The notes under the pieces were generated by a model. The model saw nothing but the letters and a program-made list of their open reading frames with translations, did no database searches and was not told where the DNA came from. The translations under genes and the position numbers were made by a program. Positions 1 to 64,000 of a stretch of 64,000 bases of DNA are shown here, piece after piece. The DNA is from Streptomyces lydicus (GTDB lineage: Bacteria; Actinomycetota; Actinomycetes; Streptomycetales; Streptomycetaceae), in NCBI RefSeq assembly GCF_001729485.1, contig NZ_CP017157.1, positions 7,998,001 through 8,062,000 of the forward strand, in the 5' to 3' direction. The number at the start of each line of letters is the position of its first letter. The stretch's first letter is position 1.

Positions 1-25
1 CCGACGCACGGGACTGATCACCCGG

Positions 26-95
26 GCCCCTGGGCATCCCCCAGGGGCGGCAAGACCCCGGACCGGGGCGCGCGTTGAGCGGAGACGCGCCCCGG
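26..95. terminator. Two GC-rich hairpins ahead of the first gene
   Basis: Two stem-loops lie in tandem. The first has 9-bp arms (26-34 and 40-48) and the second 10-bp arms (63-72 and 86-95). There is no T-run on either strand, so they could end transcription of a gene outside the window or be leader structure for the YceI-type gene. Confidence 0.35.
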
Positions 96-225
96 CCCGG
101 ACCCCAGGGCTCCGGCGGCCGCGCTGCGCACAGGCAGGGGACGGCCTGCACGCCGCCGCCGGAGCCCGACACCGGGGGACCCCCACCAGGGGGGCATCAC
201 CACCAGGCAACAAACGGGAGAGGTA

Positions 226-1068
226 ATGGATTCGACGGGCGCGGGAGCTGCGGGCGTGAGGGCGCAGGTCCGCACACGGGACGGCTGGGCGGTACAGCAC
301 GCCGTGCTGACCGTCACCGACATGACGGGCTCGCAGGTACTGCGTGCGACGGCCGACGAGCAGGGCGCCATCCGCACCGGACAGCCGCTGCCCGCCGGCC
401 CGTACACGGTCATCGTGACGGCCGTCGGCTACGCACCGGTCGCCTCCACCGCGATCGTGACGGCGAGCGGCCGGATGGACGTCGGCAGCGTCGTACTGGC
501 CCGCCAGGGCGGGGCCGAGCTGCCGCCGCCCGGCGCGTGGACCATCGACCCGATGCACTCCACGGTGGCCGCGGTCGCCCAGCACCTGGGGATCTCCAGC
601 GTGCACGGCCGGTTCACCGAGTTCAGCGGCCGCATCGAGATCGGCGAGGACGTGGAGAAGTCGCGGGTCGAGGCGATCATCAGGGCCACCACCATCGACA
701 CCGGCAACGGCATGCGCGACGGCCATCTGCGGTCCGAGGACTTCCTCAACGTCGAGCAGTACCCGGAGATCACCTACCGCAGCTCGGGCCTGGAGCCGGC
801 CGGCCCGGACCGCTGGACGGTCCACGGCGACCTGGCGCTGCACGGCGTCGTCCGGCCGGTGGACCTCGACCTCAGCTACCTCGGCACCGGCCCGGACCCG
901 TGGGGCGGTGTGCGTGCCGCCTTCCGCGCGACGGCCGAACTGCGCCGCGAGGACTTCAAGATGAACTACAACCAGGTCGTGGCGGCCGGGATCGCGGCGA
1001 TCGGCACGACGCTGAAGGTGGAGCTGGACATCCAGGCGGTGCAGGGCGAGAGCCTGCCCATGGGGTGA
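226..1068 (+). CDS. YceI-family protein with N-terminal carboxypeptidase-regulatory-like domain
   Basis: A 280-residue protein. Residues about 10-95 read as a small beta-sandwich of the carboxypeptidase-regulatory type (pattern ...GAIRTGQPLPAGPYTVIVTAVGY). Residues about 100-275 are a YceI domain (WTIDPMHSTV, FSGRIEIGED, HGDLALHGVVRPVDL). YceI domains are lipocalin-like barrels that bind isoprenoid lipids. No signal peptide is visible, so a cytoplasmic location is likely. A GAGAGG sequence lies just ahead of the ATG. It is convergent with the oxidoreductase gene 13 bp downstream. The fusion is a common Streptomyces arrangement; the ligand is unknown. Confidence 0.85.
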   Translation: MDSTGAGAAGVRAQVRTRDGWAVQHAVLTVTDMTGSQVLRATADEQGAIRTGQPLPAGPYTVIVTAVGYAPVASTAIVTASGRMDVGSVVLARQGGAELPPPGAWTIDPMHSTVAAVAQHLGISSVHGRFTEFSGRIEIGEDVEKSRVEAIIRATTIDTGNGMRDGHLRSEDFLNVEQYPEITYRSSGLEPAGPDRWTVHGDLALHGVVRPVDLDLSYLGTGPDPWGGVRAAFRATAELRREDFKMNYNQVVAAGIAAIGTTLKVELDIQAVQGESLPMG

Positions 1069-1081
1069 GCCCGGAGGCGGT

Positions 1082-1975
1082 TCAGACGACCAGGACCCGG
1101 CGCCCGCGGGTGTGACCGGCCCGGCTGTCGATGTGCGCCGCCGCGGCCTCGGCGAGCGGGTACGCCTTCTCGACCGGGATGTGGAGCCTTCCCCGCGAGA
1201 TGAGGTCGACGGCCTCGGCGAGCGCTGCCGGCACGCTCCCGGCCACGCCGGAGAACCGGACACCGGACTCCGGCGCACCGAGGTCGGCGATGGAGACCAC
1301 CTTGTGCGGATCCCCGGTCAGCTCGACGAGTTCGCGGATCACGCCCGAGCCGGCCAGGTCGAGCGCCGCGTCGACCCGGCCGAGCCGCCGCACCCGCTCG
1401 ACCCAGCCCTCGCCGTACGTCGTGGCGAGGGCGCCCAGGCTCCGCAGATAGTCCTGGTTCGCGGCCCCGGCCGTACCGATCACCGTGATGCCGCGCTCGC
1501 GGGCGATCTGCAGCACCGCCGAGCCGACTCCCCCGGACGCGCCGCTGACCAGCAGCGTCTGGCCGGACCGCACACCGACCTCCCGCAGGACGCGCAGCGC
1601 GGTCTCCACCACGGAGGGGTACCCGGCCGCCTCCTCGAACGTCAGCCCCTCCGGCATACGGGCCCAGGCCGACAGCACGGCGAACTCGGCATAGGTGCTC
1701 GAACCCTCGCCGAAGACGTGGTCGCCGACCGCGACCCCTTCGACGCCCGCGCCGATCTCGTCCACCACCCCGGAGGCGTCCAGCCCGACCCCGGAGGGCA
1801 ACTCCACCGGATGGGCTCCCAGGACCTGGCCTTCACGGATTCTCCAGTCGACGGGGTTCACGCCCGCCGCCCGCACGGCGATGCGTATCTGACCGGGGCC
1901 CGCGTGGGGCTCCTCGGCGTCCAGGAGTTGCAGCACGTCCGGACCGCCGAACTCGGCGAAGCTCACTTTTCTCAT
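1082..1975 (-). CDS. NADP-dependent oxidoreductase, quinone-reductase type (MDR superfamily)
   Basis: About 297 residues from the ATG that begins MRKVSFAEFGGPDVL; a further upstream in-frame start exists but MRKVSF is the usual family start. The N-terminal GroES-like domain (DWRIREGQ, GLDASGVVDEIG) is followed by a Rossmann domain with VSGASGGVGSAVLQIA as the nucleotide-binding loop. No zinc-ligand cysteines are visible, which fits the zinc-independent quinone oxidoreductase branch. It is divergent from a TetR regulator 70 bp away, which probably controls it. The substrate cannot be named. Confidence 0.85.
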   Translation of the reverse strand: MRKVSFAEFGGPDVLQLLDAEEPHAGPGQIRIAVRAAGVNPVDWRIREGQVLGAHPVELPSGVGLDASGVVDEIGAGVEGVAVGDHVFGEGSSTYAEFAVLSAWARMPEGLTFEEAAGYPSVVETALRVLREVGVRSGQTLLVSGASGGVGSAVLQIARERGITVIGTAGAANQDYLRSLGALATTYGEGWVERVRRLGRVDAALDLAGSGVIRELVELTGDPHKVVSIADLGAPESGVRFSGVAGSVPAALAEAVDLISRGRLHIPVEKAYPLAEAAAAHIDSRAGHTRGRRVLVV

Positions 1976-1981
1976 GCCGGG

Positions 1982-2000
1982 AACCGTAGCACTAACGGTT
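1982..2000. promoter_or_regulatory. Candidate TetR operator between divergent genes
   Basis: AACCGT and ACGGTT form an inverted repeat with a 7-bp spacer, in the 70-bp gap between the oxidoreductase start and the TetR start. Position suggests that the TetR protein represses both directions here. Short arms make this tentative. Confidence 0.4.
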
Positions 2001-2045
2001 AGGGTTTTGGAATGGTTGTTGTTTTGCACCTGGTAGCGTCAGGGC

Positions 2046-2615
2046 ATGACCGATCCGTCCGGACGCCGGGAACGCAAGAAGGCCGCGACCCGCCAGAAGA
2101 TCGCTGACGCCGCCCTGCGGCTCTTCCTGGAACGCGGGTACGACGCGGTGGGCATCCGTGACGTGGCCGCCGAGGCCGACGTGGCCGTCACCACGCTCTT
2201 CTCCCACTTCGCCTCGAAAGAGGCCCTGGTGTTCGAGCAGGACGCAGACTTCGAGCAGCGCCTCACACGGGCGGTCACCGGCCGGGAACCGCAGGAGCCC
2301 CTCATCCCCGCACTGCGCCGCGAGATCCAGGCCCTGGTGCGCCATTGCACGGCGGACAGCGCCGCCCCGATCTGGCACATGATCGACACGTCACCCGCCC
2401 TGCGGGAGTACGAGGAGTCGATGAGGCTGCGCCACGCGGAGTCGCTGGCAGCGGCCATCGCCGCCGATCCCGGCCTGTCACGGACCACCACGGCCGGCCG
2501 GGCCATCGCGCGGTTCGTGATCGACGCCTATGCGGTGGCCCGTGAGGCGGCCGATCCGGAGGCCGCGGTGGACGAGGTCTTCCGGATGATCGAGGCGGCC
2601 TGGGAGGTCACCTGA
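2046..2615 (+). CDS. TetR/AcrR-family transcriptional regulator
   Basis: A 189-residue one-component regulator. The N-terminal helix-turn-helix is clear (residues about 14-62: IADAALRLFLERGYDAVGIRD, then VAVTTLFSHFASKEAL), with tryptophan/hydrophobic helices of a ligand-binding C-terminal domain after it. It is divergent from the quinone-type oxidoreductase gene. The pairing, plus an inverted repeat in the shared promoter gap, suggests a redox- or xenobiotic-responsive local switch. The ligand is unknown. Confidence 0.88.
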   Translation: MTDPSGRRERKKAATRQKIADAALRLFLERGYDAVGIRDVAAEADVAVTTLFSHFASKEALVFEQDADFEQRLTRAVTGREPQEPLIPALRREIQALVRHCTADSAAPIWHMIDTSPALREYEESMRLRHAESLAAAIAADPGLSRTTTAGRAIARFVIDAYAVAREAADPEAAVDEVFRMIEAAWEVT

Positions 2616-2630
2616 CGCGGCCGGCCCGGC

Positions 2631-3419
2631 CTAACGGGGGCCCGGCCCGCGCTCGTCGGCGCTCCCCCGCAGTGCCTCGATGCCCGCGATCTGCAGGTCG
2701 AGGGCGAAGGCGAAGTCGCGGTCGCGCATCTCCTGCACGGTGGCCCCGCCGCGAGCCTCCATGACCTTGGTGGAGTTCTCCAGCGTCTCGGCGAACTCCG
2801 GGAGGCCCTCGACGGCCGCCATCACCTGCTGGAAGTACTCGTCCACCGGCATTCCCGCCTCCGCGCACCGGGCGTTGAACAGGCCCTCGATGGTGGCGAA
2901 GCCGTAGACGAACTGGAAGACGGCGGACAGGCCGCCGGTGATCTGCTCCAGCGTCAGTCCGCTCGACTTCATCACCCGCATGCTGGCGTTGGAGAAGGCG
3001 GTGGAGTGCGGGCCGATGTTGATGTACGTGCCCAGCAGGCGGGCCACCCAGGTGTGCCCGGTCAGCAGGCCGCGGTACGCGTGGGCCAGCCCCCGCAGGT
3101 GGTCGCGCCAGTCCCGGTCCGCGTCGGCCTCGTCCGGCAGCCGCATCTCGCCCATGACGCTGTCGAGGGCGAGTTCCAGCAGGTCGTCCTTGGTGTCGAC
3201 GTACCAGTAGACGGACATCGCGGTGACCCCGAGCTCGGCGGCGAGCCGGCGCATGGAGAACTTCGCCAGGCCCTCGGCGTCCAGCAGCCGGACCGTCGCC
3301 GCGACGATCTTGTCGAGGTCGAGTCCGGCCGGCTGGTCCGCCTTCCGCTTGAGCGGGGGGCGGTCGGCCAGCCAGACGCTGTTCGGCCGCTTCCTGGCGC
3401 GGCCGTCCGTCGCTGCCAT
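2631..3419 (-). CDS. TetR-family regulator with TetR_C_1-like effector domain
   Basis: 262 residues from the ATG beginning MAATDGRARKRPNS; longer in-frame extensions upstream are low-complexity and lack family character. The HTH (about 33-80) contains FSMRRLAAELGVTAMSVYWY, typical of the tetracycline-repressor-like subgroup (TetR_C_1 type). It lies about 185 bp downstream of an MFS efflux gene on the same strand. Perfect inverted repeats with a GTACGG core lie upstream of both genes, so autoregulation plus efflux control is the natural reading. It is probably a drug- or metabolite-responsive repressor. Confidence 0.85.
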   Translation of the reverse strand: MAATDGRARKRPNSVWLADRPPLKRKADQPAGLDLDKIVAATVRLLDAEGLAKFSMRRLAAELGVTAMSVYWYVDTKDDLLELALDSVMGEMRLPDEADADRDWRDHLRGLAHAYRGLLTGHTWVARLLGTYINIGPHSTAFSNASMRVMKSSGLTLEQITGGLSAVFQFVYGFATIEGLFNARCAEAGMPVDEYFQQVMAAVEGLPEFAETLENSTKVMEARGGATVQEMRDRDFAFALDLQIAGIEALRGSADERGPGPR

Positions 3420-3531
3420 GGCGCCCCTCCCTGTTCCTGAGCGTCGCGGGACCCCCGGTCTTCGCCGGGTCCCGGTGCGTCCTCGGATCCGCGGGTGTCG
3501 CCGGATCCCTGAGCCTCGTCCGCGCACGGCC

Positions 3532-3575
3532 CGTACGGGCGGTGCCCGCACCGGTGGGTACGCACCGCCCGTACG
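3532..3575. promoter_or_regulatory. Perfect 14-bp inverted repeat upstream of the TetR gene
   Basis: Arms CGTACGGGCGGTGC and its exact complement are separated by 16 bp. The site lies 113-156 bp upstream of the TetR start and just past the MFS stop. It shares the GTACGG core with the repeat in front of the MFS gene, so it may be an autoregulatory operator. It could instead be the MFS terminator, though there is no T-run. Confidence 0.45.
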
Positions 3576-3604
3576 CGCCGTTCACGATCACGTACCCACC
3601 GATG

Positions 3605-5197
3605 CTATTCCGCCGTGGCGGTGGCCGGTTCCGGGCCCGGCGGCGTCCCCGGCACCGGCTGCTGGTCCCGGCCGGCGCGTTCGGCGCGCCGCAGGAGTAC
3701 GGCGGCGAGCAGTCCGCCGACCAGGACCGCGGCCGCGCCGACCAGTTGGCTGGTGCCGATGCCGGTGGCGAAGGCGTCGTGCACGGCGGCCCGTTCCCCG
3801 TCCGTACGGGTCCGGGCGAGCGCGGCGGGCAGCGAGCCGGCGCCCGCCGCGACCAGCGGGAGCAGCGCCGCGAAACGGGAGTTGAGGACCGCGCCGAGCA
3901 CGGCGACGCCCAGTCCCTGGCCGAACTCCATCAGCGTGCCGTTGACGCCCGCGCCCACCCCGGCCTGGGCCGGCGGGATCGCGGACATGATGGCGTTGGC
4001 CATCGTCGGCATGGCGAGCGCGACGCCGACGCCCATCACGATCAGGCCGGTCAGCATGCCGCCGTAGCTGCGGTCGCCGAGCAGCGCGATGGCGGCGAGG
4101 CCGGCGGCGAGCAGCGACATGCCGGAAACGATCATTCCGGGAGTGCCGAGCCGGGGCGCCAGACGGGCGCTCAGGCCGGTGAAGTTGATCAGGATGACGG
4201 TGACGGCGAGCGGCGCCATCCGCAGGCCGGCGTCCAACGGCCCGTACCCGAGCACCAGTTGGAGGTGCTGGGTGAGCAGGAACATCGAGCCGCCCATGCC
4301 GAAGGCGACGAGGATGCCGCCGGAGACCGCGCCGATGAAGCGGCGGTTGCGGAAGAAGCGCATGTCGAGCATGGGGTGCGGGACGTGCAGCTCCCACAGG
4401 GCGAAGACGGCGAGACCGACGATCCCGATGGCGGCGGAGATCAGCACCCGGCCGGACAGCCAGCCGGCCTGCGGCCCGGAGATGATCGCGAAGACCACCC
4501 CGACCATGCCGATCATGGACAGCAGCGCGCCGGGCAGGTCGACGGGGGTCGCGCCGGCCGGGTCCGCACCGGGCCGGGCACTCCCGCGGCCGCTGGACTC
4601 CGGGACGAGGACGACGACGGCCGCCAGCGCTATGACGGCGACCGGCAGATTGACCAGGAACAACGAGCCCCACCAGAAGTGGTCGAGCAGCGAGCCGCCG
4701 ATCAGCGGGCCGGCGGCAAAGCCCAGCGAGTTGACCGAGCTCCAGATGCCGATGGCCCTGGGGCGCTCCGCGTCGTCGAAGATCTGCATGACGACGGCGA
4801 GCGTGGTGGTCACCAGCAGGGCGCCGCCGACGCCCATACCGGCCCGGGCGGCGATCAGCTGACCGGGTGACTGGGCGAGCGCCGCGCCGAGCGAGGCGAG
4901 GCCGAAGAGCACCAGGCCGACGGCGAGCATCTTCTTGCGGCCGTAGCGGTCGGCGGAGTTGCCCGCGGTGAGCAGCAGACCGGACTGGACCAGCGAGTAG
5001 GCGTTGATCATCCACTGGACGTCGGCGGTGGTCGCGCCCAGGTTCTCGGTGAGGGAGGGGATGGCGACGTTGAGGACGGTGTTGTCGAGGATGACCGTGA
5101 GCTGCGCGACGCAGATGACGGCCAGGATCAGCCAGCGGGCGGCATGGCGGCCCGTCGACTGAAGGGGCGTGGTGGCTTCGGAGGCCACGGCGGGCAT
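3605..5197 (-). CDS. MFS drug-efflux transporter, DHA2 (EmrB/QacA) type
   Basis: 530 residues from the ATG at MPAVASEATTPLQ. About 14 hydrophobic segments are visible, and DRYGRKKMLAVG is MFS motif A between TM2 and TM3. NTVLNVAIPSL in TM1 and the PLIGGSLLDHFWWGSLF stretch are typical of DHA2 proton-driven multidrug exporters. The C-terminus is a Glu/Thr/Pro-rich cytoplasmic tail. A perfect inverted repeat lies immediately upstream and a TetR repressor gene follows on the same strand, so induction by an exported compound is likely. Confidence 0.88.
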   Translation of the reverse strand: MPAVASEATTPLQSTGRHAARWLILAVICVAQLTVILDNTVLNVAIPSLTENLGATTADVQWMINAYSLVQSGLLLTAGNSADRYGRKKMLAVGLVLFGLASLGAALAQSPGQLIAARAGMGVGGALLVTTTLAVVMQIFDDAERPRAIGIWSSVNSLGFAAGPLIGGSLLDHFWWGSLFLVNLPVAVIALAAVVVLVPESSGRGSARPGADPAGATPVDLPGALLSMIGMVGVVFAIISGPQAGWLSGRVLISAAIGIVGLAVFALWELHVPHPMLDMRFFRNRRFIGAVSGGILVAFGMGGSMFLLTQHLQLVLGYGPLDAGLRMAPLAVTVILINFTGLSARLAPRLGTPGMIVSGMSLLAAGLAAIALLGDRSYGGMLTGLIVMGVGVALAMPTMANAIMSAIPPAQAGVGAGVNGTLMEFGQGLGVAVLGAVLNSRFAALLPLVAAGAGSLPAALARTRTDGERAAVHDAFATGIGTSQLVGAAAVLVGGLLAAVLLRRAERAGRDQQPVPGTPPGPEPATATAE

Positions 5198-5202
5198 ACG
5201 GG

Positions 5203-5263
5203 CTCCCTGTACGGTGCGAGCGGATGTCTTACACCGTACAGGGAGAGCTATACGCCGTACATT
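5203..5263 (-). promoter_or_regulatory. TetR operator in front of the MFS efflux gene
   Basis: CTCCCTGTACGGTG (5203-5216) and its exact complement (5232-5245) form a 14-bp inverted repeat with a 15-bp spacer, starting 6 bp upstream of the start codon. A further half-site, TATACGCCGTACA (about 5249-5261), repeats the second arm's core TTACACCGTACA in direct orientation. Three spaced half-sites suggest binding of two repressor dimers. Confidence 0.65.
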
Positions 5264-5313
5264 TGATTTTCGGGCAGGGTGGGCGCGCCGGTGCGGCCGG
5301 GCCTGCGGGCCGG

Positions 5314-7614
5314 TCAGCCCTTGCGTGCCGTCAGGTCGTAGAAGGTGGCGCTGCCGACGGTGACCTTCGTGAAGTTCTTCTCCACCCAGGAGGTGATCTT
5401 CGACGAGCCGCCGTTGCCGCCACCGGGGCCGCCACGGCCGCCGAAGCCACCGAAGCCACCCGCCCGGGCGGTGCGTTCCTTGCCACCGACGCCGTCCCTG
5501 CCGCCGGCGATGAAGTAGTGGATCCTGCCGTCCGCGACGTACTTCTTGAACTGGGCGAGGGTCGGTGACGGGTCGCTTCCGTTGAAGCCGCCGATCGACA
5601 TCACCGGCTTCTGGGTGGCGAGTTGGTAACTCGCCGCGTTCTGGGAACCGATGGCCGCCGCGGCCCAGGTGTAGTCCGCCGCGTCCTTCTCCACCAGCGC
5701 CTCGGCCTCGGCGCTCACCTTGCTGCCGTTGAGCAGGCCGCCCATGCCGCCCATCCGGCCGGCGCGCTTGCCGAAGGCGCCACCGCCCGGGCCGCCGGGG
5801 AACGCGGGCAGACCGGCCTGGCCGCCCTTGCCCTGCGGCCGACCCTGTTGGGAGCCCCGGCCGCCGCCGGGTGCGCCGGGGAAGGCGCCGGCCGCCGTAC
5901 CGCCGTTGGTGTGGCCGCGCCACCTCCCCGGCATCCGCCCGCCGGGGAAGCGCCCGCCACCGGGGCCGCCCATGCCGCCCTGGACGGCGGGACCGGCCGT
6001 GATGATCGAACCGCCCTTGGGCGTGTTCACCGTGTCGAGTGCGTACGCGACCGGTCCGGCCAGCGACGACGCCAGCCCGACGCCGGCCGCGAGCACGGCG
6101 AGCCGGCGGCCGGCCACGCGGGACCGGGCGGGCTGCTGCGCCGCGGTCGGCGCTCCGTCCTGCGCCGGGGCCGGTACCTGCTCCCGTGCCGGCTCTCCCG
6201 TCCACAGCGACAGCAGCAGACCCAGCGCCGCCGGCAGACCGAGCGCCAGTACCGTCCAGCGCAGCCACGGCAGCCACTCCGGCGACCGGTTCAGCAGGAC
6301 GTACGACCAGGCGGCGGTCACCGCGACCGTCACGGCCAGCACGCTCGCCCCCAGCCGGCCGGCCCGCCGCCACATCAGCGTCGCACCCATCCCGACCAGC
6401 GCCGCGATGTACGGGGCCAGGGCGATGTTGTAGTACTGGTGGAAGATCCCGGACATGAAGCTGAACGTCGTGAAGGTCATCAGCAGCGCGCCGCCCCAGA
6501 CCAGGAACTCGGCCCGCTGAGCGGCCTGTTCGGCGGCGACCGCACGGCGCGCCCGCCACAGCACGACGACCGCCACGACCAGCAGGATCAGCGCGGCCGG
6601 CAGCAGCCAGGAGATCTGCCCGCCCATGTCGGACGAGAACAGCCGGGTGAGGCCGGTCTCCCCCCAGCCGCCACCGCCCCGCCGGCCCCCGCCGCCGACG
6701 CTGCCGGTCTCGTTGCCGTTGATCCGGCCCAGGCCGTTGTAGCCGAAGGTCAGCTCCAGGAAGCTGTTGTGCTGCGAACCGCCGATGTACGGGCGCGAGG
6801 ACGCCGGCCACAGTTCGACGATCGCCACCCACCAGCCGCCGGACACCACCATCGCCAGCCCGGCGAGCAGCAACTGGCCGAACCGCTTGCGCAGCGCGAC
6901 CGGCGCACAGCACGCGTAGACGACCGCGAGCGCCGGCAGGATCAGCCACGCCTGCAGCGTCTTGGTGAGGAACCCGAGCCCGAAGCAGACCCCGGCCAGC
7001 AACAGCCACTTCGTACAGCCGTCCGCCAGCGCGCGCAGCACGGCGGCGACGGCGCAGACCATCAGGAGGCACAGCAGCGCGTCGGGGTTGTTGAACCGGA
7101 ACATCAGGGCCGCGACCGGCGTCACCGCCAGCGCGCCGCCCGCGAGCAGCCCGGCGCCCGCGCCGAACCTGCGCCGCACGGCCGCGTACAGCACGCCGAC
7201 CGTCGCGACGCCCATCAGCGCCTCGGGCACCAGGATCGCCCACGAGCTGAGCCCGAAGAGCCGCACCGACAGGGCCATCGGCCACAGCGCGGCCGGCGGC
7301 TTGTCAACGGTGATGGAGTTCGCCGCGTCGGAGGAGCCGAAGAAGAACGCCTTCCAGCTCTCGCTGCCGGCTTGTACGGCGGCCGAGTAGAACTGGTTGG
7401 CGTACCCGGACGCGGACAGGCTCCAGAGGTAGAGCACGGCCGTGACCAGCAGCAACCCCAGCAGGGCGGGGCGCGCCCAGCGCGGGTCGGCCGGGCGCGG
7501 GTCGGGCCGGCGGGACGGCGGGGCGGCTGCCTGCGGTACGGGCCCCGCGGCGGCAACCGACGCCGGTGCTCCCCCCTGCGAAGTGGAGGGCGTATCGGTC
7601 GGTGGCGGGTTCAT
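5314..7614 (-). CDS. Membrane glycosyltransferase, GT39/ArnT-like, with Gly-rich exterior domain
   Basis: 766 residues. It has roughly 12-13 transmembrane helices, with TVDKPPAALWPMALSVRLFG in the first exterior loop, a hallmark of lipid-linked-sugar-dependent GT39/ArnT-like enzymes. Residues about 525-640 are extremely rich in Gly, Pro and Arg, and a second Gly-rich stretch interrupts the C-terminal domain around 710-735. The C-terminal region (SIGGFNGSDPSPTL, YFIAGG) resembles the exterior domain seen in this actinobacterial family. The start overlaps the stop of the preceding GT2-GtrA gene by 4 bp, so the pair is translationally coupled; the GT2 domain probably makes the polyprenyl-phosphate sugar that this enzyme uses. 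Confidence 0.85.
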   Translation of the reverse strand: MNPPPTDTPSTSQGGAPASVAAAGPVPQAAAPPSRRPDPRPADPRWARPALLGLLLVTAVLYLWSLSASGYANQFYSAAVQAGSESWKAFFFGSSDAANSITVDKPPAALWPMALSVRLFGLSSWAILVPEALMGVATVGVLYAAVRRRFGAGAGLLAGGALAVTPVAALMFRFNNPDALLCLLMVCAVAAVLRALADGCTKWLLLAGVCFGLGFLTKTLQAWLILPALAVVYACCAPVALRKRFGQLLLAGLAMVVSGGWWVAIVELWPASSRPYIGGSQHNSFLELTFGYNGLGRINGNETGSVGGGGRRGGGGWGETGLTRLFSSDMGGQISWLLPAALILLVVAVVVLWRARRAVAAEQAAQRAEFLVWGGALLMTFTTFSFMSGIFHQYYNIALAPYIAALVGMGATLMWRRAGRLGASVLAVTVAVTAAWSYVLLNRSPEWLPWLRWTVLALGLPAALGLLLSLWTGEPAREQVPAPAQDGAPTAAQQPARSRVAGRRLAVLAAGVGLASSLAGPVAYALDTVNTPKGGSIITAGPAVQGGMGGPGGGRFPGGRMPGRWRGHTNGGTAAGAFPGAPGGGRGSQQGRPQGKGGQAGLPAFPGGPGGGAFGKRAGRMGGMGGLLNGSKVSAEAEALVEKDAADYTWAAAAIGSQNAASYQLATQKPVMSIGGFNGSDPSPTLAQFKKYVADGRIHYFIAGGRDGVGGKERTARAGGFGGFGGRGGPGGGNGGSSKITSWVEKNFTKVTVGSATFYDLTARKG

Positions 7615-9134
7615 CGATCACTCCTGGAGAAGGTGGGCGAGCCGGGTGCGGGGGTGGCGGGCATCCCGGACGCGGGGGTCGGGGGCGTGCCGGGGACGTC
7701 GGACGGGAGGGCTGCGGCGGCGGTCGCGCCGGGTGCGCCCGGGGTGCCGGGGGTGCCGGGGATGCCGGGGGTGCCGGGCGTGCCGAGTGAGCCCGGGGTG
7801 TCGGGTGAGCCGGGGGTGCCGGGGATGCCGGGGATGCCGGGGGTGCCGGGCGTGCCGAGTGAGCCCGGGGTGTCGGCCGGCGCCGCTGCGTCGTCGGGGA
7901 ACACCCAGGCGCGGAAGAGCAGGAACCGCAGGACGGTCGCCGCGAGGTTGGCGGCGACCAGCACGGCGAGTTCGGTGCCGTGCGACGGGTCGCCGCTGGC
8001 GGCGTTGAGCGCGGCGAGCGAGCCGCTGGTCAACACCAGACCGATGGCGAAGACCACCAGCCCCTGCGCCTGATGGCGGACCGCGCGGTCGCGACCCCGC
8101 ACCCCGAAGGTCAGCCGCCGGTTGGCGGCAGTGTTGCCGAGTGCGGACAGCAACAGCGCCGCAGCATTGGCCAGTTGGGAGCCCACGCCGAGCCGGAAGA
8201 GGGAGTACAGGCCGAGGTAGAGCAGGGTGCTGAGCGCCCCGACGACACAGAAGCCCACCAGTTGGCGGGCCAGTCCGCCCGGCACCCCGGACAACTCACG
8301 GTCGCGCGGATCGTCCCCGAACGGCCGGGCCAGCCGGTCCAGCGGCAGCGCCCCGGTCGCCAGCGCCCGCCCCACCCGCCACACGCCCTTGAGGTCGTCG
8401 GTGGCCGTCCGCACGAGGTGCACGGTGCTGCGGGGGTCGTCGACCCAGTCCACCGGCACCTCGTGGATCCGCAGCCCGGCCCGCTCGGCGAGCACCAGCA
8501 GCTCGGTGTCGAAGAACCAGCCGGTGTCCTCCACCATCGGCAGCAGCCGCTCGGCGACATCCCCCCGTATGGCCTTGAAACCGCACTGCGCATCGGTGAA
8601 GCGGGCGGCGAGCGAACCGCGCAGGATCAGGTTGTACGTGCGCGAGATGAACTCCCGCTTCGGGCCGCGGACCACCCGCGCGCTGCGGCTGAGCCGGGAG
8701 CCGATCGCCAGGTCCGAGTGCCCGGAGATCAGCGGCGCGACCAGCGGCAGGAGCGCGTTGAGGTCGGTGGACAGATCGACGTCCATATAGGCCAGCACCG
8801 GCGCCTCGGACAGCGACCACACCGTCCGCAGCGCCCGCCCCCGCCCCTTCTCCTCCAGCCGTACGGCCGTGACCTCGTCGATCGCGTCGTCGAGCCGGGC
8901 GGCGACCTCCGGCGTACGGTCCGTGCTCGCGTTGTCGGCGATGGTGATCCGGAACCCGTAGGGGAAGGTCCGGGCCAGGTGCTCGTGCAGGCGCCGGACG
9001 CACGGTTCGAGGTCGGTCTCCTCGTTGTGGACGGGGATGACCACATCGAGAACCGTGGCGATCTGACCGAGACGCAGATGCTCGCGTGGCGGTAGAGAGC
9101 CCAGTGGCGTGCGGGGCGGCTGTGTCGTCGTCAT
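7611..9134 (-). CDS. Bifunctional GT2 glycosyltransferase-GtrA protein with collagen-like tail
   Basis: 507 residues from the ATG at MTTTQPPRTPLGS. Residues about 25-265 are a family-2 glycosyltransferase of the polyprenyl-phosphate mannosyl/glucosyl synthase type (VIPVHNEETDLEPCV; DxD motif in YMDVDLSTDLN). Residues about 300-420 are a GtrA domain with four membrane segments (LVGFCVVGALSTLLYLGL). The last ~90 residues are low-complexity with Gly-Thr-Pro/Gly-Ile-Pro triplets. It probably forms and flips the lipid-linked sugar for the coupled GT39 gene. The collagen-like tail is not part of either family and is encoded by tandem DNA repeats. Confidence 0.85.
   Translation of the reverse strand: MTTTQPPRTPLGSLPPREHLRLGQIATVLDVVIPVHNEETDLEPCVRRLHEHLARTFPYGFRITIADNASTDRTPEVAARLDDAIDEVTAVRLEEKGRGRALRTVWSLSEAPVLAYMDVDLSTDLNALLPLVAPLISGHSDLAIGSRLSRSARVVRGPKREFISRTYNLILRGSLAARFTDAQCGFKAIRGDVAERLLPMVEDTGWFFDTELLVLAERAGLRIHEVPVDWVDDPRSTVHLVRTATDDLKGVWRVGRALATGALPLDRLARPFGDDPRDRELSGVPGGLARQLVGFCVVGALSTLLYLGLYSLFRLGVGSQLANAAALLLSALGNTAANRRLTFGVRGRDRAVRHQAQGLVVFAIGLVLTSGSLAALNAASGDPSHGTELAVLVAANLAATVLRFLLFRAWVFPDDAAAPADTPGSLGTPGTPGIPGIPGTPGSPDTPGSLGTPGTPGIPGTPGTPGAPGATAAAALPSDVPGTPPTPASGMPATPAPGSPTFSRSDR
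7738..7875 (-). repeat. Tandem repeat encoding the collagen-like tail
   Basis: Short GGTGCC/GGGGATGCC units, with a larger duplication of about 60 bp, encode PGTPG/PGIPG triplets; PGSLGTPGTPGIPG occurs twice. Such tracts change length by slippage, so the tail length may differ between strains. Confidence 0.8.
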
Positions 9135-9212
9135 ACCGTCGACCCTCGCCAACCGCGCTGTCACGACCGTGTGGTGAACCTGTGGCGCGGCTGTGAGTCC
9201 GCGAGATTCCAC

Positions 9213-9260
9213 GGGGTCACGGGGTCACGGGGTCACAGGGTCACAGGGTCACGGGGTCAC
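9213..9260. repeat. Six tandem copies of an 8-bp unit
   Basis: The unit is GGGGTCAC, four exact and two reading AGGGTCAC, with no interruptions. It lies about 80-125 bp upstream of the GT2-GtrA start and downstream of the sensor-kinase stop, so it could space or bind something at the glycosyltransferase promoter. Confidence 0.8.
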
Positions 9261-9352
9261 GATCACGGGCGTCCGCGGGGGCTTCCGGGAAGTGCGCGGG
9301 AGTCCGCGGGGGCGTCCCGGCAGCGTGCGGGAGTCCGCGGGCGCCTTCATGC

Positions 9353-10879
9353 TCAGGAGGGGGCAAGCGCCGCTCTCACCGGTCCGGCCGTCGGGAGCGT
9401 CACCGTGAAGACCGTCCGGCCCGGCACGCTGGCGACGCCGACGGTACCGCCGTGCGCGGCCACCACCGCCTGCACGATCGCCAGCCCGAGCCCCGTGCTT
9501 CCGGCGGCGCGGGACCGCGACGCGTCACCGCGCGCGAAGCGCTCGAAGACATGCGGCAGCAGGTCGGCCGGAATACCGGGCCCGTCATCCTGCACCTCCA
9601 ACTGGACGACGCCTGGGCCGTGGTGCCCACCGCTGCCCGTGGCGCGCAGCCGCGCGGTGACCGTCGTCCCCTCGGGCGTGTGCGTACGGGCGTTGGCCAG
9701 CAGGTTCACCAGAATCTGGTGCAGCCGCCCGCTGTCCCCGTGCACCGGCGCCGGATCGTCCGGCAGCTCCAGCCGCCACCGGTGACCGGGCCCGGCCACC
9801 CGCGCATCGCTCACCGCGTCCACCACCAACGGCGCGAGATCAGTGCTCTCGTACGAGAGCGGGCGTCCGGCGTCCAACCGGGCGAGCAGCAGCAGATCCT
9901 CCACCAGCCCCGTCATCCGCTCCGCCTCCGACTCGATCCGCCCCAGCGCATGGCGGGTCTCCGGCCCCGGCTGCTCCCGTCCGCGCCGGGTCAGCTCGGC
10001 ATACCCCCGGATCGAGGCAAGCGGCGTACGCAACTCATGGCTGGCGTCGGCGACGAACCGCCGCACCCGCATCTCGCTCTCCTGACGGGCCGAGAGCGCC
10101 GAACCGACGTGTCCGAGCATCCGGTTCAGCGCCGCGCCGACCTGCCCTACCTCGGTCCGCGCATCCGCCTCGGCCGCGGGCACCCGTACGTGCAGCGCCA
10201 CCTCGCCCTGGTGCAGCGGCAGTTCGGACACCCGGGTAGCGGTGGCCGCGACCCGGCGCAGCGGCCGCAGCGCGATCCCCACCATGGTGGAACCGGCGAT
10301 GCCGGCCGCGAGCAGCCCGGCGACGGTCAGGCATGCCTCGATGACCACCAACCTGCCGACCGTGCCCTCGACCCCGCCGAGCGGCAGACCGATCACCAGC
10401 GCACCGTTCGTGGCGGACCTCACCCGGTAGTCGCCGAGTCCGGGCAGCTCGGTGGTGTGCGGCGCACCGTCACGCGGAACGGCGTCCAGGGCCGCGGCCT
10501 GCCCGACGGTCAGTGCCGCCAGCCGCTCGCTGGGCAGCCGCCTCGTCGCGTTGCTCAGCTTCGCCCCGACGTCGATCGTGCCGTCCGGTCCGACCCGCGC
10601 GCCCACGGTGCCCAGCGGCTGGCCGCCCATCGCCACGAAGTCGAGCGTCGTCCCGCCCCGCATCGGATCGTGCGGACGCGGCGCCTGCGCCCGCCTCACC
10701 GAGTCCTTCAGCTCGCCGTCCAACTGCCCCTGCAGATAGGAGTGCAGCGCGATGGTCGTCACCGCCCCGATGACGGCCCCGACCACGGCGATCAGCCCGA
10801 CGGCCGACACCACCAGACGCGTCCGCAGCGTCCACCGCCGACGCGGCGCCGGGGCCTCCGGGAGGTACTTCCCCTGCAC
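9353..10879 (-). CDS. Sensor histidine kinase, EnvZ/PhoR-type
   Basis: 508 residues. An N-terminal membrane helix (LVVSAVGLIAVVGAVIGAV), an extracytoplasmic sensor region, and a second membrane helix near residue 180-205 are followed by a HAMP linker, a HisKA domain with the phospho-accepting His in [15 protein letters not shown], and an HATPase domain (N-box LVNLLANARTHT, G-boxes DDGPGIP and GLGLAIV). It starts 6 bp after the response-regulator stop, so the two are co-transcribed. The signal is unknown. Because the next genes on this strand are cell-envelope glycosyltransferases, envelope control is plausible but unproven. Confidence 0.9.
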   Translation of the reverse strand: MQGKYLPEAPAPRRRWTLRTRLVVSAVGLIAVVGAVIGAVTTIALHSYLQGQLDGELKDSVRRAQAPRPHDPMRGGTTLDFVAMGGQPLGTVGARVGPDGTIDVGAKLSNATRRLPSERLAALTVGQAAALDAVPRDGAPHTTELPGLGDYRVRSATNGALVIGLPLGGVEGTVGRLVVIEACLTVAGLLAAGIAGSTMVGIALRPLRRVAATATRVSELPLHQGEVALHVRVPAAEADARTEVGQVGAALNRMLGHVGSALSARQESEMRVRRFVADASHELRTPLASIRGYAELTRRGREQPGPETRHALGRIESEAERMTGLVEDLLLLARLDAGRPLSYESTDLAPLVVDAVSDARVAGPGHRWRLELPDDPAPVHGDSGRLHQILVNLLANARTHTPEGTTVTARLRATGSGGHHGPGVVQLEVQDDGPGIPADLLPHVFERFARGDASRSRAAGSTGLGLAIVQAVVAAHGGTVGVASVPGRTVFTVTLPTAGPVRAALAPS

Positions 10880-10885
10880 CGCCCG

Positions 10886-11680
10886 CTACCCGCCCGGCTT
10901 GATCAGATAGCCCGCGCCCCGACGGGTGTGGATCATCGGCGTCCGGCCGGCGTCGATCTTCCGCCGCAGATACGAGATGTACAGCTCCACGACATTGGCC
11001 TGCCCGCCGAAGTCATAGCTCCAGACCCGGTCGAGGATCTGCGTCTTGCTCAGCACCCGCCGCGGGTTGCGCATCAGATAGCGCAGCAACTCGAACTCGG
11101 TGGCCGTCAGATGGATCTCCTGACCGTCCCGCCACACCTCGTGGCTGTCCTCGTCGAGCACCAGATCGCCCACCGTCAGCCGCGATGCGCTGCGCGCTGC
11201 GGCCGCCCCGGCCCGCCGCAGCAGCCCCCGCAGCCGCGCCACCACCTCTTCCAGGCTGAACGGCTTGGTGACGTAGTCGTCGCCGCCGGCCGTCAGCCCG
11301 GCGATCCGGTCCTCGACCGCGTCCTTCGCGGTCAGGAACAGCACCGGCACGTCCGGCAGATCGCTCCGCAGCCGCGCGAGCACCGTCAGCCCGTCCATGT
11401 CCGGCAGCATGACGTCCAGCAGCACCGCATCCGGCCGCCAACTCCGGGCACAGCGCAGGGCACCGGCTCCGTCCCCCTCCGCGCGGATGTCCCACCCCTC
11501 GTAGCGCAGCGCGAGTGACAACAGATCGGCGAGCGAGGACTCGTCGTCCACGACCAGCACCCTTACGGGACTGCCGTCGGCCCGCAGCAGCTGCGCCGGC
11601 TGCTTGCCCGGTGCGCCCCTGGAGGACGAGGCCGGTGCCGGCACGCGAAAGGACGCTGAGGACGACGAAGTCAGGGTCAT
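10886..11680 (-). CDS. OmpR/PhoB-type response regulator
   Basis: 264 residues with a Ser/Ala-rich N-terminal extension of about 35 residues. The receiver domain (VRVLVVDDESSLADLL; phospho-Asp in DAVLLDVMLPDMDG; Lys in FLTAKD) is followed by a winged-helix DNA-binding domain (EIHLTATEFELLRYLMRNP, YISYLRRKID). It is the first gene of the two-component operon with the sensor kinase 6 bp downstream. Confidence 0.92.
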   Translation of the reverse strand: MTLTSSSSASFRVPAPASSSRGAPGKQPAQLLRADGSPVRVLVVDDESSLADLLSLALRYEGWDIRAEGDGAGALRCARSWRPDAVLLDVMLPDMDGLTVLARLRSDLPDVPVLFLTAKDAVEDRIAGLTAGGDDYVTKPFSLEEVVARLRGLLRRAGAAAARSASRLTVGDLVLDEDSHEVWRDGQEIHLTATEFELLRYLMRNPRRVLSKTQILDRVWSYDFGGQANVVELYISYLRRKIDAGRTPMIHTRRGAGYLIKPGG

Positions 11681-11999
11681 GGCCGGAGCCTGTCGCTTCC
11701 CCGTGAAAGCTCCCTTTCGCCTTTCTGTGAATCTCCTGAGAATTCCCTACGCGGCCCCCCGGCCCCGGCCTCCCCCGCGTCCTCCCCGTCTCCCGCGCGC
11801 CCGGGAACCGACCGTCAACTCCCCTTCCCCGCAACACGGTTCGAGCCATGACCGACCTGGGCCGCCCCCCGCGCGGTCCAGGTCGATCACCACTTCCCAA
11901 AGCATCGCACCCCCCACTGACAATCACCCTGACCAGCACTTCCACCGCCATCCCGGCCCCACAAGCGACCGCGGACGCCGCTCCCCGTACCGTCACCCC
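11681..11999. other. Intergenic region between divergent genes
   Basis: No coding region is supported in these 319 bp. It must hold the promoters for the two-component operon and for the FMN reductase. No clear -35/-10 pair or operator palindrome stands out. Confidence 0.5.
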
Positions 12000-12542
12000 A
12001 TGAGACTCCTCGCCCTCTCCGGCAGTCTGCGTGCCCGCTCCTCCAACGGGGCGGTACTGCGCTCCGCCCTCGACCTCTGGGACGGACCGGCCACCACCAC
12101 GGACATCGGCGCGCTCCCGCACTTCAACCCCGACCTCGACGGCGAGGGCGCCACACCGCCCGCCCCCGTAGCCGCCCTGCGCACCGCCGTCGCCGCCGCC
12201 GACGCGCTGCTCCTCGTCAGCCCCGAGTACGCGCACGGAGTCCCCGGCGTCCTCAAGAACGCGCTCGACTGGCTGGTCAGCAGCGGCGAATGCGTCCACA
12301 AGCCGGTCGCGGTCATCACCGCCTCGCCGTTCCCCACCGGCGGCGACCACGCCAATGCCCAACTCCGGGAAACCCTGCGCATGATGACCGGCGAGGTCGT
12401 CGCGGCCGCGTGTCGTGAGCTGCCCGCCATCGGCCCCAAGACCGACGCCGCCACGGAACGCGTGACGGACGAGCCCACCCTCGCCGACCTGGCCACCGCC
12501 ATGGCTCAGCTGGCCACCGCCGCCGCACCGCGCACCCCCTGA
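12000..12542 (+). CDS. NAD(P)H-dependent FMN reductase-type flavoprotein
   Basis: 180 residues starting MRLLALSGSLRARSSNGAVL, the FMN-phosphate-binding loop of the NADPH-dependent FMN reductase family. LVSPEYAHGVPGVLKNALDWL is the second family signature, contacting the flavin ring. The ATG follows a long open stretch in the same frame that lacks family similarity, so the start is chosen by the conserved beta-strand. It probably reduces quinones, azo compounds or free FMN. Confidence 0.9.
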   Translation: MRLLALSGSLRARSSNGAVLRSALDLWDGPATTTDIGALPHFNPDLDGEGATPPAPVAALRTAVAAADALLLVSPEYAHGVPGVLKNALDWLVSSGECVHKPVAVITASPFPTGGDHANAQLRETLRMMTGEVVAAACRELPAIGPKTDAATERVTDEPTLADLATAMAQLATAAAPRTP

Positions 12543-12578
12543 GCCGCACGGCCTCCCGACCCCGCGGGCCCGGCCCTC

Positions 12579-13454
12579 TCACACCCCGAACAGCCGCGCC
12601 GCGTTCCCGTAACAGACCCCCCGCAGCCACCCCTCACCCATCTCCAGCCGGGTCAGCGCCTCCAGCGCATGGGCGTACCCGTAGGGGATGTTGGGGAAGT
12701 CGCTGCCGAACAGCACCCGGTCGCCGAGTTCCGCGAGCCGGCCGCGTTCCGCCCGGGGGAACGGCGCGTCCCGTTCGGAGAAGTCCGTGAAGGCCATCGT
12801 CGTGTCGAGGTGCACGCCCGGATAGCGCTGCGCGAGGTCGAGGAAGTCGGCGTACTCCGGCATGCCCATGTGCGCGATGATCAGCCGCAGTCGGGGGTGG
12901 CGGGCCAGCACCCGGCCGATCGGCTCGGGACCGGTGTGCTTGCCCGGTGCGGGCCCCGAGCCGCAGTGGATGACCACCGGCACGCCCGCCTCCGCGAGGG
13001 CGCCCCACACCGCGTCGAGCCGCGCGCCGGCCGGGTCGTACGCCCCCACCTGCACATGTGCCTTGAAGACCCGTGCGCCGTCCTCGATCTCGGCCCGCAC
13101 ATACGCCTCGGCACCGTCCTCGGGGAAGAAGGTCGCGGTCCGCAGGCAGTCCGGCGTACGGGCCGCGAAGTCGGCCGCCCAGCCGTTCAGCCACTGCGCC
13201 ATCCCCGGCTTGTGGGGATAGACCATCGACGTGAACGCCCGCACGCCGAAGCCGCGCAGCACCCGCAGCCGCTCGTCCTCCTCGAAGCGGTACGCGATCG
13301 GCCACGTCCGGCCCACCAGCGGCCCGGCGGAGTCGAAGTACGCCCAGACCTTCGCCAGCACCCGTTCCGGCATGAAATGCGTATGCACATCGATCAGCCC
13401 CGGCAGCCCCAACTGCCGCCAGAACGCGCCGACCTGACCGTCACCGTCCGCCAC
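12579..13454 (-). CDS. Amidohydrolase-2 family metal-dependent hydrolase
   Basis: 291 residues. GLIDVHTHFMPERVL is the first metal motif (HxH). FKAHVQVG, VVIHCGSGP and LIIAHMGMPEY give later metal ligands, and FGSDFPN supplies the catalytic Asp near the C-terminus. The fold is a TIM barrel of the amidohydrolase_2/ACMSD-like group (decarboxylases and hydrolases). It is convergent with the FMN reductase. The substrate is not deducible. Confidence 0.85.
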   Translation of the reverse strand: MADGDGQVGAFWRQLGLPGLIDVHTHFMPERVLAKVWAYFDSAGPLVGRTWPIAYRFEEDERLRVLRGFGVRAFTSMVYPHKPGMAQWLNGWAADFAARTPDCLRTATFFPEDGAEAYVRAEIEDGARVFKAHVQVGAYDPAGARLDAVWGALAEAGVPVVIHCGSGPAPGKHTGPEPIGRVLARHPRLRLIIAHMGMPEYADFLDLAQRYPGVHLDTTMAFTDFSERDAPFPRAERGRLAELGDRVLFGSDFPNIPYGYAHALEALTRLEMGEGWLRGVCYGNAARLFGV

Positions 13455-13636
13455 CCCGGGCCCCTCCCGCCGTGTTCCCCGTCGCCCGCACCGTCACGGC
13501 GGGGCCGACCGCGCCGCACGGATTCAGGCCCGGCCGACCGTCCCACCGGCACGCCACCCGCCGGCCGTCTACCTGCACACAGCATCCAATCGCCCCGCCA
13601 GGCCCCGGACAACCCACGGCCCCGCCGGCACCGCCC

Positions 13637-14734
13637 TCAGAACAGCCCCTCCTGCGCCCCCTCCTCCGTCCCGTTCCGCTCCGCCGCCCCGTAGGCGCCG
13701 GCCCGTACCGGCACCGTCGTCACCCGCCCCCGGGCCGTCCCCAGGACCCACCCCGACAACACCCGCGCATCCATCACGGCCACCACCCCGCCCGCGCCCT
13801 CCCCGGCCAACCGCAGATACACATCCGACCCCGCCCCGGCCAGCACCTCCCCCACGATCTCCGCACCCGCCGTCATCCCACCGAGCTCCGCCACCTCGCC
13901 CGGAATGCGGTCGAGCCCGAACAGCTCCGTATGGTCCGCGGCGGCGAACTCCGCCGGCTCCAGCGTCTCCGGCCAGCCGGCCAGCCCCGTGGCCGCCGCG
14001 TGCAACCGCCGCAGCTCGGCGATCCGTTCCGGCACCGGCGGCAGCGCCCCGCGCGCCGCCCGCTTCGCCTCCTTCGCGAACCGGTCGGGCACCGCCAGCG
14101 CACTCCCCAGCAGCGCCTCCGCCCGCCGCGCCGCCATCAGGGGCCCGCGCCCCAGCCACGCATAGGCCACCGCCCCCTGCTCCACCAGGCGCGCCGGCCC
14201 CCGCTCGGCGGCCGTGATCCCCACCTTGAGCAGGCCGGGCCCGAAGTACGCGAGATAGACACCGTACGGACGCGGATCGTCCGCCATCGTGTCCGCGGCC
14301 ACCGAACGCGAACGGTCCAACTGCGCGCAGCGCGCGCACTGGTCCCTGGCACTCGCCCCGTCCAGCTCCGCCGCATACGGGCACACGATCCAGCGGCCAG
14401 CCCGCCGCACGCCCAGGCAGCGCCGCTCGCCCTGCGCCGCGAACGCCAGCGCCTTGCCCGCGGGCAGCATGCTGACCCGCTCCTCACCCCGCTCGGCGCA
14501 GTACCACCCCAGCCGCTGCCCGAACCGCCCCTTCGCCCCCGCCCCCGTCCCCGCGCCCGTCCCCGACCCGGGCCCCGCCCCGGACCCCGGTCGCGACCCA
14601 CCACCTGACCAGCGCGGTCCCGTACATCGCCACACATCGCCAGCGTACGACCACCCACTGACAACGCCCCGCCGCCCACCGACACCACTCGAAGTGAGCC
14701 CGTCGAGACGAGGACCGGCCCCACGCAGCCTCAC
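13637..14734 (-). CDS. DUF2797-domain protein
   Basis: 365 residues. The stretch YAGDVWRCTGPRW near the N-terminus, AQGERRCLGVRRAGRWIVCP, and the CARCAQLDR cysteine cluster match DUF2797 proteins of actinobacteria, which carry likely zinc-binding cysteines. A Gly/Arg-rich, low-complexity segment (about 45-70) interrupts the N-terminal part. LAYFGPGLLKVGITAAERGPARLVEQGAV resembles a GIY-YIG-like segment (YLAYF...KVGIT), so a nuclease-like fold is possible. The first ~25 residues have little character and a GTG just ahead of SGWSYAGD could be the true start. Function is unknown. Confidence 0.75.
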   Translation of the reverse strand: MRLRGAGPRLDGLTSSGVGGRRGVVSGWSYAGDVWRCTGPRWSGGGSRPGSGAGPGSGTGAGTGAGAKGRFGQRLGWYCAERGEERVSMLPAGKALAFAAQGERRCLGVRRAGRWIVCPYAAELDGASARDQCARCAQLDRSRSVAADTMADDPRPYGVYLAYFGPGLLKVGITAAERGPARLVEQGAVAYAWLGRGPLMAARRAEALLGSALAVPDRFAKEAKRAARGALPPVPERIAELRRLHAAATGLAGWPETLEPAEFAAADHTELFGLDRIPGEVAELGGMTAGAEIVGEVLAGAGSDVYLRLAGEGAGGVVAVMDARVLSGWVLGTARGRVTTVPVRAGAYGAAERNGTEEGAQEGLF

Positions 14735-14771
14735 CTCCGGGCCTCACCGCCGGGGCCTCACCTCCGGGGCC

Positions 14772-15191
14772 TCACATCCGGGATCTCAGCACGTCGACCT
14801 CACAGTCCGGCGCGAACGGGTCGAAGCCGTGCTCGACCAGCCAGCGAACCACGAGCAGGCTACGCAGCGACCACCACGCGCGGATCACGTCGAGGTCGAC
14901 GTCGGTGCCGTAGCCGGCGACGACGTCGCCGAGGTGCTCCTCGTGTCCGAGCGTCAAGGTGGCGAGGTCGAACAAGGCGTCACCCTGGCCCGCCTCGGAC
15001 CAGTCGATGATGCCCGTGATCTCGTCGCCGTCGACGAACACATGAGAGATCTGCAGGTCCCCGTGCGTGAACATCGGAGTCCACGGCCGGAGCGCGGCCT
15101 CGGCGACCTGGCGGTTGCGGGTGACCAGGTCGGCGGGCAGGACACCGTTCGTCACGAGCCACGCGCACTCGCCGTCGAGATCCGCCGCCAA
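14772..15191 (-). pseudogene. Aminoglycoside phosphotransferase-like kinase, C-terminal remnant
   Basis: Only about 139 residues remain. FTHGDLQISHVFVD carries the catalytic HGD and ITGIIDWSEAGQGDALFDLA carries the metal-binding IIDWxxA, which together define the APH/ChoK-like fold. Intact members are roughly 250-300 residues with an N-terminal ATP-binding lobe; no such lobe is found in any frame upstream to about 15370. It is therefore a truncated gene, unlikely to phosphorylate anything. Confidence 0.7.
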
Positions 15192-15370
15192 CGCGTCGAG
15201 GCCCCGGCTGCCCCGGCCGGGCTATCCATGCCGACCAGGATCCCGGGCGGCCGTCCACGCCGCCGGGATTATTGCGGGCACGTGCACGGCTGACCGCGTC
15301 CCGCTGCCGGCGGCCCCGTACCGGACACCGACCGCCGACCGGGTCAAGGCCACCCCTTCTGCCAGGAGTC

Positions 15371-16453
15371 CTAGGCCCCCAGCCCCAGCCCCTCCCCCAC
15401 GGCCCCCCGGAACGTGCTCCGATAGGCCCGCGGCGACACCCCCAGCGCCGACTGCAGATGCTGGCGCAGTGAGGCCGCCGTCCCGAAGCCCGCCTCGGCC
15501 GCGATCCGGTCGACCGTCAGGTCCGTCTCCTCCAGCAACTGCCGTGCGTGCTCGATCCGTTGCCGGGTCAGCCACTGCAGCGGCGAGATCCCGACCTCCT
15601 CCCGGAACCGCCGGGTGAAGGTCCGTACGCTCATCGACTCCCGCGCCGCCAGCTCCCGCAGCGACAGCGGCCGGTCCAGGTGCTCCAGCGCCCAGGCCCG
15701 CGCCGCACCCGTCGACGACACCTGCGGCTCGGCCATCGGCCGCCGTACGTACTGCGCCTGGCCGCCCTCCCGGTGCGGCGGCACGACGGTCCGCCGCGCC
15801 ACGTCGTTGGCCACCGCGGCCCCGTGATCACACCGCACCATGTGCAGGCACAGGTCGATCCCCGACGCGACCCCGGCCGCCGTCAGCACGTCCCCCTCAT
15901 CCGTGTAGAGCACGTCCGGGTCCAGCTCGACCCCCGGGAACAGCCGCCGGAAGTCGTCCACCGACCGCCAGTGCGTCGTGGCCCGCCGCCCGTCCAGCAG
16001 CCCGGCCGCGGCCAGTACGAACGCCCCGGTGCAGATCGACGCGATCCGCGTCCCCGGCCGGATCCGCCGCAGCGCGTCGGCCATCCCCTCGCTCAGCAGG
16101 CCGGCGCACCGCTCCTCCCCCAGGTCGTAGTCGCTGCCGGAGGCCGGTACGACCAGGGTGTCGGCCTCCGCCAGGGCCTCCGGACCGTGCGCCACATTCA
16201 CCGTGAAGTCGGTGTCCGTACGCACCTCACCGGGCCGCAACGCGCAGGTCACCAGCTCGTACAGCCGCTCCCCGGACGCCGACCGGGCCTCGCCGAAGAT
16301 CCGGTGCACGATCCCCACCTCGATCGGCAGCATCCCGTCCCGCACCAGCACCGCCACCCGGTGCCGCCGCCCTCCGGGCAGTCCTGCTCCGCCACCCGCG
16401 CCACCGATTCCCCGCACACCACCCATGGCCCGATCCTTGCACACTATGGCCAT
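15371..16453 (-). CDS. GlxA-type AraC regulator (DJ-1/PfpI domain plus AraC HTH)
   Basis: 360 residues if started at MAIVCKDRAMGG; the second Met, nine codons on, is also possible. Residues about 30-200 are a DJ-1/PfpI-like domain (RVAVLVRDGMLPIEVGIVHRI; SICTGAFVLAAAGLLDGR, in which the Cys is the nucleophile-elbow position). The C-terminus has two AraC HTH motifs (LSLRELAARESMSVRTFTR and VDRIAAEAGFGTAASLRQH). It is divergent from an NAD(P)H-dependent oxidoreductase with a 44-bp gap, and probably controls it in response to a small reactive ligand. Confidence 0.9.
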   Translation of the reverse strand: MAIVCKDRAMGGVRGIGGAGGGAGLPGGRRHRVAVLVRDGMLPIEVGIVHRIFGEARSASGERLYELVTCALRPGEVRTDTDFTVNVAHGPEALAEADTLVVPASGSDYDLGEERCAGLLSEGMADALRRIRPGTRIASICTGAFVLAAAGLLDGRRATTHWRSVDDFRRLFPGVELDPDVLYTDEGDVLTAAGVASGIDLCLHMVRCDHGAAVANDVARRTVVPPHREGGQAQYVRRPMAEPQVSSTGAARAWALEHLDRPLSLRELAARESMSVRTFTRRFREEVGISPLQWLTRQRIEHARQLLEETDLTVDRIAAEAGFGTAASLRQHLQSALGVSPRAYRSTFRGAVGEGLGLGA

Positions 16454-16497
16454 CCAGCCACTCGTTCGGCGTCCACACCCCCGCCGACAGTGGAGTC

Positions 16498-17289
16498 ATG
16501 AAGGTCCTCTGGCTGTTCGCCCACCCCGACCAGCGCTCCCTGAGCGGCGCCCTCAAGGACGAGGGTCTGCGCCTCCTGGAAGCCCACGGCCACCAGCACC
16601 AGGTCTCCGACCTGTACGCGATGAAGTGGAACCCGGTGGTCGACGCCGCCGACTACGACCACGACCCGGCCGACCGCTTCCTGGTGGGCGCCGCCTCCGA
16701 ACGTGCCTATACAGGCGGCCACTTGAGCCCCGACATCGAGGCCGAACAGCAGAAGCTCACCTGGGCGGACACCCTTGTCGTGCAGTTCCCCCTCTGGTGG
16801 TACGGAATGCCGGCCATCCTCAAGGGCTGGTTCGACCGCGTCTTCATCAAGGGCTTCGCGTTCGGCCTCACCGACCCCGCCAGCGGCCGGCCCCTCCGCT
16901 ACGGCGACGGCAGGCTCACCGGCAAGCGCGCCCTGGTCATCACCACCGCCGGCGCCCGCGCCGCGACCCTCGGCCCGCGCGGCGTCAACGGCGACCTCAA
17001 CGATCTCCTCTTCCCCCTCCAGCACGGCACCCTCTGGTACACCGGGATGTCCGTCCTCCCGCCCCTCCTGATCCCCGGCGCGGACCGCACCACGCCCACC
17101 GCCTACGCGACCGCCGCCACCCGGCTGCGCGACCGCCTCCTCACCCTCCCCACCACCACGCCGCTCCCCTTCCGCCACCAGAACACCGGCGACTACGACG
17201 ACGACCTCCTCCTCAGCCCCCACCTCACCGCGGCCCCCACCGGCCCCGCCGCCCACTACACCTCCCCACCACCCCCCACCCACCCCTGA
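16498..17289 (+). CDS. NAD(P)H-dependent quinone reductase, flavodoxin-like fold
   Basis: 263 residues. MKVLWLFAHPDQRSLSGAL is the first strand and FMN/FAD phosphate loop of the NQO1/MdaB/WrbA-like superfamily. TLVVQFPLWWYGMPAILKGWFDRVF is the diagnostic PLWW(Y/F)xxPAxLKGWxDRV motif of NQO1-like reductases. GALVITT-type strands and a Pro/Thr-rich C-terminal tail follow. It is divergent from a GlxA-type regulator, a pairing seen often in Streptomyces, and probably detoxifies quinones or electrophiles. Confidence 0.92.
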   Translation: MKVLWLFAHPDQRSLSGALKDEGLRLLEAHGHQHQVSDLYAMKWNPVVDAADYDHDPADRFLVGAASERAYTGGHLSPDIEAEQQKLTWADTLVVQFPLWWYGMPAILKGWFDRVFIKGFAFGLTDPASGRPLRYGDGRLTGKRALVITTAGARAATLGPRGVNGDLNDLLFPLQHGTLWYTGMSVLPPLLIPGADRTTPTAYATAATRLRDRLLTLPTTTPLPFRHQNTGDYDDDLLLSPHLTAAPTGPAAHYTSPPPPTHP

Positions 17290-17330
17290 CCCGGCACCCC
17301 TGACCCCGCCCTCACCGCCACCGCGAGCAC

Positions 17331-17375
17331 AAAAAAGCCGTAGGCCCAGCGGACAAAGTCCACTGGGCCTACGGC
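17331..17375 (-). terminator. Rho-independent terminator after initiator tRNA
   Basis: On the minus strand a 13-bp perfect stem (GCCGTAGGCCCAG and its complement) encloses a short loop with its own GGAC/GTCC pairing, and is followed by six T residues. It starts 6 bp past the tRNA 3' end. It probably also bounds the quinone-reductase gene from the other side. Confidence 0.9.
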
Positions 17376-17380
17376 GTCAG

Positions 17381-17454
17381 TAGCGGGGACAGGATTTGAA
17401 CCTGCGACCTCTGGGTTATGAGCCCAGCGAGCTACCGAGCTGCTCCACCCCGCG
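17381..17454 (-). tRNA. tRNA-fMet (CAT), initiator
   Basis: The 74-nt cloverleaf reads from CGCGGGGTGG to CCCCGCTA. The anticodon is CAT in the loop of GGGCTCATAACCC. It is the initiator rather than elongator because position 1 is C facing A at 72 (no pair) and the anticodon stem ends in three G:C pairs. CCA is not encoded. The T-loop GGTTCAAATCC is intact. Confidence 0.95.
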
Positions 17455-17492
17455 TCGGTTCCCCGAACACTACGCGACTCCCGCACCAACAC

Positions 17493-17918
17493 CTAATCGG
17501 TTTCCCGCCACCCCCCGGCCGGGCGCCCGCCCCCGCCGCCCGAGGAGCCCCCCAGCTCACGCTCGATCCAGCGACAGATCACGTTCACCACGTAGGCCCG
17601 CTCCGCACGGCTCAGCTCCCGCCCCTTGGGAATCCCGTGCCACCGCAGAAGACAGGTACGGCAGCAGGTAGCGGTTGCGTGCTGCGCCACGAACACCGGA
17701 TGCCCCCGGTACGGCGTCTGCTTACCGTCCTTGTACGGCTCGGCGGGCGCCAGCCGCTTGGCAATGAGGTCGTAGGCATGCCACCGCATCGCGGACGGCC
17801 CACCCAGCTCGGCCGTGACCCGCTCACGCCCCCGCAGGTGGAACTTCGCCCGGAACGGATGCCGCGCAATGACATCGAGCCGCTGGTCGAGCCCATCAGG
17901 CGTGGCGTCAGACATCAC
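17493..17918 (-). CDS. DUF4186 family protein
   Basis: About 140 residues. RLDVIARHPFRAKFHLRGRE, KQTPYRGHPVFVAQHATATC and LLRWHGIPKGRELSRAERAY match DUF4186, a small conserved family of unknown function with paired Cys/His residues (HATATCCRTCLLRWHG) that could bind metal. The tail is Gly-rich. An ATG one codon inside the GTG is the likely start. A 19-bp direct repeat overlaps the start region. The function is unknown. Confidence 0.8.
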   Translation of the reverse strand: MMSDATPDGLDQRLDVIARHPFRAKFHLRGRERVTAELGGPSAMRWHAYDLIAKRLAPAEPYKDGKQTPYRGHPVFVAQHATATCCRTCLLRWHGIPKGRELSRAERAYVVNVICRWIERELGGSSGGGGGRPAGGWRETD

Positions 17919-17949
17919 ACATTCCAGGCATCAGACATCACACATTCCA
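17908..17949. repeat. 19-bp direct repeat at the DUF4186 start
   Basis: TCAGACATCACACATTCCA occurs at 17908-17926 and 17931-17949 (period 23). The first copy covers the start codon, so a recent duplication has moved the upstream promoter or ribosome-binding context. Confidence 0.8.
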
Positions 17950-18101
17950 AGCGACGACATCCCCCTCCCGATGGTATGACCCCCACTCCGAACGGACGGA
18001 AAACCCCCCTGGCCCCCGGTTTCCGCTACGCCGCGCTCGGCACTGCGGCCCGCACGCGCCGCCGATGCGCTGCATCTGACGTTGCTCACCGACCGGTGAC
18101 G

Positions 18102-18389
18102 TCAGACGCGTTCCCGCTCCTTCGTCTCCTCCATGGCTGCGGCCCGTGCGCGACGGCGCCCCAGCAAGGCGCATCCCACGGTCACCAGACCGAGGGCGAT
18201 GACCCTGGCGGCGGAGTAGTAGCCGGACGCCGGCTCCTCCGGGGTGCCGGGCAGCCGGAAGAAGACCCACGCTGCCGCCAGCCCCCCGAAGACGATCAGC
18301 GCGACGGCCCCCCACGTCCCGAGGTCCGCCCACCAGGGCCCCGGGACGTCACCCCGCTCGTCGGTCTGCTCAACGTCCTTGTCGGCCAC
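18102..18389 (-). CDS. Small two-helix membrane protein, unknown function
   Basis: 95 residues. An acidic N-terminus (about 25 residues) precedes a first hydrophobic helix (WGAVALIVFGGLAAAWVFF) and a second (AARVIALGLVTVGCALLG), followed by a very basic Arg/Glu tail. Topology with both termini in the cytoplasm is likely. It has normal Streptomyces codon use and belongs to no family I recognise. Confidence 0.6.
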   Translation of the reverse strand: MADKDVEQTDERGDVPGPWWADLGTWGAVALIVFGGLAAAWVFFRLPGTPEEPASGYYSAARVIALGLVTVGCALLGRRRARAAAMEETKERERV

Positions 18390-18764
18390 GGTCTTTTCTC
18401 CTGGGCGTACGGCAACGGTCGCGCGAAAAGACGCGAGCCCGGCCCAGGAGGTTCACCGGACCACAGGCCCCCCACCGGCTCCGACACCCCGCCGGCCTGC
18501 GAAGTCCCCCTCCCCCAACCCCATCGGCTTCGGCCCCGGGGCTCGCTCCCCCCTGATAACCGGGCCGTTGTCAGTGCCACTTGCTAGTTTGGCCGGTGGA
18601 GAGAGACCGGTCAGAGAACCTTCGAGGTCCGCGGTCAAGGGGGGTGGGCACAAAGGTCCCCGGGAGCCACCTCGGGACCCTGTTTGGCAGGCCGTGGATC
18701 CCCACCCCCCTCATCCTCCTGGAGGGGAAGCCGCAGGGCCCTCCACCGCCCCATCGAGCACCCC
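18390..18764. other. Gap without a supported gene
   Basis: This 375-bp stretch contains open frames but none with a plausible ribosome-binding site or protein character. It has C-runs and G-runs but no clear terminator. Nothing else is seen. Confidence 0.5.
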
Positions 18765-19421
18765 CTAGCAAGCCTGCGGTCGGCGGACCTCACCCGTGCC
18801 CAGTTCGATCACAATCCGCGGCTGCATGGGCCCGTCGCCGCGTCGGGAGAGCAGGACCACCTCCTCGACCACCGCCGACAGCGCGCCGAGCCGGACAGCA
18901 CACTCGGCAGCCAGGCGCTTCGGCTCCTGCGTACGGCCGAGGGACAGATGCGGGGTGAAGCGGCCGACGCGCCCGTGGCAGAGCGGGAACCGCAGCAACA
19001 GCTCCCGGTGGAGCCGGTCCCACGGCGCCGGGTCCGCCGCAGCCGGATCGAGCCACAACGTCGCGTAATGCCGGTGCCGGAAGTACCGCACCCCGGCCAG
19101 GCGCGCCGTGAACGCCGTGCGCTGCGCGGCCCCTGCGGAGAGCAGCGGCACGGCCCGAGCGAACGCCTCCTCCGGCACAAAGCCGAACAGCAGATTCACA
19201 TGCGGCGGCCACCGCCGTACTTGCGGATCGTGCTCCCAGCGGATGTCCTGAATCACCGGCCAAAGCGTCCGCGGCGGCAGCCATGCCACCGCGGTCCGGG
19301 CCGTCGGCGCCACCTCAAGCGCACCCACCGGCTCGGCCCCGCCGAAAACCGGATCTCCGTCCACACGGCCATGGTCCCAAACCGACCCCGGAAACCGCCC
19401 AGAGCCACTCCAGGGGCGCAC
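18765..19421 (-). CDS. 2'-5' RNA ligase-like 2H phosphoesterase
   Basis: 218 residues. Two HxT/S-type motifs, HVNLLFGF (about residue 74) and HLSLGR (about residue 162), spaced as in the 2H phosphoesterase/LigT superfamily, form the twin-His active site. The first motif has Asn in place of the usual Thr/Ser, so activity may be altered. The family hydrolyses cyclic phosphodiesters in RNA or nucleotide derivatives. The first ~40 residues are less conserved and the true start may be further in. It is the last clearly chromosomal gene before the accessory block. Confidence 0.75.
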
Positions 19422-19607
19422 TCCAAGCTGCGGCCTGCCACTCGGCTCCCCGACCGATCGCCCTCACCCACCCCTCCTCAGCAGCCCGCCGCACGAAGTG
19501 CGCTCGGCGCCCGGCGAGCTCATGGAGGCGACGGACGGCACCAGCCGCCCCGGTTGCCGTACTTCCCGTGTGCGGCTGACCGCTGGTCTCAGCCCACGTG
19601 TGCTGCC

Positions 19608-19629
19608 GTTGCCGTCAGTGTTGCCGTCA
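19608..19629. repeat. Paired arm-type repeats, left end of older element
   Basis: GTTGCCGTCA occurs at 19608-19617 and 19620-19629 (period 12). The same decamer occurs in a pair beside the remnant integrase at 27936. Tyrosine integrases of Streptomyces elements bind short repeated arm sites at the two element ends, which is the reading preferred here. Confidence 0.5.
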
Positions 19630-19879
19630 CCCACGCGGCAGAGGGGCGGTGGCACGTCACACGTCGCCACTGACGTGGCAACGCCTCCAGCCGCTCCCGG
19701 CGGCGAGTGGCTGGAGGGGTTCATCGACGGCGACGCGCCCCTGGAGTGGAGGGAAGAACATCTGCGGCAGATCGCCGAGGGCGGGCCCGGCAGGCCGCGG
19801 AAGGCACGGGCCTTACGGTCCGGCCGCACCCCTGTTTGGGGTAGCAGGGCCACCTCGAGGAGCTACTTCGGAGATGCCG

Positions 19880-19948
19880 ATGGGAGAGAACGCCATGATC
19901 GGGGTGCTGAACGGAGCTACAGAACTGCCCAGCAGGGGCACCGAGTAA
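19880..19948 (+). CDS. Possible 22-residue peptide ORF
   Basis: MGENAMIGVLNGATELPSRG plus two residues, preceded by GGAG six bases before the ATG and ended by TAA. There is no homology that I recognise and no neighbouring maturation enzyme, so a peptide product is speculative. It may simply be chance. Confidence 0.2.
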   Translation: MGENAMIGVLNGATELPSRGTE

Positions 19949-20159
19949 AGAATTAAGCAATATCCGCAGGTCAGATGGCCTCTAATGGATTAGATGGCTC
20001 ATCGTCCCGGGCCAAAGCAGGTAAAGTTCTAGTTGTTGGGAAGGGGTGGCATGGCATAGTCCCCTTCCCGAGGCACCGCGTGCGGGCCCGGCATCGGGAA
20101 CGCACAAGAGGCCCGGTCTCCGGCTGCCACCGGAAACACGAGCCTCCTGCAGTTACCGG

Positions 20160-20186
20160 GCCCGGTCGATCATCAAGCGACCGGGC
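20160..20186 (-). terminator. Hairpin downstream of the 36-residue membrane peptide gene
   Basis: GCCCGGTCG and its exact complement flank a 9-nt loop, 73 bp past the stop of the small minus-strand gene. There is no strong T-run, so termination is likely rather than certain. Confidence 0.5.
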
Positions 20187-20258
20187 TCGCTGCGTATGCA
20201 GCCTGCCGGCCGGTTTCGACCGCGTCCTCGGGGCGAGCGCCCAGACTCACTGAGCGAA

Positions 20259-20369
20259 CTACCTCGCCAGGGCGATGACCGCCACCAATAAACTCGCCGC
20301 CGCCAGGAAGACCTGCCACTTCTCGGGACCGGTCCACTTCCTACCGCGCTTGTCCAGGGGGACGCTCAC
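20259..20369 (-). CDS. 36-residue single-pass membrane peptide
   Basis: GTG start, 36 residues: a basic N-terminus (SVPLDKRGRKWTGPEKW) and one hydrophobic helix (QVFLAAASLLVAVIALAR) ending the protein. AAGGTGAGGT lies 8-10 bases upstream as ribosome-binding site, and a hairpin follows the stop. The helix contains a TTA codon, so translation would depend on the bldA tRNA. The shape (basic head, one helix) suits a small membrane regulator or toxin-like peptide; no family is recognised. Confidence 0.55.
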   Translation of the reverse strand: MSVPLDKRGRKWTGPEKWQVFLAAASLLVAVIALAR

Positions 20370-20635
20370 AGCACCACCTCACCTTCCTCTCCAGCCGGCG
20401 CCTGCTTATCAGGCCCCGGATGCCTGTGAACTGGGCGCCTCTGCACCACAGTTCAGTGGAGTTCAGGTGAAGCACTACGAATCCTATCGGAGCCCCAGGG
20501 ACAAGATGTGACGCCGCCCGTCGGCATGCTCGGGGTACAAGTAATTCGCCCACGCGTTCGACTCCGAATCCAGCGTCAACCCACAAGCTCAGAGGTCTGA
20601 CGAGACATCATGGCGGCAACCAAGGCGGCGCCTTA

Positions 20636-21526
20636 GAGCTCCTAACGCAACACTGGTGGCCGTGCCCTCCGGACGTATGCGTCGGTTGTTTGGGGTATGG
20701 GCAAGCGGAACTCTCAACCGTGGCTGGCTGATGTCGAGTTGTGGTCGAGAATCGAGCCGTTGCTGCCATCGCCCCCCGATGCTCAGCGGCGGCCGGGGCG
20801 GAAGAAGGCACTGGAGGACCGCAAGGTGCTGTGCGGCATCTTGTTCGTCCTCTACACCGGCATCCAGTGAATGGCTGCCCGGTGAGCTCGGGTTCGGCTC
20901 GAGGATGACCTGCTGGCGGCGACTGCGGGACTGGAACAACGTCGGAGTGTGGCAGCGGCTGCACCAAGTGCTGCTGGACGAGCTGCGGGCTGCCGATCGT
21001 CTGGACCTGTCGCGGGCGGTGATCGACAGCTCCGACATCCGGGCGCTCAAGGGCGGCCCAAAACCGGAGGGAGCCCGGTAGACCGAGGCCGGCCGGGCTC
21101 CCAGCACCACGTGATCTGCGACGCCACCGGCATCCCTCTGGCCGTGACGCTGACCGGCGGAAACCGCAACGACGTCACCCAGCTGATGCCGCTGTTGGAA
21201 GCGATCCCGTCCATCCGCGGCAAACGTGGCCGACCCCGCAAGCGACCGAAGGAGGTCTACGCCGACCGCGGCTACGACCACGACTGCTACCGCCGCCAGG
21301 TCTGGGCAAAGGGCATCAAGCCGGTCATCGCCCGGCGCGGCACCGAACACGGCTCCGGCCTGGGAACCAAGCGTTGGGTCGTGGAACAGACCATCGCTCT
21401 GCTGCACTGGTTCGGCCGCCTGCGCATCCGTTGGGAAGCCCGAGACGACATTCACGAGGCGTTCCTCAAACTCGCCTGCTCGCTGATCTGCTGGCGACGC
21501 CTGCGACCGTGTTGAGTTAGGAGTTC
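20636..21526 (+). mobile_element. IS5-like insertion sequence, full length but frameshifted
   Basis: Ends match as imperfect inverted repeats (GAGCTCCTAACGCAACAC at left; GAACTCCTAACTCAACAC reading inward from the right). TA lies at both outer edges (20634-20635 and 21527-21528), consistent with a 2-bp TA target duplication typical of the IS427 branch of IS5. End positions are good to one or two bases. The element carries one transposase reading frame interrupted twice. An inverted fragment of a sister copy lies at 22589. Confidence 0.8.
20697..21515 (+). pseudogene. IS5-family DDE transposase, two frameshifts
   Basis: Three pieces in different frames make one transposase. Piece 1 runs from ATG at 20697 (MGKRNSQPWLADVELWSRIE) to a TGA after LYTGIQ near 20869. 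Piece 2 (EWLPGELGFGSRMTCWRRLRDW...VIDSSDIRALKGG) contains the first catalytic Asp. Piece 3, entered near CCCAAAACC at about 21059, carries TGGNRNDVTQLMPLL with the second Asp, the YADRGYD motif and the late Glu helix (VVEQTIALLHWFGRLRIRWE). The second shift sits in an A-run, where IS427-type elements can use programmed frameshifting, but the first is a plain disruption, so this copy is probably inactive. Confidence 0.8.
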
Positions 21527-21653
21527 TAATTCCCAACCTTCCAGGCTTCTTTGAGGCCAGCTAGCTGTGAGCTGCACAAGATGCGCTCAGTCGGCCAAGC
21601 CCTCAAACTGAGTATCGGGAGTAGCTCTTCTCAAGGTGACAACAGGTGATGAG

Positions 21654-22559
21654 ATGAGTGAGCAGCCACTTTCACTTGAGCACGTCAGGCATCCGCATGA
21701 GGCATCTCGGCGAAAACTGGCGACACTGACCACCGTGGTTGCCTACTTGATAGGTTTGGCCATCTTGATAGGAGCGCCACTCTCCGGGCTCATTCTGATC
21801 GTTGTGATAATTTCTATATGGTTTGCAATTACTCTATGGCGAGCTCGCCTACTCGGTGGAGCCGTCAAGGTCACAGAAGAGTCATTTCCGGAGATTAATG
21901 CCACCCTCAATACCTTGCGACAGCAACTTGAGTATCGGAAGGGCGTCGATATTTACGTCGCCGATGACGTCGAGGGCAAGGCGCAATTGGTCAGCCTTCT
22001 AGGGCATCGCGTGCTCATTATCGACGGAGGGTTCGCGAACGAGCTCAAGGGAGAGGAATATGCGCGTTTGAGATTCATGATGGGCAGCTTTGTCGGCGCA
22101 CTCAAGGCTCGCCATCTACGATTCACACTGCTCGCCGTCCTACTTGATCAACTGAACAAGTTGAAATTTGCTTCCCCTCTACTAAATCCGTATATTCGCG
22201 CCACCATATACACAGGCGACCAGATAGGTTATCTATGTTCTGGTAGCTTGGAATCCTCCTTGGCCGTTCTGACCAGGTACATGGTCGGCAAGGATATGGC
22301 CCCTCAAATCTCTGCCTCCGGGATTCTGCAGCAAGCAGTTCTCGTTCAGAATCAGGCCATACCGCGGTACTCTCAATTACTTCAGAGCAGACCGCATCTC
22401 GTGAATCGCTACGTTAACGTGATCGCATTTGCTGCGCGCGTTCGCCCGGAGGAGTACAGAACCTTCGAAAGCGGTCTAGATTCAGAACCCCGGCAGATAC
22501 TTCATACGCTGCTGAGTAGCTCACCCCAAGGAAGAGCAGTGGCGGCATGGCGTACATAG
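21654..22559 (+). CDS. Low-GC membrane protein resembling an M48 peptidase without HExxH
   Basis: 301 residues from the ATG at MSEQPLSLEHVRHP, chosen because AGGTGATGAG precedes it; an in-frame GTG lies six codons earlier. Two adjacent hydrophobic helices (TVVAYLIGLAILIGAPL, ILIVVIISIWFAITLW) are followed by a soluble domain. GHRVLIIDGGFANELKGEEYARLRFMMGS aligns by eye with the M48/HtpX region where HExxH normally sits, but no HExxH is present. GYLCSGSLESSLAVLTRYMVGK resembles the family's later helices. If the resemblance holds, it is a catalytically dead relative. The gene is AT-richer than its neighbours, has TTA codons, and lies between inverted IS copies, so it was probably imported. Confidence 0.55.
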   Translation: MSEQPLSLEHVRHPHEASRRKLATLTTVVAYLIGLAILIGAPLSGLILIVVIISIWFAITLWRARLLGGAVKVTEESFPEINATLNTLRQQLEYRKGVDIYVADDVEGKAQLVSLLGHRVLIIDGGFANELKGEEYARLRFMMGSFVGALKARHLRFTLLAVLLDQLNKLKFASPLLNPYIRATIYTGDQIGYLCSGSLESSLAVLTRYMVGKDMAPQISASGILQQAVLVQNQAIPRYSQLLQSRPHLVNRYVNVIAFAARVRPEEYRTFESGLDSEPRQILHTLLSSSPQGRAVAAWRT

Positions 22560-22588
22560 CGTGGCTTCGGAAGTGGACGGACGTCTAA

Positions 22589-22808
22589 GAGCTCCTAACT
22601 CAACACGGTCGCAGGCGTCGCCAGCAGATCAGCGAGCAGGCGAGTTTGAGGAACGCCTCGTGCATGTCGTCTCGGGCTTCCCAACGGATGCGCAGGCGGC
22701 CGAACCAGTGCAGCAGAGCGATGGTCTGTTCCACGACCCAACGCTTGGTTCCCAGGCCGGAGCCGTGTTCGGTGCCGCGCCGGGCGATGACCGGCTTGAT
22801 GCCCTTTG
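22589..22808 (-). mobile_element. Inverted fragment of the same IS5-like element
   Basis: The last ~73 codons of the transposase (KGIKPVIARRGTEHGSGLGTKR onward) and the right terminal repeat are present in opposite orientation, nearly identical to the copy at 20636. Similarity stops at about 22808. The two copies bracket the membrane gene like a broken composite transposon. Confidence 0.85.
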
Positions 22809-23107
22809 TCGCCTTACTCACCGATCAACACCTCCATCCCCCTCCGATGGGGTGCGCGACGAGCCTTCCATTTTGCCCGAGGAGACAGCGAGGCACTGCG
22901 TCGGCCAAGCCAGCCGTTCGAGCAGGCGTGATCACCCTGCAGAAGCCTCGGACCAGCTGTGTGCGCCCTGGTGACCGACAGGCAGAAGGCAGCAGCCGAG
23001 AGCGCCGGCTGCACACTTCCGCGGATCCGAGTCTTGACGTGAACTGGCCCGTGGAACTTACCGTCGCCGTGCATCTTGATTCGGTTGGTCACCTCGGTGA
23101 TCAACCG

Positions 23108-23263
23108 CTACAGGAGCGGGTGGCGGCGAGGAGCGGGATGTCCACGTCGCGGTATCGCTTGCGGAACGTGTTTCGTCTTGCCATCCCGGATGGAGTTGAT
23201 GAACTCATTGGTAAACGCCAACAGCAGTGCCTGACCAACACCGACCTGTCCTTGGACGTTCAC
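23108..23263 (-). CDS. Possible 51-residue protein
   Basis: GTG start 10 bases after GAAGGAGGGG; sequence begins NVQGQVGVGQALLLAFTNEF and ends in a basic RRGHPAPRRHPLL tail that looks frameshifted or read-through. It sits between the IS fragment and the NUDIX gene. The first ~33 residues have protein character and the rest does not, so it may be the broken start of a longer gene. No family is recognised. Confidence 0.3.
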   Translation of the reverse strand: MNVQGQVGVGQALLLAFTNEFINSIRDGKTKHVPQAIPRRGHPAPRRHPLL

Positions 23264-23413
23264 GCTGCCGGACCCCTCCTTCTCAGGGGCAGACCGTCTG
23301 AGAACTTAGCGAGCTGCCCGAATTCGGCTTGTCACCGCCCCCGGCCTAACTCCACACGGCCCTCGTGTCCCCATCTGAGATGCTGGGACCATCCGGCGAG
23401 AGGGGCGGCGTTC

Positions 23414-23947
23414 ATGCAGTGGAAGACCCATGGCGAACGGCAGATCTACACGAATCAGTGGGTGAACCTTTGCCTCGTGGACGTCCAGCAGCCGGACGGG
23501 CGCCGATGGGAGCACCATGTCGTCCGGCTCCGCCACCTGGCCGTGGCCGCCGTGGTCAATGAACAGCGCGAGATCCTCATGATGTGGCGCCACCGCTTCA
23601 TCACAGACTCCTGGGCGTGGGAGCTGCCCATGGGCCTCATAGAGCCGGGGGAGACACCTGAGCAGGCAGCATCGCGTGAGGTTCTCGAAGAGACCGGCTG
23701 GCGTCCGGGACCGTTGAAGCCGCTGATCTATGCGGAGCCGGCGAACGGGATCACGGACTCGCAGCACCACGTCTTCCGGGCCGACAGCGCGACCTACGTT
23801 GGGCCTCCGACCGAGAAGAACGAATCCGACCGCATCGAGTGGGTTCCGCTCGCCGAAGCGCGCGCCATGATCGACCGCCGGGAGGTCGTGAGTAGCGGTT
23901 CGCTCGTGGGCCTGCTCTACGTGCTGATGGATGAGGCGGCTCGCTGA
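23414..23947 (+). CDS. NUDIX hydrolase
   Basis: 177 residues starting MQWKTHGERQIYTNQWVNL. The NUDIX box is GLIEPGETPEQAASREVLEETGW, with the REVLEE glutamates that bind metal. The N-terminal part resembles ADP-ribose or nucleotide-sugar pyrophosphatases (WVNLCLVDVQQPDGRRWEHHVV). Its stop is separated by 1 bp from the stop of the opposing HTH-TPR gene. That convergent pair recurs in Streptomyces. It probably cleaves a nucleoside-diphosphate derivative; the substrate is unknown. Confidence 0.9.
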   Translation: MQWKTHGERQIYTNQWVNLCLVDVQQPDGRRWEHHVVRLRHLAVAAVVNEQREILMMWRHRFITDSWAWELPMGLIEPGETPEQAASREVLEETGWRPGPLKPLIYAEPANGITDSQHHVFRADSATYVGPPTEKNESDRIEWVPLAEARAMIDRREVVSSGSLVGLLYVLMDEAAR

Positions 23948-23948
23948 C

Positions 23949-25271
23949 TCAGGTGGGGAGCACTTCTCTGAGGCGTGCCTCGAAGGCCGTGGTGACGGGC
24001 TCTCCGCGGTACGGAGTCAGCTGTCCGTAGAACTCTCTGAGGTGGCCGGCCAGCCGTTCGGAAGCGACCGCTGAGGCGGGCTCCAGGGCGTCCGTAGCGG
24101 TGTGGCATGCCTGGTCGAGCTTGCCCTGTTGCAGTTGGGTGCGGGCCAGCCAGATTGCGTGGAAGGCGCGTCCCCGCTGGTTGGTGCCGTGCTCTCTGCG
24201 CACGGCGTCAGCAATCAGGGGTTCAGCCGCTGCTGCTTCACCGAGCTGGCCGTGCGCGATGCCGGTGTCCACGATGAGCTTGGGCTCGTCGAAGTAGGAC
24301 ACCCAGGCGGGGTCCGGGTCGTCCGCGCGGATCAGTTCGAACTGGCGGTGCGCTTCGGAGATCGCCGTGTGGGTGGCGGCCCGGCTGCCCAGTGAGGCGT
24401 GCGCAAACGCCTCTCGCATGGCCAACATCGACTGGACGCGCGGAGTCGATCCGGCGCCGCCGCGGACTGTATCTTGCGCGGCCTGCACGAAGGCCAGAGC
24501 GTCCGTGGGCTTCTCCTGGTAAGTCGCCTGCAAGCTCATGCAGGCAAGGACGTTGGCCATGAACTGCCGGTCGTCGATTTCCTTGACGAGCTTCAGGGCT
24601 TGCGTGAAATAGGCGCGGGCCTGGTTGTACTGGCGGGCGTCGAAGTGCGTCCAGCCGGTGAGGCGGGCAAGTTCCGCCGCGACCCCGTACAAGTCGTCCT
24701 TGATGGAGCGGGACCTGCTCGTGCCCAACAGGTCGACGACGTAGCGAAGTTGCCCCACCACTGCTGGCCTGAGGGCCTCGCCCCCGTGCTGGTCGTCGCG
24801 ACGCCAATAGTCCTCGATCGATGCCCGCAGCGCTTGCAGGGTGGAGGGGCTCGGATCGGTCGGCGAGGTGAGGGCGAGGATGTTGTCCAGGTCGGATCCG
24901 GGGAGATCCACGGGCTTGAGCTGCTCTGTCGCCGCGGGTGGCTGAGCCGGCTCGCGCTCGATCACGGTGAGGGCCGCAGGTGTCTCCCAGGACCGCCTGG
25001 CCAACCCGAGCATGTGACCGGGGATGTGCAACCCGTCCGCGATGCGTTCGATCACTTCCATGTGCTGCAAACGGCGTTCGCCAGCCATCACCTCCCCCAC
25101 GCGGCTCGGGGTGAGGTCGCACAGGCGGGCAATCATCGACGGGTAAATACCGGCGTGCTTTTTCACCAGCCGGAACACCCGGCTGAAGTCCCGGACTCGG
25201 CAGGCATCGATCATCTCAGGATCAGTGAGCAGCCGACCGGGAAGCTCTCGCGGCTGGGGCGGCTTCGGCAT
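23949..25271 (-). CDS. HTH-TPR transcriptional regulator
   Basis: 440 residues. The N-terminal XRE-like HTH covers about residues 25-85 (FSRVFRLVKKHAGIYPSMIARLCD, LTPSRVGEVMAGERRL). From about residue 150 to the end, repeated helical pairs (ARAYFTQALKLVKEIDDRQFMANVLACMS; AHASLGSRAATHTAISEAHRQFE) form a TPR-type superhelix, as in peptide-sensing or SARP-like actinobacterial regulators. It is divergent from a coupled four-gene operon. A perfect palindrome in the shared gap is the best candidate for its binding site. Confidence 0.88.
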   Translation of the reverse strand: MPKPPQPRELPGRLLTDPEMIDACRVRDFSRVFRLVKKHAGIYPSMIARLCDLTPSRVGEVMAGERRLQHMEVIERIADGLHIPGHMLGLARRSWETPAALTVIEREPAQPPAATEQLKPVDLPGSDLDNILALTSPTDPSPSTLQALRASIEDYWRRDDQHGGEALRPAVVGQLRYVVDLLGTSRSRSIKDDLYGVAAELARLTGWTHFDARQYNQARAYFTQALKLVKEIDDRQFMANVLACMSLQATYQEKPTDALAFVQAAQDTVRGGAGSTPRVQSMLAMREAFAHASLGSRAATHTAISEAHRQFELIRADDPDPAWVSYFDEPKLIVDTGIAHGQLGEAAAAEPLIADAVRREHGTNQRGRAFHAIWLARTQLQQGKLDQACHTATDALEPASAVASERLAGHLREFYGQLTPYRGEPVTTAFEARLREVLPT

Positions 25272-25328
25272 CAGGCAGGCTCCCGCGGTTGAGGGCTACG
25301 AGATGTCAGCACTCTAGGGCTGGTGATG

Positions 25329-25345
25329 TTACCCAAGTTGGGTAA
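25329..25345. promoter_or_regulatory. Perfect 17-bp palindromic operator candidate
   Basis: TTACCCAA, one central G, TTGGGTAA. It lies in the gap between the HTH-TPR gene and the small-gene operon, about 58 bp from the regulator start and 130 bp from the operon start. A perfect low-GC palindrome in this DNA is unlikely by chance. Confidence 0.65.
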
Positions 25346-25474
25346 TCAGCTGGGCCTTTGGGCTGCACCACCGTCGGCGCGAAGCTGCTGCGTATGTCCA
25401 CCGGGCGACCAATTGCAATCACCTCTGACCGCTACGCCATGCGGTCTCACCGGCCCCTGCTCAGGAGGCTCGCG

Positions 25475-25846
25475 ATGACCAGGACCAGCACTCCAGCCGT
25501 TCTCTACATCTGTGCGTCGCGTAGCCAGGATGTTCCTGGTGTGGCGCACGAGCGCGCCGTGCAAGAGGGCCGCGACTTCGCTGTCAAAAACGGCCTGCGG
25601 ATCGTTGCCGAGATTGTGGATCGGTACGGCGAGCCGGTTCCGCAGAGGCGTGCCGGCTGGCTCAGGGTTCGGGAAATGGCCGAGCAGGGCGAGGCCGAGG
25701 TTGTCATCACGCGGTGGCCCAATGCTCTGTCCCCGGTCTCCGAATTCCGGCACCCCGAGCTGGATCATCTCGGACGCCACGGCGCGCAGTTGTTCTTCAG
25801 CTGGGCGCCGTTGAGCGCGATGGCCGGTGGCGGGGGTGCGCGGTGA
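25475..25846 (+). CDS. Serine-recombinase-like (resolvase N-terminal-like) small protein
   Basis: 123 residues from the ATG preceded by AGGAGG eight bases upstream (MTRTSTPAVLYICASRSQD). The order strand (VLYICASR), helix, VAEIVDRYG, and VREMAEQGEAEVVITRWPNALSP resembles the N-terminal domain of serine recombinases. The catalytic Ser/Arg pattern is not conserved and there is no DNA-binding C-terminus, so recombinase activity is doubtful. It is the first gene of a four-gene coupled operon. Confidence 0.6.
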   Translation: MTRTSTPAVLYICASRSQDVPGVAHERAVQEGRDFAVKNGLRIVAEIVDRYGEPVPQRRAGWLRVREMAEQGEAEVVITRWPNALSPVSEFRHPELDHLGRHGAQLFFSWAPLSAMAGGGGAR

Positions 25847-26073
25847 GCCGCCGCCAGACGCGGGAGAGTCGGTCACGAGAGGGCCTGGCGATCGTCGTAT
25901 TGGGTCTACTGGGGATGACACCGCCCGTGGTGATTGTTGGCGGGGCGCTGGAGTCTCACAGTGCCCGGCCGCCGGTCGCCCGCCCGGACGTCGACCCGGC
26001 TGCTGCCGCTGCTGCACGCAGCGCAGGCCCGTGCACACCTGCCTCTGATCGGGGGTGCTTCCGTGGCATCTAG
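25843..26073 (+). CDS. Small single-pass membrane protein, unknown
   Basis: 76 residues from GTG overlapping the previous stop by 4 bp. A basic N-terminus (SRRQTRESRSREG) is followed by one hydrophobic helix (LAIVVLGLLGMTPPVVIVGGAL) and a Pro/Ala-rich tail. Overlap with both neighbours indicates coupled translation. No family is recognised. Confidence 0.55.
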   Translation: MSRRQTRESRSREGLAIVVLGLLGMTPPVVIVGGALESHSARPPVARPDVDPAAAAAARSAGPCTPASDRGCFRGI

Positions 26074-26323
26074 CTCAAATCCGGGTGTGCCGGCTGGCCT
26101 CCTGCCCACTGCTCGTGGGGTGACTGCCGCTGACGTAGAGGGAACACGGGCGCTGGTCTACCAGAAGGTTCGTGGCCGTGAGAACTGCCTCGACTTGGAG
26201 ACCGCCCTGGGGTTGCTGCGCTCGGCGCTGGAGCGCTGTGGCCCGCGTGAACATGGGCGACCGGCTGAGCGGCCGGTTCAGCCGCAGGTTGAGCTCGATG
26301 GTGAGGGGTTCGGTAGTGGCTGA
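26063..26323 (+). CDS. Small soluble protein, unknown
   Basis: 86 residues from GTG; the start lies inside the previous gene by 11 bp. A helical core (VEGTRALVYQKVRGRENC, LDLETALGLLRSALERCG) is followed by an acidic/Gly tail. The stop overlaps the next gene. No family is recognised; it is probably accessory to the operon. Confidence 0.55.
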   Translation: MASSSNPGVPAGLLPTARGVTAADVEGTRALVYQKVRGRENCLDLETALGLLRSALERCGPREHGRPAERPVQPQVELDGEGFGSG

Positions 26324-26957
26324 GCACCCCGGGCGTAGGCAGCCCTTGGTGCCCTACGTCGTCTCATGGTCCGCGGAGCTCGCCGACCATGAAGACCAGT
26401 TGGTGATCCGCTGGGATGCGAAGGGGCCGAAGCTTGGCTACCGCAACGAGCGCCCGGCCGATCGCGTCGGCCGGGACCAGGTGCTGTGGGGACGGATGGC
26501 TCACCGGCCTGAGGTAGGCCGGCCCCAGTACGACTGCATGCACCCCGGGCGCCAGTACCGCGCCATGTACGCGATGAAGTGCCAGGTCTGCGGCAACCAG
26601 GCGTCAAGAAATGCGGACGGCTGGCTGTTCCTGGACTGGCGCAAGCCATACGACCGGTCTACCTGGCCGGAGCGTTCCCTGTCGGGGATGCCGCCGCTGT
26701 GCGATGAGCACGCCCGTGTGGCCATGGCCGAGTGTCCCCACCTACGGAAGGCAGAGTGCGTCGTCCTGAGGGTCCGGTCGCCTCGTCTGTGGGGGTACTC
26801 CGGCACTCCGTACAAGCTCACTGGCGAGGGCTGGGCTGTGCACGAGCGCAATGCCCTCCTGCCCTGTGGTGACCCGTTGTTGCGCGCGGTCCTCGCTACG
26901 TGCCTCTACCGCGAACTGCGCGATGTCACCGTCGTCAGCGAGGGACTTGCTGACTGA
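26316..26957 (+). CDS. Conserved accessory protein with CxxC knuckle, unknown
   Basis: 213 residues from GTG overlapping the previous stop by 8 bp. MYAMKCQVCGNQASRNADGW contains a CxxC pair, and MPPLCDEHARVAMAECPHL supplies further Cys/His, together a possible zinc site similar to HNH-type knuckles but without the full HNH signature. It is the last and largest gene of the coupled operon. Function is unknown. Confidence 0.6.
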   Translation: MAEHPGRRQPLVPYVVSWSAELADHEDQLVIRWDAKGPKLGYRNERPADRVGRDQVLWGRMAHRPEVGRPQYDCMHPGRQYRAMYAMKCQVCGNQASRNADGWLFLDWRKPYDRSTWPERSLSGMPPLCDEHARVAMAECPHLRKAECVVLRVRSPRLWGYSGTPYKLTGEGWAVHERNALLPCGDPLLRAVLATCLYRELRDVTVVSEGLAD

Positions 26958-27570
26958 TCGCGTCGCCGGAGATGCCGGCGCAACAACTGAGACCGGACCG
27001 CCCCCTGAGCCTGGCAGCACGCGGGCGGTCCGGTCGGGGAGTTCATGATCAGAACCCCGGTGCCGATGGTACTGGGGCTGTTGTCGTGCTCACTGCGGCC
27101 GGCCCTCACGAGCGGATGACGAGAGGAAGTTGTGGACCTTGCGGAACAGGCGGCACGGGCGGACAGCAGGACAAGGTGCGCTCCTGGGCCTCAGCCACAG
27201 ACAGTCAGCCACGAAGCGGCCGCGCTGTGACGAGCACCCGCCATGTGTGCACCCGCGCCCCATCCGGTCTGTACCACGCTGCTCTGTACTGCCGTGGGGC
27301 GCAGACATGGTGCCGCCGCGGAATCGGCTGTCTGGCGCTGCTGGTCGCGTGCGCCTGGTGGAGAGGTATGGCAGATCGCGGCCGGAGCGTCGGCCTGGTG
27401 GTGCTGCTTCAGGCTGGGCGGGTTGCTGCCTGGTCTGGCTGGCCTGGCTTCGGGCCTGCGCGCTGAGCGGTGGGGGGCCGCCGGGGAGCGGTGGCGGAGA
27501 CAAGGAGCGGCGGCGGCCCCCGTCCGCCAGCGCGCGGCCCGCGTAGTCGGCCGCCTGGAAGGGGCACGGG
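26958..27570. other. Degraded gap between operon and integrase remnant
   Basis: Open frames here overlap on both strands and none has a convincing start or family match. The stretch is probably eroded sequence of the older element, including the lost N-terminal part of its integrase. Confidence 0.5.
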
Positions 27571-27908
27571 CACGGCCTGGTCTTCACCACGAAGAACGGG
27601 ACGCCCATCGAACCGCGGAACCTGAATCGGTCCTTCGAGGCACTGTGCGCTCGTGCCGAGGTCCGGCGGGTCCGCTTTCATGACCTGCGTCATACGTGTG
27701 CGTCACTGCTCCACGAACAGGGCGCGACGCCCGCATGATCATGGAAGTCCTGGGCCAAAGCTCGATCCGCGTGACCATGGACATCTACACCTTCGTACGG
27801 CTCGACTCCCAGCGCTCCGCCTTCGACCGCGTCGGGGACGCACTGAGGGGTGACGGCAGGCGGCCGGACGATGACGACGGCACCGTCGGCGTCCCGGTGA
27901 CCGCCTGA
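27571..27908 (+). pseudogene. Tyrosine integrase, C-terminal remnant with frameshift
   Basis: Residues from HGLVFTTKNGTPIEPRNLNR through VRFHDLRHTCASLLHEQG, then after a shift near 27736 MIMEVLGQSSIRVTMDIYTF. The HxLRH box is intact, but the LGH histidine reads Gln and the nucleophile Tyr lies in DIYTF. N-terminal and first-Arg regions are missing. It differs clearly from the intact integrase of the AICE, so it belongs to a separate, older insertion. Confidence 0.85.
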
Positions 27909-27935
27909 TCCACTCCGCAGCAGCCCTCGGAAGCG

Positions 27936-27958
27936 GTTGCCGTCAAACACTGCCGTCA
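27936..27958. repeat. Paired arm-type repeats, right end of older element
   Basis: GTTGCCGTCA at 27936 and ACTGCCGTCA at 27949 (period 13), directly after the integrase remnant and 51 bp before the 44-bp attachment repeat. They match the pair at 19608 in sequence. Confidence 0.55.
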
Positions 27959-27968
27959 TCCGCAAACG

Positions 27969-28003
27969 CCAGAGGCCCCGTTCGAATCGAACGGGGCCTC
28001 TGG
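27969..28003. terminator. Strong bidirectional hairpin
   Basis: A perfect 17-bp stem with a single central base (CCAGAGGCCCCGTTCGA and complement). It holds the place between integrase remnant and attachment site that the hairpin at 42246 holds for the AICE, so it probably once ended both the older integrase and the tRNA transcript. Confidence 0.75.
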
Positions 28004-28008
28004 CCTGC

Positions 28009-28052
28009 TGTGCGCTCGGCAGGATTCGAACCTGCAACCTTCTGATCCGTAG
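28009..28052. repeat. attL: 44-bp copy of tRNA-Arg 3' end
   Basis: Identical over 44 bp (TGTGCGCTCGGC ... TGATCCGTAG) to 42285-42328, where the sequence is the 3' portion of an intact tRNA-Arg gene including T-arm and anticodon stem. Here the rest of the tRNA is absent. This is the left attachment site of the AICE and also the right one of the older element. Confidence 0.92.
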
Positions 28053-28506
28053 GCGGGTGCCGCGGAGGGCGGCGCACTTATGGCCCTCCATCCGTGCTTC
28101 GCTGCCCTGGTACATCAGAGCATCCTCGTCTAGTGGTGTGCGCTGCCGTTGATGTCAGCTGTTGATGTCAGCCCAAGACGTTGCCGGGCCGCCGAAAGCT
28201 TCGACCGGAGGCGACCACAGTTGTCAGCCCCCGGGCAGCGCTCGTCAGCGTCGGCACATGGGTCTACCGCATGCCGCGGTGCCCGCGCAGTCCATGGCCG
28301 CCGAACCAATGGCGACCACCCCAGGGGCTACGGCTCACCGATGGGTCGCCTTCGCCCTATCAGCCTGATAAACATCCCGGCAAAGCAGGAGCTCACTAGC
28401 GGAACTTCGATCCGCAAACTTCGTTAAATAAAAGCACACCTATAGCCATGCACGATTGACAAGTCTATACTTATCGCAGCGCAACCTAAAACCCGAGGAG
28501 CCGAGC
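28053..28506. other. Left-end gap of the AICE
   Basis: It holds the arm-type repeats and then about 330 bp with no supported gene. Composition drops sharply after about 28370. The AT-rich stretch with TTGACA (28456) and TATACT (28466) must contain the cargo promoter, but these two hexamers are too close together to pair as -35/-10. Confidence 0.5.
28148..28170. repeat. Paired arm-type repeats inside attL
   Basis: GTTGATGTCA occurs at 28148-28157 and 28161-28170 (period 13). A matching pair with identical spacing lies inside attR at 42224. They probably bind the integrase's N-terminal domain. Confidence 0.6.
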
Positions 28507-29322
28507 GTGCCTGAACCACAATTCAAACGTGAAGCAGACATGCTTACACCAATCGCGAGTCAAGCAACTCAGTTAATGCCTGGAAGCAGCGAGACCCTGT
28601 TCGAAGTACAAACAATCGCAGGCATTCCAGACATCGTCTTTATTGACTTCGACACGACAACCCTGGAGCACAGAAAGGAAACTTCGAAATCATTCATTGT
28701 CGACTTCTCCGACATGTGTGTTCTGCAGGCCCTTGATGCATCCAATCACGAAGTGATCACTTCGGCCGAATTGGCATCTCGACTTCCATTGAGCGCCAAA
28801 TACATCTCGTCAACCGTACTGCCGCGACTTACGGAGTACGGCTACGTACGCAAACACTCTCGCGGGAAATGGATTTCCGAGTCAAAATTCAAAAGCCTAG
28901 CCAAACGAATCTGCACCATTGAGGTGAAAATCCGCGACTGGCGGAGCGGATACAGTCAGACTTTGCGCCATCGAGCCTCGACAGATTTGGCGTGGCTGGT
29001 GCTCGATTCCACTTACTCGACACCCGCCACAGAACACCGAGAGTGGTTCAAACGGGCAGGAATTGGATTGGCTACGCTAGACAACGAAAGGGGAGTCAAG
29101 CGCGTCGTCTCTCCAAAGTTGAAAAGAGGACACAAAAGAAACGTTTACCGCGAATTGCTGGCTGAAAGAGCCGCCCACCTCTACGCAACAGGTCAGACAA
29201 GCGGCTCTATCGGTCTTGTCTTTGGTGTAGATCTAACGACTACTACAGGGCCTGATCCCAGGAGGCCAAATGTCGGGGAACGTCATTCGTCCCCAAAGGC
29301 AGTTCACTTGACCACCTCCTAG
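28507..29322 (+). CDS. Predicted PD-(D/E)XK nuclease with inserted winged helix
   Basis: 271 residues from GTG, chosen because GAGGAG lies seven bases upstream. Residues 33-47 (E33, then GIPDIVFID with D42) and 137-145 (TIEVKIRDW, E139-x-K141) give the E...PD...ExK pattern of the PD-(D/E)XK nuclease core. The downstream ARG/LEU-rich helix (SGYSQTLRHRASTDLAWLVLDS) and the strand IGLATLD fit the end of that fold. Residues about 67-125 between the motifs read as a winged helix (SAELASRLPLSAKYISSTVL, RLTEYGYVRK). The C-terminus is basic. Low GC and TTA codons mark it as foreign. Its 3' end overlaps the convergent barrel gene by 80 bp. A DNA-targeting role is inferred. Confidence 0.6.
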   Translation: MPEPQFKREADMLTPIASQATQLMPGSSETLFEVQTIAGIPDIVFIDFDTTTLEHRKETSKSFIVDFSDMCVLQALDASNHEVITSAELASRLPLSAKYISSTVLPRLTEYGYVRKHSRGKWISESKFKSLAKRICTIEVKIRDWRSGYSQTLRHRASTDLAWLVLDSTYSTPATEHREWFKRAGIGLATLDNERGVKRVVSPKLKRGHKRNVYRELLAERAAHLYATGQTSGSIGLVFGVDLTTTTGPDPRRPNVGERHSSPKAVHLTTS

Positions 29323-30664
29323 CATTCGCCACAATGCGCCGCACTGCTCCGTGACGTCCACCGCGGGCTGAATCCTCATGCACCCTGGCTGTCAGTTCGC
29401 CCATGCAGTAGAGGTGATGAAGCGCAGCAAGTGCGTGAGACCAAGTTGGGTTTCTGAACAACTGCGGGCAGTACGTGCAGGTGCAGTCAACATATCCTTG
29501 GGACGACCGAACGACGTCATGAGCGCTGCTGTCTACTGTGTGCAGCATCTGCTTCTCGAAATACCTCTGGGCCTGCTGCTGGCCCTTCCGTGCGCGGCGA
29601 AAGGCGTACTCCGCAAAGGATTGCTCGGAGCCACTGAAGCCCAGTCCATACCCAGCAGCACCATGCGCCAGCGCAAACCAGCCGGTGATACCAGTCTGAG
29701 GTAGCAGCAGCGGCCGGCCCTCATCTGCGCACAGATTAGAGAGTCGCTTGATGCCCATGAGAAGATCCCCGTCTTCGGTGGGCGCGAATGCCTTGGCCTG
29801 CGCCCATTGAATTCGGATGTACAGGACATCGAACTGGTCCTGATCGAGGATCTGATCTAGCAACCGATTTCGCAAGGCTTCGCTGGAGAGCCACCGCGAC
29901 GGCAGAGTCAGGTTTAGCGCTAGACGTTCGCCTCTCTCAGTCAGTGCCAATGCCTCATCTGCCTCCTGAAAGGCACTGTCGAGGGAGGCCTGCGGGGTGT
30001 CTGGGTCGAGTGCCCTACCAGGGGTGAGTAGCAGATTTGCCCCGATGGCGCGCTGAGCATCCAGGACCTGCAACACCCAGTCGGTGTCTTCAGTAGTGGA
30101 GAGGTAGGGGGCATATCCCCATGCACGCTTTCCGATAGGGCTTGGAGACAGACGTAGAACTTTTTCGTCGAGTCGATAGCACTGCGGGTCGGCAATGCGT
30201 AGAGCTGCAACGGACGCCTGCCGGAGAAAACCACCAAGCTTCTCCCCCTTAGCAGCGGGGAGGTTAGCTACTGCTCCGATAGCAATGGAACGACCCTTTT
30301 TGTGATGCAGTTCTCCCATTACCCATGGGAGGAGTTCTGCGTTACGCCCTCCTCGGTGCACAAGGTAGATGGGGCGATCACCAGTCAGGGAACTATCTCG
30401 ACTCACGACCGTTGGGGCAGAAGCTGTTTCTGTCACCGTAGAACCGGGCGGCAGCGCTGATAAAATACTGCCGGCTTCCGTACCGGACACGGCCAAGTAC
30501 CCTTTGCCGTCGTCAATCGGTACGTATTCGTCCTCAGCGTCTAAGTACGCGTTAGCCGCCTCGTCTTCAAGTTGCTGCTCATCGACTACGTCTGTGAGGC
30601 TATCCTCGTCCTCCAGCCAATTCAGGAGGTCTTCCGGCATAGGGTCAGGCTCTTCGTGTGGCAT
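29243..30664 (-). CDS. Barrel-like cargo protein with TGT-like Cys/His cluster, unknown
   Basis: 473 residues. An acidic N-terminus (~50 residues, DEQQLEDEAANAYLDAEDEY) precedes about 300 residues with repeating strand-helix units (SIAIGAVANL, LALNLTLPS, DVLYIRIQWA, PLLLPQTGITGWFALAHGAA, YGLGFSGS) suggestive of a TIM-like barrel. Near residue 397, VDCTCTYCPQLF and then ALHHLYCMGELTARVH resemble the CxCxxC...H zinc site of tRNA-guanine transglycosylases and DpdA-like enzymes. The resemblance is by eye only, and no catalytic Asp is assigned. It starts 5 bp after the kinase stop with GGTGAGG overlapping that stop, so the two are one operon. Confidence 0.5.
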   Translation of the reverse strand: MPHEEPDPMPEDLLNWLEDEDSLTDVVDEQQLEDEAANAYLDAEDEYVPIDDGKGYLAVSGTEAGSILSALPPGSTVTETASAPTVVSRDSSLTGDRPIYLVHRGGRNAELLPWVMGELHHKKGRSIAIGAVANLPAAKGEKLGGFLRQASVAALRIADPQCYRLDEKVLRLSPSPIGKRAWGYAPYLSTTEDTDWVLQVLDAQRAIGANLLLTPGRALDPDTPQASLDSAFQEADEALALTERGERLALNLTLPSRWLSSEALRNRLLDQILDQDQFDVLYIRIQWAQAKAFAPTEDGDLLMGIKRLSNLCADEGRPLLLPQTGITGWFALAHGAAGYGLGFSGSEQSFAEYAFRRARKGQQQAQRYFEKQMLHTVDSSAHDVVRSSQGYVDCTCTYCPQLFRNPTWSHALAALHHLYCMGELTARVHEDSARGGRHGAVRRIVANARRWSSELPLGTNDVPRHLASWDQAL

Positions 30665-30669
30665 CTACC

Positions 30670-31497
30670 TCACCTTTGCTTCCTGAGTCGCAAAAGGTTG
30701 CTGGCGCTACTGCCTCGTTCGTGCTCAACAACCGAGGTGAGCCTATCGAGGACTTGCTTCACTTCCTCTGGGCAGTCAGGGGGCAAATCCTCGGGCCCAC
30801 CCATCAACTCGCTAAACGCTTCGTCAACACTGTACTTTTTGCCTGACGAATAGAAAGGATGTCTTCCAGAGATGAGCTGACGCACCGAAACTCCCACCGC
30901 CCACAAGTCGGCCGCTTTGCGGGCACGCCGCCCCTCCAACTGCTCGGGCGCCATGTAAGGAGGGGTGCCGATATGCCCGGGGTAGACAGTGATCGTGGTT
31001 GCATCCATCTGCTTAGACAGCCCAAGGTCGAGCAATACAGGTTGGCACCAATCTCCGTGTCGCAATGAAATATTGGCAGGTTTGATATCTCGATGAATGG
31101 TAGCCGCCTTATGCAGCGCCTGAACGCCTAGCAGCAAGCCTTGCAAAAACCCTGGAGTAAGCTCTACAGGTAGAAGATCGCCTCGGTTTAGGTATCCTTC
31201 CGCATCGCCGCCTGCAATATACTCAAAGCGCAATGCGGGGCGCTTCTGCCCACCAAGGCGAAATTCGTCCAGACCTCGAAAATCTACAACGTAAGGCGAA
31301 TTTACGCGAGTGAGCCCATCCACTTCGCGTTCCAGTCGCGTTCTCGGATAGTCATCGACGCAGATGATTTTTACTGCCTCGGCGCCAGCCTTCCAGGTAT
31401 CGCCATAGGCTCCCGACCCGAGAAAAGTAACGGGCACGCCAAGGCTGTCAGCGACCTCGTCGGCACTGAAACGCGGGGAAGCAATGGGTTGAGTCAA
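30670..31497 (-). CDS. Ser/Thr protein kinase
   Basis: 275 residues from a TTG start with a weak ribosome-binding site. The glycine loop is FLGSGAYGDTW (27-32), the ATP lysine is K43 in AVKII, and the catalytic loop is HRDIKPAN (D137, N142). DLG (157-159) replaces the usual DFG, and the activation segment ends GTPPYMAPEQLEG. There is no membrane helix, PASTA or other sensor domain, so it is a compact soluble Hanks-type kinase. It is co-transcribed with the barrel protein, which may be its substrate or partner. Lower GC than the backbone. Confidence 0.88.
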   Translation of the reverse strand: MTQPIASPRFSADEVADSLGVPVTFLGSGAYGDTWKAGAEAVKIICVDDYPRTRLEREVDGLTRVNSPYVVDFRGLDEFRLGGQKRPALRFEYIAGGDAEGYLNRGDLLPVELTPGFLQGLLLGVQALHKAATIHRDIKPANISLRHGDWCQPVLLDLGLSKQMDATTITVYPGHIGTPPYMAPEQLEGRRARKAADLWAVGVSVRQLISGRHPFYSSGKKYSVDEAFSELMGGPEDLPPDCPEEVKQVLDRLTSVVEHERGSSASNLLRLRKQR

Positions 31498-31755
31498 GGA
31501 CGTCTCGCTTCACGACTTGCCTGCTGGGCACGGTGTGGGGGCTTACGACGTGGGGTGTCGCAATCATCCAGTACTCATGTCGTCCTGTAAGGCAGTTCGG
31601 CAAAACCGGCGAAAGTTACCCGAAAACCCGAGCGGCAAACCTTCACATAAGGGGCATATGCGCCCGTCAAATCATGCGGCGCCCCATAAGAGGGCTGCAC
31701 TTGTGGGAGATGCACGTCTGGGGCTCGCACCGTGGCCCTACTGGGTGGTCAAAAA

Positions 31756-32178
31756 CTACGCACCCAGAACGCGATGACCATCGTGAGTGCGAACGTGCGG
31801 CCCGCTAGCATTGAGCGCGTCGAGCACTCGCACGGCGTACGCCTCCGCCATGTGGCGCTCGACCTCTTCGCGGGTGAACCAGCGCACGTCCACGGACTCG
31901 TCTGACGTGTGCTCCTCGCCACCGACCGGCCGGCAGCGGAAGACCAGGGCGACGACGCCGCGCTTCATGTTCTTGTAGACGCCGGTCAGGCGCTCCGGCT
32001 CGACCTTGATGCCGGTCTCTTCCAGGACCTCTCGGCAGGCGCCTTCCTCGGGGCGTTCGTCCAGTTCGAGGACGCCGCCCGGGGCTTCCCAGGCGCCGTT
32101 GTCAGCACGCTTGATCACGAGAACGCGGCCGTCCTCGCGGACCACCACTCCGGCCACCGAAACCGAGTGAAGCGACAT
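31756..32178 (-). CDS. pif: NUDIX hydrolase, Pif-like
   Basis: 140 residues from the ATG at MSLHSVSVAGVVV; GGGAGG lies about seven bases upstream, whereas the alternative Met ten codons earlier lacks one. The NUDIX box is GVLELDERPEEGACREVLEETGI. In pSAM2 the pif gene next to korSA encodes a NUDIX protein that blocks redundant transfer between element-bearing cells. The same position beside a GntR repressor gene here supports that role by context. Its start lies 59 bp from the divergent repressor start, with an operator between. Confidence 0.8.
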   Translation of the reverse strand: MSLHSVSVAGVVVREDGRVLVIKRADNGAWEAPGGVLELDERPEEGACREVLEETGIKVEPERLTGVYKNMKRGVVALVFRCRPVGGEEHTSDESVDVRWFTREEVERHMAEAYAVRVLDALNASGPHVRTHDGHRVLGA

Positions 32179-32202
32179 TGACCGGACCTCCCGGTTAGCG
32201 TT

Positions 32203-32217
32203 ACTCATGTACAGGAG
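32203..32217. promoter_or_regulatory. Repressor operator in the pif/GntR gap
   Basis: ACTCATGTACAGGAG, exactly repeated at 33069 in front of the transfer operon. It lies between the divergent NUDIX and GntR starts, so it could autoregulate the repressor and control pif. Confidence 0.65.
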
Positions 32218-32236
32218 CATAGGAGGACTGAAGGAC

Positions 32237-33016
32237 ATGGGCACAGCAGCCTCTAGAGACTCAGGTCAGCCACGGTACCTACAGATCGCGGATGACCTGG
32301 CTCAGCAGATCAGGTCCGGAGTCCTCCCGCCTGGAGCCAAGGTGCCCAGTGAGTCGGAACTCATGGCCCGCTACTCCGTGTCTCAGGGCACGGCACGCAA
32401 GGCCGTGGCGGAGCTCCGGCCTACCGGCTTGATCGACACCCACCATGGCAAGGGCTCGTTCGTGAAGAGCCAGCCGCCGGTACGTCGTAAGTCGTCCGAC
32501 CGCTTCCGCCGGTCCCACCGCAAGGCCGGCAAGGCCGCGTACCTCGCGGAATCCGAGCAGGCCGGGAAGACCGCGGGCGTGACGGTGCTGTACGTCGGCC
32601 CGACCGAGGCGCCTGAGGAGATCGCGGAGCGCCTGGGCGTTCCGGCCGGCACGAAGGTGCTGGCGCGTCGGCGTCTGTATTTCAGCAATGGGACGCCTAC
32701 GGAAGAGGCGACGTCGTACCTTCCGTGGGACATCGCGGAGGAGATCCCCGAGCTGCTCGCGGAAAACCCTGGGGGCGGCGGCATCTACGCGCGCCTGGAG
32801 GAGAACGGGCACATGCTGAAGGAGTTCACGGAGACCGTCCGCGCCCGGCTCGCCACGAAGCAGGAGACCGGCGCCCTAAGCCTGAGTCCCGGCTCGCCCG
32901 TGATTCACCTGGTCCGGAACGCGGAGAGCGAGGACGGCCGGGTGGTCGAGGTCTGCGACACCGTCATGGCCGCTGACCAGTTCGTTCTCGACTACCGCAT
33001 CCCTGCGGGAGACTGA
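32237..33016 (+). CDS. GntR-family repressor, KorSA-like
   Basis: 259 residues from the ATG at MGTAASRDSGQPRYLQIA, with AGGAGG about ten bases upstream. The winged HTH (YLQIADDLAQQIRSGVLPPGAKVPSESELMARYSVSQGT...) spans about 12-80. The C-terminal UTRA-like domain runs from about 105 (GVPAGTKVLARRRLYFSNGTP; HLVRNAESEDGRVVEVCDTVM). The element position matches KorSA of pSAM2, which represses transfer and replication genes. Identical 15-bp motifs upstream of itself and of the transfer leader are its likely operators. Confidence 0.88.
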   Translation: MGTAASRDSGQPRYLQIADDLAQQIRSGVLPPGAKVPSESELMARYSVSQGTARKAVAELRPTGLIDTHHGKGSFVKSQPPVRRKSSDRFRRSHRKAGKAAYLAESEQAGKTAGVTVLYVGPTEAPEEIAERLGVPAGTKVLARRRLYFSNGTPTEEATSYLPWDIAEEIPELLAENPGGGGIYARLEENGHMLKEFTETVRARLATKQETGALSLSPGSPVIHLVRNAESEDGRVVEVCDTVMAADQFVLDYRIPAGD

Positions 33017-33036
33017 CGCAGCCTCAACTCCTCCAT

Positions 33037-33065
33037 CCCGTCGCGAAGAAACTTCTCGCGGCGGG
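33037..33065 (+). terminator. Imperfect hairpin after the repressor gene
   Basis: CCCGTCGCGAAGAA pairs with TTCTCGCGGCGGG around a tiny loop, 20 bp past the GntR stop and just before the next promoter. It probably separates the repressor from the transfer operon. Confidence 0.55.
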
Positions 33066-33128
33066 TTGACTCATGTACAGGAGTTGGGCATTCTCATGCC
33101 AGCAACTCCTGCACATAAGTACATGAGT
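33066..33128 (+). promoter_or_regulatory. Transfer-operon promoter with repressor operators
   Basis: TTGACT (33066-33071) and CATTCT (33089-33094) are spaced 17 bp and could be -35 and -10. ACTCATGTACAGGAG (33069-33083) overlaps the -35. A second half-site, GTACATGAGT (33119-33128), is the inverse of its first ten bases. Repressor binding would block RNA polymerase directly. Confidence 0.55.
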
Positions 33129-33503
33129 GAAGGAGTTCAGGGGCTTCGTGCCCCGTGCATTGCCTGCCTGGATGCCGCCCGGAGGGCCCCGTGACACGGG
33201 CCCAAAGGAAGCGGTCGGTCCTTCACAACTCAACAGCGTGCGGGCCTCTGAGCCGTCTCCCTCAAGTGACGGCCGCGCGGGTGCAAGACCGCGCAACTCA
33301 GCACTCCGCAGCGCTCTCGCTGCGGCGGTTGCCTGCTCCGCTCGTCCAGCGTCCGCGCTGTACGAGCGGGGTGTGGGGAGCCGGGCAACTGCCCGGCTCG
33401 ACCTCCATCAACGACCCAACTCCACACCAGACGGCGCACGGCCCCGGGGGTGCATCCCGGGGCCGTTTTCCGAGCCGTCCCACTCGTCAAAGGAGTCGAC
33501 TCG
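33129..33503 (+). ncRNA. Structured untranslated leader of the transfer operon
   Basis: About 375 nt separate the promoter from the first gene. Several stems are visible: GGGGC/GCCCC near 33139, an imperfect GGGCCC stem near 33180, an 8-10 bp perfect stem at 33378-33399, and an 11-bp perfect stem at 33438-33469 followed by TTTT. The last is a textbook terminator shape in the leader, so attenuation or anti-termination is possible. No convincing coding frame is present. Confidence 0.45.
33438..33469 (+). terminator. Terminator-like hairpin in the transfer leader
   Basis: ACGGCCCCGGG and its exact complement flank a 7-nt loop; a T-tract of four follows. It ends 34 bp before the first start codon of the operon, so read-through must be regulated or partial. 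Confidence 0.7.
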
Positions 33504-33776
33504 ATGAAGTACATCGTTCCTGTTCAGGCGGTCGTTACCGCCACCGAGTACGACCGCGGACCGACGGCCGCGGAGCTGGATGCCATCGACGTCGAGATGC
33601 CGCTCATCTCCGCCGAGGTGGAGCTGCTCGACGTACAGATCATGGTCCTGGACCGGGTGCCGTCCGAGCTGGACGAGCGGCGCATTCGTCGGGCTCGGCG
33701 CAAGGTGCTGGCCGCGCGGCGAGAGCTGGCGAATCTCCCCACCACCACGGCGTTCGTGCCGGAGGTGGGGGCATGA
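33504..33776 (+). CDS. DUF6284-like small protein
   Basis: 90 residues, MKYIVPVQAVVTATEYDRGPTA..., then helical EMPLISAEVELLDVQIMVLD and RRIRRARRKVLAARRELANL. AAAGGAG lies about ten bases upstream. This is a recurrent small gene at the start of Streptomyces plasmid/AICE transfer operons, matching what I know as DUF6284. The basic helical C-terminus could bind nucleic acid or a partner. The stop overlaps the next start by 4 bp. Confidence 0.7.
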   Translation: MKYIVPVQAVVTATEYDRGPTAAELDAIDVEMPLISAEVELLDVQIMVLDRVPSELDERRIRRARRKVLAARRELANLPTTTAFVPEVGA

Positions 33777-34228
33777 GCTACCAGGACACCGCGCTGACCG
33801 CAGCGCACACGGAGGTCAAGGCCGAGCTGGCTCGTACGGACACCAAGGCCAGTCTGCTGCTGGCGTTTACCGGTGCGATGCTGGCCGGCGCCTGGACGGT
33901 GGCCAGCAGTGTTCACCTGCCGCCGGCCGCCGTCGCCTTCGGGGCCGCCGGGGTGGCGGTGCTGCTGACCGCGGCCACGTACCTGCTGTGGACGGTCCGT
34001 CCGAACCTCGGTGGTGCCCGACCGCAGGGCTTTCCGAAGTGGGCCACCCTCACCCCGGACGAGATCCGCGACGCCCTGGCCGAGGACGACCGGCCGGCGC
34101 ACATCGCCACCCTTTCCCGCATCGCGGTGGTGAAGTTCGGACGCTTGCGCCGTGCCATCGACCTCACGTGCCTGGCCGGCGGCCTGCTGGTCGTGGCGGC
34201 CCTCACCGCGTGGGGCGGTGGCGCATGA
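33773..34228 (+). CDS. Pycsar-type transmembrane effector-like protein
   Basis: 151 residues. TALTAAHTEVKAELARTDTKASLLLAFTGAMLAG is the helix-turn into the first membrane segment that defines the Pycsar effector TM family. A second segment (AAVAFGAAGVAVLLTAATYLLW) and a third near the C-terminus (LTCLAGGLLVVAALTAWG) follow. In Pycsar immunity such proteins disrupt the membrane on sensing cCMP/cUMP, but no pyrimidine cyclase is present in this window. Location between DUF6284-like and Spd-like genes suggests a role in transfer or entry exclusion instead. Confidence 0.75.
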   Translation: MSYQDTALTAAHTEVKAELARTDTKASLLLAFTGAMLAGAWTVASSVHLPPAAVAFGAAGVAVLLTAATYLLWTVRPNLGGARPQGFPKWATLTPDEIRDALAEDDRPAHIATLSRIAVVKFGRLRRAIDLTCLAGGLLVVAALTAWGGGA

Positions 34229-35364
34229 GTCTGAGCACCTACCGCGAGGAGCGGCGGGCCGACCAGGCCGCCGAGGCCGAACAGCGCCGCCTGGACGCCG
34301 CCGCGGCCGAGGACCGGCGGGCCGAACGGCAGAAGGCTGCCGATGAGCGGACGGCGCGGCTGCGGGAGCAGGCCCGTGCCGACAAGCAGGCCGACCGCGC
34401 CGACCGCCAGGCCCGGCGGCGGGAGCGGGCCGAGCGCCGCGCGCAGGCGCTGACGCCGGAGCGGATCTACCGCAACGGCACCCTCGCCCTGGTCGTGGCG
34501 TCCGGGCTGGCGTCCCTGCCCGCGCAGATCGTGCACTTCGTCGGCATCTCCGTGATGCTGCTGCCCGTCCCGCTGGGGCTGGAGGGCGCGGCCTGGGTGA
34601 TGGCGGCCGGCGTCGCCTACGCAGATGCCCGGTCCGCACCCGGCTGGGTGCGCTGGCTGCTGCGGTTCCTGGTCGCTGCCTGTGCCGGGTTTGCCGCGTC
34701 CATCAACTACGGCTACGGCCTGTCCCTCGCCGACGGTCCGCACGGGCTGTCGGCCGACAACGCGACGGCGGCCGGTGCCGGCCTCGCCGCAGTCACTGTT
34801 CTGGGCCCGGCCGTGTTCGAAATCCGCCAGTGGGTCGCCACGCTCGCGGCCCGGGACGAGGACGCCCGCGAGCGCCCCCGGCATGCGGCCCGTCGCCGTC
34901 GCCACCACAGGGACGTACTGCGCGTCGCTCGTCGGCTCGTGTCCGCCGCGCCCTACGGCACGCTGCCCGCCGAGGACGCGTGGCGCAGGGCGTGGGAAGT
35001 CGTGCACGGGCCGACCGAACCCGGCATGACGCCCCAGCTGGAGAAGCACGCAGCCGCCGCTGCCACCCGCCTGATCGAGGCGCGCAAGCCGGATGCGGAA
35101 GCGGTCGCACGACGCATTCACGCGGGGCTGGCGCACCCACAGTTCGTACTCCCCGACACCGGCAACGTCGTGCCGCTGCGGCGCGAAAAGCCGCAGGTCG
35201 CGAACCAAGTCCCCCCACCCAGTGAGAAGTCCGCCAAGGCGCCGCGGAAGCGCCCTTCGCCGCCCCGCCGCCGCAAGGGCGACACGCCCCGGTTCCACCC
35301 CGCCGCACGCGCCGTCGCTGCCGACACGGCCCGTCGCGCCCCGACCGTCACCCAGCACATCTGA
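34225..35364 (+). CDS. Spread/transfer membrane protein, DUF2637 (SpdB-like)
   Basis: 379 residues. The first ~85 are a highly charged Glu/Arg/Ala coiled coil (RRADQAAEAEQRRLDAAAAE). Four membrane helices lie at about 90-205 (TLALVVASGLASLPAQIVHFVG, LPVPLGLEGAAWVMAAGVAY). A long cytoplasmic tail ends in basic, Pro-rich sequence. Spd proteins help plasmid spread along mycelium after TraB-type transfer. The start overlaps the upstream gene by 4 bp, so it is coupled to the Pycsar-effector-like protein. Confidence 0.8.
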   Translation: MSLSTYREERRADQAAEAEQRRLDAAAAEDRRAERQKAADERTARLREQARADKQADRADRQARRRERAERRAQALTPERIYRNGTLALVVASGLASLPAQIVHFVGISVMLLPVPLGLEGAAWVMAAGVAYADARSAPGWVRWLLRFLVAACAGFAASINYGYGLSLADGPHGLSADNATAAGAGLAAVTVLGPAVFEIRQWVATLAARDEDARERPRHAARRRRHHRDVLRVARRLVSAAPYGTLPAEDAWRRAWEVVHGPTEPGMTPQLEKHAAAAATRLIEARKPDAEAVARRIHAGLAHPQFVLPDTGNVVPLRREKPQVANQVPPPSEKSAKAPRKRPSPPRRRKGDTPRFHPAARAVAADTARRAPTVTQHI

Positions 35365-35392
35365 CCGCCCATACTCCGCCCGAGGAGGTCCC

Positions 35393-35788
35393 GTGCCCAC
35401 GCCCCGGCGCTACCAGTTCGACAACCAACTTCCGGTACCCAGCGCACCGCAGGCCGCCCCCGTCTATCGGCCCGAAGCGATGGCGGCCCCGACTTCCTAC
35501 GACCAGCCGCCCGTAGTGGTCCAGCACATCCACCAGGCCCCGCCGGCCCGCACCGTTCAACGCGTCGCCCTGGGCGCCGGTGCTGGAGGTGGAGCCGTCG
35601 CAGCCGGCGTCTACTTCGGGCCGCTGCTGGTGGCGGCCATCTCCTCCATGGCCGTCTCCCTCGCTGTCGTCGCCCTGGTCGTCGTGGTCATCGCCTGGGG
35701 CGTGGCCACCGTCGTGAAGTCCGTCGGCGGTCCGGACGGTAAGTCGGCCGCGGAGAACGTCACCAAGGCCCGTCGCAAGCGCGGCTGA
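35393..35788 (+). CDS. Small two-helix spread-type membrane protein
   Basis: 131 residues from GTG with GAGGAGG seven bases upstream. A Pro/Gln-rich N-terminus is followed by hydrophobic segments (VALGAGAGGGAVAAGVYFGPLLVAAI, AVSLAVVALVVVVIAWGVATVV) and a Lys/Arg tail. Its place between the DUF2637 gene and the translocase matches small Spd genes of Streptomyces plasmids. Exact family is uncertain. Confidence 0.65.
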   Translation: MPTPRRYQFDNQLPVPSAPQAAPVYRPEAMAAPTSYDQPPVVVQHIHQAPPARTVQRVALGAGAGGGAVAAGVYFGPLLVAAISSMAVSLAVVALVVVVIAWGVATVVKSVGGPDGKSAAENVTKARRKRG

Positions 35789-35863
35789 CGGCTGCCCAGT
35801 CGCGCCCGGCCCAGGCCGGGCGCGGTGGGGAGCTGGACAGGCCGGCTCCGGACGGGAGCAGCA

Positions 35864-36040
35864 ATGGCGCAGGACGAACCCAAGCTCACCGCAGGTGAGA
35901 AGGCCAAGGTCGCCTGGTACATCGGCCGCATGGCCAAGCGCGGCCTTGCCGGTGACGAGGTCTACCAGCGCGACCTCGAATCGAAGATCGAGCGCGTTCT
36001 CGACGGCGCCCGTAAGCGCGAAGCCAGCAGCGCCAAGTGA
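35864..36040 (+). CDS. 58-residue DUF6257-like protein
   Basis: MAQDEPKLTAGEKAKVAWYIGRM..., a short, charged, all-helical protein of a type found next to tra genes of Streptomyces elements (I believe DUF6257). GGGAGCAGCA precedes the ATG. It may be an adaptor for the translocase. The function is unknown. Confidence 0.65.
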   Translation: MAQDEPKLTAGEKAKVAWYIGRMAKRGLAGDEVYQRDLESKIERVLDGARKREASSAK

Positions 36041-36130
36041 CTACGCCCCGGGACGGCCGACTGGTCTGGACACCCACGGCCGTCCCGGGCCTTCCCTGCA
36101 CGCCAGGCAGACGCGACAGGAGACACCATC

Positions 36131-38299
36131 ATGACCGAACCCGCTGCGGGGGAAACGCAGATGGGAACCATCCACCACCTCGACGCACACCGCCCCACCC
36201 CGCCCGTCACCCTGGTCAAAGCCGCCACCGAAGCCACCACAGACACGGCACCGGCCGCAGACGACGAGACAACCTGCGAAGCCGTGGACCGTGCGGACAA
36301 TCCGCTGGCCGACTGGCTGACCGTGCCGGACGCCCCCGTGCTTCCCGCCTGGGCACGCTCCGCGGAGTCGCTCAAGGCCAACGTCGTCGCGCTGGGGCGC
36401 CTTACGTGGTGGCACTCCCGCTACCACGGCCTGCGCGTCCCGAAGTACCTGATGAAAACAGTGCTGTTGGCGTGCCGTGGCTTCTTCCGGGCTGCCGTCG
36501 GCATCTGGCCGACGCTCTCCGCCCGGGAGCACTCCGCGACCGTGCGGGCCCTCCGGGCACAGGTGAAGCTGCGCCCGGAGGACGTAGAGCTGGCCGCCCG
36601 CCACCAGGCCGCGCATGCCGCCCGTACCCAGACCCGCCGCTGGCGCTTCGGCATCGCGGCCGTCGGCGTCGCGGCAGCAGCAACCGGCATCGCTCTTGCC
36701 GACCCTGTCTTGCAGGCCGGCATGAGCGCGGCCGTGGTCGCCCCACTCGCCTACCTGGGGCGGGGCAAGGAGACCCGCCTGCTCGACCAGGCCGCTCCGC
36801 CGCTGAAGGTGGACATGTCCGCCCAGCAGCTCAACGACGCGCTCCGCGCTGCCGGGCTGCTCAAGACCGGCAAAGGAGACGAGGACGGCCCCAAGGTCAC
36901 CTGTGTCATGGGTCCGGTCCGTGACGGCCGCGGCTGGGCGGTGGTCTTCGACCTTCCGCGCGGCGGTGGCAAGACTGCCTCGGACGTGCTGGCCAAGCGC
37001 GAGGTGATCGCCCAGGAACTGGGCGTCGACGAGATCCAGGTCATCATGTCCCGCGTGCGGGCCGCCAAGGGTGGCAACGCCGGGCGCGTGAGCATGTGGG
37101 TCGCCGACGATGACCCCTACCTGGGCCCCCCGAACCCCTCGCCACTGGAGAAGGCCGAGCGGTTCTCCATCTGGGACGCGGTGCCGTTCGGGCAGGACGC
37201 CCGCGGCACCCGCATCTCCGTCCCCGTCATGTGGCAGTCGATGTTCTTCGGCGGCCTGCCCCGTCGCGGCAAGACGTTCTCCCAACGCCTGCTGACCGCG
37301 GCCGGGCTCCTGGACCCGTACGTGCGGCACTACGTCGCCGACGGCAAGGGCGGCGCCGACTGGATGCCCATGAAGGCCGTCGCCCACCGTCTCGTCATGG
37401 GCGCCGAGGACGACGCGATCGAGGCGCTGAAAGCCATGCTCGCCGAGCTACTGGCAGAGATGGAGCGCCGCTTCGCGCTGCTGCGGGACCTGCCCACCTC
37501 GCTGTGCCCGGAAGGCAAGCTCACCCCGGACATCGTGGCGAAGTACAACCTGCCGGTCATCTTCGTGACCATCGACGAGCTGCAGGAGTACTTCACGGCC
37601 ATGGAGAAGGACGACCGCGAGCAGGTCATCAACGACCTGTGCCGTATCGCCCGGCGCGGCCCCGCGGCCGGCTTCATCTCCAACTTCGCCAGCCAGCGCC
37701 CCGACGCCGACTCCGTACCGACGAAGCTGCGCGAGATCATCACCATCCGCTACTCGACACAGGTCGTCGACCGGGCGAGCAGCGACATGGTGCTGGGCAA
37801 GGGCAAGGCCGCCCAAGGCGCCGACGCCTCCGTTCTCTCCGAGGAACACAAGGGCGTGGGCGTGCTGGTCACCGGCCCCGCTTCGTACGTCACCGTGCGC
37901 GCCGACTACCTGGACGGGCCCGCCTTCGCCGCGCTGTGCCGCAAGGGCAGGACGCTCCGGGAAGCGGCCGGTCAGCTCACCGGCGACGCGGCCGGGGACG
38001 TCACGGCCGCCGCGGACGCCCAGGGCGTCAGCGTCCCGCCGATCATCTCCGACGTCCTGGAGGTCATGCGGCACTCCCCGCGCATGTACACCACCGACCT
38101 GCTGGCCGGCCTGGTCAACCTCGACGAGGACGTCTACGGCGACTTCAACGCCGAACAGCTCGCCTCCGACCTGGAGGCGGCCGGCGTCAAGCGCACCAGC
38201 AAGCAGGTCAAGATCAATGGCAAGGCTCTCGCCGGATACCAGCGCCGCGACATCGAGGACGCCGTACCCGCAGAGATCCTGCTCGCCGCCGGGAGGTAG
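36131..38299 (+). CDS. FtsK/SpoIIIE-type DNA translocase, TraSA-like
   Basis: 722 residues. A membrane segment lies at about 160-200 (FGIAAVGVAAAATGIALADP, AAVVAPLAYLG). The ATPase domain carries the Walker A GGLPRRGKTFSQ near residue 375 and a Walker B-like VIFVTIDELQEYF near 480. A C-terminal winged-helix-type region (from about 640: ISDVLEVMRHSPRMYTTDLLA) probably reads the DNA recognition repeats. TraB/TraSA proteins move double-stranded DNA between mycelia as hexamers, without a relaxase, and none is found here. A candidate recognition locus follows directly. Confidence 0.92.
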   Translation: MTEPAAGETQMGTIHHLDAHRPTPPVTLVKAATEATTDTAPAADDETTCEAVDRADNPLADWLTVPDAPVLPAWARSAESLKANVVALGRLTWWHSRYHGLRVPKYLMKTVLLACRGFFRAAVGIWPTLSAREHSATVRALRAQVKLRPEDVELAARHQAAHAARTQTRRWRFGIAAVGVAAAATGIALADPVLQAGMSAAVVAPLAYLGRGKETRLLDQAAPPLKVDMSAQQLNDALRAAGLLKTGKGDEDGPKVTCVMGPVRDGRGWAVVFDLPRGGGKTASDVLAKREVIAQELGVDEIQVIMSRVRAAKGGNAGRVSMWVADDDPYLGPPNPSPLEKAERFSIWDAVPFGQDARGTRISVPVMWQSMFFGGLPRRGKTFSQRLLTAAGLLDPYVRHYVADGKGGADWMPMKAVAHRLVMGAEDDAIEALKAMLAELLAEMERRFALLRDLPTSLCPEGKLTPDIVAKYNLPVIFVTIDELQEYFTAMEKDDREQVINDLCRIARRGPAAGFISNFASQRPDADSVPTKLREIITIRYSTQVVDRASSDMVLGKGKAAQGADASVLSEEHKGVGVLVTGPASYVTVRADYLDGPAFAALCRKGRTLREAAGQLTGDAAGDVTAAADAQGVSVPPIISDVLEVMRHSPRMYTTDLLAGLVNLDEDVYGDFNAEQLASDLEAAGVKRTSKQVKINGKALAGYQRRDIEDAVPAEILLAAGR

Positions 38300-38337
38300 A
38301 GGGGTCCCCCTCCACCCGGCCCCATCCAGCACCCCGT

Positions 38338-38375
38338 TTCGGTGCCCTCCCGAGCGCCTGCCGCAGGGCACCGAA
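38338..38375 (+). terminator. Hairpin after the translocase gene
   Basis: TTCGGTGCCCT and its exact complement form an 11-bp stem with a 16-nt loop, about 40 bp past the tra stop. No T-run follows. It may end the transfer operon or be part of the cis-acting transfer region. Confidence 0.5.
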
Positions 38376-38408
38376 GTCACGGGGGCCCTTGACCCCGGTC
38401 CAGGGGGT

Positions 38409-38447
38409 GGTCACGGCCTCTGACCTGCAAGGTCATGCCGGTCATGG
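38409..38447. other. Candidate clt (translocase recognition) repeats
   Basis: Three 8-bp units GGTCACGG (38409), GGTCATGC (38431) and GGTCATGG (38440) lie 110-150 bp after the tra gene in a noncoding gap. TraB-type translocases recognise clusters of 8-bp direct repeats near their gene. The short cluster and lack of a known motif keep this tentative. Confidence 0.35.
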
Positions 38448-38508
38448 GGGTACGTCGCCCCCTGCCCAGAACCCTCCCAGGGGCCCGGAAGCACCCCTGC
38501 CACGACGA

Positions 38509-38545
38509 GGGCGGCCCCTCTCACGCCAATGAAATCGGGCCGCCC
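38509..38545. terminator. Hairpin before the replication genes
   Basis: GGGCGGCCC and GGGCCGCCC form a perfect 9-bp stem with a 19-nt loop that ends 38 bp before the DUF2742 start. It may insulate replication genes from transfer genes. Confidence 0.4.
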
Positions 38546-38583
38546 TGGTCTCCCATCTCCAGCACGAGACGGAGGTCTCCAGC

Positions 38584-39060
38584 ATGCCCCAACCGCCCCC
38601 GCCCCGACGAGCCTGCCCGCCCGAGTGCCCGGGCGCCGTACACGTCCTGTGGACGCAGGCGAAAGCCGCCTACCGGACCGGCGCCTTCCCGCTCTACGCC
38701 GGCCCCGAATGGTGCGGCCTCCGACCGGACGACCCGCAGCGGCTCGCGTCCGTTCTCGCGGCCGCCGAATCGTGGCGCCGGCACCAGGCCGAACGGGACC
38801 GGCTCGACGTCCTCATGGACGCCGACCCCGACGCCTGGTGGCGCGCGGTCACCGCCAGCGCCAGCAACGAGGCCCACCGCACCTTGGTCCGCCTCCGGCT
38901 GTCGCGCGTGCCGACCGCCGCCGAGATGACTGCGCGCCGCCACACCCACCCTGCGACGCAGTTGCACCCCTCCCCCGGCTGGCCGGCCATCGCGATCCCC
39001 GGCCGCCCCGGCCACTACCTGACGTGGCACGGCGACGAGCACCAGGAGGAGGCCGCATGA
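38584..39060 (+). CDS. DUF2742-like protein
   Basis: 158 residues. It starts with a Pro/Cys-rich segment (RRACPPECPGAVHVLW), has helices in the middle (LASVLAAAESWRRHQAERDR) and ends WPAIAIPGRPGHYLTWHG, a signature I associate with DUF2742 proteins of actinobacterial elements. It overlaps the helicase gene by 4 bp, so a role in replication initiation or its control is likely. No catalytic motif is seen. Confidence 0.65.
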   Translation: MPQPPPPRRACPPECPGAVHVLWTQAKAAYRTGAFPLYAGPEWCGLRPDDPQRLASVLAAAESWRRHQAERDRLDVLMDADPDAWWRAVTASASNEAHRTLVRLRLSRVPTAAEMTARRHTHPATQLHPSPGWPAIAIPGRPGHYLTWHGDEHQEEAA

Positions 39061-40670
39061 GCGGGACCACCGACGCGGAGCAGATCCCGCCGCCCTCCAA
39101 CCCCATGGCCGTCGCCCGACACCTCGCCCCGGACTGGCAAGGCACGGACGGCCAGTTGATCCGCCGCCGCTGGCGAGGCTCCTGGATGCGCTGGGCGGGT
39201 AGCTCCTGGCGGGAGCTGGACGAACAGCAGGTGCGGGCATCGCTCTACCAGCGGCTGGAGCACACCACCTACGAAGCCGGTACGGACAAGGACGGAGAGC
39301 CGGAGATCCGCCCGTGGGCGCCGACCAAGCAGAAGATCGGCAACCTGCTGGACGCGCTCACCTCCATCACCCTCCTGCCGTCCGACGTCGACGCTCCCAC
39401 CTGGATCGGGGACGACACCACGACCGCGGACGCCCACGGCCCGATCGTGGCGTGCGAGAACGGACTCCTGCGGGTCAGCGACCGCGAACTCCTGCCCCTC
39501 ACACCGGACTTCTTCAACCTGGTCTCCGTCCCCTTCGCCTACGACCCGCAGGCCACCGCGCCCAACTGGGAACGGTTCCTGCACCAGGTCTGGCCGGACG
39601 ACCAGGCGTCCATCGACGCCCTCCAGGAGTGGTTCGGCTACGTGCTCTCCGGCCGCACCGACCAGCAGAAGATCCTCCTCATCGTCGGCCCGACCCGCTC
39701 CGGCAAAGGAACCATCGCCCGCGTCATGGCCGAGCTGGTGGGCCGCGGCAACCTGGCCGGCCCCACCCTCGCCGGCCTGGGCAGCAACTTCGGCCTCTCC
39801 ACGCTGCTGGGCAAGCCGCTGGCCGTCATCTCCGACGCCCGGCTCTCCGGCCGCGACGGCGGCCAGGTCGTCGAACGCCTGCTGACCATCTCCGGCGAAG
39901 ACACCATCGACATCGACCGTAAGTTCCGCGACCCATGGACGGGAAAGCTGCCCACCCGCCTGATGATCCTGTCCAACGAGCTGCCGAACTTCGGCGACTC
40001 CTCCGGCGTCATCGCCCGCCGCTTCATCGCGCTGAACATGACCGTCTCCTGGCTCGGCAAGGAAGACACCGATCTCACGGGCAAGCTCGCCGCCGAGATG
40101 CCCGGCATCCTCAACTGGGCCCTTGATGGACTGGCCCGCCTGGAGGAGAAGGGCCGCATCACCGAACCGCCCTCTTCCCGGGAGGCGGTCACCACCATGC
40201 AGGACACCGCCTCGCCCACCTCGGCTTTCGTCCGCGAGTGCTGCCAGACCGGCCCGGCGGTAGAAGTGACCGTCGACGCCCTGTGGGCCGTCTGGAAGGA
40301 CTGGGCCGAGGACAACGGCGTACGCAGCGTCGGCACGAAGCAGATGTTCGGTCGCAACCTCCAGTCCGTCGTCCCGCAGCTGCGGCGCACCCGCCCCCGC
40401 GACGACACCGGCAAGCAGGTGCCGACCTACACCGGCATCACGCTGATCAACTCGCCCCACAGTCACCCGGGCCGCGACTCAACGCGACTCACCACCACCG
40501 AACCGGCCTTGAGTCGCGATGAGACGCGACCCAACGCATTGCGGACTCAACACAACGGCGACCAGCCCGCCAGCATCTCCGGCCCCAACGTCGGCCCGTG
40601 CGTCGGCTGCCAGACCCCCACCCTCCGATACGGCCCGTACGGAAACCCGCACTGCCGCAACTGCCGCTGA
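39057..40670 (+). CDS. P4-type phage/plasmid replicative helicase
   Basis: 537 residues. A D5_N-like region (about 50-190: PWAPTKQKIGNLLDALTSI, ACENGLLRVSDRELLPLTPDFF) is followed by a superfamily-3 helicase with Walker A VGPTRSGKGTIARVM (about 220), Walker B LAVISDARLSGRDGG and sensor motif RLMILSNELPNFGD. The C-terminus carries CVGCQTPTLRYGPYGNPHCRNC, a four-Cys zinc knuckle. The primase-polymerase domain that is often fused to or encoded beside such helicases is absent. It probably unwinds the element origin for excision-coupled replication. Confidence 0.88.
   Translation: MSGTTDAEQIPPPSNPMAVARHLAPDWQGTDGQLIRRRWRGSWMRWAGSSWRELDEQQVRASLYQRLEHTTYEAGTDKDGEPEIRPWAPTKQKIGNLLDALTSITLLPSDVDAPTWIGDDTTTADAHGPIVACENGLLRVSDRELLPLTPDFFNLVSVPFAYDPQATAPNWERFLHQVWPDDQASIDALQEWFGYVLSGRTDQQKILLIVGPTRSGKGTIARVMAELVGRGNLAGPTLAGLGSNFGLSTLLGKPLAVISDARLSGRDGGQVVERLLTISGEDTIDIDRKFRDPWTGKLPTRLMILSNELPNFGDSSGVIARRFIALNMTVSWLGKEDTDLTGKLAAEMPGILNWALDGLARLEEKGRITEPPSSREAVTTMQDTASPTSAFVRECCQTGPAVEVTVDALWAVWKDWAEDNGVRSVGTKQMFGRNLQSVVPQLRRTRPRDDTGKQVPTYTGITLINSPHSHPGRDSTRLTTTEPALSRDETRPNALRTQHNGDQPASISGPNVGPCVGCQTPTLRYGPYGNPHCRNCR
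40473..40518. repeat. Inverted repeats inside the helicase 3' end, possible origin
   Basis: CGCGACTCAA (40473) and its exact complement (40509-40518) flank further ACGCGACTC and GAGACGCGAC units in about 80 bp. Dense repeats within or next to a rep gene are common in element origins. The encoded residues here are low-complexity, which fits a DNA-level function. Confidence 0.4.
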
Positions 40671-40725
40671 ACCGCGACCGGGAGGGGCCGCCATATCGGC
40701 CCCTCCCCTCTCCCAGGAGGCAACC

Positions 40726-40923
40726 GTGAGCATCGTCCTGCCCGAGATGCCCACCGCCGTCACCGTGCCGGAGGTGATGGCGGCCCTGCGGCTCAGCCGC
40801 AGCAAGGTCTACGACCTGATCCGCTCCGGCACCCTGCCGAGCTTCACCGAGGGCCGCGCCCGACGCATCCCCCTCGACGCACTCCGCACCTACATCCACA
40901 ACAAGCTTGAGGAGGCTGCCTGA
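40726..40923 (+). CDS. xis: Excisionase, MerR-like HTH (Xis)
   Basis: 65 residues from GTG with CAGGAGG eight bases upstream. VTVPEVMAALRLSRSKVYDLIRSGTLPSFTEGRARRIPLDALRTYI is the helix-turn-helix/wing of excisionases (HTH_17). Its stop overlaps the integrase start, the standard xis-int coupling. It should bend attachment-site DNA to favour excision. Confidence 0.92.
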   Translation: MSIVLPEMPTAVTVPEVMAALRLSRSKVYDLIRSGTLPSFTEGRARRIPLDALRTYIHNKLEEAA

Positions 40924-42206
40924 TGGCCAAGAGGCGCGCCAACGGAGAAGGCACCATCACGAAGCGCACCGACGGCCGCTACCACGCAGCCGCGTACGTC
41001 TACCGCCCCGACGGCACCCGAGTGCGGAAGTTCGTCTACGGCAAGACCCGTGAGGAGGTGGGCAACAAACTCATCGAACTCCAGGAGAAGACCCGGCAGG
41101 GAATCCCAGCCGCCACCTCCGCCATGCCGTTCGGCGACTTCCTCACCTACTGGCTGGCTGTCATCGCGCCCGCCCGCCTCAAGCCCGCGACGCTCAACAG
41201 CTACGAGGGCCTGTCCCGGCTCTACATCAAACCGGCCCTCGGCAAGAAGAAGCTCAACCGCCTCTCCCCCACCGACATCCGCCTATTCCTCGCGGAGTTC
41301 AAAAGCGGGTGCCTGTGCTGCCTCCGGGGCGTCGACGCAGCACGTGCCAAGGAAGACCGGACGTGCTGCGCCGTGAACAAGTGCTGCAAGCGCCGGCCGT
41401 CGGCCCGCACCGTCCAGTACGTCCACGCCGTGCTCCGGTCCGCGCTCCAGCAGGCCGTCCGGGAAGAGCTCATCGCACGCAACGTCGCACGCATCGTGGA
41501 GACACCCACCATCGAACGCCAGGAGGTACGGCCGTTGGACGCCGCAGAGGCCAGAATCCTGCTCAAGACCGCCCGCAAACACCGGCTCTACGCCTTGTGG
41601 CTGCTGCTCATCTCCACCGGCCTGCGGCGCGGGGAAGCCCTCGGGCTCACCTGGTCGGACATCGACCTGGGCACCGGCCAACTCCGGGTCCGTCGCAACC
41701 TCCAGCGCATCAAGCGCGAACTGCTCTTCGGCACCCCGAAAACGGCACGCTCGCTCCGGACGGTGTCCCTCCCCCGCAAGTGCGTGGACGCCCTCATCGC
41801 CCACCAGGCGCAGCAGGAGCAGGAACGGAAGGTGGCCGGCGCCAAATGGCAGCCGGTCCCCGGGCACCCGAGCGGCCTGGTCTTCACCACCGCCACCGGC
41901 CGGGCCACGGACCCTCGCAGCCTCAACCGCATGCTCACCATCCTGTGCCGGGATGCCAAGGTGCGGCGCGTACGAGTGCACGACCTCCGACACACCTGCG
42001 CCTCCCTGCTGCTGGCCCAGGGCGTCGATCCCCGCACGATCATGGAGACGCTCGGCCACAGCACCATCACGATGACGCTCGATACCTACGCGCACGTGAT
42101 GCAGACCACCCTCAAGGCGGCGGCCGACCGGATGGACGACGCCCTGGGGGTTGACGAGCCGACCGAGGACGAGGAGGGCGGTCCGGGGTGCGCGCCGGCC
42201 GCGTGA
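40923..42206 (+). CDS. int: Tyrosine site-specific integrase
   Basis: 427 residues. An arm-binding N-terminus (GTITKRTDGRYHAAAYVYRP) and a core-binding SAM-like domain (about 60-190) precede the catalytic domain. Catalytic residues are visible: Arg in STGLRRGEALGLTW, HDLRHTCASLL, the His in TLGHSTITMTL and the nucleophile Tyr in DTYAHVM. A Cys-rich insertion (CLCCLRG, CCAVNKCCKRRPS) sits between core and catalytic parts, as in several Streptomyces integrases. It lies beside arm repeats and attR and should recombine the 44-bp tRNA-Arg sites. Confidence 0.95.
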   Translation: MAKRRANGEGTITKRTDGRYHAAAYVYRPDGTRVRKFVYGKTREEVGNKLIELQEKTRQGIPAATSAMPFGDFLTYWLAVIAPARLKPATLNSYEGLSRLYIKPALGKKKLNRLSPTDIRLFLAEFKSGCLCCLRGVDAARAKEDRTCCAVNKCCKRRPSARTVQYVHAVLRSALQQAVREELIARNVARIVETPTIERQEVRPLDAAEARILLKTARKHRLYALWLLLISTGLRRGEALGLTWSDIDLGTGQLRVRRNLQRIKRELLFGTPKTARSLRTVSLPRKCVDALIAHQAQQEQERKVAGAKWQPVPGHPSGLVFTTATGRATDPRSLNRMLTILCRDAKVRRVRVHDLRHTCASLLLAQGVDPRTIMETLGHSTITMTLDTYAHVMQTTLKAAADRMDDALGVDEPTEDEEGGPGCAPAA

Positions 42207-42223
42207 CAGACGCCGGCACCCGC

Positions 42224-42246
42224 GTTGATGTCACCCGCTGATGTCA
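42224..42246. repeat. Paired arm-type repeats inside attR
   Basis: GTTGATGTCA (42224-42233) and GCTGATGTCA (42237-42246), period 13, matching the pair inside attL in both sequence and spacing. They lie between int and the attachment core. Confidence 0.6.
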
Positions 42247-42278
42247 AAGGCCCCCTGGACGATGTCCAGGGGGCCTTT
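42246..42278. terminator. Bidirectional terminator for int and tRNA-Arg
   Basis: A perfect 15-bp stem (AAAGGCCCCCTGGAC and complement) with a 3-nt loop. It reads CCTTT on either strand, so it can end int from the left and the tRNA from the right. Confidence 0.85.
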
Positions 42279-42284
42279 GACCTG

Positions 42285-42328
42285 TGTGCGCTCGGCAGGA
42301 TTCGAACCTGCAACCTTCTGATCCGTAG
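42285..42328. repeat. attR: 44-bp repeat within tRNA-Arg
   Basis: Identical to 28009-28052. It covers the tRNA 3' end through the anticodon loop, so the gene is rebuilt when the element inserts. Confidence 0.92.
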
Positions 42329-42359
42329 TCAGATGCTCTATCCGTTAAGCTACGAGCGC
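42287..42359 (-). tRNA. tRNA-Arg (ACG)
   Basis: The 73-nt cloverleaf runs from GCGCTCGTAGC to CGAGCGCA, with anticodon ACG in CTGACTACGGATCAG, and T-loop GGTTCGAATCC. The CCA is not encoded. The 3' half is the AICE attachment site. Confidence 0.95.
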
Positions 42360-42780
42360 TTGGCTTTCCGGCGGTTTTTCTTGCCGGTCGGCGTTGCGGG
42401 AACAACATTACATGACCTGCGCCGTCAGGCGAAATCCATTGCCCGCAGTGCCTCTGACCTGCGGAAACGCGGTTTTGGCGGGGGTGGGGGGCCTCTCGGG
42501 CCGGGGGTGGGGCTCGGCGATCCGGGTGAAGTTCGGGCGGGTGCAGTGCTCTTCGGGCCTCGGGGTGTGGCGCGGGCCACTTTCGGAGGCTTGGGGATCT
42601 TGGGGGCCTGGCATGGCTCGGCGCGGCCGATGGCGCGCATGCAGGGGGCGTGGGCGTGAGCCGGCGTAGGCAGCCAGAGGGTCGGGGGCGAGGCCGTCGC
42701 GCGGAGGGGATGTTTGGGTGTGTGGGGGTTTGTCCGGATGTGGGGGTGCCGGAGGGGCGGTGTGGGGGTGCCGGAAATGC
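42360..42780. other. Gap between two tRNA genes
   Basis: G-rich on the plus strand, with open frames on both strands that lack protein character. No gene is supported. It must hold the tRNA-Arg promoter near 42360-42420. Confidence 0.5.
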
Positions 42781-42815
42781 GTTCAGGCCCCGGTCGCGGG
42801 GACCGGGGCCTGAAC
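42781..42815 (-). terminator. Terminator after tRNA-Ser
   Basis: A perfect 15-bp stem (GTTCAGGCCCCGGTC and complement) with a 5-nt loop, 10 bp past the tRNA 3' end. No T-run follows, which is common in Streptomyces. Confidence 0.8.
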
Positions 42816-42824
42816 GAAGAGGAG

Positions 42825-42915
42825 CGGAGGCGGAGGGATTTGAACCCTCGATGGGGGGTAAGCCCCAAACCGCATTAGCAGTGCGGCGCCATAGACCGGA
42901 CTAGGCGACGCCTCC
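42825..42915 (-). tRNA. tRNA-Ser (GCT)
   Basis: The 91-nt class II tRNA runs from GGAGGCGTCGCC to CGCCTCCG, with anticodon GCT in GCACTGCTAATGC and a long variable arm (TTTGGGGCTTACCCCCC). The T-loop is GGTTCAAATCC. CCA is not encoded. Confidence 0.95.
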
Positions 42916-43157
42916 ACACACTCCACGCGCGCACGCACGCTGTGGTGTGTCCAGATGATGGCACAGCTCCAAGGGCTGTCACCAATCGCCCCCTACGGTA
43001 CTAGGCGCGTGGCCCACCCGGCAAAGACGTTCCTGCGGCGCAACGTCGGGGGCGGCGGCGCGTTAGGAGAGTCGGGGCCGGCGCGGCACGGATGTCGTGC
43101 GCCCCCGGCGTGTACGTACCGCGTACCCGCCCCGCACTCGCCTCTCTGGAGCCTGTG

Positions 43158-43727
43158 ATGTCGCACCGCCGGAGTTCGTCCCTCTTCCTCGCGGCCGTCA
43201 CCGCCGCCACCGCCGCGCTGACCCTTGCGGCGCCCACCGCCTCCGCCGCGCCGATCCCGCTGCCGCACCACCGGTCCGCGGTCGGCGTCACCGGGGCGGG
43301 ACACCACGGCCCCGGCGGCCGGCCAGCGCCCGTCGGGGCCGGGCCGGAGGACGCGGGGCTCGCGGGCTCGTACGCGCCCCTCCCGCAGGCTCCCGTCGAC
43401 CACCTCACCGTCACCGTCCGCGACTCCGGGTCGGCGCGCACCGACGGGACCTTCGAGCTGTACTGCCATCCCTACCGCGGCAGCACCCACCGCCAGGCCA
43501 GGAGCGCCTGCGCCAAGCTGGACGGGATGACGAAGTGGGGCAGGGACCCGTTCGCTCCGGTGCCGCAGAACGCGCAGTGCACGATGATGTACGGCGGCCC
43601 GGCGACCGCTCATGTGACGGGCACCTGGGCGGGACGTCCCGTCAACGCGGATTTCCGGCGCACCAACGGGTGTGAGATCAGCCGCTGGGGCCGCTTCGAA
43701 CCTCTGCTCCCGGCGACCACTTCATGA
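43158..43727 (+). CDS. Subtilisin inhibitor-like (SSI family) secreted protein
   Basis: 189 residues. A Sec-type signal peptide (MSHRRSSSLFLAAVTAATAA, cleavage near ASAAP) precedes a spacer and an SSI domain. Four cysteines (LYCHP, SACAKL, NAQCTMM, NGCEIS) form the two disulfides of the family. NAQCTMMYGGP occupies the reactive loop, where SSI has CPMVYDP, placing Met at P1 as in inhibitors of subtilisin-type proteases. It probably restrains the producer's own secreted proteases. The ~50-residue Gly/Pro spacer after the signal peptide is unusual. Confidence 0.85.
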   Translation: MSHRRSSSLFLAAVTAATAALTLAAPTASAAPIPLPHHRSAVGVTGAGHHGPGGRPAPVGAGPEDAGLAGSYAPLPQAPVDHLTVTVRDSGSARTDGTFELYCHPYRGSTHRQARSACAKLDGMTKWGRDPFAPVPQNAQCTMMYGGPATAHVTGTWAGRPVNADFRRTNGCEISRWGRFEPLLPATTS

Positions 43728-43918
43728 CCCCTTTCGTGCCGCAGTAGCGGACCAGGTCAGGACGAGGGGCACATGTCGGGCGTGCGGTGAGTCGCCCCCG
43801 GGCGCGGCATTGCCTCCTCGTCATCCGCCTCCGCACCGCGGGCAAGTGCCCGTAGACTCCATCTCAGCGATCCGCCACGGCGGGTCGGCACGGTGCGGTA
43901 ACAGGAGGGAAGCGTCTC

Positions 43919-46900
43919 GTGAGCAGCAGGCCATCCCGAGGCGCTGCTCGCCTCGCAGCCATACTCGACGCCCTTCCCGACGCGCTGCTGCTCGTCAACT
44001 GCAACGGCACGGTCGTCAACGCCAACACCATCGCGCTGGAGACCTTCGAGGCGCCCGGCACGGCCCTGGTGGGGCGCGGTCTGCTGGACCTGCTGCCGAC
44101 GTTCGACTCCAAGCGGATCCCGGGCTCGATGCGGCGCCGGGACGAGGAGATCGGCCAGCGGACGAAGCCGACGCGGATGGTGGCGCGGCGTACCGACGGG
44201 ACCGAGTTGCTGGTCGAGGTGACCAGCGCCAACCTCGAGGACGGCCGCACGCCGTACGAGTCCGCCTTCGAGGCCGCGTACGCCGATCACCGCAACGGCT
44301 ATACGGGCAACGAGCTGCTGATGCTCGTGGTGCGCGATCTGACCGGGACGCTGGACACCGAGACCGAGCTGGCACGTCAGCAGCGGCAGACCGAGATGAT
44401 CCTGCGGGCCGCGGCCGAGGGTGTGGTCGGGGTCGACGCCGAGGGCAAGGTCGTCCTCGTCAATCCGTCCGCGGCGCAGATCCTCGGGTTCCGGGCGAGC
44501 GAGCTGGGCGGCAAGGAGCTGCATCCGCTCATCCACCACTCGCGGGCGGACGGGTCGGCGCTGCCGTGGGAGGACACCCCGCTGGCCGACACGCTCAAGT
44601 CCGGGCGCAAGCACCGGGTGCGCGGGCAGGCGCTGTGGGCGAAGGACGGGCGGGCGGTCTCCGTCGATCTGACGACCGCGCCGGTGCGGGACGGCGACCA
44701 GTTGGTCGGCGCGGTGATGACGTTCACCGACCGGCGTCCGTACGACGCGCTGGCGGCGCGGCACGCGCAGCTGCTGGCCGTGCTGGAGCAGGCGCTGCGC
44801 GGGCCGCTGGAGGAACTGAAGGGCGAGCTGGGCACGCTGGCCTCCGACCCGGCCGGCCAGCTGTGGCCCGAGGCGAACCAGATCCTGCACCACCTCGCGG
44901 CCGGCCACGCCCGGATGACCACCCTGGTGGACAACGTCCTGAGCTACCAGCGGCTGGACTCCGGCGCGGAGAAGCTCAACCGCGTGCAGGTGTCGCTGGA
45001 CGGTGTGGTCGCGGCGGGCGTGGAGGGCGCGATCGAGCTGATCGGGCCCGGCCGGGCGCAGTTCGCGGTGCACGCCCCGCCGATAGAGGCGGTGGTGGAC
45101 GCGGAGCGGCTCGCGCAGGCGCTGTCGCATCTGATCGCGGATGTCGCGGGGGTGGACTCCACGGGGCGGATGCCGGTGGGTGAGGCCGCGCTCGCCGCGG
45201 GCGGGCGTACCGGCGCGATCGCCGGGGACTCCACGATCGTGGTGGCGGCGGCCAAGCGCGGCGACGTCGTACGGATCGAGGTGCGCGGCCCGTTCGGCGG
45301 CGGGGACCCGGTGCACCTGCCGATCGTCCGCGGGATCGTGCGGCAGCACGGCGGGCTGGTGCAGACGCACGACGTGCCGGGCGCGCCGGGCGGCGGTCCC
45401 GGGGCGGGCGGCAGCGCGTATGTGCTGGAACTGCCGGTGGGCGTGGACGGCGCGGCGGCGGACGACGCGGCCGACGGCGCGGACCGGGCGGGCGGCAACG
45501 AGACGACGGTGATGCCGGTTCCGGCTGCCCGGGTGCGGGGCACGCACGGTGCGGCGGACGGCGACCGGGCGTCCGCGGAGAAGGCCGGTGACGGCCCCGA
45601 GGGCGCGGCGGCCGGTGGGAGTGGTGACGGCGGTACCGGTGGGGCCGGTGAGCCGCTCGGCGACGGTACGGAGGGCGGTACGGCGCAGCCGACCGGGCGG
45701 CGGCGGGCGCGCCAGCCGGGCGCCGAGCAGGGTGCGCCGGCGGGTGGCCCGGGCACGGCTGCGGACGGTCAGCCGGCGGCCGGCGGTACGCAGGGTGCCG
45801 GTGTGCCGCAGGGTGCACACGAAGGTGTGAACGGCGGGGCCGGCGAGGGCGGTACGGGGCTGCCGTCGGGCACGGCGGGCGCCCAGGCGGTGCCGGCGAC
45901 CGGCCGGCGGCGGGCGCGGCAGGGTGCCCCGGAGGGCGGCGGGCTGCCCGCGCTCCCCTCGGGTGGCCCGCAGCAGACGTCCGGGCAGCCGGCGGCCGGC
46001 CCGCAGGGGCCCGCGGCGGGCTCCCCGGGGCAGGCTCCGGCAGCGGCTCCGGCCGCCGTGCCCGCCCGTCCGCAGATTCCGGGGCAGGGCCCCGCCGCGG
46101 GACAGCCGCAGGGCCTGGGGCCCGTGCAGCCGGCCGGGCGGCGGGCGCGCCGGGCGCTGGCCGAGGCTCCCGAGCGTCCGGAGCAGGGCGAGCGGGCCCA
46201 GGCGCCCGCGGCGGCCGGTGCGCGGACGGCCTTCGCGCTGCCACCGGCCGCGGCGGACCGGGCGCCGCAGCCCGGCCCGTCGCCGCTGCCCGCGCTGCCC
46301 GCCGCCGACCAGGTGCCGGCCCAGGGGGCCGCTCCGGAGGGAACCGGGACCGGGCGGCGTCGCGCCCGGCGGCCGGTGGCCGCCGGGCCCGAGACGACGT
46401 CCGCCGGGCGGCCCGGGAACGAGCTGGCGGCGGTCGCCGAGTCCCCCGATCCGCAGGGCGGTTGGGATGCCGAGCCGACCGGCCGGCGACGGGCCAGGCG
46501 GGCCGCCGCCGAGGAACGGGCGGCGGCCGCGATGGCCGACTCCGAGTCGTCCGGCACGTTCGTCGCCGGTCCCGAGGGACTGGTGGCGCAGTCGGCCGAG
46601 GCCGGTGACCCGTCGGAGGCGACGGGGGCGGGGACCGGCATGGCGCCGGCCATCTCCCCGGCCCCGGGTGGTGCCGAGGTGTCCGACCGGGCGCAGGCAC
46701 CCGGGACGCTGGCGCCCACCGGCCGGCGGCGCGGGCGCCCCAGCCCCGCCGAAGAGGCCGCGGACCGGGCGCCGCAGGGCGGCCCGGCCGGGCCGCACCG
46801 CCAGGCGCTGCCGCCCGCGGCCGAGGACGACGGGCAGACCTCGGGGCGGGCGTTCAGCGTGCGCACGCTCGGGCAGGGCGTGCCGTTCGCCCAGCAGATC

Positions 46901-47968
46901 GCCGACCAGCAGCGTCCGCCGGCGCCGCCCGGGAGTACGCCGCCCGGTGGCACGTCCGCCGGCTCGGGCCGCCGCCGCAAGCTCGCCGCGCCCCCGCAGG
47001 ACGGGGAGCGGGCGGCCGCCGCCGGCGCCGCGGCCGACGGGGCGCGCCCGCAGCCGGGCGGGCCGCAGGCCCCGGCGCAGCCCAAGGCGCCGGGCCCGCA
47101 GCCGCATCTGATGGACGCCGGCGAGGGCCGCGCCTTCGCGATCTCCGCTCCGGACGAGGGCAGCGAGGGCCCCGAACCGCTCGACGGGCCGAACGGCGCC
47201 GTCGAGGTGATGAACCGTCAGCCCGTGCCGATGGACGACGAGTTGCCGCCCGAGCCGTTGGACAACCCGCGCCGGCTGCTGGTCTGGCCGGCGCCGGACG
47301 TCGCCACGCAGCAGGCGCTCAGCGACCGCGGCTACCGGCCGGTGATCGTCAACTCCCGCGAGGAGGTCGACGCGCAGATCGCCGCGTACCCCGCGGCGCT
47401 GTTCGTCGACCCGCTCACCGGGCCGATCACCCGTACCGCGCTGCAGTCGCTGCGTCAGGCGGCGGGCGCGGCACAGGTGCCGGTGCTGGTGACCGCGGGT
47501 CTGGGGCAGGCCACCCGGGAGGCCGCGTACGGGGCCGACCCGGCGGTCCTGCTGAAGGCGCTGGCGCCGCGCGACAGTGAGCAGCACCCGCCGCGGGTGC
47601 TGCTGATCGAGCAGAACGACGCCATCGCGGGCGCGCTGACCACGTCGCTGGAGCGGCGCGGGATGCAGGTCGCGCGGGCCGGCGCGGACGCCGACGCGGT
47701 GACGCTGGCGACGCAGATGCGGCCGAATCTCGTCGTGATGGATCTCATGCAGGTGCGCCGCCGGCGGGCCGGCATCGTCGACTGGCTGCGTGCCAACGGG
47801 CTGCTGGACCACACTCCGCTGGTCGTCTACACGTCCGCCGACCTGGACCCGGCGCAGCTGCCGCGGCTGGCGGCCGGCGAGACGGTGCTGTTCCTCGCGG
47901 AGCGCTCGACGAGCGCCGAGGTGCAGGCCCGGATCGTCGACCTGCTCGCCAAGATCGGTACGAACTGA
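43919..47968 (+). CDS. Giant PAS hybrid sensor with degenerate kinase core
   Basis: 1349 residues, GTG start. Two PAS domains (about 12-130 and 158-285: AAEGVVGVDAEGKVVLVNPS) are followed by a dimerisation-like helix pair (LLAVLEQALRGPLEELKGEL) that lacks the HELRTP histidine, and an ATPase-like region without clear G-boxes. Residues about 520-1080 are Ala/Gly/Pro-rich and contain seven basic motifs of the form TGRRRARQ. The C-terminus has two receiver-like modules; the second keeps a phospho-Asp (NLVVMDLMQVRR). It is probably a scaffold or signal integrator, not an active kinase. Confidence 0.75.
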   Translation: MSSRPSRGAARLAAILDALPDALLLVNCNGTVVNANTIALETFEAPGTALVGRGLLDLLPTFDSKRIPGSMRRRDEEIGQRTKPTRMVARRTDGTELLVEVTSANLEDGRTPYESAFEAAYADHRNGYTGNELLMLVVRDLTGTLDTETELARQQRQTEMILRAAAEGVVGVDAEGKVVLVNPSAAQILGFRASELGGKELHPLIHHSRADGSALPWEDTPLADTLKSGRKHRVRGQALWAKDGRAVSVDLTTAPVRDGDQLVGAVMTFTDRRPYDALAARHAQLLAVLEQALRGPLEELKGELGTLASDPAGQLWPEANQILHHLAAGHARMTTLVDNVLSYQRLDSGAEKLNRVQVSLDGVVAAGVEGAIELIGPGRAQFAVHAPPIEAVVDAERLAQALSHLIADVAGVDSTGRMPVGEAALAAGGRTGAIAGDSTIVVAAAKRGDVVRIEVRGPFGGGDPVHLPIVRGIVRQHGGLVQTHDVPGAPGGGPGAGGSAYVLELPVGVDGAAADDAADGADRAGGNETTVMPVPAARVRGTHGAADGDRASAEKAGDGPEGAAAGGSGDGGTGGAGEPLGDGTEGGTAQPTGRRRARQPGAEQGAPAGGPGTAADGQPAAGGTQGAGVPQGAHEGVNGGAGEGGTGLPSGTAGAQAVPATGRRRARQGAPEGGGLPALPSGGPQQTSGQPAAGPQGPAAGSPGQAPAAAPAAVPARPQIPGQGPAAGQPQGLGPVQPAGRRARRALAEAPERPEQGERAQAPAAAGARTAFALPPAAADRAPQPGPSPLPALPAADQVPAQGAAPEGTGTGRRRARRPVAAGPETTSAGRPGNELAAVAESPDPQGGWDAEPTGRRRARRAAAEERAAAAMADSESSGTFVAGPEGLVAQSAEAGDPSEATGAGTGMAPAISPAPGGAEVSDRAQAPGTLAPTGRRRGRPSPAEEAADRAPQGGPAGPHRQALPPAAEDDGQTSGRAFSVRTLGQGVPFAQQIADQQRPPAPPGSTPPGGTSAGSGRRRKLAAPPQDGERAAAAGAAADGARPQPGGPQAPAQPKAPGPQPHLMDAGEGRAFAISAPDEGSEGPEPLDGPNGAVEVMNRQPVPMDDELPPEPLDNPRRLLVWPAPDVATQQALSDRGYRPVIVNSREEVDAQIAAYPAALFVDPLTGPITRTALQSLRQAAGAAQVPVLVTAGLGQATREAAYGADPAVLLKALAPRDSEQHPPRVLLIEQNDAIAGALTTSLERRGMQVARAGADADAVTLATQMRPNLVVMDLMQVRRRRAGIVDWLRANGLLDHTPLVVYTSADLDPAQLPRLAAGETVLFLAERSTSAEVQARIVDLLAKIGTN

Positions 47969-48017
47969 CGGTGGGGCCCGCGGCCGGGCCCCACCACCGG
48001 TTCCTGCCCGCGGAAGC

Positions 48018-49667
48018 TCACGCCAGCAGGGTGACGTCCAGCTCTCCGTCGGCGTACTGCCTGCGCAGCACCTTCTTGTCGAACTTGCCCACGCTCGTCT
48101 TGGGGACGGCGGGGATCAGCGCCCACCGCTCCGGCAGCTGCCAGCGCGCGATCCGCTCGCCGAGGAACGCCTTCAGCTCCGCGTAGCCGATGGTGGCGCC
48201 CTCGTTCAGCACGACGGTCGCCAGCGGCCGCTCGCCCCACTTGTCGTCCGGTACGGCCACCACCGCGGCCTCCAGGACGTGCGGGTGGGCCATCAGGTGG
48301 TTCTCCAGCTCGACCGAGGAGATCCACTCCCCGCCGGACTTGATGACGTCCTTGGCACGGTCGGTCAGGGTGAGGTAGCCGTTGGAGGTGAGGGTGCCGA
48401 CGTCGCCGGTGCGCAGCCAGCCGTCGGGGCTGAACTTGTCGTCGGGGCGCAGCGGTTCGCCCTGGGCGCCGCCGTAGTACGCGCCGGCGATCCACGGGCC
48501 GCGGACCTCCAGCTCGCCGGCCGACTCACCGTCGTGCGGCAACTGCTCGCCGTCCGGGCCGATCAGCCGTGCCTCCACGGAGGCGGGGAAGCGGCCCTGG
48601 GTGGCGCGGTAGGCCCACTCCTCCTCGCCGCTCACGCCGGCCGGCGGGTGCGAGACGGAGCCGAGCGGCGACGTCTCGGTCATGCCCCAGGCGTGCACGA
48701 CGCGGATGCCGTGCCGCTCCTCGAACCCGCGCATCAGGGCGGGCGGGCAGGCCGAACCGCCGATGACGACGGTGTGCAGACAGGCCACCTCGTACGGGTT
48801 GGCGTCGAGTTCGGCGAGCAGGCCCTGCCAGATGGTGGGGACGGCGGCGCCGATGGTGGGCCGTACCGTCTCGATCATCTTGGCGAGCGGCGCGGGCTGC
48901 AGGAAGCGGTCCGGCATCAGCAGCGAGGCGCCGGCCATGAAGGCGGCGTGCGGCAGGCCCCAGGCGTTGACGTGGAACATGGGCACGACCGGCAGGGTGA
49001 TGTCGCGGGGCGTGAGCGCGAACGCCTCGGCGGTGTTGACCTGCAGCGAGTGCAGATACAGCGAACGGTGGCTGTAGAGCACGCCCTTGGGGTCGCCGGT
49101 GGTGCCGGAGGTGTAACAGAGCGCCGCGGCCTCGCGCTCGTCGATCAACGGCCAGTCGTAGGTCTCCGGGCGCCCGGCGATCAGCTCCTCGTAGTCGTGC
49201 ACCCGGGCCCGTGCGCCGTCGAGGACGGAGGTGTCGCCGGGGCCGGCGACGACGATGTGCTCGACGGCGGGCAGCTGCGGCAGCAGCGGGGCCAGCAGCG
49301 GCAGCAGGCTTCCGTTGACGAGGACGACCCGGTCCTCGGCGTGGTTGACGATCCACACCAGCTGCTCGGCGGGCAGCCGCAGGTTGAGGGTGTGCAGCAC
49401 CGCCCCCATGGAGGGGATGGCCAGATATGCCTCCATGTGTTCGGCGTTGTTCCACATCAGAGTGCCGACGCGTTCCTCGTCGGCCACCGACAGCTCGTCG
49501 CGCAGGGCCCGGGCCAGCTGGGCGGCGCGGCGGCCGATCGCTTCGAAGGTGCGCCGGTGCGGTTCACCGTCGGTCCAGGTGATGACCTGCGAGTCTCCGT
49601 GGACGGTCGAGCCGTGCGTCAGGATTCGCGAGACGGTGAGCGGTACGTCCTGCATCGTGCTCAGCAC
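48018..49667 (-). CDS. Long-chain fatty-acid-CoA ligase (AMP-binding)
   Basis: 549 residues from GTG, chosen because GGAGG lies six bases upstream. ANL-superfamily motifs are intact: [19 protein letters not shown] (P-loop), [15 protein letters not shown] (A5), [20 protein letters not shown] (A8 hinge) and [14 protein letters not shown] with the catalytic Lys. The overall form (medium/long-chain acyl-CoA synthetase, FadD-like) fits activation of fatty acids with ATP and CoA in the cytoplasm. It is convergent with the giant sensor gene. Confidence 0.92.
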
Positions 49668-49891
49668 CGGGTGCCTCCGCGTTGTTACGGGCGGGTAGTG
49701 GTGCTGCGATTGTCACGGCATACCGGCTGGTATGTCACGCCCTCGGGGGTGTGTTCTTGCCAGCTCGTCACGGAGCGGCGGGGCGGCCGTTCACTCACAG
49801 GGATGTCCTTGCGGGCACGTTGCTTGTGCGGTGTCCGGCCGGGAGCCCACGCTGACGGACAACCGGTTACCTTTCCCCACAGGAGCGACAT

Positions 49892-50125
49892 ATGCGCCCC
49901 CCTCTCCGCCGCTGCCTCGTCCTCGCCGCCCTGGGCGGTGTCAGCGTGCTCGCGTGCGGCACCGTCGAAGCGGCCCCCCGGACCATGCCGGTCCACCGGC
50001 CGGCGGACGGCGCCGGGCCCGGCCGGTCGCCCCTCGGCGGGCAGTTCGACCCGGTCGTCGGGCGTGGCGGAGGGGTGCTCGCGGGCGGCGGGGAACTGCT
50101 GGTCAGCCGGGCCGGCGGGCGCTGA
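49892..50125 (+). CDS. Small exported protein, possible lipoprotein
   Basis: 77 residues, with CAGGAGCGACAT before the ATG. A signal sequence (RRCLVLAALGGVSVLACGTV) includes VLAC, an acceptable lipobox, so it could be lipid-anchored. The mature part is Gly/Pro/Arg-rich without defined domains. Alternatively cleavage at VEAAP gives a secreted peptide. The role is unknown. Confidence 0.55.
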   Translation: MRPPLRRCLVLAALGGVSVLACGTVEAAPRTMPVHRPADGAGPGRSPLGGQFDPVVGRGGGVLAGGGELLVSRAGGR

Positions 50126-50143
50126 GCCCGCACCGGCCGCCGG

Positions 50144-51985
50144 TCACGGCCGCGGGTCGACCGTCGGCGGCACCGCCTGGAGGACCAGCACCGACAGATC
50201 GTCCTCGACCGGGCCGGAGCCGAAGTCGTGCGCCGCGCGCCGTACGTGTTCGGCCAGGGCCTTGGCGCCCAGGCCGATACCGTCCTTGAGGACCTCGATC
50301 AGGCCGTCGTTGTCGTCCAACTGCCAGTTGCCGCACCGGCGTTCGGTGACGCCGTCGGTCACGCACAGCAGCGTCTCGCCGGGCGCCAGGGCGAAGCTGC
50401 TGGCGTGGTACTCGGTGCCCTCGTCGATGCCCAGCAGCATCTGGGGTTCGGAGGCCGGCTCGACGGTGCCGTTGACGAACAGGTGCAGCGGCGGGGGGTG
50501 GCCGGCGCTGGCGACCGTACAGCGGGCGCCGGGCACCCCGGGGTCGACCTCCAGTTCGCCGTAGAGCAGGCTCAGAAAGCGGGAGCCGGCCTGCTCACCG
50601 CCGAGTTCCAGGGCCTCCGCGCTCTCCTCGGCCATGGCGAGGTTCAGCCGGCCGAGGACCGATTCGACGCCGTGGCCCTCGCGGGCCAGCAGGCGGACGA
50701 GGTGCCTGGCCAGTCCGGTGACCGACATCGCCTCGGGGTCCTTGCCCTGCACGTCGCCCAGCAGGAAGCACCAGCGGCGGTCGCCCATCGGGAAGACGTC
50801 GTAGAAGTCGCCGCCGACGGTCTGGCCCTCGCCGTGCGGCTCGTAGACGATCGCGGTGTCCACGCCGATGATGCTGGCCAGCGACGCGGGCAGCTGGCGG
50901 CGCTGGAGCGCCAGGCTGATGGTGGTCTGGCGGGTGTACTGGCGGGCGGTGAAGACGGCCTGCGCGACCCGGCGGGCGACGTCCTCGACCATCCGCACGA
51001 CGGTGTCGGTCATCTGCAGGTGGCCGGCCCGGCCGAGCAGCAGGACGCCGTGGTCGGTGTCCCTGGCGACCAGCGGGAAGGCGAGCGCGGAGCCGCCCTC
51101 GGCGGTCGCGCCGGCGCTCTCCGGCCAGGGCCAGGGGGTGCCGGCCGTACGGACCAGGCCGGGCGGGTCCCGCTCCAGCTCGGCGCGGAGCGGGGCGATC
51201 CGCCGTTCGTCGACGTGCCAGACGCGGGAGAGCTGCATCGCGCTCCCCTCGCCGCTCAACCAGATCGCGCACCAGTCGGCGAGCCGGGGCACCAGCAGCT
51301 GGGCGGCGAGCGCGCTGACCATGTCCTGGTCGAGCTGCCCGGCCAGCAGCTCGCTGGTCTCGGCGAGGAAGGAGGGGCCGCCCCGGTCGGCCCATTCGGC
51401 GGCGTAGCCGTGCTGGAGCGCCGACCCCCTCCGGGACCGGGTCAGGCGGACGGGCGGCTCGCGCCGGGGCTCGGGGGCGGCCGGCCCGGGCTCGCCCTCG
51501 GTGGCCTCCAGGCGGAACCAGACCGTCTTGACCGACTGGCGGTAGGTGACGCCCCAGGACTCCGCCAGCGCGCTGACCAGCTGGAGGCCGTACCCCGGCT
51601 CACCGGGGCGGGTATCGACCCCGCCGCGTACCCGACGGGCGGGGTGCCGGTCGGAGACCTCCAGCACCACACCCACCGTCGCCCGGCCGCGGCCCTCCTC
51701 GGAGTCGGCGGGCGGACCGTGCTCGATGCGGCAGGTCACGTCGATGTCGGTACCGGCGTACATCACCGCGTTGGTGACCAGCTCGCTGGTGAGCAGGACC
51801 GCGGTGTTGATGAGTTCGGAGCTGATCGCCGCCGCCCCGGTGCCCGCGGTGGCCGACGGCGCGGCAGCCCGTTCGGCGAGCAGTGCGCGCACGAATTTGC
51901 GCGCTCCCGAGGCCGCGAGCTGGTTGGCCGGCAGACCTTTCCGGGACACGGACTCCGTCGCGTACGGGGAGGACAGCGCTGCCAC
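50144..51985 (-). CDS. osaC: OsaC-like protein: HATPase, GAF, PP2C (SpoIIE-type)
   Basis: 613 residues from GTG. Residues about 20-165 are an RsbW-type HATPase (TSELVTNAVMYAG; PGYGLQLVSAL). A GAF-like region lies at about 205-345. Residues about 375-605 are an SpoIIE/RsbU-type PP2C phosphatase (GGDFYDVFPMGDRRWCFLLGDVQGKD, TDGVTERR, DDLSVLVL). In S. coelicolor OsaC is encoded divergent from osaAB and modulates SigB after osmotic stress. The same organisation here supports orthology, though the domain set is shorter than my memory of the model protein. Confidence 0.75.
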   Translation of the reverse strand: MAALSSPYATESVSRKGLPANQLAASGARKFVRALLAERAAAPSATAGTGAAAISSELINTAVLLTSELVTNAVMYAGTDIDVTCRIEHGPPADSEEGRGRATVGVVLEVSDRHPARRVRGGVDTRPGEPGYGLQLVSALAESWGVTYRQSVKTVWFRLEATEGEPGPAAPEPRREPPVRLTRSRRGSALQHGYAAEWADRGGPSFLAETSELLAGQLDQDMVSALAAQLLVPRLADWCAIWLSGEGSAMQLSRVWHVDERRIAPLRAELERDPPGLVRTAGTPWPWPESAGATAEGGSALAFPLVARDTDHGVLLLGRAGHLQMTDTVVRMVEDVARRVAQAVFTARQYTRQTTISLALQRRQLPASLASIIGVDTAIVYEPHGEGQTVGGDFYDVFPMGDRRWCFLLGDVQGKDPEAMSVTGLARHLVRLLAREGHGVESVLGRLNLAMAEESAEALELGGEQAGSRFLSLLYGELEVDPGVPGARCTVASAGHPPPLHLFVNGTVEPASEPQMLLGIDEGTEYHASSFALAPGETLLCVTDGVTERRCGNWQLDDNDGLIEVLKDGIGLGAKALAEHVRRAAHDFGSGPVEDDLSVLVLQAVPPTVDPRP

Positions 51986-52109
51986 TGTGCCCCCTGAAGA
52001 TGCCGGGAAAAACTGATTACGAGCGCTTTATACTATGTCATATCCGCCCAATTGGATCACTTCACTCACATAGGTCTCTCCACGCCGATCACTGGGGGGA
52101 TGGTGCGCC
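51986..52109. promoter_or_regulatory. Divergent osaC/osaA promoter region
   Basis: An AT-rich patch (GCTTTATACTATGTCATAT at about 52029-52047) stands out in 124 bp. It contains TATACT as a possible -10 for osaA. GGGGGGATGG just upstream of the osaA ATG is the likely ribosome-binding site. Confidence 0.4.
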
Positions 52110-55100
52110 ATGGCTCTAGACCCGGCCAGGCCCGAGCCTGCTTCCACACCCCCACCGCCCCCGGGGTCGCCGGAGCCGACCGGACCCCAGGACTCCCCGC
52201 GGACGGAAGCGTCCGTGCCCCCCGACGGGGACGGACAGTGGGTGCGGACGAGCGAGCTGCGACCGCTGCTGGCCGCGATGAACGCGCTGCGCGACGGGGA
52301 CTTCAACGCCGGCGTGGAGCCCTTCCCGGGCGGCGGCGGGGCGGACGGCGTGCTGGCCGACATGGTCGGCGTCTTCCACCAGATCGTCGCCCGCAACGCC
52401 CATCTGGCATCCGAGCTGCAACGCGTACGCAGCGAGATCATCCGGCAGGGCCGGCTGGACGAGCGGATCTCCGCGAGTCCCGGCCAGGGGACGTGGACGA
52501 CGAACATCGAGGCGGCCAACACCGTCCTCGAAGCCCTGGTCGTCCCGCTCGCCAAGGCCACCCGAGTGCTGGACGCGGTGGCCGACGGCGATCTGACCCA
52601 GCACGTCGACCTGCATGACGGCAACCGCCAGCTGCGCGGCGATCTGCGCCGCCTGGGCAGCGGCGTCAACCGCATGGTCGACCAGCTCTCGCTGTTCACC
52701 GGGGAGGTCACCCGGGTCGCCCGCGAGGTCGGCACCGAGGGCCGGCTCGGCGGCCGGGCCAGGGTGCAGGGGCTCTCCGGCGACTGGCTGCACGTGACCG
52801 AGGCGGTCAACACCATGGCGTCGCGGCTGACCGCGCAGGTCCGGGACATCGCCGTGGTCACCACGGCGGTGGCGCGCGGCGACCTGACCCAGCAGGTGAC
52901 GGTCGAGGCGACCGGGGAGCTGCTGGAGCTGAAGCTGACCGTCAACAAGATGGTCGACCAGCTGCGGGCGTTCGCCGACGAGGTCACCCGGGTCGCCCGC
53001 GAGGTCGGCACCGAGGGCCAGCTCGGCGGCCGCGCCCAGGTCAGGGGCGTCTCCGGGGTCTGGAAGGACCTCACCGACAACGTCAACTTCATGGCGTCCA
53101 ACCTGACCTGGCAGGTCCGCAACATCGCCCAGGTGACCACGGCCGTGGCCAACGGCGATCTGAGCCAGAAGATCACCGTGGACGCCCGGGGCGAGATCCT
53201 GGAGCTGAAGTCGACGATCAACACCATGGTCGACCAGCTCTCCGCCTTCGCCGACGAGGTCACCCGCGTCGCCCGCGAGGTCGGCACCGAGGGCCAGCTC
53301 GGCGGCCGCGCCCAGGTCAGGGGCGTCTCCGGGGTCTGGAAGGACCTCACCGAGAGCGTCAACTTCATGGCCGACAACCTGACGTCCCAGGTCCGCAACA
53401 TCGCCCAGGTCGCCACCGCCGTCGCGGAGGGCGACCTCGGCAAGAAGATCACCGTCGAGGCGAAGGGCGAGATCCTGGAGCTGAAGTCGACGATCAACAC
53501 CATGGTCGACCAGCTCTCCGCCTTCGCCGACGAGGTCACCCGGGTCGCCCGCGAGGTCGGCACCGAAGGCAACCTGGGCGGTCAGGCGCAGGTCAGGGGC
53601 GCGTCCGGGGTCTGGAAGGACCTCACCGACAACGTCAACTTCATGGCGCTGAACCTCACCTCGCAGGTCCGCAACATCGCCCAGGTGACCACCTCGGTGG
53701 CCAACGGCGACCTGTCGAAGAAGATCGACGTCGACGCCCGCGGCGAGATCCTGGAGCTGAAGGAGACCGTCAACACCATGGTCCAGCAGCTGCGCGCGTT
53801 CGCGGACGAGGTGACCCGGGTGGCCCGCGAGGTCGGCACCGAGGGCCGGCTCGGCGGCCGCGCCCAGGTGCACGGCGTGTCCGGCGTCTGGAAGAACCTC
53901 ACCGACAACGTCAACTTCATGGCCGACAACCTGACGTCCCAGGTCCGCAACATCGCCCAGGTCGCCACCGCCGTCGCGAAGGGCGACCTGTCCAAGAAGA
54001 TCGACGTCGACGCCCGCGGCGAGATCCTCGAACTCAAGACGACCATCAACACCATGGTCGACACCCTGTCGTCCTTCTCCTCCGAGGTGACCCGGGTGGC
54101 CCGCGAGGTCGGCAGCGAGGGCCAACTCGGCGGCCAGGCGCGGGTCGAGGGCGTCTACGGCACCTGGAAGCGGCTGACCACCAGCGTCAACGAGCTGGCG
54201 CTGAACCTGACCACGCAGGTCCGCGCGATCGCCGAGGTGGCCAGCGCGGTCACCCAGGGCGACATGTCCGGCTCGATCACCGTGGACGCCCAGGGCGAGG
54301 TCGCGGCGCTGAAGAACAACATCAACCTGATGGTCGCCAACCTCCGCGAGACCACCCGCGCCAAGGACTGGCTGGAGTCCAACCTCGCCCGTATCGCCAG
54401 CCTGATGCAGGGCCACCGCGACCTGGTCGAGGTCGCCGATCTGATCCTGCGCGAGCTGACCCCGCTGGTGAACGCGCAGTTCGGCGCGTTCTTCCTGGCC
54501 GAGGCGGGCGCCGAGCCCGGCGAGGGACTGGAGCTCATCGCCGGTTACGGCACCGGGCAGCCCGAAGGCCGCCGTTCGCTGCCGCGGCTGCGGCTGGGCA
54601 CCCCCGGCTGGGGCCTGATCACCCAGGCCGCGATGGAGAAGAAGCGGATCGTCGTCGACGCCGTCCCGCCCGACTACATCACCATCAGCTCCGGCCTCGG
54701 CGCCGCCGCCCCCGCCAGCATCGTCATCCTCCCGGTCCTCTTCGAGGACCAGGTGCTGGGCGTCATCGAGCTGGCCTCCTTCAGCCGCTTCAGCGAAGTC
54801 CACCTCGCCTTCATCGACCAGTTCGTCAACACCATCGGCGTCTCCATCAACACCATCATCGCCAACTCCCGTACGGAGTCGCTGCTTTCGGAGTCCCAGC
54901 GGCTGACCGCCGAGCTGCGCCAGCGCTCCGACGAGCTCCAGCTGACCAACGCCGAGCTGGAGGAGAAGGCCGCCCTGCTGGCCACCTCCTCCCAGTACAA
55001 GTCCGAGTTCCTGGCGAACATGTCGCACGAGCTGCGCACCCCGCTGAACTCGCTGCTGGTGCTCTCCCGGCTGCTCGCCGACAACCCCGACGGCCGGCTC

Positions 55101-56501
55101 TCGCCGCAGGAGGTGGAGTTCGCCGTCACCATCCACCGCGCGGGCTCCGATCTGCTCCAGCTGATCAACGACATCCTCGACCTGTCGAAGATCGAGGCCG
55201 GCCGGATGGACCTGCACCCCAAGCCGCTGCCGCTCATCAAGCTGCTGGACTACGTCCGGGCGACGTTCAAGCCCCTCACCGTCGACCGCGGCCTCACCTT
55301 CGACATCAAGGTCGGCGACGACGTCCCCGAGGAGCTCTTCTCCGACGAACAGCGCCTCCAGCAGATCCTGCGCAACCTGCTGTCCAACGCCGTGAAGTTC
55401 ACCTCCTCGGGCGGGGTGGAACTCCTCGTCCGCCGCGTACCGGGCACGGACTTCGACGAGGAGTCCCTGCGCACGGCCGGCGACGTCATCGCGCTGTCCG
55501 TGAAGGACACCGGCATCGGCATCCCGCCCGAGAAGCTCGACGACATCTTCGAGGCGTTCCAGCAGTCCGACGGCACCACCAACCGCAAGTACGGCGGCAC
55601 CGGTCTCGGCCTGTCCATCAGCCGCGACATGGCGGCGCTGCTCGGCGGCCGGATCACCGCCGAGAGCGAGCCCGACGTCGGCTCGACCTTCACGCTGTAC
55701 GTGCCCGCCCGCTACACCGCTCCGCTGCCGGCGCCCAGCCCCACCGCCGCGGCCCGTCCCGCGGACAGCGCCGCGCAGGCCACCCCCGGGCCCGCCGCGG
55801 TGACCCGGCCCGTGCTCGCCGAACACCTCACCACCAGGCCCACCCCGAGGACCGCCCCGGCACCGGACCGGGAACCGCCGGGCGACGACGGCTTCCCCGA
55901 CAAGGAGGCGCGGGAGGACCTGATGTCCGGCACGACGATGCACGCGGCGGACGGCGGCGACGTCACCTGGCCCGAGACCACCCGGCTCAAGGACTGGCTC
56001 AGCGGGCGCCCCGGCCAGGTGCTGGCGAACCGCCGGATCCTCATCGTCGACGACGACATCCGCAACGTCTTCGCGCTCACCCACGTGCTGGGCCGGGTCG
56101 GCATCCGCGTGAAGTACGCCGAGAACGGCCGCGAGGGCCTGGAGGTCCTCGACCGGACGCCGGACGTCTCGCTGGTGCTGATGGACATCATGATGCCCGA
56201 AATGGATGGATACGAGATGATCAAGGCGATCCGACAAACGCCTCGTTTCGCGGAGCTGCCGGTGATCGCGCTCACCGCCAAGGCCATGCCGGGCGACCGC
56301 GAGAAGGCGATCGAGAGCGGGGTCAACGACTACATCCCCAAACCGGTGGACGTGGACCGTCTGCTGTCCGTGATCTGCGGGCTGCTGGACCCCGAGCCCG
56401 CCGCCTGCACGCCGGAGCCCGACGACTCCGAAGAGGCCGGTTCGGGCGCGGGCACCGGCACCGGCCCGGACGACCGGGGAACGGCGGGGCAGCAGCAATG
56501 A
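52110..56501 (+). CDS. osaA: OsaA-like hybrid histidine kinase with tandem HAMP repeats
   Basis: 1463 residues. After an acidic, Pro-rich N-terminus, a chain of HAMP modules occupies about residues 50-750, with six near-identical ~92-residue units marked by [17 protein letters not shown] domain (about 770-920), a coiled coil, HisKA (phospho-His in [14 protein letters not shown]), HATPase ([28 protein letters not shown]) and a C-terminal receiver ([20 protein letters not shown]; Asp in [13 protein letters not shown]) follow. No membrane helix is visible, so it is soluble like other poly-HAMP osmosensors. In S. coelicolor OsaA pairs with OsaB. The genes here overlap by 4 bp. Confidence 0.85.
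52690..54350 (+). repeat. Tandem 276-bp HAMP-encoding repeats
   Basis: Units of about 276 bp repeat within osaA; neighbouring copies near 52970-53560 are nearly identical at the DNA level. This promotes unequal crossing-over, so unit number may vary between strains. Confidence 0.8.
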
Positions 56502-57268
56502 CCACCGCGTCGGACACCGCCGGCATCCTCATCGTCGACGACATGGAGGAGAACCTCGTCGCACTGGAAGCCGTCCTCGGCTCGCTCTCCCGACGGGTGG
56601 TACGCGCCCGGTCCGGCGAGGAGGCCCTCAAGGCCATGCTCCGCGAGGAGTTCGCGGTGGTCCTCATCGACGTCCTCATGCCGGGCATGAACGGCTTCGA
56701 GACGGCGGCCAACATCAAGGGCCTGGACCAGACGAAGGACGTCCCGATCATCCTGCTCACCGGCGCCTCGGTCGACCCCAACTACGCCTACCGGGGCTAC
56801 ACGGTCGGTGCCGCCGACTTCCTGATCAAACCGTTCGACCCCTGGCTGCTGCGCACCAAGGTCAACGTCTTCCTCGAACTGCACCGCAAGAACCAGCAAC
56901 TCGCCGCACAGGCCGAGCAGTTGAAGCGCCTGCTCACCGCCGACAACCGGCCCGGAGGCGAGGCGGGGGCCGCCGCCGGCCAGGAACCCGCGGACGACCG
57001 GGAAGCGGGCTCCCCGGGGCGCCCGGCCTCCCACGGGGACGACCAGCCGTCCCACGACCGCCCGTCCCACGACCAGCCCTCCCACGACCGGCCGCCGCCC
57101 TTCCCGGAGCCCCCCGAGGCGAGCCGCCTGGCGGACATCGCCGGCCAGCTCGCCGAACTGGAACTGCTGCTGCGCGACGCCAAGGGCACCGACCACACCA
57201 ACCTCGCCGACCGCATCGCGGAGCTGGAACGGTGCGTGGGCCGGCTGCTGACGAGCCGGGAGGCGTAG
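56498..57268 (+). CDS. osaB: OsaB-like response regulator
   Basis: 256 residues. The receiver domain (ILIVDDMEENLVALEAVLGS; phospho-Asp in VVLIDVLMPGMNGFE; Lys in FLIKPFDPWLL) is followed by a coiled coil, a low-complexity stretch with SHDRPSHDQPSHDR repeats and a second helical segment (LADIAGQLAELELLLRDAKG). There is no DNA-binding domain, matching S. coelicolor OsaB, which is needed for osmoadaptation and aerial growth under high osmolarity. The start overlaps the osaA stop (ATGA). Confidence 0.85.
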   Translation: MTTASDTAGILIVDDMEENLVALEAVLGSLSRRVVRARSGEEALKAMLREEFAVVLIDVLMPGMNGFETAANIKGLDQTKDVPIILLTGASVDPNYAYRGYTVGAADFLIKPFDPWLLRTKVNVFLELHRKNQQLAAQAEQLKRLLTADNRPGGEAGAAAGQEPADDREAGSPGRPASHGDDQPSHDRPSHDQPSHDRPPPFPEPPEASRLADIAGQLAELELLLRDAKGTDHTNLADRIAELERCVGRLLTSREA

Positions 57269-57385
57269 GGCGGACGTCTTGAGCACCGGCTTGAGCACCG
57301 GCCCGCGCCGGGCGCGGGCGGAGGGCGGAGGGCGGACGGGGGCAGGCGGGGGCAGGCGGGGGGCGCCGCCGGGGAGCGCCGACGG

Positions 57386-57760
57386 CTAGTCGGGCATGCC
57401 GCCGCGTCCACGCCGGAAGCGGCCGCGCCCGGGGCGTTCGGGCGGTCGGGGGATGTACGGCAGCCGGTCCTGCGTCTCGCTCGTACGGCTCCATGCGCGG
57501 CTCAACGCCGGCCGGACGTAGGTGAGTTCGGTGCGTGGCGCCCGGGCCTCCTCGAACTCGCCCGGGTCCTGGCCGGTGACCGCTATCAGGTCGAGCAGCA
57601 TCCGCTCCGCCAGATCCGGCTCCAGCTGGACGCCCACCCCTTCGGAGCCCCACCGCAGCACCAGCTCGGCGGCCCGGGTCAGCCCCTCGTCGGTGGCGGT
57701 GGGAAACGCCAGCGCCAGGGAAGCCCGGACGATCTCCACCGCACTTTCGGCCTGCATCAA
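57386..57760 (-). CDS. Conserved hypothetical protein
   Basis: 124 residues, helical N-terminal half (AESAVEIVRASLALAFPTAT, LTRAAELVLRWGSEG) and a very basic Gly/Arg C-terminus. No family is recognised. It is convergent with osaB and lies 76 bp downstream of the DUF6313-like gene on the same strand. Function is unknown. Confidence 0.6.
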   Translation of the reverse strand: MMQAESAVEIVRASLALAFPTATDEGLTRAAELVLRWGSEGVGVQLEPDLAERMLLDLIAVTGQDPGEFEEARAPRTELTYVRPALSRAWSRTSETQDRLPYIPRPPERPGRGRFRRGRGGMPD

Positions 57761-57836
57761 ACGCCGTCCTCTCCCCGGGAGTCAGCCGTTCGCCGCTCCG
57801 TTCCGCGCCACCACGCGCCCCGCGCCACCCGTGCCC

Positions 57837-58502
57837 TCACGGCTTCCGGGCGACGCACACCACGCACAGCCCGACCAGCGCGGCCGGCCGCATGTGGATG
57901 AGCGTCGCGTCCTGCGCCTGGCGCAGGCACTCGTGCCGGTCGAGCTTGGAGAACTGCTGGGTGCTCATGGTGTCCTTGATGATGACTTCCCAGTGGTCCT
58001 GGGCTTTCACCCAGTCGTTGCGGTGGGCGACGCGCACGAAGGCGTCCACGAAGACCTGCTCGGCCAGCGTCCCGTGGAAGTACCCGCCGAGGTAGTCGAT
58101 CCTGGACGGCGGCCGCAGCCTGGCCGCCCAGCCGCGCCGCTGGAAGAGCGTGCTGGTCGAGATCGACTTCACGCTCTGGATGCGGGTGGCGATCACATGA
58201 CCGGCCACACCACCGATGACCGCCGGCACGGCCAGCCAGCCGATGACGGACGCCAGCCACAGCAGCGTGTGCTGGGGCGGGTCGATCAGGGTGAAGGTCC
58301 GGTACACCTCGCCGGGACCCGCCGCCCGCGCGGCGAAGACGTACAGCAGGGTGACGCCGGTGGCGAACGGCAGTCCCCAGTCGATGGTCCACTGCGTCAG
58401 CCCGGCCAGCGCCTTCCGGGAGCGCCACAGCCGCCTGATCCTGCGCGTACGGCGTACCGGCGGCAGCGCCAGATCCAGGGGTATAGGGATCGGGTTGTTC
58501 AA
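57837..58502 (-). CDS. Membrane protein, DUF6313-like
   Basis: 221 residues. Two clear membrane segments (LPFATGVTLLYVFAARAAG, LASVIGWLAVPAVIGGVAGHVI) precede a soluble domain (RIDYLGGYFHGTLAEQVFVDAF, DTMSTQQFSKLDRHECLRQAQ), and a last hydrophobic stretch ends the protein. I assign it tentatively to DUF6313. The role is unknown. Confidence 0.6.
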   Translation of the reverse strand: MNNPIPIPLDLALPPVRRTRRIRRLWRSRKALAGLTQWTIDWGLPFATGVTLLYVFAARAAGPGEVYRTFTLIDPPQHTLLWLASVIGWLAVPAVIGGVAGHVIATRIQSVKSISTSTLFQRRGWAARLRPPSRIDYLGGYFHGTLAEQVFVDAFVRVAHRNDWVKAQDHWEVIIKDTMSTQQFSKLDRHECLRQAQDATLIHMRPAALVGLCVVCVARKP

Positions 58503-58654
58503 CGGCGCCCCCGTTCGTCCTGCTCACACACAGGGCGGGCCCGGCCGGTCAGGCACGCGCTCACCACGCAGGATTCTAGACACCCGGGCTGCGGCCCGTG
58601 CCGGTAACAGCGCTTTTGGGCAGGGGAGTTGACGCCCCCGGGGCTTCCGGTTCC

Positions 58655-58722
58655 CGGACTCAGTTCCCGGAATCGGGTTCCGGACTCAGTTCTCGGAATC
58701 GGTTCTCGGACTCAGTTCTCGG
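58655..58722. repeat. 26-bp tandem repeat at the P450 3' end
   Basis: CGGACTCAGTTC(C/T)CGGAATCGG units occur about 2.6 times (58655, 58681, 58707) and run into the P450 stop codon, so the stop and terminal residues lie within the repeat. Confidence 0.75.
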
Positions 58723-59998
58723 CCCAGGTGACCGGGAGGCTGTGCACGCCGTAGATGTTCATGTCGGTGCGCAGCGGCACCTCCTCCGGCGGGACGGCCA
58801 GGCGCAGGGTCGGGAACCGGGTGAGCAGGGCGGGGAGGGCCACCTTCATCTCGACGCGGGCCAGTTGCTGGCCGAGGCACTGGTGGATGCCGTGGCCGAA
58901 GCCCAGATGGCCGGTGGCCTTGCGGTGGATGTCGAGGGTGTCGGGGTCGGCGAACTTCGCCGGGTCCCGGTTGGCGGCTTCGAGGGAGAGGGTGACCGAC
59001 TCACCGGCCTTGATCACCTGGCCGTCCAGTGCGACGTCCTCCAGCGCCACCCGCACCGTGGTGTGCGCGACGGTCAGGTAGCGCATCAGCTCCTCCACGG
59101 CCTGGTCGGCGAGGTCCGGGCCGCCGCGCAGGGCGGCGGCCTGTTCGGGGTGGCGCAGCAGGGCGAAGGTGCCGTGGGCGAGCATGTTGGCGGTGGTGTC
59201 GAGGCCGGCGGCGAGCAGGAAGCTGCCGAGGCCGCTCAGTTCCTCGTCAGTGAGGTCGGAGTCCCGGGCCAGGTCGCCGAGCAGGTCGTCGGTGGGTGCG
59301 GCCCGCTTGGCCAGGACCAGCCCGTGCAGGTACTCCTGGAGCCCGGTCATGGCCGCGTACTGCTCCTCCGGTGTCACGTCCCGCGTCATCAGCGCGACCG
59401 TGTGCCGGTGGAAGGTGTCGCGGTCCGCGTACGGCACGCCCAGCAGCTCACAGATCATCAGCGCGGGGATGGGCTGGGCAAACGCCGGAACCAGGTCCGC
59501 GCCCGGGCCCCGGCGTTCCATCGCGTCCAGGTGCTCGGTGGTGATCTCCTCGACCCGGTCGGTGAGCTGCCGCATCCTGCGGACCGTGAACTTACCCATG
59601 AGCAGGCGCCGGTAGCGGGTGTGTTCGGGCGCGTCCATCCCGGTCATGTCGCCGACCGGGGCCGGCGGCAGGGGGCCTTCGGGCCCGCCGGGGAAGGGGT
59701 AGTGCATCAGCTCGTAGCGTGCGCTGAAGCGCGAGTCACCCAATATGGCGCGGGTGACGGCGTGGCCGGTGGCGAGCCGGCCCAGATGGCCGTCGGGGTA
59801 GCGCAGCCGGCTGAGCGGGCGCTCCTCCCGCACCCGGGCCAGGCCGGCGGGCGGATCGAACGGGCAGCCGGTGGGGCGGGCCGGGTCCAGGGTGGGGACC
59901 TCCTGCGAGCCGGGAAGGTCCGACGGGTCGTGGGACATGTCGTGGGACAGGTCGTGGGGCATGTCGTGGGGCATGTCGTGGGGCATGTCGTGGGGCAT
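58712..59998 (-). CDS. Cytochrome P450
   Basis: 428 residues from the ATG preceded by GGAGGACACC. The I-helix is [12 protein letters not shown] (the A-G-x-D-T-T oxygen-binding turn), ExxR is EELMRYL and the haem loop is [16 protein letters not shown] with Cys as axial ligand. The N-terminus is an odd repeat of HDMP/HDLS units. No ferredoxin gene is adjacent, so electrons come from a distant partner. The CYP105/CYP107-like look of the Streptomyces bacterial class I enzymes is evident; the substrate is unknown. Confidence 0.92.
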
Positions 59999-60171
59999 GG
60001 TGTCCTCCGGTACGAAGGGAAAGCGGGCAGGCGGGGGCCCGGCGCGTGGTGGGCGTGCGAGCCCCCGGTGTGGTGTGTCCGTGCGGGCCCGGCGGCGGTT
60101 CGGGTGTGCGGGCCCGTGGGAGGTGGCGGTGGCGTCTCGGGCGGCGCCGACTCGGTGGTGCCGTACGCGGG

Positions 60172-60963
60172 TTACCGGGTGCCTGTGCGGTTGAAGGTGC
60201 GGCGGGCCCACACGTAGCCGACCAGGGTGAGGGCGAGGCACCAGGCGACGGCGAGGTAGGCGCTGTTGCCGATCTCGGTGCCCATCAGCAGACCGCGCAG
60301 CGTCTCGATGACCGGGGTGAACGGCTGGTACTCCGCGAACCAGCGCAGTCCCGTGGGCATGGAGTCCGGCGGGACGATGGCGCTGCCGAGGAAGGGCAGG
60401 AACGTCAGCGGCATGGGCAGGTTGCTGGCCGACTCGGGGTTCTTGGCCACCAGGCCAATTCCGGCCGCCAGCCAGGTCAGCGCCAGGGTGACCAGCGCGA
60501 GGACACCGAGGGCGGCGATCCACTCGACGGGAGAGGCCGTGGGGCGGAAGCCCATGGCCAGGGCGACGCCGATGACCAGGGCGATGGCGGCCATGGTCTG
60601 TATGACGCTGCCGACGACATGGCCGGTCAGAAAGGCGGCCCGGGAGATCGACATCGTACGGAACCGGTTGACGATGCCCTCGGTCATGTCGACGCAGACG
60701 CCGACCGCGGTGGCCAGCGCCCCGGAGGTCGCGGCCATCAGGATGATCCCGGGGGCGACATAGTCGATGTACGCGCCGCCGCCCTTGGACGAGCCGCCGA
60801 TACCGCTGCCCAGGGCCCCGCCGTAGACGTAGTTGAACAGCAGCAGGATGACGACCGGCATCGCGACGACGGAGAACGTCATGGACGGGTAGCGCAGCGC
60901 GTGCTTCAGGTTGCGCCGCAGCATGGTCGCCGAGTCCCGCGCGGCGTAGGACAGCGTGCTCAT
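60172..60963 (-). CDS. ABC-2 type permease, DrrB-like
   Basis: 263 residues with six membrane helices ([40 protein letters not shown]). The segment [21 protein letters not shown] is the family's cytoplasmic loop. It starts inside the ATPase gene (4-bp overlap). Together they resemble DrrAB exporters for drugs or lipids. Confidence 0.9.
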
Positions 60964-61946
60964 CGGGCGTTCTCCTTCTGCGGGCCGGCCTGGCCGGTGA
61001 GGGTGAGGAAGACGTCGTCGAGGTCGGGGGTGTGCACCGTGAGGGCCTCGGCCTCCAGGGCCACGGACTCCAGGACGTCGAGGACGGAGCGCAGAGCGGG
61101 GATGCTGCCGTCGCTGGGAATGCGCAGGGCGAGCGCCTCGCCCTCGCGGGTCGCGGTGCCGAAGAGGTCGGCGGCCGAGGCGAGCCTGCGCTCGTCGGCG
61201 AACCGGAGGCGGAGGTGACCGCCGGGGATACGGCGCTTGAGCTCCTCCGCGGTGCCCTCGGCGACCAGCACGCCCCGGTCCAGGACGGCGATCCGGTCGG
61301 CGAGCTGGTCGGCCTCCTCCAGGTATTGCGTCGTCAGGAAGATCGTGACGCCCTCGTCGGCGACCAGGCTGCGGATGGTCTCCCACATCGTGCGGCGGCT
61401 GCGCGGGTCGAGTCCGGTGGTCGGCTCGTCGAGGAAGATGATGCGGGGATCGCCGACCAGGGTCATCGCGAGGTCGAGCTTGCGGCGCATACCGCCCGAG
61501 AAGGTGGCGACCGGCTTGCGGGCCACCGCGGTCAGCTCGAAGCGGCGCAGCAGCTCGGCGGCGCGGCGGCGGCCCTCGCGGCGGGGCAGGTGGTGCAGGT
61601 CCGCCATCAGCAGGAGGTTCTCCTCGGCGGTGAGGAGGTTGTCCACGGCGGCGAACTGGCCGGTGACGCCGATCGCGGCGCGTACCGCGTCGGCCTCGCG
61701 GACCAGGTCGTGGCCCGCGAGCCGGGCCTGGCCGGCGTCGGCGGGGAGAAGCGTGGAGAGGATCTGCACGGTGGTGGTCTTGCCGGCGCCGTTGGGCCCG
61801 AGCAGGGCGAAGACCGTGCCCTCGGGGATGGTCAGGTCGATGCCGTCGAGGACGACCTTGTCTCCGTAGGACTTGCGGAGGCCGACGGCGGTGAGCGCCG
61901 CGGCCGTTCTCGTCGGTGGGACGGCGGTGGTGGATGCTGCGGTCAT
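60960..61946 (-). CDS. ABC transporter ATPase, DrrA-like
   Basis: 328 residues. Walker [17 protein letters not shown], signature [17 protein letters not shown], Walker [18 protein letters not shown] and H-loop [11 protein letters not shown] are all intact. The C-terminal ~90 residues ([22 protein letters not shown]) match the DAAP/DrrA-type extension. It is coupled to the permease gene. Probable exporter; substrate unknown. Confidence 0.93.
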
Positions 61947-62120
61947 GGCGGAAAGGTCCCCCCTAAGGTGTGGCCGGCCATGTCACGTGCTGCCGTTGCG
62001 GTGCGGTGCGAGGCGGTTCTGGTGGGGCTGAGCTGCGGCATCTGTGTGGTCGGTGCGTTCTCTGTGCGGTGCGGGGCACGGCGCCTCGGCGGCTGCCGTG
62101 CGGTGGGTGTCTTCGCGAGG

Positions 62121-62957
62121 TCAGGCGCGGCGGATGACGATGTCGCCGAGGGCCGTACGGGCCCGCACCTCGACGGTCTCGTCGGACGCGTCGGGGCCTT
62201 CGGCGGCTCCGAGTTCGTTGCGCACACCGCCGAGGCGGGTGTTCACGTCGAGCCAGGCGGCGGTGGACCGACGGATGCCGACCTCGATGTCACCGGCGGC
62301 CGCCTCCAGCACGACCTGGCCGCGGGCGACCTCGCCGACCCGGAGGGCGCCGTTGGCGGACCGGGCGTCGACTCCGGCGTGGGCGACGCCGACAGAGATC
62401 AGGCCGTTGGCGGATTTGGCCCGCAGGTCGCCGTGCACCTCGCCGATCACGCTCTCGCCGTTGCCGTTCTTGACCGCCGCGGTGCCCGCGATCTCGCCGA
62501 TGTCGATCCGGCCCATGCCCGCGACCTCGGCGTCCCCGGTGATGCGGTCCACGCTGATGCCGCCGTGGTCGGTCCGTACGTTCGCCGTCGCGGCCTCCTC
62601 GACCTGGATGGTGCCGACGGAGGTCTTGATGCGGCAGTTCCCGAGGCGGCCTTCGCAGACGATGTCGGCCACGGGTGTGGTGACCTGGACATCGGAGCCG
62701 GCCGGCAGCTCGATGCTCACGTCGATCGAGCCGTTCCTGCCGAACAGGGAACGCTTCTTGGGGCCCTTGACCACCAACTGGCCGTTGGACAGCGAGACCT
62801 TGGTCTGCTGCGCGACCCGCACATCGGCGTCCTCCGCGGCGTTGCTCGGCACCACCTCGACGACGGTGTCCGTGCGCTTGCTCGCGCTGATCCGGGCGGA
62901 GCCGACGTCGAATTCGAGGGTGACGGAGATGGGTTCCGGAGTGTCGTATCCAGGCAT
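62121..62957 (-). CDS. DUF4097-type beta-strand repeat protein
   Basis: 278 residues with repeating short strands (GSARISASKRTDTVVEV, ANVRTDHGGISVDRITGD, GDLRAKSANGLISVGVAHAG) typical of DUF4097 right-handed beta-helices. No signal peptide or membrane segment is seen. The ABC genes lie 174 bp downstream and a ribbon-helix-helix gene 148 bp upstream on the same strand, an arrangement often kept in Streptomyces. It may be an adhesin-like or scaffold protein; the role is unknown. Confidence 0.85.
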   Translation of the reverse strand: MPGYDTPEPISVTLEFDVGSARISASKRTDTVVEVVPSNAAEDADVRVAQQTKVSLSNGQLVVKGPKKRSLFGRNGSIDVSIELPAGSDVQVTTPVADIVCEGRLGNCRIKTSVGTIQVEEAATANVRTDHGGISVDRITGDAEVAGMGRIDIGEIAGTAAVKNGNGESVIGEVHGDLRAKSANGLISVGVAHAGVDARSANGALRVGEVARGQVVLEAAAGDIEVGIRRSTAAWLDVNTRLGGVRNELGAAEGPDASDETVEVRARTALGDIVIRRA

Positions 62958-63009
62958 GGCTGTGCCGTCCTTTTGACTGTGGTCTGCGTTTCCGCTGGTG
63001 AAGCGGGTG

Positions 63010-63101
63010 TGGGTGGGGTGGGCACGGTAGGTGTGGTGGGCGCGGTAGGTGGGGTGGGCACGGTAGGTGTGGTGGGCGCGGTAGGTGGGGTGGGTGCGGT
63101 C
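63010..63101. repeat. 36-bp tandem repeat between genes
   Basis: GGTGGGGTGGGCACGGTAGG-type units of 36 bp occur about 2.4 times in the gap between the RHH stop and the DUF4097 start. G-rich on the plus strand. A spacer or binding role is possible. Confidence 0.75.
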
Positions 63102-63105
63102 GGGT

Positions 63106-63642
63106 CTAGCGGACCCAGCCCGTGAAGCCCTGCTGGCCTCGGGGGCGGTTGGGGGCTGACGGCCGGCTGAGGCGCTCGCCCGGTTCCAGGGCGGTGGCCA
63201 CGGCCCGCACGAGCCAGGCGTTCACCGAGAGGCCCTCCCGCCCCGCGGCGTCCTCGACCCGGGCCTTGAGGTGGGCCGGGAGACGGAAGTTGATCCGCGC
63301 CGTGCCGCCCTCCTCCGCCTCCGCGGGCACCGGCGCCGGGTGCGCCGCCGCACCGGTGGCGCTCCCCAGTTCCTCGACCGTTTCGTACGGCTCCGCGCTC
63401 GGCGGCATGCTCACCACGAACTCGGGGTCGAGCCCGCGCAGCCGTACATCGACCGAGCCCGGCGCCAGGTCACGGGTGACCTCTCCCATGGCGGCGGAGA
63501 GCGCGTTGAGCAGGGTGAGCCGGGCGGCCGACTCAAGGGGTGTGGTGAGGCGTTCGGCCAGCGCTCGGGCTTCGTCCCCGCCAGCATCGGCGGCGACCGC
63601 AAGCTCGTGCCGGAGATTGTCGACGTACGGCGTGAGGTCCAT
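63106..63642 (-). CDS. HicB/ribbon-helix-helix-type protein
   Basis: 178 residues from the ATG at MDLTPYVDNLRHELAVAAD. The C-terminal part (ARINFRLPAHLKARVEDAAGREGLSVNAWLVRAVATAL) is a ribbon-helix-helix DNA-binding motif as in HicB-type antitoxins. The N-terminal helical region is typical of the Streptomyces version. No HicA-like toxin gene is next to it, so it is more likely a local regulator of the DUF4097/ABC genes. Confidence 0.8.
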   Translation of the reverse strand: MDLTPYVDNLRHELAVAADAGGDEARALAERLTTPLESAARLTLLNALSAAMGEVTRDLAPGSVDVRLRGLDPEFVVSMPPSAEPYETVEELGSATGAAAHPAPVPAEAEEGGTARINFRLPAHLKARVEDAAGREGLSVNAWLVRAVATALEPGERLSRPSAPNRPRGQQGFTGWVR

Positions 63643-63907
63643 GACGCCATGATGGCACCACAATGACGCCATCGCAAGCATCTTCGGCGCGCGAGCGACG
63701 CCCCCATGGCGACAGGGCGAGAAAGGCGCAGGTCAGAGGCGGCGCCATGGTGACGGGTTACGGCGCACAGACATGGCGCCACTGCGGCGCCACAGGCGGT
63801 GCCACCCGGTTCGGGCAGCGCCGCGGCGGGCAGGAGTCGGCCCCAGGAACAGCTCCCCCGCCCCTGGTTCAGGGTGTTTCAATGACCACCGACCTACAGG
63901 GGGAACA

Positions 63908-64000
63908 ATGCACGTAGACGTAGACACAGCCGTGGACAGAGATGTTGACCTCGGCCGCGGACTCGTCCTGGGCCCGGGAGGAATCATCGGGACCGCCTGG
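63908..64000 (+). CDS. Patatin-like phospholipase, 5' end only
   Basis: The first 31 codons run to the window edge: MHVDVDTAVDRDVDLGRGLV then LGPGGIIGTAW. The glycine-rich G-P-G-G-I-I-G motif resembles the oxyanion-hole loop (DGGGxxG) at the start of patatin-like phospholipases. GGGGG lies eight bases upstream of the ATG. The catalytic GxSxG would lie outside the window. Confidence 0.55.
   Translation, partial: MHVDVDTAVDRDVDLGRGLVLGPGGIIGTAW

What the first reader, a model, noticed from the sequence alone, without database searches (positions are those of the whole stretch)
28507..31497. Kinase, barrel protein and HTH-nuclease as a candidate novel system on an AICE
Seen: three low-GC genes at the attL end of the AICE, between the arm-type repeats and the pif/repressor pair, the usual cargo slot. 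Two (Ser/Thr kinase and barrel-like protein with a CxCxxC...H cluster) form an operon; the third (E...PD...ExK nuclease motifs around a winged helix) converges on it. Known: compact kinases and PD-(D/E)XK nucleases recur in mobile-element defence loci, and TGT-like enzymes (DpdA) in DNA-modification islands. Inference: phosphorylation could gate a nucleotide-modifying or nucleic-acid-cleaving response against phage or competing elements. I do not recognise this gene set as a named system.
Basis: partly seen in the sequence, partly recalled or inferred. Interest (0 to 1): 0.82.

Follow-up and report, generated by a model that had tools for sequence, protein, structure and literature searches.

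The report
Kinase, TGT-like barrel, nuclease module
Three genes on a Streptomyces-type mobile element (a protein kinase, a relative of a tRNA-editing enzyme, and a DNA- or RNA-cutting enzyme) turn out to travel together in distant bacteria and an archaeon, which points to an undescribed, possibly defensive, three-part system.

The parts
28009..28052 (.). attL: 44-bp perfect direct repeat of the tRNA-Arg(ACG) 3' part
   Evidence: identical to 42285-42328
28507..29322 (+). PD-(D/E)XK nuclease with inserted winged helix, 271 aa
28705..28878 (+). winged-helix insertion (residues 67-124) between catalytic Asp and ExK
   Evidence: model secondary structure; Zalpha/MarR/ArsR-type matches; not seen in the shorter Polaromonas homologue
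29243..29322 (.). 80-bp convergent overlap of nuclease and barrel 3' ends
   Evidence: overlap of 35-101 bp in 17 of 18 other order-A loci, 4 bp in the 18th
29243..30664 (-). TGT-fold barrel protein, 473 aa, no Pfam family
29417..29485 (-). TGT-like zinc ligands C394, C396, C399, H416
   Evidence: 20 of 20 barrels (19 order-A loci plus L016)
30670..31497 (-). Hanks-type Ser/Thr kinase, 275 aa (TTG start as listed)
   Evidence: Pkinase 1.4e-30; K43, HRD137, D157 in 19 of 19
31756..32244 (-). AICE NUDIX (pif-like) gene; edge of the cargo slot
   Evidence: PF00293 2e-20; homology with the closest AICE begins at 31772
32207..33016 (+). AICE GntR/UTRA repressor
36131..38299 (+). AICE FtsK/SpoIIIE-like transfer protein
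   Evidence: PF01580 1.3e-07
38529..40670 (+). AICE D5-type replication protein
40519..40923 (+). AICE excisionase-like HTH_17 (listed ORF; true start may be further in)
40923..42206 (+). AICE tyrosine integrase
   Evidence: PF00589 5.3e-25
42285..42328 (.). attR: 44-bp repeat inside tRNA-Arg(ACG) 42286-42359 (-)

Best explanation
It is a conserved three-component module carried as cargo by mobile elements: a Hanks-type Ser/Thr kinase, a TGT-fold protein, and a PD-(D/E)XK nuclease that usually carries a winged helix. Shown here: the three genes stay together across distant hosts, the window's barrel and nuclease folds are predicted with good confidence, and the kinase and nuclease catalytic residues are conserved in every copy aligned. 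Inferred: the nuclease is the effector that cuts DNA or RNA. The TGT-fold protein recognises a nucleic-acid feature, acting as a nucleophile-less or altered relative of tRNA-guanine transglycosylase (comparable to the non-catalytic eukaryotic partner QTRT2, recalled) rather than inserting 7-deazaguanine. The kinase, most likely triggered by infection, an incoming element or DNA damage, phosphorylates one or both partners and so switches the nuclease on or off. The net effect would be defence of the host cell and resident element against phages or competing elements.
For: Loci collected by barrel homology only: kinase adjacent in 23 of 24, nuclease in 23 of 24. Among the 19 non-window loci compared (18 order-A plus L016), barrel, kinase and nuclease families reach 19, 18 and 18 loci; the next families reach 4. 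Pairwise distances of the three proteins correlate at r 0.971, 0.946 and 0.973 over 18 order-A loci, 0 of 2000 permutations as high. The window's kinase is 50-78% identical to 14 of 17 order-A partner kinases but at most 35% to the 29 other kinase matches of its own genome. Gene order differs in 4 loci yet the set persists. Folds. Rare and patchy: 2 of 391 genomes of the order and 3 of 396 of the phylum, the own genome included in both. Mobile context: att site, integrase beside L021 (Pfam) and L088 (by eye), TrwC relaxase beside L011, five plasmids. Defence genes near some copies: Wadjet JetA/B/C directly beside L013, a PDC-S39 gene one ORF away in L006, a type III REase-like gene 2-5 kb away in L021, SAVED and SoFic genes around L092.
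Against: No activity has been shown. Neighbours were picked by me with no random control: 5 of 10 proteins, from 3 of 6 loci, had a PADLOC hit and the rest none. The kinase's PADLOC matches (mad6 2e-38, PD-T4-6 2.1e-35) are generic; the curated MADS6 model scores 92 against a cut-off of 460. The kinases of the three most divergent order-A loci (L021, L022, L028) are only 31-40% identical to the window's, no better or little better than its own genome's other kinases, so there the kinase lineage is not distinguished. TGT active-site mapping is by strand order, not by superposition. Correlated distances also arise from shared descent of hosts. The winged helix could make the nuclease-like protein a regulator.
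Confidence: 0.45

Rival explanations
1. Dpd-like restriction-modification: the TGT-fold protein inserts a 7-deazaguanine base into element or host DNA as a self mark, the nuclease cuts unmarked (or marked) DNA, and the kinase regulates.
For: TGT fold with complete zinc ligands in order-A members; an Asp at the end of the third barrel strand, the position of a catalytic TGT Asp by strand order, in 18 of 20 and in the three order-B barrels aligned; the window's own genome has a strong QueC hit, 7.8e-51; formally 9 of 18 host genomes have a hit over the QueC family cut-off.
Against: No acidic residue at the expected nucleophile position in 20 of 20 barrels and in the three order-B ones. Apart from the own genome, the QueC hits are at most 27.1 bits, all but one over about 60-70 of 210 positions, in open frames of 440-878 aa, which I read as other proteins. 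No PF01702 TGT in the own genome or 10 relatives. No PF01702 or PADLOC match of the barrel. The three order-B barrels aligned lack CxCxxC.
Confidence: 0.15
2. RNA-targeting stress or abortive-infection module: the TGT-fold protein binds tRNA and delivers the nuclease to it, and the kinase releases the toxin on infection or stress.
For: All 50 listed structural neighbours of the barrel are TGTs, which bind tRNA. A kinase-gated precedent with a different kinase and toxin fold, VapK-VapS-VapC, is described in PMC13373217 (passages seen).
Against: Two of the best nuclease-domain matches are DNA enzymes, PaqCI and NucS. No toxicity data.
Confidence: 0.2
3. Regulatory cassette of the mobile element: the wHTH protein is a transcription factor with a degenerate nuclease domain, controlling the kinase-barrel operon or transfer.
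For: Winged helix resembles MarR/ArsR; some records call it MarR or BadM/Rrf2 regulator; convergent, overlapping gene.
Against: E33, D42, E139 and K141 are invariant wherever covered (18 of 18 or 19 of 19), and the Polaromonas homologue keeps the nuclease core without a winged helix, so the nuclease part is what is conserved. The set sits on plasmids and on elements with different neighbouring genes.
Confidence: 0.15
4. No joint function: passive hitch-hiking of three genes locked together by overlapping ends.
For: Overlap conserved in 19 of 19 order-A loci, with the same phase in 17 (window; others).
Against: The set persists in a same-strand order in four loci from three phyla.
Confidence: 0.03

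Closest known systems
tRNA-guanine transglycosylase (TGT, PF01702)
   Same: Predicted fold over about 300 residues including the zinc subdomain; CxCxxC and His zinc ligands in order-A barrels
   Different: 10-16% identity in the structural alignments, PF01702 listed for none of 52 members, no Asp where TGT has its nucleophile (by strand order), an extra N-terminal region of about 85 residues
Dpd 7-deazaguanine DNA-modification/restriction system and TGT-bearing BRC systems
   Same: A TGT-fold protein in a locus with a nuclease or effector; BRC described in PMC12839542 (passages seen)
   Different: The conserved set here is three genes, with a protein kinase and without the DpdB/DpdC, HerA, PglZ or DUF6079 partners named in that paper; full-length QueC seen in 1 of 18 hosts searched
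PD-(D/E)XK nucleases PaqCI, NucS/EndoMS, SPO1766 (MmcB-like, recalled)
   Same: Core fold and E...D...ExK residues
   Different: Winged helix inserted between the catalytic Asp and ExK; no Pfam nuclease family reached
Kinase-bearing defence systems: PglW/BREX, MADS MAD6, PD-T4-6
   Same: Hanks-type kinase domain, best PADLOC matches
   Different: Small stand-alone 275-aa kinase; NCBIfam MADS6 cut-off not met (92 of 460 bits); a different conserved gene set
CapK-CapS / VapK-VapS-VapC (PMC13373217, passages seen)
   Same: A kinase controlling a wHTH or toxin partner encoded beside it
   Different: GHKL-type kinase and STAS-domain substrate there; Hanks kinase and TGT-fold protein here

Membership tests
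TGT family PF01702 | TGT fold with zinc subdomain | tested here: met
TGT family PF01702 | Match to the Pfam model | tested here: not met
   0 of 52 barrel members list PF01702 at E up to 0.5; profile-profile with 27 TGTs reaches only the zinc region, E 0.012
TGT family PF01702 | Zinc ligands CxCxxC...H | tested here: met
   20 of 20 barrels of order A plus L016; the three order-B barrels aligned (L088, L091, L093) lack CxCxxC
TGT family PF01702 | Nucleophilic Asp at the end of barrel strand 8 (recalled) | tested here: inconclusive
   G, S or T at the expected position in 20 of 20; G, A or S in the three order-B barrels, L093 having an Asp two residues earlier; mapped by strand order only
Dpd system | preQ0 supply (QueC) in the host | tested here: inconclusive
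   PF06508 in 18 host genomes: 10 have a match at E <= 0.001 and 9 one over the cut-off, but only the own genome's covers the family strongly (174.5 bits); the others are at most 27.1 bits and, but for one (positions 1-177), short
Dpd system | DpdA-family protein with DpdB and DpdC partners | tested here: inconclusive
   PADLOC gives no hit for the barrels scanned; no search was made with DpdB or DpdC models
PD-(D/E)XK nuclease | Core fold | tested here: met
PD-(D/E)XK nuclease | Catalytic D and ExK | tested here: met
   D42 18 of 18 covered, E139 and K141 19 of 19; motifs also in L088, L091, L093
Hanks-type Ser/Thr kinase | Pkinase domain with Lys, HRD and DFG-type motifs | tested here: met
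   1.4e-30; K43, HRD137, D157 19 of 19
MADS (MAD6) | Curated NCBIfam model NF047741 | tested here: not met
   92 bits against cut-off 460
AICE | int, xis, replication, FtsK-like transfer, pif/GntR, att in tRNA | tested here: met
Anti-phage defence system | Protection in a phage assay | not testable with these tools
   needs a bench experiment

The most novel reading that the evidence does not exclude
A new immune system spanning bacteria and archaea in which a TGT fold has been turned from a base-exchanging enzyme into a sensor of foreign nucleic acid (an altered base, tRNA or DNA end), and a dedicated Ser/Thr kinase uses that signal to license a PD-(D/E)XK nuclease.
Probability: 0.3. Interest if true: 0.9.

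Novelty: categorically new. Interest (0 to 1): 0.76.

Why it matters
The set is a compact, testable three-gene unit with defined catalytic residues, found from Streptomyces to a haloarchaeon; its barrel and nuclease are not named by Pfam, NCBIfam or PADLOC for the copies scanned. If it is defensive, it would add a nuclease system controlled by protein phosphorylation and a non-canonical role for the TGT fold. Even if it is not, it explains a recurrent block of 'hypothetical protein' cargo on actinobacterial mobile elements. The parts have known folds; the combination is what I call new. That label rests on PADLOC 2023 and the paper searches named here; bioRxiv and most subscription papers were not searchable.

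Tried and rejected
Dpd-type modification was my leading reading; the QueC result and the strand-8 residues lowered it. By the formal tally QueC is over the family cut-off in 9 of 18 host genomes; I discount all but the own genome's because they are at most 27.1 bits, mostly 60-70 of 210 positions, in long unrelated-looking frames. That is inference, and completeness is given for only four of these genomes. Profile-profile alignment of the barrel with 27 TGTs gave only the zinc region (E 0.012, probability 3.5%); the global alignments were meaningless. An ungapped profile scan supported the zinc region and its His (with one competing register) but not my strand 7-8 pairing, so the nucleophile claim rests on strand order alone. 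Searching barrel or nuclease, alone or as profiles, against PDB sequences found nothing of note (the weak VapS hit at E 0.098 looks like chance). No relatives were found in 50,697 phage records with four barrel queries or in four IMG/VR scans, three with barrels and one with the nuclease. BFVD gave only weak, mostly unnamed viral proteins. A profile with distant barrels listed 5 proteins, 3 of them new. A kinase tree was not made; identities were compared instead. The nuclease profile also hit one further genome weakly, E 2.2e-4, over model positions 51-132, mainly the winged-helix part; it was searched in the order only, not the phylum. In some searches the alignment puts T and S at D159 in L021 and L022, although both have a nearby Asp that may be the true equivalent; the Pro after it is invariant in 12 of 12. 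Paper searches: (listings seen; passages of PMC12839542, and PMC13373217; PMC10853773 searched for four terms, none found); no title or abstract listed described this gene set.

Rows dropped or merged: L018, L023 and L025 are genome G181, judged the same contig as L006 by its length and counted once; L001, L017, L024, L061, L086 and L094 overlap the window itself; L019, L021, L085 and L090 are one place in G414, L020, L022 and L084 one in G728, L087-L089 one in G531. L015 was left out of the distance correlation because its nuclease is cut by the contig end; L016 has no kinase; the barrel of L009 is frame-broken and only its downstream frame was used; L092's kinase and barrel are broken up, were matched piecewise, and were not used. 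Further proteins (134 and 21 listed or counted) were not examined for gene context beyond shared contig lengths and adjacent locus tags.
Full report
WHAT IS THERE. The window is part of an 8.2-Mb chromosome. A 44-bp perfect direct repeat (28009-28052 and 42285-42328), the 3' part of tRNA-Arg(ACG), bounds a 14.3-kb AICE with integrase, excisionase-like, D5-type replication, FtsK-like, NUDIX and GntR genes. Just inside attL lie the three genes of the finding: nuclease 28507-29322 (+), barrel 29243-30664 (-) and kinase 30670-31497 (-). The kinase and barrel reading frames are 5 bp apart. The nuclease converges and overlaps the barrel by 80 bp. The four 1-kb bins from 28001 to 32000 are 56-59% GC; 39 of 64 bins of the window are at 70% or more. 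A search with the NUDIX/pif protein matched 145 of 246 genomes of the genus; in the three closest relatives that I fetched, similarity to the window's left part begins only at the pif gene (31772, 31813 and 31775) and none has the triad, so the triad sits in a variable slot.

THE THREE TRAVEL TOGETHER. I collected loci by barrel homology alone: 15 from genome contigs, two more actinobacterial genomes, two plasmids, one very distant actinobacterial genome, two further plasmids and one more. With the window this makes 24 distinct loci. A kinase gene adjoins the barrel in 23 of 24 and the nuclease is present in 23 of 24. L016 has neither a kinase nor a nuclease hit; its contig ends about 160 bp past the barrel, and by eye a frame there resembles the nuclease C-terminus. 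L015 is counted as having the nuclease, but its copy is cut by the contig end. Two nucleases are not in the PLSDB gene tables: L028, Arthrobacter sp. FB24 plasmid 3, and L093, Polaromonas pPNAP03. Among the 19 non-window loci compared (18 of order A, and L016) the three families reach 19, 18 and 18 loci and the next ones only 4.

TWO GENE ORDERS. Order A (kinase, barrel, convergent nuclease) holds in 19 loci. The 3' ends overlap in all 19: 80 bp in the window, 35-101 bp in 17 others and 4 bp in L028, with the same phase in 17 of 19. Order B (nuclease, kinase, barrel on one strand) holds in four: actinobacterial genome G531 (L088, beside an integrase recognised by eye), a Natribaculum breve plasmid (L091, haloarchaeon), a Bradyrhizobium sp. 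62B plasmid (L092, kinase and barrel broken up) and Polaromonas pPNAP03 (L093, nuclease without the winged helix). Because the set persists in a different arrangement, the overlap does not explain the linkage.

CO-INHERITANCE. For 18 order-A loci (L015 left out, L009's barrel by its downstream frame), pairwise protein distances correlate at 0.971 (kinase-barrel), 0.946 (kinase-nuclease) and 0.973 (barrel-nuclease); none of 2000 permutations reached these values. Common descent of hosts contributes to this. The window's kinase shares 50-78% identity with 14 of the 17 other order-A kinases compared, but at most 35% with the 29 other kinase matches in its own genome, so it is not a locally recruited kinase. 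With L021, L022 and L028 it shares only 31-40%, which does not set those kinases apart. The module is rare: 2 of 391 genomes of the order and 3 of 396 of the phylum for the barrel profile, 4 of 396 for a distant-barrel profile, the own genome included each time. The nuclease profile, searched in the order only, rang strongly in the same two of 391 genomes and weakly in one more.

IS IT A WORKING TGT? Placing strands in order, the third strand ends in ADPQCY in the window, and the order-B barrels have DPQFY or DPQLY, so an Asp that may correspond to one catalytic TGT Asp is common: 18 of 20, with T and S aligned there in L021 and L022. The eighth strand, where TGT has its nucleophile (recalled), has G, S or T at the expected position in 20 of 20 and G, A or S in the three order-B barrels aligned, L093 having an Asp two residues earlier. 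This mapping lacks a superposition and was not supported by my ungapped profile scan. The three order-B barrels also lack the CxCxxC, though the column of H416 is His in 11 of 12. For QueC, needed for preQ0, 10 of 18 host genomes have a match at E <= 0.001 and 9 one over the family cut-off, but only the window's own genome has a strong full-length one (174.5 bits); the others are at most 27.1 bits and, but for one, cover about 60-70 of 210 positions in long frames, which I read as unrelated proteins. TGT itself is missing from the window's genome and from 10 relatives, although 46 of 80 sampled genomes of the phylum match it. Canonical 7-deazaguanine insertion is therefore unlikely as the general function, but not excluded.

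WHAT IT PROBABLY DOES. Shown: a conserved triad, mostly on demonstrable mobile elements where context could be read, with intact kinase and nuclease residues. Inferred: the nuclease is the effector, the TGT-fold protein is the nucleic-acid recogniser, and the kinase is the switch. For defence speak the patchy distribution and neighbours in some loci: Wadjet JetA/B/C directly beside L013, a PDC-S39 gene one ORF away in L006, a type III REase-like gene 2-5 kb away in L021, and SAVED and SoFic genes around the Bradyrhizobium copy. Neighbours were hand-picked; hits came from 3 of 6 loci (5 of 10 proteins), and there was no random control, so this is weak support. No relatives were found in phage records or IMG/VR scans.

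KNOWN OR NEW. PADLOC 2023 names neither the barrel nor the nuclease in the copies scanned; the kinase hits many kinase models generically, and the curated MADS6 cut-off is not met. Full-text searches listed no paper whose title or abstract describes this set. The nearest published neighbours are TGT-bearing Dpd and BRC systems (PMC12839542, passages) and the kinase-regulated CapK-CapS/VapKSC (PMC13373217, passages); both differ in their partners. bioRxiv and most subscription papers were not searchable, so a name may exist.

VERDICT. Its nucleotide-modification idea is weakened, and its defence idea remains plausible but unproven.

Noticed in passing
33776-34228: ORF in the AICE core matches PycTM (Pycsar effector transmembrane domain, PF18967, 4e-15); a relative lies near the triad in L004. 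A cyclase partner was not looked for.
   Followed up: no
about 27560-27850: A C-terminal integrase fragment lies just outside attL, probably the remnant of an earlier element in the same tRNA; INT tblastn hits in L024, coordinates converted from that locus.
   Followed up: no
20001-24000: A second lower-GC stretch (0.58-0.64) left of the AICE, content not examined.
   Followed up: no
L091 9192-9884: A calcineurin-like metallophosphatase (PF12850, 3.7e-27; PDC-S10 1.9e-07) directly follows the barrel in the haloarchaeal plasmid, a possible fourth component there.
   Followed up: partly
L013 10402-15958: Wadjet jetA, jetB and jetC lie directly beside the nuclease gene in Arthrobacter gallicola.
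   Followed up: partly
L009 8001-9421: The Streptomyces fulvorobeus barrel is split by a frame break (two tblastn pieces).
   Followed up: no
G000:C1:5185344-5185973 (L029): The window's own genome has a strong QueC, unlike the 17 other carriers searched; what it serves was not examined.
   Followed up: no
L007 10606-14412: A TPR/NB-ARC protein of 1268 aa follows the nuclease gene in Streptacidiphilus sp. ASG 303; no PADLOC hit.
   Followed up: partly
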